A DNA stretch of 64,000 nt from Methanobacteriota archaeon (GCA_016841625.1 JAENYU010000015.1:4974-68973); one strand, 5' to 3'; positions 1 through 64,000 are shown, counted from the stretch's first letter. Notes: generated by a model not told the origin, from the letters alone. Made by a program: numbers and translations.

Positions 1-8071: not shown

Positions 8072-8746
8072 ATGAAATTCGATCTTCACGTCCATTCTCG
8101 CTATTCAAAGGACAGCAACTCGGATCTGGACGCCATTCTCACCGTTGCAAGGGCAAGGGGGCTTGACGGGCTTGCGATCTGCGACCACGATACAGTGGAT
8201 GGCGGGCTTGCCTGCGCAAGGAGAGCCCGGGAACTGGGGATAGGAATAACTGTTATTCCCGGCGTCGAGGTGAGTTCCTCGAAGGGGCATATCCTGATCC
8301 TCGGGATCGAAAAGAATATCGAACCCTTGCTGAGTCCTGAGGAAACAATCCGGCAAGCCCGGATACTCGGGGGCACGGTAATTATTCCTCATCCCTTCAA
8401 GGGCAGTTCCCACGGGATCGGGAGCTTTGAGGGGCTTGACATTGATGCCGCGGAGGTCTTTAACTCCCGCTGCCTCTTCAACGGTGCAAACAAAAAAGCT
8501 CTCTTAGAAGCCGAGAGGCTCGGTATCCCACCTGTTGCAGGAAGCGATTCCCATATCCCGGAGATGGTAGGGCAGGCGTACACGGAAATTGACGCATCCG
8601 AAAATACAGTGGACGCCGTGCTACAGGCAATCCGGGAAGGAAAGGTTTCCCCTGCCGGGAAAAAGACTCCAACTCCGATAATCCTCAGGCAGACGGCCGG
8701 GAGCGTAAAAAGGAAGATCAAGACAAAAATTTTTAGAATTACCTGA
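8072..8746 (+). CDS. PHP-domain metal-dependent phosphoesterase
   Basis: The 224-residue protein is a stand-alone PHP domain, a family that hydrolyses phosphomonoesters or nucleotides with a cluster of metal ions. Metal-ligand motifs are in family order: FDLHVHSRYS, ICDHDTVDG, IPGVEVSS, IIPHPF and AGSDSH. The substrate cannot be told from the sequence; relatives act on 3',5'-nucleoside bisphosphates or histidinol phosphate. The frame is open upstream to 7793, but that part is T-rich, low in complexity and overlaps candidate RNA 2, so I start at ATG 8072. The last 30 residues are basic. Confidence 0.9.
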   Translation: MKFDLHVHSRYSKDSNSDLDAILTVARARGLDGLAICDHDTVDGGLACARRARELGIGITVIPGVEVSSSKGHILILGIEKNIEPLLSPEETIRQARILGGTVIIPHPFKGSSHGIGSFEGLDIDAAEVFNSRCLFNGANKKALLEAERLGIPPVAGSDSHIPEMVGQAYTEIDASENTVDAVLQAIREGKVSPAGKKTPTPIILRQTAGSVKRKIKTKIFRIT

Positions 8747-8903
8747 ATCAGGGGCTGCTTTTCCCTGAAACTTCTTTTCAACCGGTTAAAATAAGCAAGG
8801 TTAAGAAGTTTGTCTTCATAACTGCTAGCAGGAAAGGGAATTAATAGTTCCGAATCAAGAAGGGAAGAAATAATTCCGAATAAAAAATGAAAGAGGGATT
8901 GGA

Positions 8904-9359
8904 ATCAGCCGGTTCACAAAAGAAATAAGCACCGAAATCGAAATTTTCGCCCCTGCCGAACGTATCTGGGAAATCCTCATGGATTTTGCGGCATATCCCA
9001 GGTGGAACCCCTACATTCAGGAAATCAGCGGAGAAGTGAAAGTGGGGCATAAACTGAAAGTCTACATGAAACCAGAATGGGAAAAAAAGGGCACGACCCT
9101 CCATCCCCGAGTCCTCCGCCTGGTACCCAGAAAAGAGCTTACCTGGAAGGGAAGTTTCTTTCTCCCGGGGGTGCTTGACGGGGAGCACAGTTTAATCCTC
9201 GAGGAAACGGGAACCCGGAAAGTTCGCTTTATCCAGAAGGAAACCTTCAACGGCATAGCTATTCCCTTTATCACTGCGTCGTGGTCCATTGAAAAAGGCA
9301 CTAAGCAGAGTTTTGGGGACATGAACCGGGCACTTAAGAAGAAGGCGGAAAATTTTTAA
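8904..9359 (+). CDS. SRPBCC-fold protein (START/Bet v1-like)
   Basis: The helix-grip SRPBCC fold binds hydrophobic ligands; the ligand here is unknown. The family pattern is clear: EIEIFAPAERIWEILMDF, then YPRWNPYI and a C-terminal helix FGDMNRALKKKAENF. The first two elements lie upstream of the only standard start, ATG 8979, so the true start is earlier. In-frame ATC 8904 (reading SRFTKEIST next) follows GAGGG by 6 bases, ideal spacing, but is not a standard start codon. No in-frame ATG, GTG or TTG exists between the upstream stop (8871) and 8979. A start at 8904 gives 151 residues, normal for the family. Confidence 0.75.
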   Translation: MSRFTKEISTEIEIFAPAERIWEILMDFAAYPRWNPYIQEISGEVKVGHKLKVYMKPEWEKKGTTLHPRVLRLVPRKELTWKGSFFLPGVLDGEHSLILEETGTRKVRFIQKETFNGIAIPFITASWSIEKGTKQSFGDMNRALKKKAENF

Positions 9360-9407
9360 TTGTCCTGTGAGCAGGTCACAAGCTCTCGTTTTATTGGAAC
9401 GGTTTTC

Positions 9408-9500
9408 ACTTTTTCTTTAATTTCCTTTTAATCTCTTTTTAATTTCCTTTTTCTTTAATTTCCTTTTAACCTCTTTTTAATTTCCTTTTAATCCTTACTT
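9408..9500. repeat. T-rich TTTCCTTTTAA repeats, likely terminator region
   Basis: Degenerate tandem copies of TTTAATTTCCTTTTAATC type follow the SRPBCC gene. T-rich tracts on the coding strand are typical archaeal intrinsic termination signals. No gene is seen between 9360 and 9625. Confidence 0.7.
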
Positions 9501-9625
9501 CCCTTTTTTCCCACTTCTTCTTTATATTTCTAAGTTTCTCTTGTTTTGTCTGCGAATCCCATGGAAATCCCTTAAATACTAACATACAAATCCCTATAGC
9601 ATAAAAAGTAGAGACAGACGATACC

Positions 9626-11827
9626 ATGACCAGGGAAATCAGGATACTCCACACCGCAGATACGCATCTGGGATACCGGCAGTACCACAGCGAGGTCCGG
9701 AGGCAGGACTTTTTTAATGCTTTTTCAAACGTCGTGGACGACGCTCTGGAGATGCAGGTTGACGCTGTCGTGCATGCGGGAGACTTTTTCGATTCCAGGA
9801 ACCCGACCCTGGAAGACCTTCTGGATGCGATCAATATCATATCCAGGTTGAAGGCTGCAGGCATACCTTTTTTGTCAATTGTCGGAAACCATGAGAGCAA
9901 GCAGAACACCCAGTGGCTGGACCTCTTCGAGGAGATGGGAGTCGCATGCCGGCTCGGGAAAAAGCCCTGCATGGTCGGGGAAGCCGCAATCTACGGGATT
10001 GACAGTGTCCCGAAGTCAAAGATCCCTATCTTCGACTACTCGGATTTCGAGGTCCCCGAAAACCTCCCCGAGGACGGGAAAAACCTGCTCGTAATGCACC
10101 AGATCATGCAGCCTTTCCCCTACGGGGAATGGAGCTGTGAGGAAGTGCTCGAAAACCTGCCCTTCAAGGTAGACGCGGTTCTCATGGGCGATTACCACAA
10201 GTACGAGAAAATAAAGGTAGGGGATACCTGGGTCACGTACCCTGGAAGCACCGAAAGAAACAGTGCCTCCGAAAGTGAGCCCCGTTCCTACAACATCATC
10301 ACACTTTCCGGAGCCGGGCTTGAGATCTCCCGGCGCACCATTCCGACCCGGGATTTTCTGTTTATTCCCGTAAACCTGAAAGGGGAAGAAAAGCCTTACG
10401 AACAGATTTTTGCAGCCGTTGACGAGTATCAGGAGACCCTTCCGGAATCCGTGGTCTTCCTGGATATTTCCGGGGACCCGACGGGAGTCCTTTCCTTCAA
10501 GGATATCGAGGAGTACCTGCTAAATAAAGGCGCTCTAGTACCCAGGGTCAGGGACCAGAGGGTAAAGGAAGCAATCACGGAAGAAGTCTTGAAGGTCAGC
10601 TTCTCGGACCCGGACCACGCGGTTGCCGAGGAAATCAAAAGGATAAGCCTTACCGACGGCGGGTTGATAGTTGACGAAATCGTCCGGAACCCGAACGTGG
10701 TCCGGTCAAGGGTGGACGAAGAGACTGAAAACCGACTCGTGGAATTGATTTCTGCTATTGATTTCAAAGACCCTGCTTTCAAAATAGAAATGCCTGCCCC
10801 GGAATCTGTTCCCGGAACAGTTGAGGAACCCGAAAAAGAGGATTCAGAGGCCGAAGTTCCCGAAATTGAAAGCGAATTTGGATATCCTGAAAATACTGAA
10901 ACTCTTGAAGGCTCTGAAATTGCTGAAGAGCCTGAACCTGTTGAGCTTCCTGAAGCGCTTGAAATCCCTGAACCAGCCGTGCCCTCTGAACCAGCTTTGC
11001 CTTCTGAACAGGTTATGCTTTATGACGAAGCTGTGATCTCTGAAGTGAATACAGGGCCTGAATCTGTAGACATGCCTGAACCGGTAGAAGCTCCTGAGCC
11101 GGTTGAAAATTCAGAAGAGCCCGAAGTCTCAGTAGAGCCTGAAGTTCCTGACGAATCCGAGGTCTCTGTAGGGGCCGAAGTTCCTGACGAATCCGAAGTC
11201 TCAGTAGAGCCAGAAGTTCCTAACGAATCCGGATTCTCAGTAGAGCCAGAAGTTCCTGACGAATCCGAAGTCGCAGTAGAGTCCGAAGTTCCTGACGAAT
11301 CCGAAGTCGCAGTGGAACCAGAAGTTTTTGAAGAATCAGAAGTCGCAGTGGAACCAGAAGTTTCCGAAAACGTTTACGTGCCGGATCTGCCTGAAAATGT
11401 TCTTCCGGAAAAGGAAATAAATCCCCCGGAAAAGGAAGAGCAGGATGAAGGCACTGTATTCTGGAAACCACCTGCTTCATCCGGGGTAAGCACGGCTTCT
11501 TCCGAACTGCCCGCCAGAGACGGGGCCGGGGAAGAAAAATCGTTTGCGGCTTTTGAATCCTCCAAAAGTAAAAGCAAAGAAACTCTGGGCAGAGGTCTGG
11601 ATAGTTTCATGGTGGGGGAAGCGGAAGCTAAGGGCGGACCTGATTCCGGGGATAAAGGAGATCTCAAAGGGAAACTTCCCGAACAGGAGTCCGAAAAGAT
11701 GCAGGAACGATCTACGGAAGCTGCCGACAAATCCGCAAAGCCCGAAAAGGAAAAGGAAAAGGAAAAGAGTAAGGGGAAAGGCAAATCTTCGGCCCTCCGT
11801 CAGTATAACCTTGGTGATTACCTGTGA
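9626..11827 (+). CDS. mre11: DNA double-strand break repair nuclease Mre11
   Basis: Mre11 is the Mn-dependent nuclease of the Mre11-Rad50 complex, which processes DNA ends. Phosphodiesterase motifs are HTADTHLG (residues 9-16), HAGDFFD (50-56), GNHE (87-90), MHQ and GDYHKYEK. The catalytic and capping part ends near residue 390. Residues about 390-620 are highly acidic and rich in Glu, Pro, Val and Ser, with a run of EVSVEPEVPDES-type 12-residue repeats. A basic, Lys-rich stretch then leads to the C terminus SSALRQYNLGDYL, which may contact Rad50. At 733 residues it is much longer than usual archaeal Mre11 (about 370-450). The stop overlaps the rad50 start by 4 bases. Confidence 0.96.
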   Translation: MTREIRILHTADTHLGYRQYHSEVRRQDFFNAFSNVVDDALEMQVDAVVHAGDFFDSRNPTLEDLLDAINIISRLKAAGIPFLSIVGNHESKQNTQWLDLFEEMGVACRLGKKPCMVGEAAIYGIDSVPKSKIPIFDYSDFEVPENLPEDGKNLLVMHQIMQPFPYGEWSCEEVLENLPFKVDAVLMGDYHKYEKIKVGDTWVTYPGSTERNSASESEPRSYNIITLSGAGLEISRRTIPTRDFLFIPVNLKGEEKPYEQIFAAVDEYQETLPESVVFLDISGDPTGVLSFKDIEEYLLNKGALVPRVRDQRVKEAITEEVLKVSFSDPDHAVAEEIKRISLTDGGLIVDEIVRNPNVVRSRVDEETENRLVELISAIDFKDPAFKIEMPAPESVPGTVEEPEKEDSEAEVPEIESEFGYPENTETLEGSEIAEEPEPVELPEALEIPEPAVPSEPALPSEQVMLYDEAVISEVNTGPESVDMPEPVEAPEPVENSEEPEVSVEPEVPDESEVSVGAEVPDESEVSVEPEVPNESGFSVEPEVPDESEVAVESEVPDESEVAVEPEVFEESEVAVEPEVSENVYVPDLPENVLPEKEINPPEKEEQDEGTVFWKPPASSGVSTASSELPARDGAGEEKSFAAFESSKSKSKETLGRGLDSFMVGEAEAKGGPDSGDKGDLKGKLPEQESEKMQERSTEAADKSAKPEKEKEKEKSKGKGKSSALRQYNLGDYL
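11125..11372. repeat. 36-bp in-frame repeats in mre11
   Basis: About seven imperfect 36-bp units encode the acidic 12-mer EVSVEPEVPDES and variants. The middle units are nearly identical at DNA level, so they are recent expansions and likely vary between strains. Confidence 0.85.
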
Positions 11828-14800
11828 AGTTGAAAAACCTGCACGTCGAGAATATCCGGAGCTATAAGAAGCTTGACCTCGCCTTCGAAGAAGGGGTAAC
11901 CGTAATCTCAGGGGTGAACGGGAGTGGGAAGTCCAGCCTTCTCGAAGCCTGTTTCATGGGGCTTTTCGGGAGCAAGATCCTTTCAAAAGATTTCGTGCTT
12001 GCGGACATGATTTTCAAGGGAGCGGAAAACGCAAAGCTTACCCTTGACTTTGAGCATCTGGGGCGGGACTACCGGATTGAGCAGGGCTTCCGCTATTCCC
12101 AGAAAAGCGAAAATGCGTCAAACTCGAAGTGTGTGCTCTATGCAAACGGGGAAAGTGTGATCGACCAGGCCACCAGGACCTATGAGGAAGTCTGCGCTCT
12201 CCTGAACATGGATGAGGAGGCGTACCGGAACTGTGCCTATATCCGGCAGGGGGAGATCGATGTGCTCATCAATGCAAGGCCGAAGGACCGGCAGCGGATG
12301 ATCGATGACCTTTTGCAGCTCGGGAAGCTTGAGGAGTACCGCGAAAGAGTCTTCAGTGCAAAGACCGGGGTTCGGAGGCTTGAGCGGGACGCAAAGACCA
12401 GCATTTCGGACACGAAAACCGAAATCGGGGAAATAGAAAATACGGAACCTTTCGCAGCCCTGAACCGGCTAAAGCAGAAGGTGAAGGAAAGCGACGCCTC
12501 CTTAAATAAGTTCAACGATCTAAAAGAGCAGGCAGGGGCACGGAAGGAAAAAATTGACCTCTTGATTGCGGAACATAAGGAGCGCCTCGAAGAAATCGGG
12601 AAGCTCAGGCAGGCTATCAAAGAGAGCCAGGAGAAAAAAGCCGGGTGTTTCAAAGAAAAAGAGAGCTTTTCCGGGGAGATCCAGAAGCACCGGGAAGCTT
12701 TGCTCGAACTCGGGGAAGAAAATTCCGGGATACGGGAAGAATGCGTATTCGGGGACCTTGAAATCGAAGCCCTGTTAGCCGGAAAAGAAAAAGAAGAAGC
12801 CCTGGCAAAGGAAAAGGTAAACGCTGCCGCAAAGGAACTTGCTCTTCTCCTGAAGGAAGAGGAGGCCCGGGAGCAGGCTCTAAAGGAACTTGAAGCTGAA
12901 AGGAAGGAGTCCGAAAAAGCGGTTGTAAAGTGCAGGTCGGACATAGAGACTGCAAAGAAGGATATCGAAAGTTATCAGGCTAACATCCGGACGCTGGAAG
13001 AAGAAAGTGTGCGGTTAAGGGATAATCTAGGAGCAGGGGACCCAGATGTCGATATCCCTGCGTTGATAAAAGACTTTGAAGAAAAGGAAAGCCTTCTTCG
13101 GGACCGGAAAAACGAGGTTTCCGGGAAGCTTGCCCTTGTCCTGAAGGACAAAGAAGCAGGGGACGGGAGTTTAAATGAGCTTGAAAAAGAGCTGATGGGC
13201 TGCGGGGAAACGATCCGTAAAGGCAAGACTGACATCGATATTCTCGGAGAGGAACTCGGGCAAAACGCCCGGGAAGTGCTGGAAGTCCAGGAACAGAAGG
13301 CCGAAGCCTTTTTCGGGTTCAAAGAACTTGGTTTTTCAGAGGAACAGCTCGAAAGCCTGGAAGACATCGGGGAACTTTTGCTCGAAACCAAAAACCGGCT
13401 GAGTGGGACTGAAGCCGAACTCGATACCCGGATCCAGGAACTTGAAAAGAGCCTCCTGAAAAACAGGGAACTTCTTGCCGAGGGGAAGTGCCCAACCTGC
13501 GGGCAGGAACTGAAAAGCTCGGAGCTTGCAAGCACGGCCGAGGAAGCCGGACAGGAAAAAGAGAAACTTTCCGCAAAGCTCATGGACATAAAGGCCCAGC
13601 AGGTGGAAATCGACAAAAAACTCAACCGCCTCAGGGATGCAAGGAAGCTCGAGAAAAAAGTCCTGGACTACGACGTACAGACCGAAAAGCTCAGGGATAA
13701 GGCAAAAGCTCTGGAAAAGCTTCTGGAAACTCACAAAGCCCGGGTCGAAGAAGAAAACCGGAAACTCGAAGGGTTTGAAAAGCGAAAACAGGAGCTTGAA
13801 TCCGGCAGGCAGCAGTTCCTTTCGGACATCAAAACCCTGGAAGGCTTGGTAGAAGCGGCAGTAAAAGCTCACGGGGAAAGTGAAAAGACTCTCCGCGAGG
13901 CAAAAGCTCTTGAAAAGAAACTTGCTGATTCTGCCTCGGAAATCGAGAAGCTGAAGGGGAAAATAGGGACTTTCCGGGCACTGAGTGAAAATTATGAACA
14001 GAGGATTAAGGAACTGGAAGAAAAGTCCGGAGGCATCGGGGAGCGGGAAAACAACGTAAAGGAAAAGCTAAAAGAGCTCGGGCTGGAAGTCGAAGCCCTG
14101 CGGAAAAAAGAAGAGGAAGCAATAAAGGTCCATGAGGCAAGCGAAAAACTTCTCGGGCAGGTAAAAAAGCTTCAGGCAAACCTGCTCCGCATGGATTCCA
14201 TAAAGCACAGGATCTCCGAACTCGAAACCGGGATCAAGAACCTTAGTGAAAAGGTAGGCTTTTTCGACCGGGATATCCTGGAGCGCAGCGAAAGGATAAG
14301 GCAGTTTGAGGAAAAAACGGGAGGAAAAGACCTTGAAGAGCTTCAGGAAATGCACGCCCAGTTTGCGGAGGCCCAGGCAAACATAATGAAAAACATCCAG
14401 GAAATAAGCGAGGAAAAAGACAGGTTCCTGAAAGAAATCGGCATGGTTGAAAACAGCTTAAAACGCCTCAAGGAACTCAAAGAGGAACTCAGGGCTCTTG
14501 AAAACAGGCGCCTCTACCTGGAAGCCGTGTACCGGAATGCCGGAGAGCTCGAAAACACCTACATGCGCGTCCGGGCAGACATGAGGACCCGAAACATAGG
14601 TGCCCTTTCATCCCTCCTTAACGAGATGTTTGCTTTCATGTACGCAAACAACGCCTACTCCCACATTGAACTGGACTCCGAGTACAACCTGACCGTTTAC
14701 AGGAAGGACGGGATACCCCTTGAGCCCAAACTCCTGAGCGGCGGGGAACGCGCCATCTTCAACCTCATCCTGCGCTGCGCCATCTACCGGCTGCTTGCCC

Positions 14801-15039
14801 TGGGCTTTGGAGGAGACCGGGCTGACGGCCTTCCCCCAATGATCCTGGACGAACCCACTGTTTTCCTGGACCGTGGGCACATAAGGCAGCTGCTCAAACT
14901 CATAGACATGATGCGAAACATCGGCGTGGGCCAGATCATAGTGGTCTCCCATGACGAGTCCCTGATTGATTCCGCAGACCACGTATTCCAGGTGGAAAAA
15001 GACCCCCTGACCAACATGTCCTCGATTTCCCGGCGCTGA
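11824..15039 (+). CDS. rad50: DNA double-strand break repair ATPase Rad50
   Basis: Rad50 is an SMC-like ATPase that bridges DNA ends and controls Mre11. Walker A GVNGSGKSS is at residues 30-38. Two long coiled coils flank the zinc hook GKCPTCGQE (Cys556 and Cys559). The C-terminal lobe has the signature LLSGGERAIF and Walker B PPMILDEPTVFLD. At 1071 residues the length is in the upper range for archaeal Rad50. The start is GTG inside the mre11 stop (GTGA overlap), so the two proteins are probably made in fixed ratio. Confidence 0.97.
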   Translation: MKLKNLHVENIRSYKKLDLAFEEGVTVISGVNGSGKSSLLEACFMGLFGSKILSKDFVLADMIFKGAENAKLTLDFEHLGRDYRIEQGFRYSQKSENASNSKCVLYANGESVIDQATRTYEEVCALLNMDEEAYRNCAYIRQGEIDVLINARPKDRQRMIDDLLQLGKLEEYRERVFSAKTGVRRLERDAKTSISDTKTEIGEIENTEPFAALNRLKQKVKESDASLNKFNDLKEQAGARKEKIDLLIAEHKERLEEIGKLRQAIKESQEKKAGCFKEKESFSGEIQKHREALLELGEENSGIREECVFGDLEIEALLAGKEKEEALAKEKVNAAAKELALLLKEEEAREQALKELEAERKESEKAVVKCRSDIETAKKDIESYQANIRTLEEESVRLRDNLGAGDPDVDIPALIKDFEEKESLLRDRKNEVSGKLALVLKDKEAGDGSLNELEKELMGCGETIRKGKTDIDILGEELGQNAREVLEVQEQKAEAFFGFKELGFSEEQLESLEDIGELLLETKNRLSGTEAELDTRIQELEKSLLKNRELLAEGKCPTCGQELKSSELASTAEEAGQEKEKLSAKLMDIKAQQVEIDKKLNRLRDARKLEKKVLDYDVQTEKLRDKAKALEKLLETHKARVEEENRKLEGFEKRKQELESGRQQFLSDIKTLEGLVEAAVKAHGESEKTLREAKALEKKLADSASEIEKLKGKIGTFRALSENYEQRIKELEEKSGGIGERENNVKEKLKELGLEVEALRKKEEEAIKVHEASEKLLGQVKKLQANLLRMDSIKHRISELETGIKNLSEKVGFFDRDILERSERIRQFEEKTGGKDLEELQEMHAQFAEAQANIMKNIQEISEEKDRFLKEIGMVENSLKRLKELKEELRALENRRLYLEAVYRNAGELENTYMRVRADMRTRNIGALSSLLNEMFAFMYANNAYSHIELDSEYNLTVYRKDGIPLEPKLLSGGERAIFNLILRCAIYRLLALGFGGDRADGLPPMILDEPTVFLDRGHIRQLLKLIDMMRNIGVGQIIVVSHDESLIDSADHVFQVEKDPLTNMSSISRR

Positions 15040-15217
15040 AAGTGAAAATAAGGCTTATCAGAACTTGCAAATGGGACAATTTTCACATTTCTTTTTTGTA
15101 AAAGCCTTCGGCTTCACAGCCGATGAGAATGCTGGTGCCTAAAGTGCCGGTGCCTAAAATATCGGTTCCTGAAAAATAGATCAAGAAAGGTTTGAAAAGA
15201 AAAGGTTTGCGGAGAAT

Positions 15218-16012
15218 TCACCAGTATACAAGGTAGTTGAGCAGGGCTTCGACTTCCTCTTCGCATTCTTCAAAAAAGCGGAAATCTTTAATCAGGTAGC
15301 CTTCTGCGGGGAGGTCTTCCAGGCAGCCGTACCAGTAGACGACCATACCCTCTCCGAAAATTTCGAAATAATCCCTGAACTGCTTCTTAGAATAATGTTT
15401 GTGTTCGAAGTCGTCCCCGAAAAGAGCCTTGCTCTCAATCCAGTTAACGTTCAGGCCTTCGATGCACAGGGGTTTTTTCAGCACAAAATCAGGGGTCTTG
15501 CCGTCGCCCTGTTCCCTGAGTTCGTTTTCCGTTAGATAGGAAAGCTCCCTGTCGTCGAGCCATTTGCGGATAATGGCTTCTCCCATTTCCCCTTTCGTTC
15601 CCTGGAGGGCATGGGCGCGGGGGGAAAAGAAGTAATCGGCTTCCAGGGCTTTTTTCACTTCATTTCTCAGGCGGCGTTTCTCGATGTCTTCGGGGCATTT
15701 AAAGAGATAGTTTGTAGCCTTTCTTGAATAACCGAATTTTTTCATGATGAGAGACGCCATAAGGGTCGGAGGAAAGCGGGAATTCTTTGCAAGTTCAAGA
15801 ATCGGATGCCCATATTTCCATTTTCTAAAAAGTTCGTCTTCCCTGGAATAGATCTTCCTGTGCCTGAACCTTGTCATTTTCACAACCTTCTGGTTGAGAA
15901 TTGTGGCAAGCATGCCTGCGGGTTCGGCGTATTCTTCCGAGAGAAAGAAGACGTCCTCAAAATCGTGCAGTAAGTTGTAAACTTTATGATATGTATGGTT
16001 GTCCATTCTCAA
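15218..16012 (-). CDS. TPD-motif predicted nuclease, CDIN1 (C15orf41) family
   Basis: The 264-residue protein carries GKTPDFVLKKP and NWIESKALFGD, the two motifs of the TPD family that includes human CDIN1, a partner of codanin-1. The family is predicted to have the PD-(D/E)xK nuclease fold, related to Holliday-junction resolvases; the Asp of TPD and the ESK group would be catalytic. A basic helical N-terminal part (FRHRKIYSREDELFRKW) may bind nucleic acid. The start is TTG 16012, 8 bases after AGAGGG; ATG 16006 is the alternative. It lies convergent to rad50, about 180 bp away. A repair or recombination role is inferred from fold and neighbourhood only. Confidence 0.8.
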   Translation of the reverse strand: MRMDNHTYHKVYNLLHDFEDVFFLSEEYAEPAGMLATILNQKVVKMTRFRHRKIYSREDELFRKWKYGHPILELAKNSRFPPTLMASLIMKKFGYSRKATNYLFKCPEDIEKRRLRNEVKKALEADYFFSPRAHALQGTKGEMGEAIIRKWLDDRELSYLTENELREQGDGKTPDFVLKKPLCIEGLNVNWIESKALFGDDFEHKHYSKKQFRDYFEIFGEGMVVYWYGCLEDLPAEGYLIKDFRFFEECEEEVEALLNYLVYW

Positions 16013-16179
16013 TCATCGTACCCTCTTTAAGGGGCAGGTGCCCCTCACAGCATTTACCGGTACAGTATAGTATCTGCCTTCGAAAAGTCGGGTTTACGAA
16101 CCCGGATGGAAGTTCCCAACATCAGGATGTTTTAGCATCAAAGCTCAGGAAGCTCTAAGATCAGCTCTAGATCCTGATT

Positions 16180-16980
16180 TCAGCTCCAGAATTCCTCTTC
16201 GTAGTTGTCCGGGAGGTCGATGTCCATGACGTCGTCCAGTTTCTTGCGCTTCTCCTTAAGATCCGCAGACTTCCTGAGGCTTTCTCCCCTGCCCGGAGAA
16301 CACGTGCAGGGCTCTTCGGCGCCGTCGCAGGCTTCAATGATAGTTGCGTTCCTGTTCCTGGCAATTACCCTTTCCTGCAACTTCGGTTTGGGAGGCAAAC
16401 TTTCCGTTTCCCTGATCTTTTCCGTTTCCCTGATCTTTTCCGTTTCCCTGACCTTTTTCACTTCCAGTGCCCTTTCTGCTTCTTCTGCCTCTTCCCTTTT
16501 CAAGCGGGATTCAAGCCTGAGGGAGGCTCTTTCGGCTTCATGGGGATCAGACTCAAGCCTTTCAGCCAGGTTCAGATTTTTCCTGGAACTTTCCTGATAC
16601 CTTCCTTCAGGTTTTCCAGCATATCCTTCTTCGTGAGCTGTTCCCCCGGGTCCTCGAAAAGGTTTCTCCTCCTTTCTCAGGGCAGGTCCTTCGGGCCTGG
16701 CGGGGGAGGAAGCCATGTGTGAGGGGATCCAATCTCCTTTTTCGGAGCGGGTTATCCGGCTGGTCAGGGCAGGTTCCTGCTTTTTGTTTAGCTTTTGGAA
16801 AGTCTCTGCGGCATAGGTGTCCTGCTTACGGCTGGCTCTTCCGGAGTTTACTTTGCTGGTCGAGCTGTAGCCGATCTCGCAAATGGGGTCATTTGTTCGC
16901 CATTCCACACAGAAAAGGTGGCATTCTCTTCCTTTGCATTTTTGGGAACTATCGAGCGGGCAGACATCTGGGAGTGTCAT
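16180..16980 (-). CDS. Cys-rich N-terminal domain protein with charged tail, function unknown
   Basis: I recognise only a conserved-looking head: CPLDSSQKCKGRECHLFCVEW followed by DPICEIGYSS, five Cys and one His near residues 7-35 that could bind zinc or an Fe-S cluster. The remaining 230 residues are highly charged and low in complexity, with KIRETE repeated from an 18-bp DNA repeat, a second Cys pair (EPCTCSPG) and an acidic C terminus DLPDNYEEEFWS. A TATA-like TATTTTTTATATT lies about 25 bases before the start, suggesting a leaderless message. The conserved head looks real; the tail could be a disordered interaction region. Confidence 0.7.
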   Translation of the reverse strand: MTLPDVCPLDSSQKCKGRECHLFCVEWRTNDPICEIGYSSTSKVNSGRASRKQDTYAAETFQKLNKKQEPALTSRITRSEKGDWIPSHMASSPARPEGPALRKEEKPFRGPGGTAHEEGYAGKPEGRYQESSRKNLNLAERLESDPHEAERASLRLESRLKREEAEEAERALEVKKVRETEKIRETEKIRETESLPPKPKLQERVIARNRNATIIEACDGAEEPCTCSPGRGESLRKSADLKEKRKKLDDVMDIDLPDNYEEEFWS

Positions 16981-17040
16981 AGTACTGATAATGTGCAGAA
17001 TATAAAAAATACTTAACGGTAATAAAATTTGAATTGAAGC

Positions 17041-17892
17041 TCAGAGCTTTTGCAGGGCTTCTGCAATAAGGGGTGCTACACTCACCCTGCTCTCGGCTTT
17101 TTCCAGGGTATCGCTGGCGATGATGTCCTTTACTCCGGCATTGAAAAGCCTGACTACGGCATTTCTTGCAAGAACCGGATGCACGCAGGCCAGGTAAACA
17201 TCGGCTGCTCCCTGTCCTCTGAGCATGCGGATGGACTCGGCCATAGTCCCGCCAGTCGCGATCATGTCATCGACCAGGACAATGTGCCTGCCGACAACTT
17301 CAACATTCTTTGTCTTGATTTCAACGGTATCCCCACTTAGCCTGGTTTTCTGGAGGAAGTCGCAGGCAAACCCAAGATCTCCTGCGACATTGTTCACAAG
17401 GTTCCCGGCTCCGGCATCCGGAGCGACCAGAAGGGGGTCTTCCAGACCGAGGCCTGCAATGTATTCCCCAAAGAGCTTTGCTGCGTCCAGGTCTTCGGCG
17501 GGGCAGGGGAAGTAGTCGAGTACGCTCTTTTCGTGGATGTTGACGGTAAAGACCCTGTCGGCATTGATGCAGCGGGCCATCGCCCTGGCACTGATAGGCT
17601 CCCCTGGCTTGAACTTCTTGTCCTGCCTGGCATAGCCCATGTAGGGGATCACCACATTTATTTCGGCTGCCCCTTCACAGGCGTCGATAAGCTGGAGCAG
17701 GGCCACAAGGTCCGAATCAGTGGGGGTGCTCTGGATCAGGGTTACTTCTTCATTTTCGGTCTCGTCGGCGATTCGAAGGTACAGTTCCCCGTCAGGGAAA
17801 CGGTTAAACTCGCAGAGTACCGGTTCTTTCCCTAAAGCCCGGGCCGTGCGGCTTGCAAGTAACTGTGATGCTGGTCCACCTATGATCTTCAA
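17041..17892 (-). CDS. prs: Ribose-phosphate pyrophosphokinase
   Basis: Prs makes phosphoribosyl pyrophosphate from ribose 5-phosphate and ATP for nucleotide, histidine and tryptophan synthesis. Family motifs are FPDGELYLRI, GYARQDKKFKPGEPIS, VAPDAGAGN and the PRPP loop VLVDDMIATGGTM. The 283-residue length fits the short archaeal class. The start is TTG 17892 (MKIIGGPAS), 8 bases after GAGG. It lies downstream of moaC on the same strand with an 83-bp gap. Confidence 0.95.
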   Translation of the reverse strand: MKIIGGPASQLLASRTARALGKEPVLCEFNRFPDGELYLRIADETENEEVTLIQSTPTDSDLVALLQLIDACEGAAEINVVIPYMGYARQDKKFKPGEPISARAMARCINADRVFTVNIHEKSVLDYFPCPAEDLDAAKLFGEYIAGLGLEDPLLVAPDAGAGNLVNNVAGDLGFACDFLQKTRLSGDTVEIKTKNVEVVGRHIVLVDDMIATGGTMAESIRMLRGQGAADVYLACVHPVLARNAVVRLFNAGVKDIIASDTLEKAESRVSVAPLIAEALQKL

Positions 17893-17975
17893 GTTAAATA
17901 CCTCAGTTTCCCGATTTGATATATCCCATCCTTTAAAAAGCTTCTTTTAGCGGACTGCAGGCTTTTCCACCGGGC

Positions 17976-18443
17976 TCAGCCTTTGACCTTCTCAAGCACC
18001 CTTATCTTCCTGATTGCCGTATGGGGATAGTTCCCGCTGGCATCTTTTTCTGCCGATTTTACCATGTCCCAGATCGTAAGCAGGGCTGCTGATACTCCAG
18101 TGAGAGCTTCCATTTCCACCCCTGTCTTCCCGACCGTCCTGACCTCAACCACAGCCTTGATTGTTTCTTTCCCGATCTCAAAATCCACGTCTATGCCGGT
18201 AATCGGGATCTGGTGGCACATGGGGATGGTATCCGGCGTCCGTTTCACCGCGAGCACGGCAGCAACTCTTGCGGTTGCAAGGACGTTTCCCTTCTCAACC
18301 GTGCCCGAACGTATCTTTTCTATAGTCTCCCCTGAGAGCAAGATTTCCCCTTCGGCAAGGGCCAGCCGGGGAACGTCGTTTTTCTCGCTGATGTCCACCA
18401 TGCGTGCCCGACCGGATTCGATATGCGTAAAAGTTTTTTCCAA
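17976..18443 (-). CDS. moaC: Cyclic pyranopterin monophosphate synthase MoaC
   Basis: MoaC converts the MoaA product into cyclic pyranopterin monophosphate in molybdopterin synthesis, needed for the tungsten or molybdenum formylmethanofuran dehydrogenase of methanogens. The 155-residue protein has MVDISEKNDVPRLA, PMCHQIPITG, VEMEALTGVSAALLTIWDM and a C-terminal Lys-rich end, all typical. The start is TTG 18443 with GGTGA just upstream. The small gene 18477-18662 precedes it by 33 bp, so the two are probably cotranscribed. Confidence 0.95.
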   Translation of the reverse strand: MEKTFTHIESGRARMVDISEKNDVPRLALAEGEILLSGETIEKIRSGTVEKGNVLATARVAAVLAVKRTPDTIPMCHQIPITGIDVDFEIGKETIKAVVEVRTVGKTGVEMEALTGVSAALLTIWDMVKSAEKDASGNYPHTAIRKIRVLEKVKG

Positions 18444-18476
18444 AAAATCACCATGTTTTTCGTCTTCTTGACTTTT

Positions 18477-18662
18477 TCAGTCAATCCTGACCTGCTTGCG
18501 TCTGGAATAGTCGTCAAGCGCCTTCTTGAGTTTTTCTGCCAGGTCTCCTGCTTCCCCGAGGCTGAGCTTTATGATTTCTTCATCTTCCCCGTGAAACACT
18601 GCGATTCTTACCCTGTTCCTTTCGATCTCAACTTCGATTTTTCGGTCACTTTCCTGAACCAT
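18477..18662 (-). CDS. Small conserved-looking protein of unknown function
   Basis: A 61-residue protein, strongly charged, with a beta-rich first half (KIEVEIERNRVRIAVFHG) and a helical second half (GEAGDLAEKLKKALDDYSRR). The ATG follows a strong GGGAGG site, and moaC follows at 33 bp. The ribosome site and codon pattern favour a real gene. I do not recognise a family. Confidence 0.65.
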   Translation of the reverse strand: MVQESDRKIEVEIERNRVRIAVFHGEDEEIIKLSLGEAGDLAEKLKKALDDYSRRKQVRID

Positions 18663-18684
18663 ACTCCGTTACCTCCCCACAACT

Positions 18685-18812
18685 TTTTTCTGAGAAACTT
18701 TTGCCTAAGAACTTTGTCCTGAGAAACTTTTGCCTGAGAACTTTTGTCCTATGAAATTTTGTCCCAGGGAATGTTTTCTATGGAACTTTTGCCTATGCTA
18801 CTTTGTCCCTGT
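18685..18812. repeat. Imperfect repeats with GAGAAACTTTTGCCT motif
   Basis: Five to six degenerate units of TGAGAAACTTTTGCCTAAGA type, 25 to 30 bases apart, fill the gap between the small gene and the NAD(P)HX repair gene. No gene or stable hairpin is seen. Confidence 0.7.
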
Positions 18813-18818
18813 GTTTCT

Positions 18819-20321
18819 TTATCCCCTCTCCACCTCTTTAATGATTTCGGGGATTTTTTCGAGCACGTCCGTTGCAAGCAGCCCGTTTCCAAAAGCTTCA
18901 AACGCCAGGTCCCCGGCTGCCCCGTTGACGTACGCCGCGCAGGCAGCAGATATAAATGGGGGGTTCCGGGCAAAGAGGGTTCCCACAACCCCGGAAAGGA
19001 CGTCACCTGTCCCTCCTACAGTCATCCCGGCGTTTCCTGTCCTGTTCAGGAGGGTATGCTTTCCGTCCGAAATAATGTCAATTTTTCCTTTAAGAAGTGT
19101 GATAAGCCCGTTTTCTTCCGAAAAGTCCCTTACGGCTTTCCGACGGGTCTCCGGATCAGCCGGGGTTTCCATGCCCCGTAAACGGGCAAATTCCCCTGCA
19201 TGCGGGGTAATAATAAGTTCGCAGTTTCCGGCAACTGTTTCAAAGAGGGGGGAGGAAAGAGCCGAGAGGGCATCGGCATCAAGGACAGCCTTCCTGCAGA
19301 AGAGCAGGACCTTCCGAACCGCTTCAAGAGTTTCAGGGGCTCTGCCCAGGCCCGGCCCGAGCACAAGCACGTCATTTGAGTTTAGCAGGTCTGTGAGGAG
19401 GGGCAGGTCTTCGGGACAGAGGACATTTGAGGACAGTTTCCTGACAATCAGGTTGGGAGAATAAGCTGCCACTATTTCTGCAACCGGTCCCGGGACAGCA
19501 ACGGTTACAAGGTCTGCCCCTGTCCGGAGGGCTGCAAGGGCTGCAAGGGCCGGAGCTCCTGAATACGGCCCTCCTCCGAGAACAAGGATTTTTCCGGAAT
19601 CTCCCTTGTGCCCTCCGGCCTTTCGCCTGCGGAGCATCTGCAGGTTCCCGGGCCCAACATAGCTTTCGGCATCCGCACATACCCCTATTCCCACAACCCT
19701 AACCGTGCCCGTATATTCTTTTGCCCCTTCCCCCTGGAGCCCGTTTTTCATGCGGTGGAAGCTTACGGTAAGGTCGGCACGGACTGACTTTTCAAAACTT
19801 TCGCCGTCCGGGTCAAGCCCTGAAGGGATGTCCACCGAGATCACGGTTTTTCCGGCTATTCCGGCTTCGTTAATGAGGTCAATGGCCGTGGATTCGGGTT
19901 CTCTGACCTTTCCTTTGACCCCTGTCCCGAAAACGGCGTCAACAAGGAGGTCTGCTTCGGAAAACCAGCCACAGGTTTCAAGCTGGCTTGAATCCCTTAT
20001 CTCAAGTACCTCCACCCGACTGAACTTCAGCAGGGAGTAGTTACGTACGGCTTCTTCTGTCCCGATTTCCGTGGCTTTCCCGAGCAGGATTACCCTGACC
20101 CTGTAAGCGGGAAAGCCTGCCAGGTGCCTGGCTGCAACAAAGGCATCTCCCCCGTTGTTCCCCCGTCCCGCTACAAAGAGCACCGTCCCGCTCTCAAGCC
20201 TCTCCCTTACACAGCGGGCAACCCCTGCTCCCGCATTTTCCATTAGCTGTAACGGGATCAGGCCCAAATCTGCGCAGTTTCGATCGATGGCCCTCATCCA
20301 CGAAGAACTTATACTTTTCAT
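18819..20321 (-). CDS. nnr: Bifunctional NAD(P)H-hydrate repair enzyme (epimerase plus ADP-dependent dehydratase)
   Basis: The enzyme repairs hydrated NAD(P)H. The N-terminal YjeF_N part (NnrE) epimerises the R and S hydrates; LMENAGAGVAR and VAGRGNNGGDAFVAARHL are its motifs. The C-terminal ribokinase-like part (NnrD) removes water using ADP; GGGPYSGAPALAAL, ITPHAGEFARL and GTGDVLSGVVG are its motifs. I start at ATG 20321 (MKSISSSWMRAIDRN), where family similarity begins, giving 500 residues. An in-frame start at 20396 would add 25 residues without family likeness. Confidence 0.93.
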   Translation of the reverse strand: MKSISSSWMRAIDRNCADLGLIPLQLMENAGAGVARCVRERLESGTVLFVAGRGNNGGDAFVAARHLAGFPAYRVRVILLGKATEIGTEEAVRNYSLLKFSRVEVLEIRDSSQLETCGWFSEADLLVDAVFGTGVKGKVREPESTAIDLINEAGIAGKTVISVDIPSGLDPDGESFEKSVRADLTVSFHRMKNGLQGEGAKEYTGTVRVVGIGVCADAESYVGPGNLQMLRRRKAGGHKGDSGKILVLGGGPYSGAPALAALAALRTGADLVTVAVPGPVAEIVAAYSPNLIVRKLSSNVLCPEDLPLLTDLLNSNDVLVLGPGLGRAPETLEAVRKVLLFCRKAVLDADALSALSSPLFETVAGNCELIITPHAGEFARLRGMETPADPETRRKAVRDFSEENGLITLLKGKIDIISDGKHTLLNRTGNAGMTVGGTGDVLSGVVGTLFARNPPFISAACAAYVNGAAGDLAFEAFGNGLLATDVLEKIPEIIKEVERG

Positions 20322-20396
20322 GTTAACGCCACTGTTGTTTTCTGGTGATTCTCGCTGAATATGTTTTAGAAATATCCGACCTTCAGTGATTTTCAC

Positions 20397-20780
20397 GGCT
20401 AAGTTTTTGAAGTCCCCGGTCTTGAGTGTCAGATTCGGATAGGTTATGAGGTAAATTTTTCAGTTTTAACTTCGGAACGGTTATGAGGTAAATTTGTCAT
20501 TTTGAGTTTCGGAACGGTTGTGAGGTAAGGTCACACATGCCTATCAGCTGATTTTTCGGATTGTTCGTCAGAAGTTTCTGATTGCCCATAAGTTGAAGTT
20601 TCAGATAAATTAATCTTCCATACCCGCTATTGTCCCGACACACAGGCCTGGATTAGGTTTCAATTCGGGTTTAAAACGGAGCTTGTGCGGAGTTCTTCCA
20701 GGGCTCCGGAATGAAATTTAATTTTATATTTGTGAAGAGGAAAACTTATTTTGTATCATTAACTATATACGTTACATTTC
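20397..20780. repeat. Gene-free stretch with about 36-bp repeats of GGTTATGAGGTAAATTT
   Basis: Three imperfect copies of TTCGGAACGGTTATGAGGTAAATTT type lie between about 20430 and 20535, roughly 36 bases apart. The rest, to 20780, is AT-rich with TATA-like sequence (20718-20728, 20765-20772). No gene is supported. Confidence 0.7.
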
Positions 20781-20782
20781 AA

Positions 20783-20796
20783 TATAACATGTTATA
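20783..20796. promoter_or_regulatory. 14-bp perfect palindrome TATAACATGTTATA
   Basis: A perfect palindrome in the AT-rich region upstream of the RCK-DHH gene. Its symmetry fits a dimeric regulator site, but no regulator is identified. Confidence 0.4.
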
Positions 20797-21009
20797 CTAA
20801 AAAGAAATGCGAAGTTACTTGCAGAGAAAAAGTAATTGCAAAGAACAATAGACTTGAGCATAGTAATGATCGGTTCAATCGGTTCCTGATGGCTTTTTAG
20901 ACCCATATTTGTGTCGGCTCCAGAAAAGGTTCCCGGGCCTTATAGCGGTTCCCGGAAATCCGGAGTTGCCAGCAAGGTACTGCTCCGATAGTTGGAAACG
21001 TAACGGTAA

Positions 21010-21023
21010 AATTGTATACAATT
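21010..21023. promoter_or_regulatory. 14-bp perfect palindrome AATTGTATACAATT
   Basis: A second perfect palindrome lies 71 bases before the RCK-DHH start. With the palindrome at 20783 it may form a two-operator control region. AT-rich palindromes can arise by chance, so confidence is modest. Confidence 0.4.
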
Positions 21024-21093
21024 GTGTATTTTGTCATATGTTCTTTCTCCTTCGGAAGTGTCCAGATGCACATGAGACAGGGAGGCACTGTTT

Positions 21094-22560
21094 TTGTCTA
21101 GTTTTCCAAAAGATTCGGATAGTAGCCTGAAAAGTACTGTTAAACCCAGATATTTGATCCTTGGCAGTGGAAGTATTGGTTTTGCGCTTGCAAAAGAGCT
21201 CAGGGAAATCAACAAGACAGTAATCATCGTAGATAAAGATGAAGCCAAGGTTGAGACCCTCAGGGAAGAGGGGTACGAGGCAATCGTAGGGGACATTGCA
21301 GACCCTGAACTCCCGAAACAGATTGATCTCAGGAACATTGTTGCAATCCTTTTCCTCAGTTCCGACAGCGAGGTAAACAAAAAAGGGATCGGAAATTTCA
21401 AAGACCTTGTTAGCCCTGACGTCCACATCTTTTCCCGGGCTTCCGATATAATCAAGAAGGAGGAAATGGAATCACTCGGGGCTGATTTTGTTTTCATGCC
21501 CTCGAGGGTCGTGGCAAGTTCCCTCTCCCGGTCCCTGGAAAGAACCGAGTCCGCCCACAGGGGTAACAGGCTGGCCCAGTGGCTGGAAGGGACAAAAGGC
21601 AAAAAACTCGCTATTGTCATCCATGACAACCCTGACCCGGACGCGATTTCCAGCGGGCTTGCCCTGAAGGAAATTGCAATTAACCTTGGGGTTGAGGCAA
21701 ACATCCTTTATCACGGGAAGATCGGGCACCAGGAAAACAAGGCATTTGTAAACCTTCTGGGAATCGACCTGAGCAAGATGGAAGAACACGATCCCAAAGA
21801 CTTCGACGAAATGGCCCTGATCGACTGTTCCATTCCCGGGGTAAACAACATGCTGCCTCCCAACTCTTATGTTGGAGTCGTAATCGACCACCACCCTCCG
21901 GGAGATGCCGAAATCAAAGCCGAATATATCGACATCCGCCCGAACTTCGGGGCCACGGCCACCATCATGACGAAGTACCTGCAGCAGCTCAACATCAATA
22001 TTTCAAAAACCCTGGCAACCGCTCTCCTTTACGGGATCAGGACCGATACCCAGGACTTCAAGCGAAAAACCGACCCTGCAGACCTCTCAGCCGCATCTTA
22101 CCTCTACCCCCTCTCGGACCATGAGATCCTGGAGCAGCTCGAACGCCCTTCCATGGCCATCGAGACCCTGGACGTGCTCGGGGAAGCAATCCGGAACCGG
22201 CAGGTCATAGGAAGTTACCTCCTTTCGAATGTAGGAAATATCAGGGACAGGGACACCCTCCCTCAGGCCGCGGACTATCTCATGAGCCTTGAAGGTATCT
22301 CCACGACAGTGGTCTTCGGGGTTACCGAGGAGAGGATCTTCATCTCGGGCCGCAGCAACGACATCAGGGTCAACCTGGGTGAAGTGATGCGCCAGGCCTT
22401 CGGGGAAGATGCCGGCGGACATGCAACAGCCGCAGGCGCCCAGATCCCTCTTGGCGTCTTCAGCGCCACAAAGGACAGGCAGACCCTCCTCCGACTTGTC
22501 AACGAGGCGGTGGTCAAGAAGTTCCTTTACGCCGTAGGAGTGGAAGAGGCAGGAGAGTAA
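21094..22560 (+). CDS. RCK_N-DHH-DHHA1 phosphoesterase
   Basis: The 488-residue protein fuses a nucleotide-binding RCK/TrkA_N domain (LILGSGSIGFALAKELRE, residues about 20-130) to a DHH phosphoesterase (HDNPDPDAISSGLAL near 176; IDHHPPGD near 265) and a C-terminal DHHA1 domain (GGHATAAGAQIP). DHH-DHHA1 enzymes cut cyclic dinucleotides, short oligonucleotides or bisphosphates. The RCK domain suggests control by NAD(H) or a cyclic dinucleotide such as c-di-AMP; this is inference. The start is TTG, 8 bases after GGAGG. A long upstream region with two palindromes suggests regulated expression. Confidence 0.85.
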   Translation: MSSFPKDSDSSLKSTVKPRYLILGSGSIGFALAKELREINKTVIIVDKDEAKVETLREEGYEAIVGDIADPELPKQIDLRNIVAILFLSSDSEVNKKGIGNFKDLVSPDVHIFSRASDIIKKEEMESLGADFVFMPSRVVASSLSRSLERTESAHRGNRLAQWLEGTKGKKLAIVIHDNPDPDAISSGLALKEIAINLGVEANILYHGKIGHQENKAFVNLLGIDLSKMEEHDPKDFDEMALIDCSIPGVNNMLPPNSYVGVVIDHHPPGDAEIKAEYIDIRPNFGATATIMTKYLQQLNINISKTLATALLYGIRTDTQDFKRKTDPADLSAASYLYPLSDHEILEQLERPSMAIETLDVLGEAIRNRQVIGSYLLSNVGNIRDRDTLPQAADYLMSLEGISTTVVFGVTEERIFISGRSNDIRVNLGEVMRQAFGEDAGGHATAAGAQIPLGVFSATKDRQTLLRLVNEAVVKKFLYAVGVEEAGE

Positions 22561-22670
22561 GACTTGAAGGTTTTTTAAAACTCAAAGGCTCTTTAAGGCT
22601 TTTCCGGGGGAAAAGCTCCCAAACCCTTTTTCATCCCTCATCTCATTTTTATTTTCTTTTCCCTATCAGA

Positions 22671-22775
22671 GGTTCTGGACCTCCTCAAAGGTTCAAGATC
22701 CTCCAGAAAGTTCCAGATCTCCTCGAAGATTCAAGATCCTCCAGAAAATTCCGGATCTCCTTAAAGGTTCAAGAC
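22671..22775. repeat. 38-bp tandem repeat between convergent genes
   Basis: Two and a half units of a 38-bp repeat (GTTCTGGACCTCCTCAAAGG start, ending in CTCCAGAAA) lie between the ends of the RCK-DHH gene and aglB. Their position suggests a role in termination or no role at all. Confidence 0.8.
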
Positions 22776-22790
22776 TTTTATAAGAATTTT

Positions 22791-25379
22791 TCAGGAAAAC
22801 TCGATTTCTATTCTGTTGCCGTTGAGCACATCACTTTCCCGGACCTGGATTCCTGTTCTGGTGGAATTTTCCCCCGCGGTCAGGGTATAACCTGATGTAG
22901 TTGCTGCTGATACTCCTCCTTTTCCTGCTACTTCTTTTCCTTCCCCTGCTTCGTTCCCGTTTCCTGCGTTTTCGGTGGAGTAAGGTACGGTAATTTCAAA
23001 GTAGCCGTTTTCGTCTGCAGCCGCAGTGTTAGAGTAGACGAAGCTCCTGCCGGTGTTTGAACTAAGTTCAAGTTCTGCTTTTACGGTCTGGTTAGGGGCA
23101 GAACTGCCTGAAAGCTTTGCTCCCGGCACGTACTCGAATATTTTTACTGTGTTTCCATCCCCAGCTTTATTCCCAGCAGCTGTGCCTCTGGAACTTTCGT
23201 GGACGAGCCTGAGGTTTCCGAGAGACGCACCGTCAAGCTGGTGCAGTTTGTACAGTTCCGTGGTTGTGAATTCTTCTTTTATAGTGGCAACTTTCTGATA
23301 TCCTGTTCCGCTTTTTACAGTCTGGATCTCGTAATAAGCCTCAATATTTTTTCCTGCAAGCTCGGCTATGTACCTGAATTTCCCCTCTATCATTTTTGAA
23401 TCCGTAATTACGTATCTGACACTTCGCCTATCCAGGACTGAATTTGCCTGCTCTTCTGAGCCTGAAGTGAAAAATAGGGCAGAATCCTCCACTCCTGTCT
23501 GGAAGTTGTTGGAGACTGCAGGTCTTTTGCCCAGGTATACTATCCAGTTCCCGTAGTCCCACCAGCTCAGGACCCCGTATTCAGGGGTTTTTGAAGGTTC
23601 GGTGTAATAAGAAGTAGCTGGCGTGGAAGTTTCGAGCCAATTCAGGGAGTCCTGCCATTCCTCGTCAATCAGGACAGCCTGCTTTGAAAACCCGGCAACT
23701 ATCCCGATGGAGGGAACAAATACGATCCCTACAAGGACCAGAGCAGAGACAAGTTTGAAATAATCCGGTTTTGAGGCTGCAATCCGGGATTTTGATTTTC
23801 TTGCTGCTTTTGCCTTTTGCTTCGTTTCTGCCTTTGCTGTCTCTTTTGCTTTACTTTTTGCCCTCCCTTTTGCCTTCAATTTTTTCCCGATGTCCGGATT
23901 TGGTTCAGGCAGGTTTCCGGTTTTTTTCCCTGTCCTGAAGAGTTTTTTTATTTCATTTTCAACATCTAGCGATCCAAACAGTACCATCAAAAGGTATGCG
24001 GTAAGGATGGCAACGTTCACTGAGAACAGATAGGAAAAACGCCGCTGGGAAATGGCAAGGTATGCTGCAAACCCGGTCCAGAGCAGGAAAAATACCCTCT
24101 CGGGCAGGAATTTTTCTCCTCTCCACTCCAGGCCGAGCAGGAAAACAGCTGCAAGTGCTGCCAGAAAGCCGAGCCCGAAGTTCCCGATAACCGTTGCGAG
24201 AGTGAACTTCCCATCCGTTGTAAAAAATAAGGGACCTGCTTCGGAAATTGAGCTCAGGATTCCTCCTTTTCCCGAGAAGTACTTCAGCCCTTCGACTACA
24301 AAGCCGTAGGACTCAGCTGATAAGCCCTTGAGGATGAAAAGCCCCGTGCCAAAAGCCAGCAAAGTAAGGGTCGGGTAGTACCACCAGGCCAGGTTCCTGG
24401 AGGCTATATATGAGGAAAAAGCTCCGAGCAGCAGGACCCCCGCAAGCAGGGCGAGGACGTAGCAGACCTGGAACCAGGAAAGGAACATCGCGCTCAGTTC
24501 AAGCCCGGGCCGCGCAACTCCTATGCAAAGGGGGGCTGAGAGCAGGAGCACCGTAAGAAGATTTGAAGCAGAACATATTACAAGGTAATCGGACTTTCTG
24601 CCCGCTTTGAGGTCAAGCACGGACTGCAAAAAAAAGTAAAGGGCAATGAACCCTATGAGCATCGGTGCCCCGATCCAGGTATACACAAGGAGTGCAAAAC
24701 AGGCTCCGCTGCATACGGAAAAAACTACTGGCAATGCCATTTTCCTATCCGATGGCAGGTTTTTGAGGGCTGCAAACGAGAGCCCGGCATCTCTGGACGA
24801 TTTCAGGGCGAGTATGAAAAAAGCAAAAGCCGCCGTTGAGAGGAGCACCTCTACCACGTGGTGGTCAACCATCCCGAACTGGGAAATATACACATGCACC
24901 GGGGTAACGGCAAAAATAGCCGCACTGAAAACCCCTACCTTCCTGTTAAACAAAGCCAATGCCGCCACATAGACCGGGATAACCGTAAGGGTTCCCAGCA
25001 GCACCGGCAAAAGAGCCCCTGCGAATTCCACCGTGTGGGTGTCGGGATTCCCTGCCCCCAGAAACAGGGCAAGGCTTGCTCCCAGCAGGTCGTAGAGAGG
25101 CGGCCAGCCGATTTCGAAGCCCAGAGGATAGTTGAGGTATGAGTCAAAGCGGATGTATTCAGGAAAGTTGGAAGTAGTATAGAGGATGCGCCGCATGTGG
25201 TAAAAAGCGTCAAATCCCACAGGAGTGATGCGGCCGTTAGCGGTGACCGCAGTGTAGGAAAGCATGCGCATGAGGAAAGCGACTGAGATAATCGCAATTA
25301 GGGAGATTATTCCGGGTCTGGAATATTGGGTGGATTGCTTTGACTCTGGAGACCTCGTGATTTTACTCGTAATGATCAA
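22791..25379 (-). CDS. aglB: Oligosaccharyltransferase AglB (STT3 family)
   Basis: AglB transfers lipid-linked glycans to Asn in N-glycosylation outside the membrane. The first extracytoplasmic Asp motif is GFDAFYHMRR (Asp57). About a dozen membrane segments follow, and the catalytic WWDYGNW lies near residue 605. Between the membrane part and the soluble domain is a Lys/Ala-rich stretch (KAKGRAKSKAKETAKAE and on), likely a cytoplasmic basic loop and unusual for its length. The soluble C-terminal part has a beta-rich end. The start is TTG 25379; no in-frame ATG precedes the first membrane segment. It borders the glycan locus and probably uses its products. Confidence 0.93.
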   Translation of the reverse strand: MIITSKITRSPESKQSTQYSRPGIISLIAIISVAFLMRMLSYTAVTANGRITPVGFDAFYHMRRILYTTSNFPEYIRFDSYLNYPLGFEIGWPPLYDLLGASLALFLGAGNPDTHTVEFAGALLPVLLGTLTVIPVYVAALALFNRKVGVFSAAIFAVTPVHVYISQFGMVDHHVVEVLLSTAAFAFFILALKSSRDAGLSFAALKNLPSDRKMALPVVFSVCSGACFALLVYTWIGAPMLIGFIALYFFLQSVLDLKAGRKSDYLVICSASNLLTVLLLSAPLCIGVARPGLELSAMFLSWFQVCYVLALLAGVLLLGAFSSYIASRNLAWWYYPTLTLLAFGTGLFILKGLSAESYGFVVEGLKYFSGKGGILSSISEAGPLFFTTDGKFTLATVIGNFGLGFLAALAAVFLLGLEWRGEKFLPERVFFLLWTGFAAYLAISQRRFSYLFSVNVAILTAYLLMVLFGSLDVENEIKKLFRTGKKTGNLPEPNPDIGKKLKAKGRAKSKAKETAKAETKQKAKAARKSKSRIAASKPDYFKLVSALVLVGIVFVPSIGIVAGFSKQAVLIDEEWQDSLNWLETSTPATSYYTEPSKTPEYGVLSWWDYGNWIVYLGKRPAVSNNFQTGVEDSALFFTSGSEEQANSVLDRRSVRYVITDSKMIEGKFRYIAELAGKNIEAYYEIQTVKSGTGYQKVATIKEEFTTTELYKLHQLDGASLGNLRLVHESSRGTAAGNKAGDGNTVKIFEYVPGAKLSGSSAPNQTVKAELELSSNTGRSFVYSNTAAADENGYFEITVPYSTENAGNGNEAGEGKEVAGKGGVSAATTSGYTLTAGENSTRTGIQVRESDVLNGNRIEIEFS

Positions 25380-25919
25380 CTCGGTTGTATTTGTTTTATT
25401 TTTGCCGGGGTTTTCAGTGGCATTTTAACAAATAAAGCGATTTTTGATTGTGGTGTTGTTAGTTCCTAAATATAAAATATTTTCCTTTGTTTTGAAGATG
25501 GCTTCGACGGGTTTGGTTAATTCTTGTTTTGCGGGAGGGGATATATGGCTGTGTATGTAAATTATTCGCTATGTTAATAAGTTCCGGATTATTTGTATGA
25601 AAATGTATCAGAAAACCAATGCTACCCACTTTCCGCACTAAATATCTCGATTTTCACATTTTTCCCGCTATCAATATTTACCACAATGCAAATTTATTGG
25701 AACGTGTGTGTAGGATTCAAAACGTATATATAGCGAATATAGGAGTCTAAAAACGATTTACATGCAGTTTTCACTGGATTCTATGCAGACCTTTTGAATA
25801 TGTTGCAAAAATGTTTCCGTGAAAAATGTTAATTTTAGAAAAAATACTGCGGAATATGGGGAAAAAAATGATGAAAAGGATTCTTATCTAGAAAGTCTTT
25901 TGTTTAGCTAAAAGAAAAT
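25380..25919. other. AT-rich gene-free stretch upstream of aglB
   Basis: No gene is supported. The sequence is AT-rich with TATA-like stretches (for example 25725-25735). It probably includes the aglB promoter and ends at the 92-bp inverted-repeat element. Confidence 0.5.
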
Positions 25920-26011
25920 GGCTCTTCGTTGTTTTGTGTGTGAAGCCATCACAAAAACCAACACGGGCTTGAATTGAAAATCACCTAATCCATAGAGAAT
26001 GACGAAGAGCC
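25920..26011 (+). mobile_element. 92-bp MITE-like element, copy A (ISL3-like ends)
   Basis: The element begins GGCTCTTCGTTGT and ends ATGACGAAGAGCC, giving 10-bp perfect terminal inverted repeats. It matches the copy at 55141-55232 in reverse orientation at 86 of 92 positions. Flanks AAGAAAAT and GAAAAAAT agree at 6 of 8 bases, a possibly eroded target duplication. GGCTCTTC ends and 8-bp duplications are typical of ISL3-family transposons; no transposase is inside. Confidence 0.85.
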
Positions 26012-26142
26012 GAAAAAATAAGCGCTATAAATCCTGCCTATAATAGTACTGAGAAGCTCTCTATAAATTTTGAAGGGCGCATCAAGACTCCGAGTTCGGA
26101 ATTAAAGATCAGTTGATTTAAAGAATTTATGCAAGCCAAAAC

Positions 26143-27171
26143 TTATTTCAAATCGCTTTCCATCATCTTTTTTACCAGCTCTTCAAAACTCACCTTGGGT
26201 TTCCATCCGAGTTTTTCTCTGGCTTTTGAAGGGTCCCCGATCAACAGATCCACTTCCGTTGGCCTATAATACTGCGGGTCAACTTCAACCAGTACTCTGC
26301 CGCTGTCAATATCTCTGCCGATTTCATTAACACCTTCCCCTTCCCATTCGATGTCAATTCCTGCCTCTTTGAAAGCAAGTTCCGCAAATTCTCTGACAGA
26401 GTGAGTTTCTCCTGTGGCTATTACATAATCATCTGGCCCATCCTGCTGTAACATGAGCCACATAGCTTCCACATAATCGCCCGCGAATCCCCAATCACGT
26501 TTGGCATTTAGGTTTCCAAGGTACAATTTATCCTGAAAACTTTTTTTAATTTTTGATATGGCTATTGTAATCTTCCTTGTAACGAAAGTTTCTCCCCTCA
26601 AAGGAGACTCATGGTTGAAGAGGATACCATTGCAGGCAAACATATCGTAAGCTTCACGATAGTTAATGGTAATCCAGTAAGCATACAATTTCGCTATTGA
26701 GTAGGGACTTCGTGGGTAGAAAGGGGTCGTTTCTTTTTGCGGGACTTCACGTACTTTACCAAATAGCTCACTAGTTGAGGCCTGGTAGAACTTCGATTTC
26801 TTTTCGAGCCCGAGAATCCTTATGGCTTCCAGGATCCTGAGGGTTCCAAGACCATCGGTGTTTGCGGTATACTCGGGAGTTTCGAAGGAAACCTGTACAT
26901 GACTCTGGGCGGCGAGGTTGTATATCTCATCCGGTTCTACTGCTTGAATAAGCCGGATTATGTTTGAAGAATCGGTCAGATCCCCGTAATGAAGGTGAAA
27001 ATTGTTCTCTTTCTGCTGCGGATCGTTGCAGAGGTGGTCTATACGTCCTGTATTACTCAAAGATGACCTTCTCTGCATCCCATGTACAGTATATCCTTTA
27101 TTTAAAAGGAGTTCTGCGAGATATGCCCCATCCTGGCCAGTGACACCGGTAATTAACGCAACTTTGGACAT
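26143..27171 (-). CDS. gmd: GDP-mannose 4,6-dehydratase, copy 1
   Basis: Gmd converts GDP-mannose into GDP-4-keto-6-deoxymannose, the precursor of fucose, rhamnose and related deoxysugars. The Rossmann motif [14 protein letters not shown] starts the protein, the catalytic pair is in [11 protein letters not shown], and [10 protein letters not shown] and [12 protein letters not shown] are family marks. ATG 27171 follows GTGAT; GTG 27180 is an alternative. The neighbour 27206-28237 is a close paralogue. No obvious 4-keto reductase is next to it. Confidence 0.93.
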
Positions 27172-27205
27172 TTTTATCACTCTATTTTAAACAAGTATAA
27201 AATTT

Positions 27206-28237
27206 TTAATATTTTACAAGTCCCAGATCGTTTTTTACCATCATTCGGACCAATTTTTCAAATTTTACTTTGGGAACCCATCCGAGTTTTTCTCTTGCTT
27301 TTGAAGGGTCTCCAACGAATAAGTTTGACTCGATAGGTCTGTAAAAACGGGGGTCAACTTCAACCAGAATTTCACCGTTTGAAGCATTTTTTCCCTTTTC
27401 TTTAAGCCCTTCTCCTTCCCATTCGATGTCAAAACCGGCCTCTTTGAAGGCAAATTCTACCAGCTCTCTTACAGAGTGTGTTTCACCGGTTGCAATCACG
27501 TAGTCGTCAGGTTCGTCCTGCTGCAGCATAAGCCACATAGCTTCGGCATAGTCGCCTGCAAATCCCCAATCTCTCCTTGCATTGAGGTTCCCGAGGTATA
27601 TTTTGTCCTGAAGCCCTTTTTTGATTCTGGCTGAAGCCATTGTAATCTTTCTTGTAACAAAATTCTCGGGCCTTATCGGGGACTCATGGTTAAACAGGAT
27701 GCCGTTGCAGGAAAACATTCCGTAAGCTTCGCGGTAGTTTACACAGATCCAGTGGGCATATAGCTTGGACACTGCATAAGGACTGCGGGGGTGAAAGGGA
27801 GTGTTTTCATTCTGTGGGATTTCTCTTGCATTCCCAAATAATTCTCCTGTTGAGGCCTGGAAAAATTTTGTTTTCTTTTCAAGGCCAAGGGTACGTATGG
27901 CTTCCAGAAGGTGCAGAGTACCTAAAGAGTTAATATCTGCAGTGTATTCAGGACGGTCAAAAGATGTCTGTACGTTGCTTTGAGCAGCAAGATTATAAAT
28001 TTCATCTGGACAAACTTCCTGAATAATCCTTATCATATTTGAATAATCTGTCAAGTCACTGGAATGAAAATGAAGGTTTCTGGTTTTTTGTACTTTATAT
28101 TCATCTTCCATTCTGCTATCATTTTTAGAGGCCCCTCTCTTTATCCCATGCACAACATATCCCTTATCTAATAAAAGCTCTGAGAGGTATGTCCCGTCCT
28201 GACCCGTTATGCCTGTAATCAGTGCGACCTTTGTCAA
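27206..28237 (-). CDS. gmd: GDP-mannose 4,6-dehydratase, copy 2
   Basis: This paralogue has [34 protein letters not shown] and [12 protein letters not shown]. It is clearly homologous along its full length to the gene at 26143, which it precedes by about 35 bp on the same strand, so the pair is probably an operon from an old tandem duplication. TTG 28237 (MTKVALITG) is chosen because AAGGTGG lies just upstream; TTG 28261 and GTG 28246 are alternatives. The copies could differ in substrate or one could have taken on another role. Confidence 0.92.
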
Positions 28238-28446
28238 AAAATCCACCTTATGTACTACCAATTCTTATCCGGTAAGAAGATAGAACATTTATTTTCCTTA
28301 AAAATATAACTCTTTTCCAAAAAACTTATCTTCTCAAAATATATAAAGGATTTGATCTGTTAAGGAGTCTTTGGCTTGAATGTAAGAAGATGTTTGGAAA
28401 CACATATAATAACCCAATGTAATTCTTATGTTAAATAATATACAAA

Positions 28447-29529
28447 ATGAGAAAAAGCATGAAAACGGCTATATTTCATGATTACTTCGGAGCCATTGGC
28501 GGCGGAGAGAAAGTTGTTGTCACTCTCGCCAATTTATTGGATGCAGATATTATCACCACAGACCTGGATGCCGTTGGTAAGTTGGATGCAGGGGTAAATG
28601 TGATTTCTCTTGGAAGCACGATGAAAATCCCTCCGCTAAAACAGATCTCTGCAACAGAAAAGTTTTATTATTGTGATTTTTCAGATGATTATGATTTTTT
28701 CATATTCACAGGAAACTGGAGCCATTATGCAGCCCATAATCATCACCCCAATATGTGGTACAGCTATACGCCTGTAAGGGCTTTTTATGACCTTTACGAC
28801 ACTTTTTTACAAAGACAGGATTTTATAACCCGCCAATTTTTTCGAACCTGGGTTTATGGTCACAGATGGCTGGATCAAAAATCAGTGGATAACATTGACC
28901 GTATCGTGACTCTTTCAAGTACTGTACATAGTCGGATTCAGAAGTACCATCACAGAGACGCAGAGATTATTTACCCTCCAGTTGACGTCTCAGAGTTCCG
29001 ATGTAAAGAGTATGGGGATTTCTGGCTCTCAGTAAACCGGCTTTATCCTGAAAAAAGAGTCGAATTACAGATAGAAGCATTTAGAAAAATGCCTGAAGAA
29101 AAACTCATCATTGTAGGCGGCTATGCAAAAGGGGACCATGCTGAAAAGTATGCAAAGAGTATAAGTAATGCGCTGCCCCACAACGTCGAAATAGTCGGAG
29201 AAGTTTCGGAAAAGGAGTTGATTGACCTCTATTCCAGGTGCAGAGGTTTTATTTGTACCGCCCTTGATGAAGATTTTGGACTTACCCCTGTTGAAGCAAT
29301 GGCAAGTGGAAAGCCTGTTGTTGCTGTGAACGAAGGCGGATTCAGGGAAACGGTGACCATGGAAACGGGTCTTCTTGTAAACGCAGATCTTAAAAGCATT
29401 ATAGAAGCTGTAAAACTCATTTCCCGCAAACCAGAAAGTTATAGGGATGCCTGCCTTGAACAGGCAAAGCGTTTTGATCTGTCGATTTTCAAAGAAAAAA
29501 TAAAAAATGTGGTAAATAATGATCACTAA
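28447..29529 (+). CDS. GT4 family glycosyltransferase
   Basis: The protein of 360 residues has the GT-B layout of family 4 retaining enzymes, which often use GDP-mannose. C-terminal marks are [46 protein letters not shown]. It likely adds a mannose or deoxysugar in the cytoplasm. It is divergent from gmd copy 2 and overlaps the exporter permease gene by 11 bases, so sugar transfer and export are coupled. A TATA-like AATATATAAAGG lies near 28337. Confidence 0.88.
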
Positions 29530-30298
29530 GCACCTAAATGAGCTCTATGCCTACAGGAACCTTATCTGGCAGCTGGCATGGAGTGAATTTAAACTGAGGT
29601 ATAAAAATTCGATACTGGGGTATTTCTGGTCCCTTCTGGAACCCATGCTTATGCTTACGGTTCTGTATGTAGTTTTTTCAAACCTGATGAGAGTCCAGGT
29701 AGAGTACTTCCAGCTTTTTTTGCTTCTCGGCATCATCCTCTGGAACTTTTTCAGCAGAGCAACAAGTATTGGAATGAATGCTATTGTAGGAAAAGCAAAC
29801 ATGGTAAAAAAGATCTATTTTCCAAGAGATATCTTTGTTATTTCCTCATGCATCACAGCCTTGCTCATGAGCATCTTTGAGTCTTTCATATTCATAATGT
29901 TTATGGCATTTTTCAAGGTGTCGATTTCCACCAACATAGCCTATGCGCCGCTTATTTTGTTTTTCCTGTTTGTGATCTCACTTGGCTTATCTCTTTTACT
30001 TTCAGCACTGAATGTATTTTACAGAGATGTGCAGTTCATCTGGCAGGTTGTTTTGCAGGCCGGATTTTTTGCAACCCCTATACTCTATACTCTCGACATT
30101 TTTCCTGAAAATCTGCAGAAAATTATCTTATTGAATCCCATAGCAAGAATCATCATCTCTGCAAGGGATACGATAATTTATTCGGCTCCAGCGGGAACAG
30201 AGGATCTTTTATTCATGTGTATTTCATCAATAGTTTCCCTTCTTATCGGATACCTTATTTTTTCCAGATTCGAACCCAGGTTTGCGGAGGAAATCTGA
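29519..30298 (+). CDS. Polysaccharide ABC exporter permease (Wzm/TagG type)
   Basis: The 259-residue membrane protein is the ABC-2 permease of a lipid-linked glycan exporter. It has about six membrane segments and the family start [20 protein letters not shown] followed by [11 protein letters not shown]. It overlaps the preceding glycosyltransferase by 11 bases and the ATPase gene by one base (TGATG). Together with the ATPase it would move a finished glycan across the membrane. Confidence 0.93.
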
Positions 30299-31536
30299 TG
30301 GCTGCAATTGAGGTTGAACACCTTTACAAAACATTTCGCATACCCCATGAAAAAAGAACTACTTTATTTGAAGCATTGACCGGGGTCTTCAAACCTCAGG
30401 CCTACGAAACTTTCCACGCACTTAAAGATATCAATTTTACAGTTGAAGATGGGGAAGCACTTGGAATAATTGGAGTAAACGGAAGTGGAAAGAGCACTTT
30501 ATTAAAGATCATAGCCAATGTTCTGCGCCCAACAGGGGGAAATGTGAATATTCACAGGAAAATCACCCCTTTTCTTGAGCTAGGAGTTGGTTTCCAGCCC
30601 GATCTCACAGCTGTAGAGAACGTAAAAATCTATGCAACTATCATGGGTATGCAAAAAAGAGAAATTAATGACAAACTGGATGAGATCATCGAATTTGCAG
30701 GGCTTGAAAAGTTCAGGGATACGAAACTCAAAAATTTTTCATCGGGGATGCAGGTGAGGCTTGCCTTTTCAACGGCTATTCAGACTGACCCCGAGATTCT
30801 TTTGCTGGATGAAGTGCTGGCAGTGGGAGATATGGAATTTCAGCAAAAATGCCTTGATGTCCTGAATCAGTACCAAAAGGATGGTGTCACGATTGTTTTC
30901 GTTTCACACGACCTTGGAGCCGTAAGAAGGTTCTGCGACAGGACTTTACTCCTAAATAAAGGAGAGCAGGTAGTTTTAGGGGATACAGGAGAAGTAATTG
31001 ACCGTTATGTGTATGGCGGTGGAGAAGAAGCTCCCACACCTTCTGGCAATAAGAATGAATCAACTAAAAATGAACCAGATCCTGCTGAAACAGAAGAAAA
31101 GCCTGAGAATAAAACTCCTCGGTGGGGAGACCGAACAGTCGAGATTATAAATGTGGAGTTCCACGATAAATTTGGCAATAAAGGTTCCAGATTCAACTCT
31201 TTTGATCCGATGACAATCCGGATCTTTTACCATGCACATAAAAAAATCTCCGATGCGGTATTTGGCATTGCTCTTTATTCCGAAAACGGAGAAAACCTGT
31301 TTGGCACCAATACGGAATTAAAAAACTTTGAACTTGAGACTCTTGAAGGCAAAGGGCATGTTGACCTCATGATAGAGAGAATCCCGATGATAACAGGCAG
31401 ATTTTTATTGACAGTAGCGGTGCATACCCATGACCAAAAACCGTATGATTGGCATGATAAACAGTATTCTTTTGATGTAATTCCAACCTGTAGAGATGTT
31501 GGGCTTTTTGAGGTTCCATGCAACTGGAAGATCTGA
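30298..31536 (+). CDS. Polysaccharide ABC exporter ATPase with Wzt-type C-terminal domain
   Basis: The ATPase partner of the permease. Walker A GVNGSGKST is at residues 59-67; the signature is NFSSGMQVRLAF and Walker B is ILLLDEVLAVGD. After an acidic, Pro-rich linker (PTPSGNKNESTKNEPDPAE) comes a beta-sandwich C-terminal domain from about residue 285, as in Wzt proteins that recognise the modified end of the exported glycan. ATG 30298 is chosen for GGAGG 7 bases upstream and overlap with the permease stop. The presence of the C-terminal domain predicts that the glycan is capped, which fits the methyltransferase encoded next. Confidence 0.93.
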   Translation: MAAIEVEHLYKTFRIPHEKRTTLFEALTGVFKPQAYETFHALKDINFTVEDGEALGIIGVNGSGKSTLLKIIANVLRPTGGNVNIHRKITPFLELGVGFQPDLTAVENVKIYATIMGMQKREINDKLDEIIEFAGLEKFRDTKLKNFSSGMQVRLAFSTAIQTDPEILLLDEVLAVGDMEFQQKCLDVLNQYQKDGVTIVFVSHDLGAVRRFCDRTLLLNKGEQVVLGDTGEVIDRYVYGGGEEAPTPSGNKNESTKNEPDPAETEEKPENKTPRWGDRTVEIINVEFHDKFGNKGSRFNSFDPMTIRIFYHAHKKISDAVFGIALYSENGENLFGTNTELKNFELETLEGKGHVDLMIERIPMITGRFLLTVAVHTHDQKPYDWHDKQYSFDVIPTCRDVGLFEVPCNWKI

Positions 31537-31554
31537 GTTCAGGGTGTGAGATTT

Positions 31555-33054
31555 ATGGATACTTTTGACATTAATAATGAAATTAATAAAGAAGAAATCA
31601 ACGTTGAAGAAATAATGGGAAAAATAAGGGAAAACATCCGTAAGCGGAAAGGAGCAGGGGTTTTACCAGGAAAAAATATTGGAGATCTTCAACAAGAACC
31701 TTCGCCTGAAGTACCTCCAAGTGAAAGTAAAATACAGAGAGACATTGAGTATATAAATTCAAACTGGGATATCCGGAACAATAGTTATTTCATCACTTCT
31801 CATCGTCCGGTTGTCGGGAAATTCTTGATTAGAGGTAGAGAGCTTGTTCACGGAGAAGTCAGGCGGTATGTGGATCCTATTTTCTGGAAGCAAACCGAGT
31901 TTAATGGAAGTACGGTTCGTCTTCTTAATGATACTACTGGTAAGTTAAGTTATTATAATAATAAGATCGAGCAACTAAGATCTGAAATAGATTCCAGAAT
32001 AGAACAGCTTGGACCTGAATTTGATAATAAGATCGAGCAGTTAAGGCCTGAATTTGATAATAAGATCGAGCAGCTAAGACCTGAATTTGAGGATAAGATC
32101 GAGCAGCTAAGGCCTGAATTTGATAATAAGATCGAGCAGCTAAGACCTGAATTCGAGGATAAGATCAAGCAGCTAAGACCTGAGTTCGAGGATAAGATCG
32201 AGCAGCTTAAGTCTGAAATACAGAGCAGTATAAAAGCAGAGGTAAACTCTCGAATTTCTTCAATGGAACTGGACATTGAAAATAAGGCGTGGTTGGCCAG
32301 TATACTTGATGACAAAATAGAAGGAGAGCATAAAGACAAGAAAATAGAAGCTCCTGACTCCATGGCTCTAGACATTAATTATTTCAGATTTGAAGAACAG
32401 TTCAGGGGTTCAAGAGAGGACATAAAACAGAGGCAATCTAATTTTATAAATTATTTCATTGGATGTTATAATGTCCTGGATATTGGATGTGGAAGAGGAG
32501 AATTTCTGGAATTATCAAAAGATCATGGTATTGGTGCAAAAGGTGTTGACATTGATGATACCATGGTGGACTACTGCCTTTCAAAGGGATTAAATGTGGT
32601 GAAAGACGAAGCGATTTCGTATCTCGAAAAGCTTGATGATAAAAGTCTCGATGGAATTTTTATCGACCAGGTGGTTGAACATCTGGAACCTGATTACTTG
32701 ATTAAGCTGCTTGCATTATGTTACCAAAAACTGAAATATAGTCACTATATTGTTATCGAGACCGTGAATCCTCTTTCCCTGTTTTCTTTTGCTAACTTCT
32801 ATATTGACCTGACTCATACTAAACCGGTACATCCAGAAACTCTTAAATTCTTACTTAATTCCTCAGGCTTCAGGGATTCAGACACCAAGTTTATTTCGCC
32901 TGTTCCGGAACATTCTAGATTAAAACAAATACCAATTCACAATGAAATGCAAGATATCTCAATTTCATTTATAGAAACATATAATCAAAATATTGATATG
33001 CTAAACAATGTGTTATATGGGCCTCAAGATTATGCAGTGATCGGGAAAAAATAA
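31555..33054 (+). CDS. Repeat-containing SAM-dependent methyltransferase, possible glycan chain terminator
   Basis: The N terminus has INVEEIMGKIRENIRKRK, a motif common in methyltransferases of bacterial polysaccharide clusters. Residues about 137-224 are eight 11-residue repeats of DNKIEQLRPEF type, predicted helical. The C-terminal half is a class I methyltransferase with VLDIGCGRGEFLEL near residue 306 and GVDIDD following. It directly follows Wzm and Wzt genes. By analogy with WbdD, which caps O-antigen and whose coiled coil measures chain length, it may methylate the glycan end recognised by the Wzt domain. The Pro in each repeat is unusual for a coiled coil. GTG 31546 is an alternative start. 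Confidence 0.8.
   Translation: MDTFDINNEINKEEINVEEIMGKIRENIRKRKGAGVLPGKNIGDLQQEPSPEVPPSESKIQRDIEYINSNWDIRNNSYFITSHRPVVGKFLIRGRELVHGEVRRYVDPIFWKQTEFNGSTVRLLNDTTGKLSYYNNKIEQLRSEIDSRIEQLGPEFDNKIEQLRPEFDNKIEQLRPEFEDKIEQLRPEFDNKIEQLRPEFEDKIKQLRPEFEDKIEQLKSEIQSSIKAEVNSRISSMELDIENKAWLASILDDKIEGEHKDKKIEAPDSMALDINYFRFEEQFRGSREDIKQRQSNFINYFIGCYNVLDIGCGRGEFLELSKDHGIGAKGVDIDDTMVDYCLSKGLNVVKDEAISYLEKLDDKSLDGIFIDQVVEHLEPDYLIKLLALCYQKLKYSHYIVIETVNPLSLFSFANFYIDLTHTKPVHPETLKFLLNSSGFRDSDTKFISPVPEHSRLKQIPIHNEMQDISISFIETYNQNIDMLNNVLYGPQDYAVIGKK
31960..32223. repeat. 33-bp in-frame tandem repeat in the methyltransferase gene
   Basis: Eight 33-bp units encode KIEQLRPEF-type hendecads. The central five are nearly identical, which indicates recent expansion. 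Each gain or loss changes the predicted rod by 11 residues without shifting the frame. Confidence 0.9.
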
Positions 33055-33121
33055 ATTGATGCAAACTACTTTTTAATTATTTGTAAATAACTTTATATTA
33101 TTTATACTTCAGTTATTATTT

Positions 33122-33321
33122 TGTAACTATTCAGCTACCCTAAAATGAGCCGGATGATTCCGATTTTGACTATTCGGAATACTCAAATTAGGGGTTCATG
33201 CCAAAAGCAAAAACGGCCTCAATTGACATCAGTGTATAAAATAAACTTAAGTATATTGCACATAATAAATCACCTAAATTACGGCTCTTGATGTTGATTA
33301 GTGGGTAGCTGAATAGTTACA
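33122..33321. mobile_element. 200-bp element with 19-bp perfect inverted ends
   Basis: TGTAACTATTCAGCTACCC (33122-33140) returns as its exact reverse complement at 33303-33321. The flanks TTATTATTT and TTATTTTTT agree at 8 of 9 bases, compatible with a target duplication. No transposase is inside. Its right end forms the last codons of the minus-strand glycosyltransferase gene, so it may have changed that protein's C terminus. Confidence 0.6.
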
Positions 33322-35036
33322 TTATTTTTTGATAAAATTTCAGAATAAACGTTTACTACCTTCTTTGTTACAATATCCCAAGTGTAGTTCTCAATGACTT
33401 TTTTTAGCCCACGTTCTCCAAATTTTAGGGCCAATTTTTCATCTTTCAATATAATCTCAACGTTTTTAATTATTTCTTCTACGTTACTGCATAAAAATCC
33501 GTCTATGCCGTTATCAATAAGATTTGAAACTGCTCCACAATAAATATTTCCAATAACTGGCTTTTTTCTAGCCCACGCTTCACAAAACACCATCCCAAAA
33601 CTTTCACTTTCTGACATCATGGCAAAGACGGTACATGCATCATAAGCGTTTAGCAGATCTTCTTGAGAAACTTTACCCAGATACGAAACATTTTCGGAGT
33701 TAATTGGGACTTTGTCATCATCTGGACCTATCATCACCAGATGTGCATTTTTGAAATCCCTGTTAATTTCTTTTATTGCGTCTATTAATAAATCATATCT
33801 CTTACTTTGATTTTTTCTTGATACTGTAAGTATTATATCCTTTCCCTCAAGGTTGTATTTTGTTTTGAATGCAATTCCATCAACATTTTCAGTGAAAAAA
33901 TAATCTTTATTTATGCCAGACCCTACAAATTTACTTTTTACCCCAATTCTGTCAAAAAATTCCTTTTTTGAATAATTAGAAATTGCAAGTACCATATCTG
34001 CTTTTTTTAGAATCTCGTAGTAATGTTTCCAGTGATAAAATTCATCATCAATATGCATTAAAGGCAATAAAATTAAAGGTATATTGTGTTTTTTTGCAAC
34101 AAGCGAATACTTAAGTGTATTAAAAGGGAGCATTTGAGCTATAATCATATCATAATTAGAAACATTACTTTCCAACCATCGAAGCATTTTAGGGGATTTC
34201 GGACCTCTTAAATAATCAAATAATACACCGTAGATTTTGCTTCTTTTATTTGCACTGGCTTCAAAGTGTTCGATAAATAGTCCATTTTTAATTAACAATT
34301 TTTTATAATCAATTTCTAAATCAATCAACTTTTCATATTTCTTTGTTTTATATGTGATCTCCGAAACTCCAATTCCAAGAGACCTGAAATCTTTTAGTGG
34401 TCTCCAGCATCTACTTAAATTGATTGAAACATATAATTCGCCCGAAATATTTGGCACATCAAACCTAAAAAGCTTCCAATTTGTATCTTTCGGTAAAGGG
34501 AACCTTTTTTCGTAAGTTGATGAACTGAAAACGATTTCTCCATTTATCCGTTTTTTATTTTGGAACGTAATAGCTACTTCTTCAATATCTTCATCTTTTA
34601 TCAGTAAGATTGGATTTTTTCTTGTCCATCTCATTGAAAAATTATCATATCTTTCCAACTGGTTCCAGCCAGTTAGCAGAACTCCATTTTTGTCCTCTAA
34701 GTATTTCTCCCCTATATCGAGTAACCTATTCGTTGCAAGTTTTTCTTCCTTCTCAAGCTCAAATTGTATAATTTTTTCAAAAATAAGAGCAATATATTTA
34801 TTTGGGTTTTTCACGGGAAACCGATGGACATCAATGTCATTAATTTTTTCATCTCTTAGATTGTTATCCCAGATTTCACCGGATTTTATTAATGGTCTTA
34901 AATTGTGTGTTTTGGTTGTGCAAACGTCTACTTCAGCACCGAATCTACGCATTTCTTCTGCAAGTTCTCGAAAATAAGATTCTGCGCCTCCATATACATC
35001 TTGTCCATATCTAAATGTAACACACAATACTTTCAT
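33279..35036 (-). CDS. GT4 glycosyltransferase with inserted accessory domain
   Basis: At 585 residues this enzyme is about 200 longer than a usual GT4. The N-terminal GT-B part starts YGGAESYFRELAEEMRRFGAEV. Residues about 115-222 are an insertion (GWNQLERYDN, MRWTRKNP, FRSLGIGVSEI) that resembles domains in the proteins at 35074 and 38560. The rest resumes GT4 sequence, with VSRKNQSKRYDLLIDAI, MSESESFGMVFCEAWARKKP. The C terminus lies in the 200-bp inverted-repeat element. The gene is AT-rich and divergent from the next glycosyltransferase. Confidence 0.85.
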   Translation of the reverse strand: MKVLCVTFRYGQDVYGGAESYFRELAEEMRRFGAEVDVCTTKTHNLRPLIKSGEIWDNNLRDEKINDIDVHRFPVKNPNKYIALIFEKIIQFELEKEEKLATNRLLDIGEKYLEDKNGVLLTGWNQLERYDNFSMRWTRKNPILLIKDEDIEEVAITFQNKKRINGEIVFSSSTYEKRFPLPKDTNWKLFRFDVPNISGELYVSINLSRCWRPLKDFRSLGIGVSEITYKTKKYEKLIDLEIDYKKLLIKNGLFIEHFEASANKRSKIYGVLFDYLRGPKSPKMLRWLESNVSNYDMIIAQMLPFNTLKYSLVAKKHNIPLILLPLMHIDDEFYHWKHYYEILKKADMVLAISNYSKKEFFDRIGVKSKFVGSGINKDYFFTENVDGIAFKTKYNLEGKDIILTVSRKNQSKRYDLLIDAIKEINRDFKNAHLVMIGPDDDKVPINSENVSYLGKVSQEDLLNAYDACTVFAMMSESESFGMVFCEAWARKKPVIGNIYCGAVSNLIDNGIDGFLCSNVEEIIKNVEIILKDEKLALKFGERGLKKVIENYTWDIVTKKVVNVYSEILSKNNVTIQLPTNQHQEP

Positions 35037-35073
35037 AGTGAGTTCTTATATGATATGAAACATACTTAAATCT

Positions 35074-36687
35074 ATGTTGTCCCTAATGGCTTTAAGCTTT
35101 CATCCGGCGTTTTTTCCTCCAAGAAGTGGAGGAGAAGAGAGATTGTATAACATTTATAATTATTTATCTAAATATTATAAAATCAAGTTGATCAGTTTTA
35201 CATACTTCAACAGCAAAAATCTTATCGAAACAGTAAACCATAACGAAAATTTTAAAGAAATTAGAATCCCCAAGACAAAAATAAGTGCTATTCTTCATCA
35301 TTTAATTGACAGGTACACCAACATAAAAGAATGTTCAGCAGTAATTACATCTATTGAAAGTATATTTAATAAAAATTTCAGGGAAACGATTAGAACAGAG
35401 ATTCAAGATGTGGATATGCTCATTTTTGTATCTCCTTTTTTATATACCATTCCAAGAGCCGCTATGAATGGGAAAAAAGTTATTTATGAATCTTATAACG
35501 TCGAATATGAGCTGATGGAATATTCATTATCGGGATCATTAATTGGGAAACAATTACTAAAATATATATTTTATTTAGAAGAGTCTTTAATTAAGAAAAG
35601 CGATTATATTTTTACTGTTTCAGAAGAGGACAGAATTAAACTTGCTAAACTATATAATTTTGATATTAGTAAGGTTTATGTTTCACCCAATGGTGTAAAT
35701 TCAGAAAAATATGATAGTATAGCCGAGGGAAACACTTTCCCCAACAATTCCAATATATGCTTATTTATTGGGAGTTATCATCCTCCAAACATTGAGGCAA
35801 TAGAGAGTATTACAATGTTTGCTTCTAATATGCCAGATACTCAATTTCTCATCGCGGGGAGTGCATCCCAATATTACATCAATTCTGGTTCTGATCTAGT
35901 CGAAAACGCAGATAAAATCTACAAAACTCCCGATTTTAAAAAATTGAGTTTAGTTGATGGTTTTTATAATATAGAGTATTGGAATTCGCTTCCTACTTTA
36001 TGGTGCAAACCTCGGTTTGAAATAAGTGTCTCAAAAGATGTTGATTCTCTCGAATTAAAGGTTTACTCTCCATATGTACAAAGTCTTAAGGTAAAGACAG
36101 ATCAAGAAATAATGTCTTTTGACTTGAAAGAAGATTGGAACTTGATTGAAATCAAAAAGGACTCCAGTAAAAATCAAAATCTTTCTTTTTTCTGCCAAAA
36201 AAAGATAGAAAAAGCAGAACGAATCTTAGGTATAGCAATCCAGGAAATCAACTACTATGAAGGAAACATAGCGGTTAATTTTGATTTAAAGCAAGGATCT
36301 AATCAAGTATTTGCATTTAATAATGCAAAGAACGTGATATTACTGGGACAAATCAGTGATGAAGAAAAATTAGAATTATATAAGGTAGCCGATATTGCTC
36401 TAAATCCTATGATGAGTGGTTCAGGAACTAATATTAAAATGCTGGATTACATGGCAGCTGGATTACCGATAATTTCGACTCAAGTAGGTTCAAGAGGATT
36501 GAATTTGGAGAATTATAGTGACGTTATTATATGTAATATCTCTGAGTTTCCTACAAAAATTAAACAAGTTCTTCACGATAGAGAACTATATGCAAGAATT
36601 AGTCGTAATGGTCACAAGTTAGTTAAAGAAAAATATGATTGGCAAAAAATTGTGGATGATATGAAAGAAGTATTGGAGGAGAAATGA
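35074..36687 (+). CDS. GT4 glycosyltransferase with accessory domain inserted in the C-terminal lobe
   Basis: The 537-residue protein is close to its 399-residue neighbour but carries an extra 100 residues at about 293-390 (DGFYNIEYWN, LWCKPRFEIS, RILGIAIQEINYY). GT4 sequence then resumes with QISDEEKLELYKVADIALNP and SGTNIKMLDYMAAGLP. The insertion is of the same kind as in the proteins at 33279 and 38560. The gene overlaps the next by 4 bases (ATGA). The acceptor and donor are unknown; GT4 enzymes in such loci usually use nucleotide-activated hexoses. Confidence 0.85.
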   Translation: MLSLMALSFHPAFFPPRSGGEERLYNIYNYLSKYYKIKLISFTYFNSKNLIETVNHNENFKEIRIPKTKISAILHHLIDRYTNIKECSAVITSIESIFNKNFRETIRTEIQDVDMLIFVSPFLYTIPRAAMNGKKVIYESYNVEYELMEYSLSGSLIGKQLLKYIFYLEESLIKKSDYIFTVSEEDRIKLAKLYNFDISKVYVSPNGVNSEKYDSIAEGNTFPNNSNICLFIGSYHPPNIEAIESITMFASNMPDTQFLIAGSASQYYINSGSDLVENADKIYKTPDFKKLSLVDGFYNIEYWNSLPTLWCKPRFEISVSKDVDSLELKVYSPYVQSLKVKTDQEIMSFDLKEDWNLIEIKKDSSKNQNLSFFCQKKIEKAERILGIAIQEINYYEGNIAVNFDLKQGSNQVFAFNNAKNVILLGQISDEEKLELYKVADIALNPMMSGSGTNIKMLDYMAAGLPIISTQVGSRGLNLENYSDVIICNISEFPTKIKQVLHDRELYARISRNGHKLVKEKYDWQKIVDDMKEVLEEK

Positions 36688-37883
36688 GAAACATTGTTGT
36701 GCTAAATGATTTTCAAATATGCCCCGCCAATCATGGAGGAAAAATAAGAATATATAATGTTTATAAAAATTTATCTAGGAAATATAATGTAACATATATA
36801 TGTTTTGGAGAATCAAAAAATATCGAAAAGAAACAAATTAATGAAAACTTTGTAGAAGTTAGTGTCCCAAAAGGTATTTTTCACAAAAATATTGAAAAAA
36901 CTGCAGGGAAATTCTTAGGCATATCCATTGATGATATTATCGCAATGTTTTTTTGTAAATATAATCAACAATTAATATCTACTGCTAAAAACTGTTTTTC
37001 AGATTGTGATATTGTAGTCGCATCACTACCTTATATGTATCCAGCTATAGAGAAATGTGTCAATAAAGATACATTTTTGGTTTACGAATCGCAGAACGTA
37101 GAATTTTTATTGAAAAAGTCTTTGCTTGGGAAAAGTTTTGTAGGGAATTTACTGTGCAAATATGTAAAAAAAATAGAAGGTGAAGTTGTTTCAAAATCAG
37201 ATATTGTATTTGCGATAACAAACGAAGATCGAAATGAAATACAAAATATTTACAACAGAGATCCAAGCAAAATGTACATTTCTCCTAATGGTGTTGATCT
37301 CAGTCAATTTGAAACGCTTTATACCGGGAATGATCTAATAAATGAAAAAATAATAGAAAAACCAATCATCATTTTTTTGGGAAGTGGGCACCCCCCAAAC
37401 GTAGAAGCAGCCAAGAATATTATTGAGAATATTGCACCTCAAAAAGAAGACTTTTATTTTTTGATCTGTGGGAGTGTTTGTTGGAGCTTAAACAGGGAAA
37501 AAATAGGCAAAAACGTGGGTTTAGCTTTTATGGTCAGTGAAGAAGAAAAATTAGAGTTGTATCGAGTATCGGATGTTGCTATAAACCCTATGCTGAGAGG
37601 CTCAGGTACAAATATCAAAATGTTAGATTACATGGCAGCTGGGTTGCCGGTTATCTCTACACCCGTCGGTGCAAGAGGGTTAAATTTAGAAAATGGTACT
37701 AATGCAATAATTTGCGATATGAGCGAATTTGCAATAAAAATTGAACAAGTTCTCCAGAACGAGGAGTTGTATTCAAAACTTAGCAATGGCGGACGAAGGA
37801 TAGTCAACGAAAAATATGATTGGGATATAATAGTAGAAGATATGGAAAATGAATTCGAGAAAAACTTAATGGAATTTGAATAA
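36684..37883 (+). CDS. GT4 glycosyltransferase
   Basis: A standard-length GT4 of 399 residues, paralogous to the upstream protein: both have SPNGV, EEEKLELYRVSD-type and SGTNIKMLDYMAAGLPVIST motifs. It lacks the inserted domain, which makes the limits of that insertion clear. It overlaps the upstream gene as ATGA and follows GGAGG, so the two are cotranslated. Strongly AT-rich codon use. Confidence 0.88.
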   Translation: MRNIVVLNDFQICPANHGGKIRIYNVYKNLSRKYNVTYICFGESKNIEKKQINENFVEVSVPKGIFHKNIEKTAGKFLGISIDDIIAMFFCKYNQQLISTAKNCFSDCDIVVASLPYMYPAIEKCVNKDTFLVYESQNVEFLLKKSLLGKSFVGNLLCKYVKKIEGEVVSKSDIVFAITNEDRNEIQNIYNRDPSKMYISPNGVDLSQFETLYTGNDLINEKIIEKPIIIFLGSGHPPNVEAAKNIIENIAPQKEDFYFLICGSVCWSLNREKIGKNVGLAFMVSEEEKLELYRVSDVAINPMLRGSGTNIKMLDYMAAGLPVISTPVGARGLNLENGTNAIICDMSEFAIKIEQVLQNEELYSKLSNGGRRIVNEKYDWDIIVEDMENEFEKNLMEFE

Positions 37884-37917
37884 TCCCTGTAAAACTCTTG
37901 TTGTTCCTTAGTTCTAT

Positions 37918-38558
37918 CTGACTTTCCGCAGATGTCTGATAAATTAATTCATTTTTCCCACTAATGTATAAATACAGTACTTCACCAATTGACTTGAATT
38001 ATCAGCAGCTATTCCCGTTTTAACAATAAACGTATGCAAGCGAAGGTTTAATATTTTTATATTTCGTAATCATTTTATTTATACTGATTTCTTCTATTTG
38101 AGGAGCCTCGGAAAAGTGCATGATTATCCAAATTTTGACTCATTTTTTCATCGTTAATAAATTTAATAATTTTACATGATGCTGATTTGTGGAGTTGAGT
38201 TCAATGACTGTGTGAGGTTAGTTACAGATTCCAGACCTTTCCGACGCTCTCACTTACAAGAAAAAACAACAACTACTGGCCTTATAATTTCAAACTTTCC
38301 GGATGTGAGATGATAAAATAAGGGGATAGTTCCTGTAAATTCCTTTCATCTATCAGTCACTTTCTAAAGAAATTGACGATGTAATTCATTTTATTCTTTG
38401 CAGTCAATATACAAAATGTGCCTCATGAGTTGTATTCTGTAAATGGTGACAGTGCAATAAAATGATCGCGGAATATTAAAAAATTTAACCGCCTCACGAA
38501 TGCGTTTTTGCCTAAAACGGGAATAGCTGCTTTTGAGTGGAGATCTGCGGAAAGTCAG
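37918..38558. mobile_element. Degenerate element with nested inverted repeats
   Basis: CTGACTTTCCGCAGAT (37918-37933) matches ATCTGCGGAAAGTCAG (38543-38558). Inside these, GCAGCTATTCCCGTTTTA (38005-38022) matches its reverse complement at 38513-38530, and similarity continues inward imperfectly for about 40 more bases. The inner sequence has no intact transposase and I see no clear gene between 37884 and 38559. It looks like the relic of an insertion sequence whose left arm gained about 60 bases. Confidence 0.6.
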
Positions 38559-38559
38559 C

Positions 38560-40650
38560 TTATGACTCAAAATCAATATTTTGGAAAGCCAGACTCAAGC
38601 ATCTCCTGTCATCTGAATCTTCAATGTCAGATGGTTTCAAGCAACCTTCTGGAACATGGAATCTCATTAGATTTATTCCTTCCTCGAGAGAGATGTTTGT
38701 TTCAATAGCACCGGGTTGTGTAGAAATAGGCTCTGCATATTCCAATTCCTCATTATTATAGATTTCAAGTGTTCTCGGTATATAATAACTCATTGCTTCA
38801 AAATTAATAGGTAGATCTCGATTTTCTTTTGAATACATTAAGATAGTCGCATTATTAGAGATCCAACGACTTGAAATCCCATCCCAATTTTCGACAGTAT
38901 ACCAATTCTCCAAAAAGAAAACGGACAAGTTAGTTTGTTTTGAGGATACATCTTTCAAGGTGATGACTAAATCATTTGGTGATGAGGTCCGTATTGCATA
39001 AACAAAGTACCTTTTGTCAACATAAGCTGGTTTAAGATCCTTTATGGCTAGGGCACTTATCTCATTCTTGTTGAGATCTATAGAATTTTTGCTACTTCCA
39101 ACGGATATATGAGCATCCATGTCACTATTCTTTGAGTTTAATATTACCAATAAAGTTTCGATTTCATTTTTGGATTTCAGAACCATATCAGCAGAACCAC
39201 TGACTGTAAAGGCACCTCCCGATTCTTTGCTTTTATCATCTAACCTGTATACTAACATATCATCAATTTTGTGACTATTATACCAGAAAGGAAGGTTATT
39301 CAATTGAGTATATTCAAGTGGTAGGTATGAGTATGGAATGCTGGTCTGGTGGCTTGAAGGATTAATTGAATTCCCAATTGGATCTAAAATAATTGGATTC
39401 AATGTAAGAACAGCTATTGAAATAACTAATAATACATTTTTCAGGTCGATTTTTCTGATTAAATAAATAAATGCCGGATAAATATAAAAATACCTATTTC
39501 CTACGGCGTGTTGCCCTCCCAAATAGTTATTTCCGATAATTGTACAGAAAAAAACAATATATAAAATAATTCCTGTAAATATTAAGATTTTATCTGCATT
39601 TGAACTTATGTAATTATTAAAATTTGATTTTGGAGAAGCTTTTGAATCATTAGATAGAGATGTAAAAACAGAAATTAATGCAAATAACGTGAAAGGATAG
39701 TACCAAAACATCCCTGTAAATCTTCCAAAAATGTAATAAAACAGATTGTATGGAATGACTTTAAGATTATCCTCATTCATCAACGCATCCAGACGATTTT
39801 CAGACACACTAAAAGCCGGTTTTCCAGCTTCATTGATGTTGTCATATCCTTCAACAAATGGATACGAATGTATATAATATAGCCTATCTCCTCCGTAAAA
39901 AGATAGACTTCCTGTATTTAGGAAAAAATATCCATATATAGTAATTACAGGAAGCATGAATATAAAAAGCATCATAAAAGAATTCTTAAACCTCTTGTTA
40001 TGTAATTCATAAAATAACATCGGAATAAACAAGAGGATATTCGGTACTTTTGCTACAAAAGCGAGCCCAAAAACAAATGATGCTATAAAAAGATATTTTG
40101 GATTCTTATTTTTGAAATATCTCTCCCATAAAAATAAGCTAGCCATTATGAGGAACATGTTATAAATTTCTGCATGTATCCAAAAAATGTAAACAAAAGC
40201 AGTGGACATTGTAAAATATAACACCGATACACTCAGTGCAATTTTGTTTTCATTTTCAGTTCTTAAATAAAGATAACCCATTAGGATCATCATAAAAAAC
40301 ATTAATCCATTAAAAAACAGAATTCCATTCTTTCCTAATATTTTATAGAAAGGAGAAGCAAACAAAGCATAGGAAAACTCTTTCCCATAATAATAATTCC
40401 CTTCTTCAGTTTTTATTAAAAAGAGACCCGATGGAAAATCATCAAATTGAGTTTCAAGTGCTCGCTCAATATCTTTTGATTGATACTGTATGTCAAAGTC
40501 ATTTGATATACTCTGTATCTGCATGTAATATGTAGAAGCATCTCCCCAACGATGAACAGGGGCAGCCATTGATGCACATGATAAGAATAATAAAAGTAAC
40601 ATAAGTATAATATTAATATTTAGACGGTCAGATTTTCCAAAAATCTTCAA
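38560..40650 (-). CDS. Multi-spanning membrane protein with C-terminal accessory domain (probable GT-C glycosyltransferase)
   Basis: The 696-residue protein has one N-terminal membrane segment, an extracytoplasmic part with HRWGDASTYYM, and about ten further membrane segments up to residue 440. The Asp after the first segment and the overall layout recall GT-C enzymes of the PMT/ArnT kind that use polyprenyl-phosphate sugars, but I see no decisive motif. The C-terminal domain (about 577-690: NWYTVENWDGISSRW, RCLSLAFQNI) is the accessory domain also seen inserted in two GT4 enzymes nearby. The stop lies at the edge of the degenerate inverted-repeat element. Confidence 0.75.
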   Translation of the reverse strand: MKIFGKSDRLNINIILMLLLLFLSCASMAAPVHRWGDASTYYMQIQSISNDFDIQYQSKDIERALETQFDDFPSGLFLIKTEEGNYYYGKEFSYALFASPFYKILGKNGILFFNGLMFFMMILMGYLYLRTENENKIALSVSVLYFTMSTAFVYIFWIHAEIYNMFLIMASLFLWERYFKNKNPKYLFIASFVFGLAFVAKVPNILLFIPMLFYELHNKRFKNSFMMLFIFMLPVITIYGYFFLNTGSLSFYGGDRLYYIHSYPFVEGYDNINEAGKPAFSVSENRLDALMNEDNLKVIPYNLFYYIFGRFTGMFWYYPFTLFALISVFTSLSNDSKASPKSNFNNYISSNADKILIFTGIILYIVFFCTIIGNNYLGGQHAVGNRYFYIYPAFIYLIRKIDLKNVLLVISIAVLTLNPIILDPIGNSINPSSHQTSIPYSYLPLEYTQLNNLPFWYNSHKIDDMLVYRLDDKSKESGGAFTVSGSADMVLKSKNEIETLLVILNSKNSDMDAHISVGSSKNSIDLNKNEISALAIKDLKPAYVDKRYFVYAIRTSSPNDLVITLKDVSSKQTNLSVFFLENWYTVENWDGISSRWISNNATILMYSKENRDLPINFEAMSYYIPRTLEIYNNEELEYAEPISTQPGAIETNISLEEGINLMRFHVPEGCLKPSDIEDSDDRRCLSLAFQNIDFES

Positions 40651-41347
40651 TTTTTTTGTAGCACTCTTGTATGAAATAGGACTGCCTCCTCGTCAATAGA
40701 ATTATTTTTTAGACAGAAACGTTTTTACATATATAAAATGTTTCTATTAAGTGTACTTATTTTATTACTTTGTATCCTCTTTAAATTTATGGGAGAATTT
40801 TCATTTGTATTCGGTTAAGGAATCTGTTAACGTTGAGATGACTACTACAATCATCTACTCACCTCGATTTTCATTTATAGGTTACAGAAATTGCAATGAA
40901 AATAACACGTTTCTTACAGATCGTATCTTAACCGAATACGAATGGGAGAATTTTCCAACTAGAAAATAGTACAACAATTTTGGTAACTATTCATGTTTTA
41001 GAAGTATGGTCAATGATAGCGAAAAATCATTCATGTAAGCAAATTTCCAACATTTGTATTTTGTTATAGACCTTCCTTGCTGGCGATATCGCTACAAATT
41101 AGAAAGATTGCAATGTATGCCTTTACTTAAAGATGTAGTCAAATGATAACACTTCTAAAACCGGAGTAGTTAGTAATTTAGTTAGACATTTATGGAGTTA
41201 ATCCTGCATCTTGAGTTTGTTTCTCAAACTTGGGGAAATTCTTAAATATTCAGCACATGTGTGAAATTTACCTGTTTCCATACAATTTGAAGAGGATACA
41301 TTACTTTAAATAAATAGGAACCTGTCACTGTCGTAGAGGATCTAAAA
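40651..41347. other. AT-rich gene-free stretch with small inverted-repeat element
   Basis: No gene is supported in these 700 bases. They contain the 141-bp element at 40803-40943, a GCGATATCGC palindrome near 41082, and a AGTTTG/CAAACT hairpin near 41215. A GTAACTATTCA at 40983-40993 matches part of the 33122 inverted repeat, possibly a fragment. Confidence 0.5.
40803..40943. mobile_element. 141-bp MITE-like element with target duplication
   Basis: ATTTGTATTCGGTTAAG (40803-40819) and CTTAACCGAATACGAAT (40927-40943) form 17-bp inverted ends with one mismatch. The flanks GGGAGAATTTTC (40791-40802 and 40944-40955) are a perfect 12-bp direct repeat; the two preceding bases AT also match, so the duplication is 12 to 14 bases. 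No protein of interest is inside. The transposon family is not identified; duplications this long are seen in some IS4-group elements. Confidence 0.8.
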
Positions 41348-42331
41348 ATGAATCCAAAATCAATTATAAAATTATTAACAATCTGCATAACAATATTGCT
41401 TGTTTTAATATTGTTTTCACAGATAAAATTAAGCGATATTGTTTACACACTTACAGTATTAAATTATTTTCATCTCCTCTTCGCATTTATACTGTACTCC
41501 TGCAGTTATTTTTTCAGGACTTTAAGATTTTACATTTTATTAGATAAAAAAGTGAGTCTAAAAGATTTGTTCCACATAGTCTGCGTCCATAACATGGCAA
41601 ATAATATTTTTCCAGCAAGAACTGGTGAATTATCATATGTATATCTTTTAAACAAAGTGCACAATAAGCAGACTGGAGAAGGGATCGCCTCACTGGCGGT
41701 TGCGCGTGTTTTGGATTTATTTATAATTTTAATTATGTTTTTTATTTCCCTTTATTTTGTAGAATTTTTGTCTTCTTCAGTTTCAAAAATAATTTGGATC
41801 GCTGCTTCTTTCATGATAATTTTGATTGTTTTTTTTGCATTATCTCTTTATTTTGGAACTTATATTTCCCTTTTTACAAGGAATATTTTCATTGGATTAA
41901 AAATAGACAGGATCAATGTAATTATTTTTTTATTAAATAAAGTAGATGAAGTGATAGAAAGTATTCAAGCTATAAAATCTTTCAAAAAAACTGCATTCCT
42001 CGAGCTAATTATAGCTTCTTTTGGCATCTGGCTTTCAATGTATTCTTTCAATTTCCTTCTAGTGAGTGCTATGAACATTGATCTCGATTTCCTTTCGGTA
42101 ATATTTGCCACATCTTTTGCGATATTTACGACCGTGTTGCCAATTCAAGGAGTGGGGGGATTTGGGACATTGGAGGGAGGGTGGACTGTTGGGTTTATTA
42201 CCGTTGGTTTAGCAAGTGATCTAGCAATCAGTTCTGGGTTTATTTATCACACGATAATATGGATTTATTTCTTAATTTTAGGAGCATGGGGGACGTTAAT
42301 GCTGAAAAGGAATGAACCAAAAGAAGTTTGA
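41348..42331 (+). CDS. Flippase-like membrane protein (LPG synthase TM / UPF0104 family)
   Basis: The 327-residue protein has about eight membrane segments. RTLRFYILLDKKVS, NNIFPARTGELSYVYLL and the late GVGGFGTLEGG are hallmarks of the lysylphosphatidylglycerol-synthase membrane domain, which occurs alone in many archaeal glycan loci, including AglD-like proteins. It may take part in lipid-linked sugar handling or flipping. GAGG lies 8 bases before the ATG. Exact role unknown. Confidence 0.85.
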   Translation: MNPKSIIKLLTICITILLVLILFSQIKLSDIVYTLTVLNYFHLLFAFILYSCSYFFRTLRFYILLDKKVSLKDLFHIVCVHNMANNIFPARTGELSYVYLLNKVHNKQTGEGIASLAVARVLDLFIILIMFFISLYFVEFLSSSVSKIIWIAASFMIILIVFFALSLYFGTYISLFTRNIFIGLKIDRINVIIFLLNKVDEVIESIQAIKSFKKTAFLELIIASFGIWLSMYSFNFLLVSAMNIDLDFLSVIFATSFAIFTTVLPIQGVGGFGTLEGGWTVGFITVGLASDLAISSGFIYHTIIWIYFLILGAWGTLMLKRNEPKEV

Positions 42332-42789
42332 AATTATTTTTCATTCCCCATATTACATATAAATCATTAGGACAGGACATCTTGGCATTCATTTCAAGAT
42401 TTAATTTTTTTTCTGTCAGAAGATCTTTACCATTTTTCTACAAAGTTTAATTTTCGACATTGAACGTTTTGTACCTCTTTTTCCCATGACCTTACAAAAT
42501 ATAATTTATGTTCATTGGTCATCGGTTAAGAATTTTCTTGCCTGAAAGCTATCGATTTTGTAGCAGAAGCCTGCCTTAAATTTTGGCCTCTTTACATGAA
42601 ATCGATACTTTATTCCAGTCCACAATATGTTGAAATTTTAGACAACTGTTGTATAAATGGAGGAAATTTGTCACGATTCCCCATTCCGAAGACACATGAA
42701 TTTATGTTATATAATGTCATCCAAATACAAATTGGACATCAATCGCTTTAAAAATGGTTTAAACAAATTTTTTTGGCAAATAATTTTTA
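42332..42789. other. Gene-free AT-rich stretch, possible gene relic
   Basis: No intact gene is supported. One stretch (about 42548-42750) reads AIDFVAEACLKFWPLYMKSI and on for 60 codons without a start and may be a relic. TCGGTTAAG near 42523 matches the end of the 141-bp element. Confidence 0.35.
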
Positions 42790-43896
42790 TTATTCAATAT
42801 TATTGGAAGATAAGGGATTGTGTGAAAAATGGCAAAACCTCAAATCATTAAATTTGGTTTGAATGTAATGACACCCTACAACAAATAACGGGATAAATAT
42901 GAAAATAATTATTATGTCCAATAGAATTCCAGATGCATGTAGAGAATTTACTAAGAAATGCTTCAAACAATAAAGGATTGGAACGTGGAATAGGTATATG
43001 GTGTAAGATGAAAATGAAACGTATCTACATAAATAATAAACCTTTGGCTTAATTAACTCGGCAATAGAAAATATATGATTATAAGTCAGTAGAGTAAATG
43101 AAAAAAGAAGAATTCCCATATTTAATATAACAATAATTGGATTTATATTCTGGTCGTTAAATATATACTCTTTCGAGTCAAATTTTGTAACTTTTAAGTG
43201 CATAATTATAGATCCAAAAAACAAAAGAGGCATATAAGCAATCATTTTCTTATAATTGTCATTTTCAAACAAATTTAGCGATCTGATAAATATTCCACTC
43301 ATAAATAATGGTAAATATAAAAAAACCCTGACTTCAATGATGTTAAAAAGATACCTTATAATAAACAGTCCCAGTACAACAAAAAGACAGTTTAAAAATA
43401 GTTTCTGACCAGTCTTCGAATAATATATTATGAATGGATATATTAAATAAAACAAAATAATCATCCCAATGTACCACAATCCCCAATATGAGATCTGTAC
43501 ATAATTAGGGGCTAAGATGATTTGGGTGCCAAATATGTATTCAATAACAGTCAAAATATTGAAATTTTTAGTGGGGATTAATTTGAAAAAGTCAAATATG
43601 AGAATATGGATCAAAAGAGCTACCCAATAAAGTTGAAATATGCGCAATAACCTTTTTTTATAAAAACCAAGAATATCGTGTGAATCTTTAATTTCACTGT
43701 TATTGTAATATAACGAGTATCCTGATATAAAAACAAAAAGACCTAATCCGAACCTTCCAATGTAAGGTTGGAATAAAATGAAATAGTCATGGCTTGAATA
43801 ATAACACAAATGGTGAATAAGGATTAATAATATTGCAATTGTTTTGATTATATCAATCTCATATAATCTTTTTTTCAAAGATTTCAGCTCCGACAT
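42790..43896 (-). CDS. Acyltransferase family 3 membrane protein
   Basis: The 368-residue protein has about ten membrane segments. It begins IDIIKTIAILLILIHHLCYY, with the His characteristic of acyltransferase-3 enzymes, then GRFGLGLFVFISGYSLYY. These enzymes add acetyl or other acyl groups to sugars at the membrane. It probably decorates the glycan made here. It is strongly AT-rich. Confidence 0.88.
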   Translation of the reverse strand: MSELKSLKKRLYEIDIIKTIAILLILIHHLCYYSSHDYFILFQPYIGRFGLGLFVFISGYSLYYNNSEIKDSHDILGFYKKRLLRIFQLYWVALLIHILIFDFFKLIPTKNFNILTVIEYIFGTQIILAPNYVQISYWGLWYIGMIILFYLIYPFIIYYSKTGQKLFLNCLFVVLGLFIIRYLFNIIEVRVFLYLPLFMSGIFIRSLNLFENDNYKKMIAYMPLLFFGSIIMHLKVTKFDSKEYIFNDQNINPIIVILNMGILLFSFTLLTYNHIFSIAELIKPKVYYLCRYVSFSSYTIYLFHVPILYCLKHFLVNSLHASGILLDIIIIFIFIPLFVVGCHYIQTKFNDLRFCHFSHNPLSSNNIE

Positions 43897-44038
43897 ATAA
43901 ATGGAAACAGTTTTCCTTCAAAAGACACTGTTTTAAGTGATTCAAATTTCCTATTTGATTAAAGCTTAGTGAAATTATTCAATCTGAATTTAAATCAAAA
44001 TATTATATCCCAGATAAACAAAATTCCCTGTATTTTTT

Positions 44039-44764
44039 TTATTTTTTCTTACATACAGCAATCAAAGAAAGACCAATTGGGAAATGTATGTTGTTTTCGA
44101 TGACTGAAAACCACCTATTTAGCAACTGTAGAGATAAAGTGGATTTATTGCTATATCTAAATCCTTCATTTATTTTTTTATGTAGTATCTTTTCAGAAAT
44201 AAAGACAGGTATGAATCCCAGAAAATTCCAGTGTCTGATTTCTGTGATCTCCAAACCAGAATTTTCAATTAATTTGACAAAATCCGCTTTATTGTATCTT
44301 CTGTAATGCCCTATTTCCCTGTCTCTTTGGCCATACAAAAAACTAAAAGCAGGAACTGATATTATGAGGTTTGCATCATTTTTGAGTGTGTATACCAAAT
44401 TGCTAAGTGCTAATTGATCATCATCTATATGTTCAAGAACATCAAGGCAAATAATTGTATCATGTCTGTTTTCACCAAGTGATTTAACTTCCAGTAAATT
44501 CATGGTGTAAATATAAGCCTTTTGATTATTTTGTTTAAGGATCTTTTTCGTAAAGGAAGTTAATTTTTCGGAACAATCAATTGCTGTTACTTTATATCCT
44601 TCGTTGCAAAGACTTAAAGTCATATGACCAGTGCCACAACCCGCGTCCAGCACACACTCCCCAATAACATATCTTTTGACAAGTTTTCGCAAATTTTCCC
44701 ATCTGAAATCTTTTTTCCCGGATTCATGAATCTTTTCTAGATGGTCAATTATTTTGGAATCCAT
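44039..44764 (-). CDS. Class I SAM-dependent methyltransferase
   Basis: A 241-residue methyltransferase with VLDAGCGTGHMTLSL (motif I), IICLDVLEHIDDD and REIGHYRRYNKADFVKLIE, a combination common in methyltransferases next to GT2 enzymes. The substrate could be a sugar or lipid-linked intermediate. ATG 44764 follows GGTGA by 5 bases. It lies downstream of the DPM1-like gene at 44832 with a 67-bp gap, so they are probably cotranscribed. Confidence 0.85.
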   Translation of the reverse strand: MDSKIIDHLEKIHESGKKDFRWENLRKLVKRYVIGECVLDAGCGTGHMTLSLCNEGYKVTAIDCSEKLTSFTKKILKQNNQKAYIYTMNLLEVKSLGENRHDTIICLDVLEHIDDDQLALSNLVYTLKNDANLIISVPAFSFLYGQRDREIGHYRRYNKADFVKLIENSGLEITEIRHWNFLGFIPVFISEKILHKKINEGFRYSNKSTLSLQLLNRWFSVIENNIHFPIGLSLIAVCKKK

Positions 44765-44831
44765 TAAATTCACCTATATTTTAATAATTATTCATCAAGT
44801 TACGGTGGAAATAATTCTAGGAGTCACTTTT

Positions 44832-45773
44832 TTAATAATTAGTGTCCAGTTCATAGCTATCGTACTTTATAATATAATCATCATTATTTCTGTCGTTTGT
44901 GATCAGTTCTCCTATTAACCCTAAGGAAATAAATTGCACCCCTATTACCATGAATAATATCCCCAGCATGAGTAGAGGTCGATCTCCTATTGTTGTACCC
45001 ATAATCCATAATGAGAGTAAGTACATACAAATAACAGTTCCAGAAAGTCCAAATGTGAAACCTATTCCTCCAAAAACGTGCAAAGGTCTCTTTTTGTACA
45101 TCATCAGAAATGTGACTGTAATCAGATCCAGGAATCCTTTCAGAAGCCTTTCAATCCCGTATTTTGATTTTCCGTGAATTCTGGGATGGTGCTCAACTTT
45201 AATTTCCCCTACAGTGTACCCTTTCCAGTGGGCAAGAGCCGGAATATAGCGGTGAAACTCCCCATATACACTTATATTTTTTACAACGTAATTCCTGTAA
45301 GCCTTGTACCCACAGTTAAAGTCATTAATGTTGACACCTGTCAGGAATCGGGTTAATTTATTAAAGAATTTTGAAGGCAGAGTTTTCGAGATGGGATCAT
45401 GCCTTTCAAACTTCCAGCCGGAAACCATATCATATTCATTTAATTTTTCAAGGAATCTGGGGATTTCTTTTGGGTCATCCTGCAGGTCCCCGTCCATTGT
45501 GATAACCATATCCCCTTCAGCTTTCTTAAACCCACATGATAGAGCCGCAGCCTTTCCACAATTCCTCTGGAACTGTACTATTTTAACTCTTTCATCTTTG
45601 ATTTTTTTAATTTCTTCAAAGGTATTATCTGTTGACCCGTCATCAATGAATATTATTTCATATGTTTTGTTCAATTGTAAAAGATTACCACTTAGTTCGT
45701 TGTATAATTCAAAGACATTTTCTCCTTCATTGTAAACTGGGATTATAATTGAGAGGCTCGGTTTATTGGACAT
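44832..45773 (-). CDS. GT2 glycosyltransferase, polyprenyl-phosphate sugar synthase type
   Basis: The 313-residue protein has the DPM1/GtrB layout: SIIIPVYNEGENV, IIFIDDGSTDNTFEEI, MDGDLQDDPKEIPRF, FNCGYKAYRN, then two C-terminal membrane segments. Such enzymes load a sugar onto dolichyl phosphate on the inner face for use by GT-C enzymes outside, such as the candidate at 38560. GAGG lies upstream of the ATG. Confidence 0.92.
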   Translation of the reverse strand: MSNKPSLSIIIPVYNEGENVFELYNELSGNLLQLNKTYEIIFIDDGSTDNTFEEIKKIKDERVKIVQFQRNCGKAAALSCGFKKAEGDMVITMDGDLQDDPKEIPRFLEKLNEYDMVSGWKFERHDPISKTLPSKFFNKLTRFLTGVNINDFNCGYKAYRNYVVKNISVYGEFHRYIPALAHWKGYTVGEIKVEHHPRIHGKSKYGIERLLKGFLDLITVTFLMMYKKRPLHVFGGIGFTFGLSGTVICMYLLSLWIMGTTIGDRPLLMLGILFMVIGVQFISLGLIGELITNDRNNDDYIIKYDSYELDTNY

Positions 45774-45993
45774 TTACGTTTCCTCTGGATTGGAATATCT
45801 TGTTCTGGAAGCAGGCTTGAGCTTTTAGGACATAAGCTTCTCTAATTTTTCATTTAATCTTTGAACTAGATCCAGAAATCTCACCACAACTTCGTGAAAC
45901 ATCAGAACTAATTTAATATGAATTATATCATTTTTACAAAAATATCTGTTATCTGTCTGAATTAGGCATACATATTTTTTTTCATTTGTTCAG

Positions 45994-47163
45994 CTAGAAA
46001 TCTAGTAAAGACTCATAAAATGAATAAAGCTGCGATAAAATTTTGTCCCACTCATACTTTTCAGCTTTTTTAAACGCAGAAACAGCCATCTCCTCATAAT
46101 AACTTCCATTTTCAAGTATCTTTCTAACCCCTTCTGCAAGCCCCCTCTCCCCAAGCTCCACAACGAACCCATTCACTCCATCTTCCACCAGCCCCTGCGC
46201 CGCATTATACCTTTCCTTCACCGTCACCACCGGCACCCCGCAGGCAAAAGCCTCTATCACAACCATCCCGAACCCTTCCCTGGAAGATGGCAGTACAAGC
46301 ACCTTTGAAGCCTTTATCTTCCCTATCAGTGCCTCGTATTCCTGAAAACCTGTAAAATCCACATGGCCCCGAACACCGAGTTCATCTGCAAGTTTCAGCA
46401 GCGCCTCTCCTTCAGGGCCGTCCCCAACAATGCAGCACCTGATCCCCGGGAAATCGGCTTTAAGGAGCGCCACCGCCCGGACAAGGACATCGACGTTTTT
46501 TTCTTTTATGAGCCTGCCAGCAAAAATAATATCGTAAAGCTTCCTACCCGGGTCGGCAAAAGTCCAGCCCCCTTCAGGTTCAATTTCAGAAATCCTTTTT
46601 AAGTCGATCCCGTTCGGGACAACTGCAATTTCTTCTCCGGGGACCCCGAGGGCTTCAAGCCTTTTTTTTGTCCAGTCCGAAACCGCGATGTTATTATCAG
46701 AGATTTTTGCAACCGCTTTTTCGACCATTTGCCCGAAAAACCCACGCCAGTGCCCGAGGTATTCATACCAGTACCCGTCCCAGACCTCGTGCCAGGTGAA
46801 CACTGCCGGAGTTTTATTCAAAACGGATATTGCTTTCACAGTAAAGCAGGAAAAGTAGGGAAAGACGCTCACATCGATAAGGTCGAACTTTTCTTTCCGG
46901 AGCCGGGGGAACAGTTTAACGGAAAACACGACTGCTTCGGAGATCGAGCGTTTGCCGCCGACGTAGAGTTCTCTTTGCCCGCATACCCCGTGCAGGGTCA
47001 TTCCCTCATACTCGATAATGTCTTCGCCTTCCCACCACTTGATCCCGAAGAGGTGCACTTCGTTTCCGCGGGCTGCCAGGCGCTTTCCGAGTTCATGGAT
47101 GCGCATTTCTGCGCCTCCTTTGACCCAGGGATAGACAGCGTCGTAGACGAAGGCTATTTTCAT
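45994..47163 (-). CDS. GT4 glycosyltransferase
   Basis: The 389-residue enzyme has the N-terminal Gly-rich loop YPWVKGGAEMRIHELGKRL and C-terminal FAGRLIKEKNVDVLVRA, SSREGFGMVVIEAFACGVPVV. Codon use is GC-rich like the window's core genes, unlike the AT-rich middle of the glycan locus. ATG 47163 begins the usual MKIAFVYD start; GTG 47175 would overlap the upstream stop as GTGA. Confidence 0.9.
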   Translation of the reverse strand: MKIAFVYDAVYPWVKGGAEMRIHELGKRLAARGNEVHLFGIKWWEGEDIIEYEGMTLHGVCGQRELYVGGKRSISEAVVFSVKLFPRLRKEKFDLIDVSVFPYFSCFTVKAISVLNKTPAVFTWHEVWDGYWYEYLGHWRGFFGQMVEKAVAKISDNNIAVSDWTKKRLEALGVPGEEIAVVPNGIDLKRISEIEPEGGWTFADPGRKLYDIIFAGRLIKEKNVDVLVRAVALLKADFPGIRCCIVGDGPEGEALLKLADELGVRGHVDFTGFQEYEALIGKIKASKVLVLPSSREGFGMVVIEAFACGVPVVTVKERYNAAQGLVEDGVNGFVVELGERGLAEGVRKILENGSYYEEMAVSAFKKAEKYEWDKILSQLYSFYESLLDF

Positions 47164-47171
47164 TGCACCAC

Positions 47172-48302
47172 TCACCAGTCCGTATCGGTTTCGAGGAGCA
47201 TTACGCTTATAAAGATTGCAGAAAAGATCAGCTGGAGCCCAACTGCCGCAAGGACCATTGAAACAACTGCGGATTCCACCTCTGCAAGAGAACCGTATCC
47301 GGAAATGATCCAGTGGTAGGTAACTTTCAGCCCGAGGATAAAGCCGGAGCCCAGGATAAGGGAGCCTCCAAGCAGTTCTTTTTCAAGGGAATGGTAGCTC
47401 AGCCATTTCTTCGAACTACTGTTGTTATTCTGATAGATCCCGTGGATCATACCGTATGTTTTCATATAGCCGCCGGTGGCCAGGATTTGCCCGCCAATGA
47501 TTAAGAGCATGCTGCCTAAAATGAGGGAGTGAAGCCTGTTTACTACGGCATTTCCTGTCAGCAGGAGGGTGGAGGTTATGAGAAAGCCGAGGATGAAGAC
47601 AAAAGCCCCGGGCAGGTAGAGGAAAGGGATCGGGCGGTAAAGCATCATGAAGCGCACATGCCGCCAGCCGTCCTGAAAGGAGCGCAGTTTGGAAGGAGTC
47701 CTCCGGGGATGGTAGGTTATCGGGACTTCCATAATCCTGAGCCCGTTTTTGGAAGCCTCTATTACCATTTCTGATGCCAGTTCCATTCCCCGGGATTTAA
47801 GGTTCATTTTCTCCAGGGCTTCTTTTGTAAAAGCCCTCATCCCGCAGTGGGCATCCGATATGTTTGTATTGAAAAGCAGGTTAAGCATGGCTGTAAGGAG
47901 AGGATTTCCAATGTGCTGGTGGAGCCAGGGCATGGACCCTTTCTTAATGTTTCCCTTGAGCCGGCTTCCTATTACAAAATCCGCTTCGCCTTTCATGAGC
48001 GGGTCCAGGAATTCCGACAGTTCCAGCAAATCGTAGGTGTTGTCCGCGTCAGCGATGGCTATGTAATCTCCTTTTGCTTGTGCAAGGCCCTTGAGGTAAG
48101 CGTTCCCGTAGCCTTTGACCGGACCTATCACCTTTGCCCCCATGGATGCCGCAATCTCAGCAGTCCTGTCCGAAGAATTGTCAGCCAGTATAACCTCACC
48201 TTCTATATCATATTTTTTGAATATTTCATGCCCCTTCTCGATGCAGATTTTTATGGTCTCTTCTTCATCCATAGAGGGCATAACGATAGAAAGTGAAGGC
48301 AT
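47172..48302 (-). CDS. GT2 glycosyltransferase with C-terminal membrane domain
   Basis: The 376-residue protein has SIVMPSMDEEETIKICIEKG, ADADNTYDLLELSEFL, SDAHCGMRAFTKEAL and VPITYHPRRTPSKLRSFQDGW, a DPM1-like pattern, then four membrane segments. It probably makes a dolichyl-phosphate sugar. It runs into the GT4 gene at 45994 with no gap, so the two form an operon. A TATA-like TATAAAA lies close to the start. Confidence 0.9.
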   Translation of the reverse strand: MPSLSIVMPSMDEEETIKICIEKGHEIFKKYDIEGEVILADNSSDRTAEIAASMGAKVIGPVKGYGNAYLKGLAQAKGDYIAIADADNTYDLLELSEFLDPLMKGEADFVIGSRLKGNIKKGSMPWLHQHIGNPLLTAMLNLLFNTNISDAHCGMRAFTKEALEKMNLKSRGMELASEMVIEASKNGLRIMEVPITYHPRRTPSKLRSFQDGWRHVRFMMLYRPIPFLYLPGAFVFILGFLITSTLLLTGNAVVNRLHSLILGSMLLIIGGQILATGGYMKTYGMIHGIYQNNNSSSKKWLSYHSLEKELLGGSLILGSGFILGLKVTYHWIISGYGSLAEVESAVVSMVLAAVGLQLIFSAIFISVMLLETDTDW

Positions 48303-48736
48303 ACCCGGTTTTATACATCGTGTTACTTAATAACTATTTTGATGTCGTGGTCTCAATAATGGTTTAAGTCCTGAATTTTGTTTTTCAAAAAGACCATCCG
48401 GCTTCAGGCTGGAAAAAAGCGTTATGGGATCCGAAGTAAGAAGACACTTTTTGCTGGCAGCAGAACCCTTAAGCAGGAGACTGGTTTTATTGGCAACGAA
48501 GCCTTAAAGCGGATGGCTGTTTCCGTTAACAATGAAGTTCGAAAGCAGAAAATTCTCTTTACTGACAACGTATATAAGGAATCGAAAAGCTATTTTTTAA
48601 AGGGGAAGCCGGAGTTTACCGGAGTTTACCGGAGTTTACCGGCGCTTATAGTGGGCCAACGCTTATAGTGGTCTGGAGTTTACGGATTTTAAGTTATTAT
48701 TTAAGTTTTTCGAACGGATTCGGATGGAGGGGTAGT
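48303..48736. repeat. Gene-free stretch with short tandem repeats
   Basis: Three GGAGTTTACC units in a row (about 48609-48638) and two GCTTATAGTGG units (about 48643-48672) precede wrbA. The open frame across 48378-48668 is repeat-rich and has no family likeness, so I leave it uncalled. Confidence 0.65.
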
Positions 48737-49366
48737 ATGGTTAAAGTAAACGTCATATTCTACAGTTTGTACGGGCACATCCACAAAATGGCAGAAGCTG
48801 TTGCCGAAGGGGCGCGGGAAGTAGAAGGTTCGGAAGTAGGAATCTATCAGGTCCCTGAAACCTTGCCTGAGGAAGTAATCGCTAAGATGGGGGCAACCGA
48901 GACTAAAAAAGCTTTTGCCCATATCCCGGTAGTCACCCGGGATATGTATGAAGAGGTACTTGGTGGTGCCGATGCACTGATTTTCGGAAGTCCCACGCGC
49001 TTTGGAAATATGACTGCCCAGATGCGGGCTTTTTTGGACGGAACAGGAGGGCTATGGGCGAAGAATGCCCTTGTAGCGAAAGTAGGAAGCGTGTTTACTT
49101 CCAGCAATAACCAGCATGGCGGACAGGAAACCACAATTATCAGTTTCCATTTTACCCTGCTTCACCACGGGATGCTCATTGTGGGTTTACCCTATGCGGA
49201 AAAGAGGCAGATGAGGATGGATGAAATTACGGGGGGAAGCCCCTACGGGGCATCAACTATTGTAGGTGGGGACGGGAACCGCCAGCCTTCCGAAAATGAA
49301 CTTGCGATGGCTCGCTACCAGGGGAGGCATGTGGCCGAAATAGCAAAGAAACTGGCTCAAAAATAA
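48737..49366 (+). CDS. wrbA: NAD(P)H:quinone oxidoreductase type IV, WrbA family flavoprotein
   Basis: WrbA is an FMN enzyme that reduces quinones by two electrons; in methanogens it is linked to oxidative stress. Motifs are [15 protein letters not shown] (phosphate loop), [19 protein letters not shown] and [13 protein letters not shown], and [10 protein letters not shown] later. The 209-residue length is normal. ATG 48737 is chosen for GGAGGGG upstream and for the start of family likeness. Confidence 0.95.
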
Positions 49367-49438
49367 TGATTGGAATAAGCCCTTAAGATTATTAGGAGGA
49401 ACATTCTTCATTTTTACATTAATTTTTTTTTGAAAAGT

Positions 49439-49515
49439 GGTTTTTAATAAAGAGGTTTTTAATAAAGAGGTTTTTAATAAAGAGGTTTTTAATAAAAGAG
49501 ATTTTTAAATAAAAA
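49439..49515. repeat. 15-bp tandem repeat GGTTTTTAATAAAGA
   Basis: Three exact and two imperfect units lie just after wrbA. The T runs suggest serial termination signals for wrbA. Confidence 0.85.
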
Positions 49516-49593
49516 AGATGGGAAACACTTCCCTTATATCTGAGTGTATTTCCCTCCTAACTGTGATCCCCTTTTACTCCCTTAATAAACGCT

Positions 49594-49794
49594 TCATGCC
49601 GTGCCCATGCAGGGAACCCTTTGTTCCAGGTTTTCCTGGCCTTCGGTCAGGCATGCCAGGGTGCAATACACCGCCTTTTCCTCAGCATTCTTAAGGACAA
49701 AAAACTCGCTCCCACAAACGGGACAGATTTTATTCACGTAAACCATTTGGAAACACACACATTTTTTTGGATGTGATTTTTTCTTATGATTCAT
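49594..49794 (-). CDS. Small zinc-ribbon protein
   Basis: A 66-residue protein with ICPVCGSEFFVL and a second pair in YCTLACLTEG, a four-Cys zinc ribbon. The basic N terminus (MNHKKKSHPKKC) has further Cys. It may bind nucleic acid or a partner protein; nothing points to a pathway. It is divergent from the glucoamylase gene. Confidence 0.65.
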   Translation of the reverse strand: MNHKKKSHPKKCVCFQMVYVNKICPVCGSEFFVLKNAEEKAVYCTLACLTEGQENLEQRVPCMGTA

Positions 49795-50009
49795 CGTTTT
49801 TATAGTGCATAAGTAAAATGGACATGATAAAATATAAACTTTCTTATTAAATTTATATATATTTATGTAAAGAAATCATTTAGGAAGATCTCAAAGTTTT
49901 TATTGAATACATTTGTCCCCCTCAGGACGTTTTTTCCTTTCCCTAAATTATTTGAAGGAATAAATTCAATTCTCATAAAGGAAATATGAGTGGGAAGGGT
50001 ATAAAATGA

Positions 50010-52043
50010 GTGCCGGGGGTGCTTGCGATAAGGCCGCTGATTTTCGGGAACGGAAGAATCCTGATCTGTGAAGATGAAAGGGGGATTATAAGGGACATTT
50101 ATTTTCCGTACGTAGGGCTTGAGAACCACGGGAACTCGATAAGGGTAGGCGTCTGCGACCTGGATTCCCTGTACTGTAGCTGGCTTGAAAACTGGAAGCT
50201 CCGGCAGCGGTATAAGTCCGTGTTTGAGGAAAACTTTTCCGAACGCTTTTTGGAAATTTCAGGAAGTGCGCCCTTTCCGGAAGATGAACGGGAAGGGAAA
50301 ATGCCCCAAAAAGAAGCGGATGCCTGCCGGGAAGTGGTCTCCAATATAGGGGAATCGGTTTTCGAAAACCCCGAAATGGGGGTCAGGGTAACGGTGTGGG
50401 AGGCGGTTCACCCCTCGACAAATATCTTCTACCGGGTTTTTGAGGTAAAGAACATTTCGGACTTGCCGAGACACCTGCGCCTCTTTTCCAACCAGAATTA
50501 CCGGATTCTTGAAAACAAGATAGGGGAAACGGCAGTAATTGATAAGCAAACTTTGATCCATTACAAGCGCGACCGCTATTTCCTGCACGGAAGCGACCCG
50601 AAATTTGACCAGTACGCTGTGGGAACTGCAGAATGGAAAGGGATGGAAGGCACCTGGAAAGACATGGAAAATGATGCCCACCTTAGCGGCAACCCCGTGG
50701 CCCACGGCTCAGTTGATTCAACCCTTGGCTGGACCCTGCCGGAGCTGAAACCAGGGGAATCCGCCAGAGTGTATTTCTGGATCATCCTCGGGAAAAAGTA
50801 CTGTAACGTGCTCAACATTCATAAGCGGGTTAAGGCAGCCGGGAAAAACACCCTTTTTCACCACAATTTCAATTTCTGGAACTCATTTACCGAAAGGGTA
50901 TCCGTCCTCCCTGAGTTTTCCCGAATGCCTCAGCTTCCCGAAAGGGTTGTGGGCTGCTTTTACCGCAGCCTGCTTGCAGTGGTCGCCCATATGGACATCT
51001 CAGGTTCGGTGATCGCTTCCTGTGACTCGGACATCAAGCAGTTCGGAGCTGACCTGTACACTTACTGCTGGCCAAGAGACGCTGCCTGGGTCTGCCTTGC
51101 CCTGGACAGGGCACGCTACCATTACCTGAGCAGGCAAACCTTCGAATTTTTTTCAAAAACCCTCACCTTCAAGGGTAACTTCCTGCACAAGTATACCCCT
51201 GCCGGGGATTTCGGGAGCACCTGGCACCCTGTTCCCATGGTCCAGATCGATGAGACGGGCCTTCCCCTCTATGCCCTTTACCACAACTGGAAAACTGCAA
51301 GGAATGTCTGGACCACGGGCCGTTACAGCAGGTCCCTCCTGCTTCCCGCCGCAAACTACCTTGCAAAGTCCCTGAATAAAAAAACAGGGCTTCCGGTCTC
51401 AAGTTTTGACCTATGGGAGGAGCATAAAGGCGTGCACACCTACAGCGCCTGCACGGTCTATGCGGGCCTTTACGGCGCCTCCGAACTGGCCCGTTCTCTC
51501 GGGGACTATGACAACGCTGACATCTGGGGAGAGGCCTCCAGCCGCGTTAAACAGGCAATCCGGGAAAAGCTTTACGATGAGAAGTTGAAGCGTTTCGTGC
51601 GCTCCCTGGAAGACCCTACTCTCGACTCCTCGGCCTTCGCGGTCTGGTATTTCGGGGTCCTTCCTCCTGATGACCCGAAAGTTGTCCGGACAATGGAAGC
51701 CGTTGAGCGTGAACTCACCCGGCCATCAGGGGGCATCGCCCGTTACCAGCACGACAACTACTATGGCTACATGAACAGCTGGCCCATCTGCACCCTCTGG
51801 CTGGCCCAGTGGCACACTGCAGTCGGGAACCTGGCCCGGGCCCTGGAACTCATTGACTGGTCTGCCGCCCATGCCCACAGTACCGGCCTCATGTCCGAAC
51901 AGCTAGATGACAGGGGCAGGCCCCTTTCGGTCCTTCCCCTGGCCTGGTCCCATTCGGCATATATACTGGCCGTGCTCGAGTACCTGCAGGCACTTGAAAA
52001 AGAGGAAGGGGGCGCCTGCAGTTATCAGGAAGAGGAAATTTGA
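50010..52043 (+). CDS. Glycoside hydrolase family 15 glucoamylase-like protein
   Basis: GH15 enzymes release glucose from alpha-glucans or split trehalose. The N-terminal super-sandwich domain begins RPLIFGNGRILICEDERG; the catalytic (alpha/alpha)6 barrel has CWPRDAAWVCLAL, FDLWEEHKGVHTYS (acid Glu) and a late SEQLDDRGRPLSVLPLAWSH (base Glu). There is no signal peptide, so it probably acts on internal glycogen. The start is unclear: GTG 50010 is in frame, but ATG 50006, 6 bases after AAGGG, is out of frame by one base across a run of five Gs (50015-50019). Confidence 0.92.
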   Translation: MPGVLAIRPLIFGNGRILICEDERGIIRDIYFPYVGLENHGNSIRVGVCDLDSLYCSWLENWKLRQRYKSVFEENFSERFLEISGSAPFPEDEREGKMPQKEADACREVVSNIGESVFENPEMGVRVTVWEAVHPSTNIFYRVFEVKNISDLPRHLRLFSNQNYRILENKIGETAVIDKQTLIHYKRDRYFLHGSDPKFDQYAVGTAEWKGMEGTWKDMENDAHLSGNPVAHGSVDSTLGWTLPELKPGESARVYFWIILGKKYCNVLNIHKRVKAAGKNTLFHHNFNFWNSFTERVSVLPEFSRMPQLPERVVGCFYRSLLAVVAHMDISGSVIASCDSDIKQFGADLYTYCWPRDAAWVCLALDRARYHYLSRQTFEFFSKTLTFKGNFLHKYTPAGDFGSTWHPVPMVQIDETGLPLYALYHNWKTARNVWTTGRYSRSLLLPAANYLAKSLNKKTGLPVSSFDLWEEHKGVHTYSACTVYAGLYGASELARSLGDYDNADIWGEASSRVKQAIREKLYDEKLKRFVRSLEDPTLDSSAFAVWYFGVLPPDDPKVVRTMEAVERELTRPSGGIARYQHDNYYGYMNSWPICTLWLAQWHTAVGNLARALELIDWSAAHAHSTGLMSEQLDDRGRPLSVLPLAWSHSAYILAVLEYLQALEKEEGGACSYQEEEI

Positions 52044-52067
52044 AGACCTGCTAAGAAAACCTGAATT

Positions 52068-52541
52068 TCACTGCCTCTTTTTAAAGCGCTTTTCAAAATA
52101 AAGGTACTCGAATTCTTCTTTCGAATATCCGCTTTCTTCTCCCTGAAGGGAAAAGCCGTGCTTGAGGTACATATCGATAGCTTTCGTAAGGACTTTGTCG
52201 GTTTTCAGTACCGCGCTCGAAAAGTTTTTTTCAGCGAAGTCCAGGGCTGCCAGGAAAAGCTGTTTTCCGTAACCTTTGTTCCTGAACTCCTTTTTTAGAT
52301 AAATGCGCCTGATTTCGCAACGTCCGTCCCCAAGACTTCTGACCCCGGCTGTCCCCACGACTCTGCCGTCTTTTGAAAGGCCTACAAAAAAGGTGCCCCC
52401 TTTTGCGAAGTAGTAGCCTTCAATGTCCTTAAGGTCGGAGTCTTTTAGCCGGTCGTACTCAAAACCGTGCTCCAGCAGCACTTCGAGCACAACGTCCCCA
52501 ACCTCGTCTTTTCTGGAACTGTCATATGTCCGGATAATCAT
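52068..52541 (-). CDS. GNAT family N-acetyltransferase
   Basis: The 157-residue protein has the acetyl-CoA motif RRIYLKKEFRNKGYGKQLF and an ending ...MYLKHGFSL typical of GNAT enzymes. The substrate is unknown. ATG 52541 is chosen for GGAG upstream; the frame extends to 52577 but without likeness. It lies close to the M20 gene on the same strand. Confidence 0.88.
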   Translation of the reverse strand: MIIRTYDSSRKDEVGDVVLEVLLEHGFEYDRLKDSDLKDIEGYYFAKGGTFFVGLSKDGRVVGTAGVRSLGDGRCEIRRIYLKKEFRNKGYGKQLFLAALDFAEKNFSSAVLKTDKVLTKAIDMYLKHGFSLQGEESGYSKEEFEYLYFEKRFKKRQ

Positions 52542-52610
52542 GGTCTTTCTCCTCAAGATGTTTTGTTCTCGCCTCAAAACGTTTTGTTATCTTCTCAAGA
52601 TGTTTTCTCC

Positions 52611-53837
52611 TTAAGCAGAACCTTTGAGGTATTTTTCAGGGGACTTCAGGAAGTCCAGGGCAAGGGTGTAAAAGATCTTTGTGCCCAGCGGCAGAATGTC
52701 TTCGTCGATGTCGAACCTGGAGGAGTGGTTGATTTCCAGGATCCCTTTTTCCGGGTTCCTGGTACCAAGGGAGATAAAAATCCCGGGCACTTTTTGAAGG
52801 TAGCTTGCAAAGTCCTCGGCAGCGAAGGTCTTTTCCATATCAGGGTAGGTCATAAGGTCAGGAAAACTCTCTTTCAGTTTCGAATACACGGCTTCCGTGA
52901 ACCCGGGGTCGTTTACAAGGACAGGGTAGCCGTGGAGGATGTCGAGCTCATAAGCCGGGAAGCCTTCAAATTCTTCTCCGCTTTTCACGTATTTTTTCAT
53001 GACTTCTCCCAGACATTCTTTTATCGTCTCGTCGATGGTGTTTGTGGTCTCCTTATCAAAGGTCCGGTAGCTTCCGAGGATCTCGACAGTATCCGGGGTC
53101 CGGTTGAACTGGGCGCCTCCCCGGATTCTTCCTACTCCAAGCACGTATTTTTCCGGATCTAGCTTTGCTTCCAGGGCAGGGTAGATGCTGTTTATGAAGT
53201 CCGTTGCCATCCTTACTGTATCAATGCATCTTTCAGGTATTGAGATATGGCCCCCTTTTCCTTTAAGGATGACTTCAAACCGGTTGGTGCTTGCCATGAA
53301 AGGGCCGGGGCGGAAACCCACACTGCCTGATTCGTGGTTGGTAAAGAGGTGCATGCCCATGACGGCATCAACACCCTCAAGCCCTCCTTCGGCAATTACC
53401 CTTTCCGAGCCTCCGGGGGGGATTTCTTCGGCAGGCTGGAAGATCAGGCGGACTTCTCCGGGGAAGTCCCTGTTTTCTAAAAACAGCCGCGCAGCCCCAA
53501 AGAGCATTGACATGTGCCCGTCGTGCCCGCAGGCGTGCATGACCCCTTCGTTTTGTGAGATGTATTCCCTGTTCCGCTCCCCGGGTTCTTCCCGGACTTC
53601 GAGCCCGTCCGTGTCCGTGCGAAGGGCAATGCAGGGCCCGGGCTTGCTGCCCCGGATGCTTGCCAGCACCCCGGTATCCGCAATTTTCCGGGCTTCGATT
53701 CCAAGCTCTGCCAGGGTCTTCAGGATTCGCTTCTGGGTCTCATATTCTTCGAAACTGAGTTCCGGGTGGCGGTGAAACTCGCGCCGCAGCCCTATGATCC
53801 AGGCTTCAAGTGTTTCTCTCTTCGGGTCTGCACTCAT
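52611..53837 (-). CDS. M20 family amidohydrolase
   Basis: The 408-residue protein belongs to the M20D group of metal-dependent amidohydrolases that cleave N-acyl amino acids, hippurate or IAA-type conjugates. Motifs are FHRHPELSFEEYET, ALRTDTDGL, MHACGHDGHMS, IFQPAEEIPPGG and a final EINHSSRFDIDED. The lid domain lies between. The natural substrate cannot be told. The GNAT gene follows on the same strand with about 70 bp between. Confidence 0.92.
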   Translation of the reverse strand: MSADPKRETLEAWIIGLRREFHRHPELSFEEYETQKRILKTLAELGIEARKIADTGVLASIRGSKPGPCIALRTDTDGLEVREEPGERNREYISQNEGVMHACGHDGHMSMLFGAARLFLENRDFPGEVRLIFQPAEEIPPGGSERVIAEGGLEGVDAVMGMHLFTNHESGSVGFRPGPFMASTNRFEVILKGKGGHISIPERCIDTVRMATDFINSIYPALEAKLDPEKYVLGVGRIRGGAQFNRTPDTVEILGSYRTFDKETTNTIDETIKECLGEVMKKYVKSGEEFEGFPAYELDILHGYPVLVNDPGFTEAVYSKLKESFPDLMTYPDMEKTFAAEDFASYLQKVPGIFISLGTRNPEKGILEINHSSRFDIDEDILPLGTKIFYTLALDFLKSPEKYLKGSA

Positions 53838-54184
53838 ATGGGTATTCCTCGGGCTTTTGTGGCTCCTTATTTCTTTGCCGTACCTTCGATAATTTACTGC
53901 CGGATAACTGGCACCTGAGTTCTAAATGCCGGAAACTTGTAATCAACTGCAGGATTACTGGTAATTCCTTACAGATAGTTAATAATTCCTTACAGATAAC
54001 TACTCGATAATTATATACATGACCGGTACAATACATTTTTTGTCTTTATCATAAAAATAATAGTTTTTCCTGATTCTGGAAATCGAAACTGTTTAGCAGA
54101 ACAGCTTACCAGAATAATTGTACCAAAAAATTATTTCCCATTCATAAAAATTCATTCGCTTTAAAAATTTAAGGACTGTTGCCC
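53838..54184. promoter_or_regulatory. Divergent promoter region with direct repeats
   Basis: The gap between the divergent M20 and nucleotidyltransferase genes holds a 15-bp direct repeat AATTCCTTACAGATA (from about 53963 and 53984), a near palindrome GGATTACTGGTAATTCC just before it, and a TATA-like AATTATATAC at 54009-54018. These could be operators. No gene is seen. Confidence 0.45.
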
Positions 54185-55126
54185 ATGCTCAAAACACGCC
54201 TCAGGGATTTTCTTCTAACAAAGGACGACTGGCTCTTTGCCGTTGTTGACTACTTCCATAAAGACGGGATAAGAGCCACCCTCCGCTACGTGCCGGATGA
54301 AAGCGGGGACCGGGAGTTAAACGGGATACGCTACAAAAAATACGATTTCGGCCCGGCTTTCGAGTTCATGCGGGAGCACAGGCCAGAATGGGTGCAGGAC
54401 GTGCACGTTGTCCCCGAATCCGAGGTCAAGCAGCTGCTGCGTCCCGGGGACAGGATCCCGGAACTGGTTGAAACAGACAGCCGGGTAGCAGCAATAGTTA
54501 AAACCCTGGAAAAAGCCGGGCTTTCCAGGTCGAGCATGGGGGTTACGGGCTCGATGGTTGCAGGGCTCCAGAACGAGAGTTCGGACATCGATTTCGTGGT
54601 CTACGGGCCTGCCTGGTTCAAAGCCAGGGACGCAATCGCGGCTGCAAAAAAAGAAGAGGGACCTATCGAGGATATCGATGAGGAGATGTGGCAGAGGATT
54701 TACAGGAAAAGGATTCCCGAAATATCCTTCGAGGAATTCATGCTCCACGAGTCCAGGAAAGGCAACCGGGGCATGGTGGACGGCACCTATTTCGACCTCC
54801 TCTTCACCCGGGAATGGGACCAGATAAAAGAGCCTCTCCAGCGGGGCACGGACACCGTCAAGCTGAAAATCGAGGCTGAAGTCACGAATGCCGATTTTGC
54901 CTTTGACAGCCCTTCATATTATAAAGTCGACCACGAAGAAATTGACCATGTGCTCTCCTACACTCACACCTATGCCGGCCAAGCCCTTCCCGGAGAGATA
55001 ATCGAAGCCCGGGGCGTGGTCGAAGAATTCGGGAATATGAAAAGGCTTGTAGTTGGTACCTCAAGGGAACCTAAAGGGGAATGGATAAGGTCCCTTAGCT
55101 GGCTTGAACAGTGCAGGTGTAAGTGA
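54185..55126 (+). CDS. Nucleotidyltransferase-like protein of unknown function
   Basis: The 313-residue protein has GVTGSMVAGLQNESSDIDF, the GS...DxD pattern of pol-beta type nucleotidyltransferases, near residue 120. The N-terminal part (LLTKDDWLFAVVDYFHKDG, RYKKYDFGPAFEF) and C-terminal part (VDHEEIDHVLSYTHTYAGQ) look like conserved archaeal domains that I cannot name. The substrate is unknown. ATG 54185 is preferred over TTG 54179. It lies 14 bases before the 92-bp inverted-repeat element. Confidence 0.75.
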   Translation: MLKTRLRDFLLTKDDWLFAVVDYFHKDGIRATLRYVPDESGDRELNGIRYKKYDFGPAFEFMREHRPEWVQDVHVVPESEVKQLLRPGDRIPELVETDSRVAAIVKTLEKAGLSRSSMGVTGSMVAGLQNESSDIDFVVYGPAWFKARDAIAAAKKEEGPIEDIDEEMWQRIYRKRIPEISFEEFMLHESRKGNRGMVDGTYFDLLFTREWDQIKEPLQRGTDTVKLKIEAEVTNADFAFDSPSYYKVDHEEIDHVLSYTHTYAGQALPGEIIEARGVVEEFGNMKRLVVGTSREPKGEWIRSLSWLEQCRCK

Positions 55127-55140
55127 AAAAGTAGAATTTA

Positions 55141-55232
55141 GGCTCTTCGTCATTCTCGATGGATTAGGTGATTTTCACTTCAAGCCCATGTTGTTTTTTG
55201 TGATGGCTTCCCACACAAGACAACGAAGAGCC
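55141..55232 (-). mobile_element. 92-bp MITE-like element, copy B, with 8-bp target duplication
   Basis: This is the reverse-oriented partner of 25920-26011, with 86 of 92 identical bases and the same GGCTCTTCGT inverted ends. It is flanked on both sides by AGAATTTA, a perfect 8-bp duplication, which proves insertion and fixes the ends. It lies just after the stop of the nucleotidyltransferase gene. Confidence 0.92.
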
Positions 55233-55627
55233 AGAATTTATAAAAGGTAAGGGATAGACGGTCCCGGCGGAGGTTTCCCTGCTTGCCGCAAGCCCGGAGG
55301 CTGAGGCAGAGGACACTGTCCGGTGAGGAACAGGAGGATCGGAGGTAACAGGAGGATCAGGAATACCGGATAAAACCTGTGGTAACTCTTACGTATTTTA
55401 TCTCAGCACTTCTGATGATGTTCATGAGACTGAACCCCTCGCCATTCTTCCCTGGTGCCCCGAAAGGTTCGTTTTCCGGGTATTTCGCACCGCAGGTTCT
55501 AAACTATGTTCTGTCTTAATATATATTTTTAGAACTATATTCAGGGGGAGGTATTCCGGAGTATCGGAGCCCCTGGGAAAATCGGCTTCAGGAAAGATAA
55601 CTTCAAATGAATCCGCAGTCAAAGTCA
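55233..55627. other. Gene-free stretch before the DUF4139 gene
   Basis: No intact gene is supported. A short open reading (about 55259-55325, reading VPAEVSLLAASPEAEAEDTVR then stop) looks protein-like and could be a gene remnant. AACAGGAGGATC occurs twice near 55329 and 55347. Confidence 0.45.
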
Positions 55628-55629
55628 CA

Positions 55630-55637
55630 TATAAATA
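55630..55637 (+). promoter_or_regulatory. TATA box of DUF4139 gene 1, leaderless layout
   Basis: TATAAATA is centred 27 bases before ATG 55660 and there is no ribosome site before the ATG. The same box at the same distance occurs before the paralogue at 57623. Confidence 0.65.
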
Positions 55638-55659
55638 AGACAGTGCCCTATCTTCTGCC

Positions 55660-57162
55660 ATGAGAATGAAAAGAAGTTATGTCTGGCTTATGCTGGCATT
55701 TCTTGGAGTTGCGGCTGTGGCTGCAGCTTTCTTCGGTCCGGCTTCTACCGGGGAACTTGCTTCGGCAGATGAGATTGAAATTGCTGCAAACGGGATCGAG
55801 TCCCATGCAGGTGTGGTGACGAAAGTAGAACCCGCAGACCCACTGGGGTTCATCTCCGCAGGAGCCGTGGGGACGGATTCGGGGACTGAAGTTACTGTCT
55901 ATAACCGGAACCTTGCCCTTGTAAAGGAGCAAAGGGAACTTGAGCTCAAGGCCGGGGTCACCCAGATCGAGTACACGGACGTAGCCGCTCTCATAGACCC
56001 GACATCGGTCATGTTTGAGGATACGAAGAACAAAGATACCGTGGTGCTGGAGCAGAACTACGAGTACGACCTGGTGAACAGTTACAAGCTCCTGGAGAAA
56101 TTCCTCGATAAGGAAATCACGGCGACCGATAAGGAAGGAAAGAGCTACACAGGGATCCTTCTCAGCCATGACGGCGGGGTTGTGCTCAAGCTCGAGGACG
56201 GAAAGGTTGTTACTCTCTCCGAGGTTTCAAAAGTGGAATTCCCGGACTCTGCAGGACTGCTCACAAAGCCTACCCTGGTCTGGCAGGTCTACTCCCCTGT
56301 GGGGGGTACCCGTGATGTCCTGACCTCCTACCTGACCGAAGGCATGAGCTGGAGGGCGGACTATATCGTAAAGGCCAATGCCGATGATACGAAAGCTGAC
56401 ATCCAGGGCTGGGTCAGTGTCGATAACAATGCCGGGACCACTTTCGAAGACGCAAAACTGAAGCTGGTCGCAGGGGAAGTCCACCGGGTCTTCGTGCCCC
56501 AGCCGAGAATTATGTATGATGAGATGCCCATGGAAGAAGAAATGTACGCAGGGGCGGCAAAAGACAGCTTTGCAGAAGAGTCCCTCTTCGAGTACCACCT
56601 CTACACCCTGGAAAGGCCTGCTACCCTGAAGAATAACCAGGTCAAGCAGCTCTCCCTCCTTTCCGCGGACTCCGTCCCGGTAGAAAAGGAACTAATCTTT
56701 GACGGTTCGAGGAGCGATAAGGTCCAGGTCGTCCTGAACCTGGAAAACTCAAAGGAAAAAGGTCTGGGCATGCCCCTCCCGGCAGGTGTAGTTCGGGTGT
56801 ACAAGGCTGACTCCGAAGGTCAGCTCCAGTTCCTGGGAGAAGACAGCATCGACCACACCCCGAAGGACGAAGAGGTCGAAGTGGCAGTCGGAAACGCTTT
56901 CGACGTAACCGGTACGAGGACCCAGACCGATTATAAGAGGGTCAGCGACGATGTGTGGCGGGAAAGCTACGAGATCAAAATCAAGAACCACAAGTCCGGA
57001 ACCCAGGACGTCACTATTGTGGAACACTTCTACGGGGACTGGGAAGTAATCAAGAACTCCGACAAGTTCGAGAAGACGGATGCTTTTACCGCAGAGTGGA
57101 AAATAAGCGTCCCTGCAGATGGAGAAAAGACCGTTACCTATTCCGTAGAGCGCAGGTTTTAA
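55660..57162 (+). CDS. Secreted DUF4139 protein, copy 1
   Basis: The 500-residue protein starts with a signal peptide or membrane anchor (KRSYVWLMLAFLGVAAVAAA). Mature sequence has VTVYNRNLALVKEQRELELK and PTLVWQVYSP...LTSYLTEGMSWRADYIV, typical of DUF4139, a beta-rich family of unknown function found on cell surfaces. An acidic, Met-rich stretch (YDEMPMEEEMYAGAAKD) lies in the middle. The C terminus VPADGEKTVTYSVERRF is shared with copy 2. It is probably exported and may be N-glycosylated. Confidence 0.85.
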   Translation: MRMKRSYVWLMLAFLGVAAVAAAFFGPASTGELASADEIEIAANGIESHAGVVTKVEPADPLGFISAGAVGTDSGTEVTVYNRNLALVKEQRELELKAGVTQIEYTDVAALIDPTSVMFEDTKNKDTVVLEQNYEYDLVNSYKLLEKFLDKEITATDKEGKSYTGILLSHDGGVVLKLEDGKVVTLSEVSKVEFPDSAGLLTKPTLVWQVYSPVGGTRDVLTSYLTEGMSWRADYIVKANADDTKADIQGWVSVDNNAGTTFEDAKLKLVAGEVHRVFVPQPRIMYDEMPMEEEMYAGAAKDSFAEESLFEYHLYTLERPATLKNNQVKQLSLLSADSVPVEKELIFDGSRSDKVQVVLNLENSKEKGLGMPLPAGVVRVYKADSEGQLQFLGEDSIDHTPKDEEVEVAVGNAFDVTGTRTQTDYKRVSDDVWRESYEIKIKNHKSGTQDVTIVEHFYGDWEVIKNSDKFEKTDAFTAEWKISVPADGEKTVTYSVERRF

Positions 57163-57226
57163 GCCGCGCAGGCTCTGAATGAAGGACCTGCCGTAAAAGC
57201 AGAACCTGAAAATATCCATTAAGAAA

Positions 57227-57264
57227 GAGGACGGGGAAAAAAAATCCCCGCCCCCTCGTTTTTT
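57227..57264 (+). terminator. Hairpin and T-run terminator
   Basis: GAGGACGGGGA pairs with TCCCCGCCCCCTC across an A-rich loop, followed by six Ts at 57259-57264. It lies 65 bases after the stop of DUF4139 copy 1. Confidence 0.7.
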
Positions 57265-57592
57265 ACTTCAGTAAATCAGGCCGCAGGATTTTTGGACGTT
57301 TTCTGCAAAGACATTTTTTTCAATTTTCTACAATCATGTTTTTTTCAATTTTGGTTTCGGGCTTGCCTCGCTCTGGCTCGGTACATGAACGGTCATAGAT
57401 GCCATACAGGTTTCTCCGAATAAGTTCAGTTGCCTGCCATTCAGGTTACTTTGAATAAGTTCGATCGTTTGTAAGGATTGTTACTCCAGATAAGTTCAGC
57501 TGGTTGATCAGGATAAAATCCGGTTTCCAGGACTTTTTTTGAAAAATGAGAATTTTTGAAGCATAAGTCTGCTTAACTGTCGTAAAGTCATG
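57265..57592. repeat. Gene-free spacer with ATAAGTTCAG repeats
   Basis: Three imperfect copies of GAATAAGTTCAGTTGCCTG type lie near 57419, 57454 and 57489. No gene is seen. A T-rich part at 57300-57350 may continue the terminator region. Confidence 0.55.
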
Positions 57593-57600
57593 TATAAATA
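57593..57600 (+). promoter_or_regulatory. TATA box of DUF4139 gene 2, leaderless layout
   Basis: TATAAATA is centred 27 bases before ATG 57623, with no ribosome site, as in copy 1. Confidence 0.65.
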
Positions 57601-57622
57601 AATATAAACCTCATTATATTAT

Positions 57623-59122
57623 ATGGGAGTGAAAAATCGCTTATTATGGCTTATGGCGGCATTTTTCGGAGTTATATTTGTTTTTTCAGCCTGTTTTCCC
57701 CAGGAACTCGGGAACATGGCCAGGGCATATGAGCCCGCGGTTGACGGGGAGGGGGTTGGACCCGGGACGGATGTCGATGCAAAAGTTCAGCCTGCGGATC
57801 CTATCGGGTTTTTGACCTCTGGGATAGGAGGAGGGGCAGGCGGCGTTCTAGAGATTACTATTTACGAGCAGGGCCTTGCCCTTGTAAAAGAGCGGCGGAA
57901 AATCGAGCTCAAGAGCGGGGTCAACCTTGTGGAGTACGGCAATGTTGCAGCCAGGATAGACCCTGCGTCGGTTATGGTCGAGGACCCGGAAAACAGGGAT
58001 ACCGCTGTTATTGAGCAAAATTACGAGTATGACCTTGTGAGCAGCTTTTCCCTGCTTGAGAAATACCTGGACAGGGAAATCACCGTTACTGCAGGGGATG
58101 GCGAGAGCTACAGCGGAAAACTGCTTAGCTATGAAGGAAACGGCGTCGTCCTTGAGGAGAAAGATGGAAACGTCCTGGTGCTACAGGAGGTCCTGAAGGT
58201 CGAGGTTCCGGACGCATCGGGCCTTTCGACAAAGCCGACTCTCGTCTGGCAGCTCTACTCTCCTGTTTCCGGAAGCAGGGAACTTCTTACCTCCTACCTT
58301 ACAGGGGGCATAAGCTGGAATGCGGATTATGCCCTGAAGAGCAATGCGGACGATACCAGGGCTGACATCCGGGGCTGGGTAAGCATTGACAACCGGGCCG
58401 GGATTGACTTTGAGGATGCGGGCCTGAAACTGGTTTCCGGGGAAATCAACCGGGTTTACACCCCTCAACCTGTGTACGAAGCAGTGGAGGACGAAGCAGT
58501 TGCTGAAGAGGCAGCTATGGAGAGTCCCTTTACGCAAGAGGGTTTTTTTGAGTACCACCTCTATACCCTTGAAAAGCCGGCTACCCTTAAAAACAACCAG
58601 GCAAAGCAGATCTCTCTTTTCAGCGCGGATTCCGTACCCATAAAAAAAGAACTCATCTATGACAGCTTTTCCGGGGACAGGGTCCGGGTTTTCCTTACTC
58701 TGCAAAACTCAGAGGAAAACGGGCCTGGGATGCCTCTTCCAGGAGGGGTATTCAGGATATACAAAACCGATTCTGCGGGAGACTTACAGTTCCTCGGAGA
58801 AGACAGGATCGAGCACACCCCTGAGGACGGAGAAATAAGAGCGGCTGTCGGCACTTCTTTCGACGTCACGGCTGCCAGGACCGAGACTGATTATGAACGT
58901 GTCAGCGACAATGTGGAAAGGGTCAGCTATGAAATCGAGCTTACGAACAGCAAATCCGAAGCTCAGGCCGTAACGGTTGTGGAACATCTCTTCGGGCAGT
59001 GGGAAATCCAGGAAAGTTCCGATGAATATGAAAAAATCGATGCCTTCACCGTTGAATTCAGGGTAACGGTCCCTGCAAAGAGCACAAAGACGGTTTCTTA
59101 CAAGGTGGAAAGGCGCTTTTAA
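57623..59122 (+). CDS. Secreted DUF4139 protein, copy 2
   Basis: The 499-residue paralogue of copy 1 has its own signal segment (LLWLMAAFFGVIFVFSACF; the Cys could suggest a lipid-modified end, but this is weak in archaea). Shared blocks include ITIYEQGLALVKERRKIELK, KPTLVWQLYSP and a final VPAKSTKTVSYKVERRF. The middle acidic stretch differs (EAVEDEAVAEEAAMES). The two copies have the same length, promoter layout and ends, so they arose by tandem duplication and are transcribed separately. Confidence 0.85.
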   Translation: MGVKNRLLWLMAAFFGVIFVFSACFPQELGNMARAYEPAVDGEGVGPGTDVDAKVQPADPIGFLTSGIGGGAGGVLEITIYEQGLALVKERRKIELKSGVNLVEYGNVAARIDPASVMVEDPENRDTAVIEQNYEYDLVSSFSLLEKYLDREITVTAGDGESYSGKLLSYEGNGVVLEEKDGNVLVLQEVLKVEVPDASGLSTKPTLVWQLYSPVSGSRELLTSYLTGGISWNADYALKSNADDTRADIRGWVSIDNRAGIDFEDAGLKLVSGEINRVYTPQPVYEAVEDEAVAEEAAMESPFTQEGFFEYHLYTLEKPATLKNNQAKQISLFSADSVPIKKELIYDSFSGDRVRVFLTLQNSEENGPGMPLPGGVFRIYKTDSAGDLQFLGEDRIEHTPEDGEIRAAVGTSFDVTAARTETDYERVSDNVERVSYEIELTNSKSEAQAVTVVEHLFGQWEIQESSDEYEKIDAFTVEFRVTVPAKSTKTVSYKVERRF

Positions 59123-59354
59123 GGTTTTTTTAACCGCCTAAAATAAACGATTAATGTTTCAAAACGAGTGAGTGGGACGTAGGAATGAGGAGAACTTAGG
59201 AGTGATTGAAAAAATCGAGTAATTGAAAAATGGTGTTAAGGTATCCGGCGTGCTGGAATTACCCATATGCAGGCGCCGGCAACTATTTAAAAATTAGGAT
59301 AAAGATCAATTTAAGGTTTCTAAACTAATGGGAGGGGAAAAGGAGTTTGTAAGT

Positions 59355-59382
59355 CCAGTTACAGAAGAGTTCTGTAACCTGG
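59355..59382 (-). terminator. Hairpin after rps10
   Basis: CCAGTTACAGAA and TTCTGTAACCTGG form a 12-bp stem with one bulge and a 3-base loop, 12 bases after the rps10 stop. It may end or protect the ribosomal-factor transcript. No strong T run follows on the minus strand, so termination is tentative. Confidence 0.5.
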
Positions 59383-59393
59383 ATCTTTTCACA

Positions 59394-61008
<1,615 letters not shown>

Positions 61009-61191
61009 ATTAAATTCTCCTGTAATGGATGAGTTTCATTGCTATATCATGTAATTACTATATTAACGTCACTCTTGATTAGAGCTGGATCTTTGTGAAT
61101 TTCCAGTTGCCTGGAATGTTTTTCCCCCGTTATAGACATACTTCGGTTTAAAGTTTTCTCCTCAAGGGGGAAAAGCGGAAAAAATTCCGCT

Positions 61192-63384
61192 TCAGATCCC
61201 AACGAAGTCAGAGGGTTTTGGAAGTTCCTTCTTCAGGCCTTTCCTTTCCCTGATCTGGGCCACGATTTCGACCATGATGCTGGTCGGTACGATCTCAAAG
61301 CCTCCGAATTCCGTGCTCCACATAGCACGCCCTTCGGTTGCGGACCTGATTTCCCCGGCGAACCCGAATAACTCGGCCACAGGCACCCTGGACTCAATGA
61401 GAGCCAGGTCACCTTCGGTGGTCATGTTCAGGATCAAGCCGCGGCGGCCCTGTAGTTCCTTGGTAGCTCCGCCCATGTTAAGCTGGGGCACCTGGATAAA
61501 GACTTTCTGATAGGGCTCGAGCAGACTGTCTTCTGCCATGAGCAAACTTGCCTGGATGGCCTGTCTGGAAGCCGGGATGATCTGGGCAGGACCCCTGTGG
61601 ATTGCGTCTTCGTGGAGTTTTGCGTCCACAAGCACACATTTCACGTTTGCCACGGGTTCTCTGGAAAGCGGGCCTGCCTTCATGACTTCTTCAAACCCGT
61701 CGAGCACCAGTTCCATGGTTTCATTCAGGTACTGGATACCCTTGGTCATATCGATGAAGATGTTTGAACCGTAGATTCCGGCAATTTTCTTTGCCTGGTC
61801 CTTGTCCATGCCGACAGCCATGAGCTTCTCCCTGCGTTCGAGTTCGGGCATGCGCATGGAAATATCGCCGGACTTGACGAGCTCGACAGTGGCATCGTCA
61901 AGGGGTTCCACATAGATATAGAACCTGTTGTGCCTGTTCGGGGACTTTCCTTCCACGGGATCGGTTTTCTTCTTGATGGTTTCCCTGTAAACCACAATGG
62001 GCTGACTGGTGGTGATTTCCACGTTCTTGTCCCTTTCGATCCTGTGGCCGATGACTTCGAGGTGGAGTTCTCCCATCCCTGCCATCAGGTGTTCCCCGGT
62101 TTCCTCGTCAAGGGTGATCTGGAGGGTCGGGTCTTCCTTTGCGACCTGCCTGAGGACTTCCACAAGCTTGGGAAGGTCCTTTGTGTGCTTGGCTTCCACG
62201 GCCACGGTCACCACAGGCTCGCTTACGTGCCTGATGCTCTCGAAGGGGATCATGCCGTCAAGGGTGGTTACGGTGGAACCGACGAACGCCTCTTTCAGGC
62301 CCGTGACTGCGGCAATGTTCCCTGCGGGGATCCTTTCCACTTCGAGCCTCTCAGGACCCATGAAAATACCTACCTGCTGGACCCTGCTTTTCTTGGCAGT
62401 GCCTGAGGTGTAGACTTCCAGCCCACGGTAGAAGGACCCGCTAAAGAGCCTTCCGGTTGCTACTTCTCCTGCATGGGGGTCCATGGAAATGTCCGTAACC
62501 ATGAAGGCAAGGTCTCCGTCCGCATCCGCCTCTGCCATGGACTTCCCGATTACGGAACTTCCATCTCCATGCCAGATGACATTTACCCTGTCGTTCTGGG
62601 CTTCAATCGGGTTTGGAAGGTAGCGAATGACCATGTCAAGGACAGATTCGTGCAGGGGGCACTTCTCTGCCAGGACTTTCATGTCCTCAGCCTTGCAGTA
62701 GTCATAGACGTCTTTAAAGGATATCCCTGTCTTCTGCATCATGGGCACGCTGATGGCCCAGTTGTAAAGAGCTGATCCAAAGGCTACGGTCCCGTTTGCT
62801 GCGTCGACCCTCCAGCCTGCCTTGAACTTCTCCTCGTTCATGTTCTTGATCAGCTTGTTAACGTGATCGATGAGCTTTCCGAGGCGGACCTGCATTTCCT
62901 GGGCGTCCACCTGCAGCTCGTTGATGAGCCTGTCAACCTTGTTGATGAAGAGTACGGGTTTCACGTGTTCCCTGAGGGCCTGCCTCAACACGGTTTCGGT
63001 CTGGGGCATGGTGCCTTCTACGGCATCCACGACCACTACGGCTCCGTCCACGGCCCTCATGGCACGGGTAACGTCCCCACCGAAGTCGACGTGCCCGGGG
63101 GTGTCGATCAGGTTGATCAGGTAGTCTTCATCGTTGTAAGTGTGAACCATTGATACGTTGGATGAATCAATGGTGATTCCGCGCTGCTGTTCTTCCTCGT
63201 CGGAATCCATGAATAACTGTCTGCCGGCAAGCTCCTTGGAAATCATGCCTGCACCTGCCAGCAGGTTGTCACTTAATGTTGTTTTACCGTGGTCGATGTG
63301 AGCAACGATTCCGATGTTTCTGATCTTTTTGGGATCAGTCATAAGCGTTGTCACACGCTCGACCATTTTCTTCCTTCGTCCCAT
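61192..63384 (-). CDS. fusA: Translation elongation factor EF-2
   Basis: EF-2 moves tRNAs and mRNA after peptide transfer. The 730-residue protein has [35 protein letters not shown] and INKVDR, and near the C terminus the His-containing loop [17 protein letters not shown], where diphthamide would be formed. ATG 63384 ([11 protein letters not shown]) is the family start; the longer open frame upstream is not coding. Confidence 0.98.
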
Positions 63385-63464
63385 GCTGATACCTTTTGTA
63401 AACAGATATTTGGATTTAGCTTCAATTGATAAATTTGAAAATCGGGGCAACCCCGATAAAATGA

Positions 63465-64000
63465 TTAGCGGGCTGCCTTTGAAACTCTTTCTTTTGCGTC
63501 CTTCCTGTTGATGGAGAAACACTTTGCATCGCGGTTTGCGGCTCCTATGAGTTCGGATGCCAGGCATTCTGCGGCCGAGCGCTTGGACTTGAAAGCTGCT
63601 TTGTTTGTACCCATGCTGATGTAGCGGAGAGCTGAATCAACACGCCTCTGGGGGGCAGTGTCCACTGCTTTTGGTACGGAGATCCCGCCGTACTTGAGCC
63701 TGACTACTTCTTCCCTGGGGCCTGCGTTGCCAATGGCATCCACAAGGACCTGGATCGGGTTCTGCTGGGTCTTCTTGTTAATGATATCAAAGGCTTCTTC
63801 CACGATCTTGAGAGTCAGCTGCTTTTTCCCACTGTTGTGCTCCGACCTCATGATATTGTTGACAAGGCGTTCCACAATGGAAATATCGGACTTGTTAAAC
63901 TGCTGCTTTGCATGCCTCCCACTGCTGTGGGGAATAATGGTAGGTGTAAGGCTGACGTAGCGCTTGATCCCTGGATCCCTGATCTCCACTTCGGAAGAGT
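63465..64000 (-). CDS. rps7: Ribosomal protein S7 (uS7), 5' end outside the window
   Basis: The visible part reads [19 protein letters not shown] to the normal C terminus [31 protein letters not shown] and [14 protein letters not shown] are uS7 marks. The frame stays open to the window end with no convincing start, and family members begin about 13 residues earlier than GTG 63989, so the gene is cut by the window edge. It precedes fusA by 80 bp. Confidence 0.95.

Follow-up and report, generated by a model that had tools for sequence, protein, structure and literature searches.

A shared CBM-like accessory domain in three positions in three proteins of one archaeal glycan locus

How the separate enzymes of a surface polysaccharide pathway find and hold the same chain is largely open beyond a few O-antigen models. 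The question is raised by a locus in a 64,000-nucleotide stretch (the window) of a Methanobacteriota archaeon (GCA_016841625.1 JAENYU010000015.1:4974-68973), for which a sequence-only reading had claimed that one accessory domain sits in three different positions in three enzymes. The three open reading frames are all present as described. Protein A (33279..35036, minus strand, 585 aa) is a GT4-type glycosyltransferase with the domain inside its N-terminal lobe, protein B (35074..36687, plus strand, 537 aa) is a GT4-type glycosyltransferase with the domain inside its C-terminal lobe, and protein C (38560..40650, minus strand, 696 aa) is a membrane protein of the PMT_2/LA_3751 (GT-C) type that carries the domain C-terminally. 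In Pfam scans, A and B match Glycos_transf_1 and Glyco_trans_1_4 above cut-off and C matches PMT_2 (33.5 bits against a cut-off of 26.1), while the NCBIfam LA3751_2_3 match of C stays below its cut-off. A simple hydrophobicity scan finds eight hydrophobic segments in C, the last ending near residue 425, and none in A and B, which are soluble proteins; the C-terminal part of C, with positive charge on the preceding side, is predicted to lie outside the membrane. Close by are genes for a Wzm-like ABC-2 type permease (29519..30298, plus strand, read from the translation), a Wzt-like ATPase with a Wzt_C domain (30217..31536, plus strand; Pfam ABC_tran and Wzt_C, E 2.7e-31) and a MetW-like methyltransferase (31546..33054, plus strand; Pfam MetW, E 1.9e-12), in which coiled-coil-like repeats of about 11 residues, also read from the translation, precede the MetW part. 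The three genes recall the terminator and transporter genes found together in ABC-dependent O-polysaccharide systems (PMC11231755), with the MetW-like protein as the terminator-like member, and an ABC-transporter-dependent surface polysaccharide pathway is the best explanation of the locus.

The limits that we find for the three segments are near those given by the sequence-only reading. Copy A spans residues 112-249 or so (34290..34703, minus strand; conserved residues E128, W137, R218 and L220) and copy B about residues 290-414 (35941..36315, plus strand; E301, W310, R383 and L385), both supported by hhalign and AlphaFold2; copy C spans about residues 574-696 (38563..38931, minus strand; E587, W596, R683 and L685), supported by hhalign and a class-wide family. 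The domain thus measures roughly 110-130 aa, and Pfam and NCBIfam scans, which recognise the GT4 lobes of A and B and the membrane part of C, leave the three segments uncovered by any model. The insertion point in B is marked by an uninterrupted GT4 paralogue (36684..37883, plus strand) whose insertion site is empty: in the alignment of the two C-terminal lobes, the interval FLIAGS...NVILLG of B takes 169 residues and its counterpart FLICGS...NVGLAF takes 25; the paralogue does show the insertion point, as the sequence-only reading had stated. The A insert lies in the N-terminal half, ahead of a conserved FDYLRGP segment, and copy C is the very C terminus of its host. The GWY/GFY/NWY-x2-E start, RW pair and R-x-LGI/LSL end noticed earlier are real by motif columns and profiles, and the common motif reads G-[WF]-[YNH]-x2-[E], then (R)W, then (D)xR-x-[LGI/LSL]. 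Among 20 family members the E, W and R columns do not vary, and those of G, D and L hardly do; E, W and R, as the most conserved residues, could have a structural role. A profile search of the phylum sample finds no copies in this genome beyond these three, all within one locus.

Profile comparisons confirm the homology of the three segments, as collinear copies of a single domain. With extended families, hhalign gives probabilities of 96.5% for A-B (E 7.2e-10), 96.8% for A-C and 98.2% for B-C, with alignments collinear over almost the whole domain for every pair, and reversed-alignment decoys reach at most 4.9%; the comparison is positive for all three pairs, which upholds the claim of one domain in three enzymes. 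A first round, with three sequences each for A and B, had given 95.4% for A-C (E 1.7e-8), 98.4% for B-C (E 7.5e-15) and 38% for A-B. When the profile was made from the C family only, it still picked out the proteins A and B from a set of 857 six-frame ORFs, with E values of 2e-5 to 1.4e-3, against 0.03 for the best reversed-ORF decoy; the E values given here for homology come from single comparisons or small sets, not from database searches. Searches of this genome with single segments found little besides the query, and a PDB search with the single A sequence gave no match. Among plasmids, tblastn with A and the family consensus returned two short unrelated matches or none, and viral contigs searched with the consensus gave no match.

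AlphaFold2 models of copy A (pLDDT 95.9, pTM 0.88, from a 19-row alignment) and copy B (pLDDT 94.2, pTM 0.87, from 17 rows) consist of beta strands apart from one short helix at the C-terminal end, and form jelly-roll beta-sandwiches of similar strand order; their likeness was judged by strand order and shared PDB neighbours, without superposition. The same fold for all segments, as the sequence-only reading expected, is thus seen in the predicted models of A and B, and copy C probably shares the fold of B, given their 98.2% profile match. Because the A and B models fold alike, the divergence of folds that the earlier reading had set against its own claim did not appear. The PDB neighbours of A and B, searched with Foldseek and VIA, are largely CBM6, CBM35 and other CBM-type modules, and the two sets overlap, with CBM6 (1uy1, 1uy2), CBM35 (2w87, 2w46, 2w1w, 2w3j), BT0996-C (7zvo), 8x8h, MtGlu5 (7vt8) and the N-terminal sandwich of CE2 esterases (2wab, 2wao). 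VIA gives Z scores up to 9.0 with an rmsd of about 3 Å over about 100 residues, and the CBM6 and CBM35 chains score 7-9; a Z of 8-9 is modest, since the background quoted for the tool is 7-8 for models without a clear match. Ephrin-receptor domains, reelin domains and receptor-binding domains of toxins are also listed, and jelly-roll beta-sandwiches serve as protein-interaction domains as well. The best PDB match by sequence is also a CBM35 (2w3j), at E 0.002 with a broad profile that includes bacterial members and E 0.15 with a narrower one, and Pfam CBM models do not match the domain. The domain is therefore like CBM6 and CBM35 in its jelly-roll models, its top PDB neighbours and the profile match to 2w3j, but the sequence link is weak, and the CBM6 and CBM35 modules listed are mostly on secreted sugar-degrading enzymes, whereas the domain is on biosynthetic ones.

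The search for the domain in other glycan loci, which had been suggested earlier, finds it widespread in bacteria and archaea on many unrelated hosts. It occurs in 38 of the 393 genomes of the phylum sample, and in many only one copy is found. Of 200 genomes sampled from the class, 36 have relatives of the C segment at E<=1e-4, and two (G033 and G057) have clear relatives of the A segment, each with a C-type match within 4 kb. Many GT-C-type proteins end in the domain, often in tandem copies, and a DUF2079 membrane protein (L090) has two copies. It is C-terminal on SAM methyltransferases (L043, L046, L094, L095, L108) and on B12-radical-SAM and SPASM radical-SAM proteins (L054, L048, L088), whose status as glycan enzymes is not proven, and in the Wzt of a Sumerlaeota contig (L105) it follows Wzt_C, the two domains standing in tandem. 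The recognisable hosts are mostly proteins of glycan pathways, namely GT4 enzymes (at two sites), GT-C and DUF2079 proteins, SAM methyltransferases and Wzt. In the titles, abstracts and passages that our literature search covered, the domain is described nowhere, and nothing was found on DUF7024 itself.

DUF7024 (Pfam PF22895) forms the C terminus of E. coli OpgB/MdoB, an enzyme that modifies glucans, and is also C-terminal on a GT39 protein adjoining an ABC-transporter ATPase gene. It shares with the domain a GxxxxE...RW...DxRxLGI signature and a C-terminal place on glycan enzymes and GT39-type membrane proteins, but is not known as an insert within a GT-B enzyme. In hhalign, a handful of DUF7024 sequences reaches 93.5% with the C family and 94.8% with the methyltransferase, radical-SAM and Wzt set, over nearly full length; direct comparison gives 73% with A and 35% with B, against decoys of at most 4.9%. 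A bacterial protein (L107, 10644-12860) scores with both DUF7024 and domain models. PF22895 itself (cut-off 24.4 bits) gives no match at E<=1 to the window proteins or to sets of 20 and 15 domain members, and no DUF7024 match at E<=0.01 was found in this genome or 19 relatives. We therefore treat DUF7024 as a remote relative, a putative branch of the same superfamily and not the family of the window copies. In the domain tree, A, the methyltransferase, radical-SAM and Wzt copies and DUF7024 split from B and C with 77/99 support. These two branches suggest that the domain probably arrived at the locus at least twice, and copy B may derive from a C-like source, as far as such short sequences can tell.

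A, B and the paralogue are clustered with a membrane protein that bears the domain, both in this genome and in those of three other methanogens, namely Methanosarcina sp. MSH10X1 (G033/L041/L101), a Methanotrichaceae MAG (G057/L042/L104) and a MAG labelled Methanoregula (G467/L086/L103); in the other genomes the membrane protein is like C in the domain only. Contig BL5 (L102) carries A and B together with the paralogue. In another genome (G097, L043) C is present at 68% identity and adjoins a domain-bearing methyltransferase, and other genes stand in place of A and B. Two bacterial contigs encode B, the paralogue and A as a single fusion protein, of 1873 aa in Nitrospiraceae, running on into FkbM methyltransferases, and of 1364 aa in Betaproteobacteria, which suggests that the three probably act together. 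A partial natural absence is found in genome G461 (L087), where the domain is kept in A, the insertion site of B holds no more than a loop of 76 residues, and the C orthologue (48% identity) ends just ahead of the domain. In a GT4 tree built without the insert columns, this B protein stands beside the insert-bearing B proteins, with mixed support nearby, which suggests a loss of the domain. Since the B and C orthologues of this genome do without it, the domain appears unnecessary for catalysis as such.

What, then, does the domain do? We favour the reading, which we hold to be somewhat on the likely side, that it is a glycan-binding module of the biosynthetic side that would hold the growing chain, with the binding, the common glycan and the effect on catalysis inferred. 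The reading draws on the homology of the three copies, the sandwich models of A and B with their largely CBM-type neighbours, the profile match to 2w3j, the mostly glycan-pathway hosts, the place of DUF7024 at the end of OpgB, the single locus in which all copies found in this genome lie, and the bacterial fusions. It is weakened by the modest Z scores, the non-CBM neighbours, the radical-SAM hosts, the conserved residues that could be structural and the G461 orthologues that do without the domain. This holding is proposed because of the analogy to three known cases. The CBM domains of Wzt in ABC-dependent O-polysaccharide systems recognise the finished chain (PMC11231755). In the AlphaFold model of the Klebsiella O7 terminator ORF6 there is an Ig-like CBM, and the authors state that no other terminator had been found to have one (PMC11231755). 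In the third case, the DUF1975 enzymes (TarM, GtfA/GtfB, SdgA/SdgB), an add-on of ten antiparallel strands is inserted in the acceptor-binding lobe and drives dimer or trimer formation, and the insert of SdgB in addition binds acceptor as well as product, both before catalysis and afterwards (PMC8561734). Wzt_C (PF14524) is like the domain in being a glycan-reading domain of the same kind of locus (PMC11231755); a common ancestry with the domain was rejected, at hhalign probabilities of 0.1-0.3%. ORF6 is like the domain hosts as an O-polysaccharide biosynthetic enzyme with a CBM-like domain, set against our domain by description only, in which its CBM has an immunoglobulin-like fold. DUF1975 resembles the domain in A only, as a beta-stranded insert of a GT-B enzyme in the N-terminal lobe, which binds the acceptor, and the C-terminal-lobe insert of B and the appended copy of C are unlike it in placement. 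Pfam DUF1975 gives no match at E<=1 to the window proteins or domain members. To our knowledge, DUF1975 is unreported in a C-terminal lobe, on membrane proteins or on methyltransferases. In A and B, which are cytoplasmic, the domain would form a second, non-catalytic site for acceptor or product beside the catalytic cleft, and in C a site on the outer face of the membrane for an exported or lipid-linked glycan; by keeping the chain close to the active site, it could raise processivity or chain selectivity.

Other explanations have to be weighed against this one. It is unlikely, though worth serious thought, that the domain is instead a docking or oligomerisation module that joins the glycan-building enzymes in one complex, for which the DUF1975 insert is the precedent (even though that of SdgB binds acceptor too; PMC8561734), and which would agree with several proteins of a single locus bearing copies and with A, B and the paralogue travelling together and being fused in bacteria. 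Mutual docking of all three is impossible if copy C lies, as predicted, across the membrane from A and B; the hosts are also many and unrelated, many genomes yield a single copy, and the structural neighbours are mainly CBMs. Of the sugar-binding or scaffold role that the sequence-only reading had thought possible, the first part finds indirect support in the CBM6/CBM35-like fold and the glycan-locus hosts, and the scaffold is the less likely part, because copy C is predicted to be outside the membrane while A and B are soluble and have no membrane segments. For the same reason a common glycan is likelier than a common protein partner.

We give still less weight to a ligand-free decoration that stabilises the fold and was spread by gene shuffling in glycan loci, an idea we regard as improbable. 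It would account for the G461 orthologues of B and C that do without the domain next to an A that has it, and for the bacterial B orthologues, which have no insert. Yet every full-length A-type protein examined, bacterial ones included, keeps the insert, down to 26-29% identity, the E/W/R/L signature is near-invariant over two domains of life, and the domain recurs on many unrelated hosts. That the segments share no ancestry, as beta-rich inserts whose motif is a coincidence, would suit the low A-B value of the first round, with its three sequences each, but the extended A-B match, the low decoys and the like folds of A and B make this exceedingly improbable, and we rejected it on the extended profile comparisons, the C-family ORF search and the reversed decoys.

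In its widest form the glycan-binding reading can be put only tentatively, and we rate it a little below even: the domain would belong to an undescribed superfamily of biosynthesis-side CBMs in archaea and bacteria, in which DUF7024 is a branch. Such modules would have been grafted into the lobes of glycosyltransferases, and also onto the methyltransferases, radical-SAM proteins, exporters and membrane transferases that serve a single pathway, and would let successive enzymes recognise one growing glycan on both faces of the membrane. A ready natural comparison is the G461 cassette, where A has the domain and B and C lack it. If the reading is true, a portable CBM-like module would be a common recognition element on polymerising transferases, a Wzt exporter, methyltransferases and a membrane transferase. 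The domain would then mark such loci at the sequence level, archaeal and bacterial alike, and would open a way into DUF7024 and the unexplained OpgB C terminus.

In a Nitrospiraceae MAG (L106, 6613-12231), a single fusion polypeptide of 1873 amino acids combines parts resembling B (the GT4 with the CBM-like accessory domain inside its C-lobe), its uninterrupted GT4 paralogue and A (the GT4 with the domain inside its N-lobe) with FkbM-type methyltransferase domains, and the inserted domain is present in the A-like part. A GT-C-type protein of 1015 amino acids (L044, 6965-10009) carries three copies of the accessory domain in tandem, the first of which is divergent. At L050 7053-8078, on the minus strand, the domain occurs as two partial copies arranged back to back, the C-terminal part preceding the N-terminal part, and an ORF with two full copies adjoins them; the partial copies may reflect decay or rearrangement. 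The 6.2 kb plasmid record NZ_CP055027.1, labelled Shigella flexneri, contains at 582-926 a domain like DUF7024 (PF22895), a remote relative, preceded by an apparently SGNH-type sequence where no gene is annotated. The label or assembly of this record may be doubtful.

Within the window, at 31546-33054, near-identical 11-residue repeats (EQLRPEFDNKI) form a run, possibly a coiled-coil molecular ruler, ahead of a methyltransferase, and two adjoining, similar GDP-mannose 4,6-dehydratase-like genes lie at 26143-28261 on the minus strand. Because its GC content (0.29-0.40 at 28001-46000) is low compared with the remaining window (about 0.42-0.54), and because the domain was not found in any of the three same-genus genomes searched, the glycan locus looks like an acquired island.
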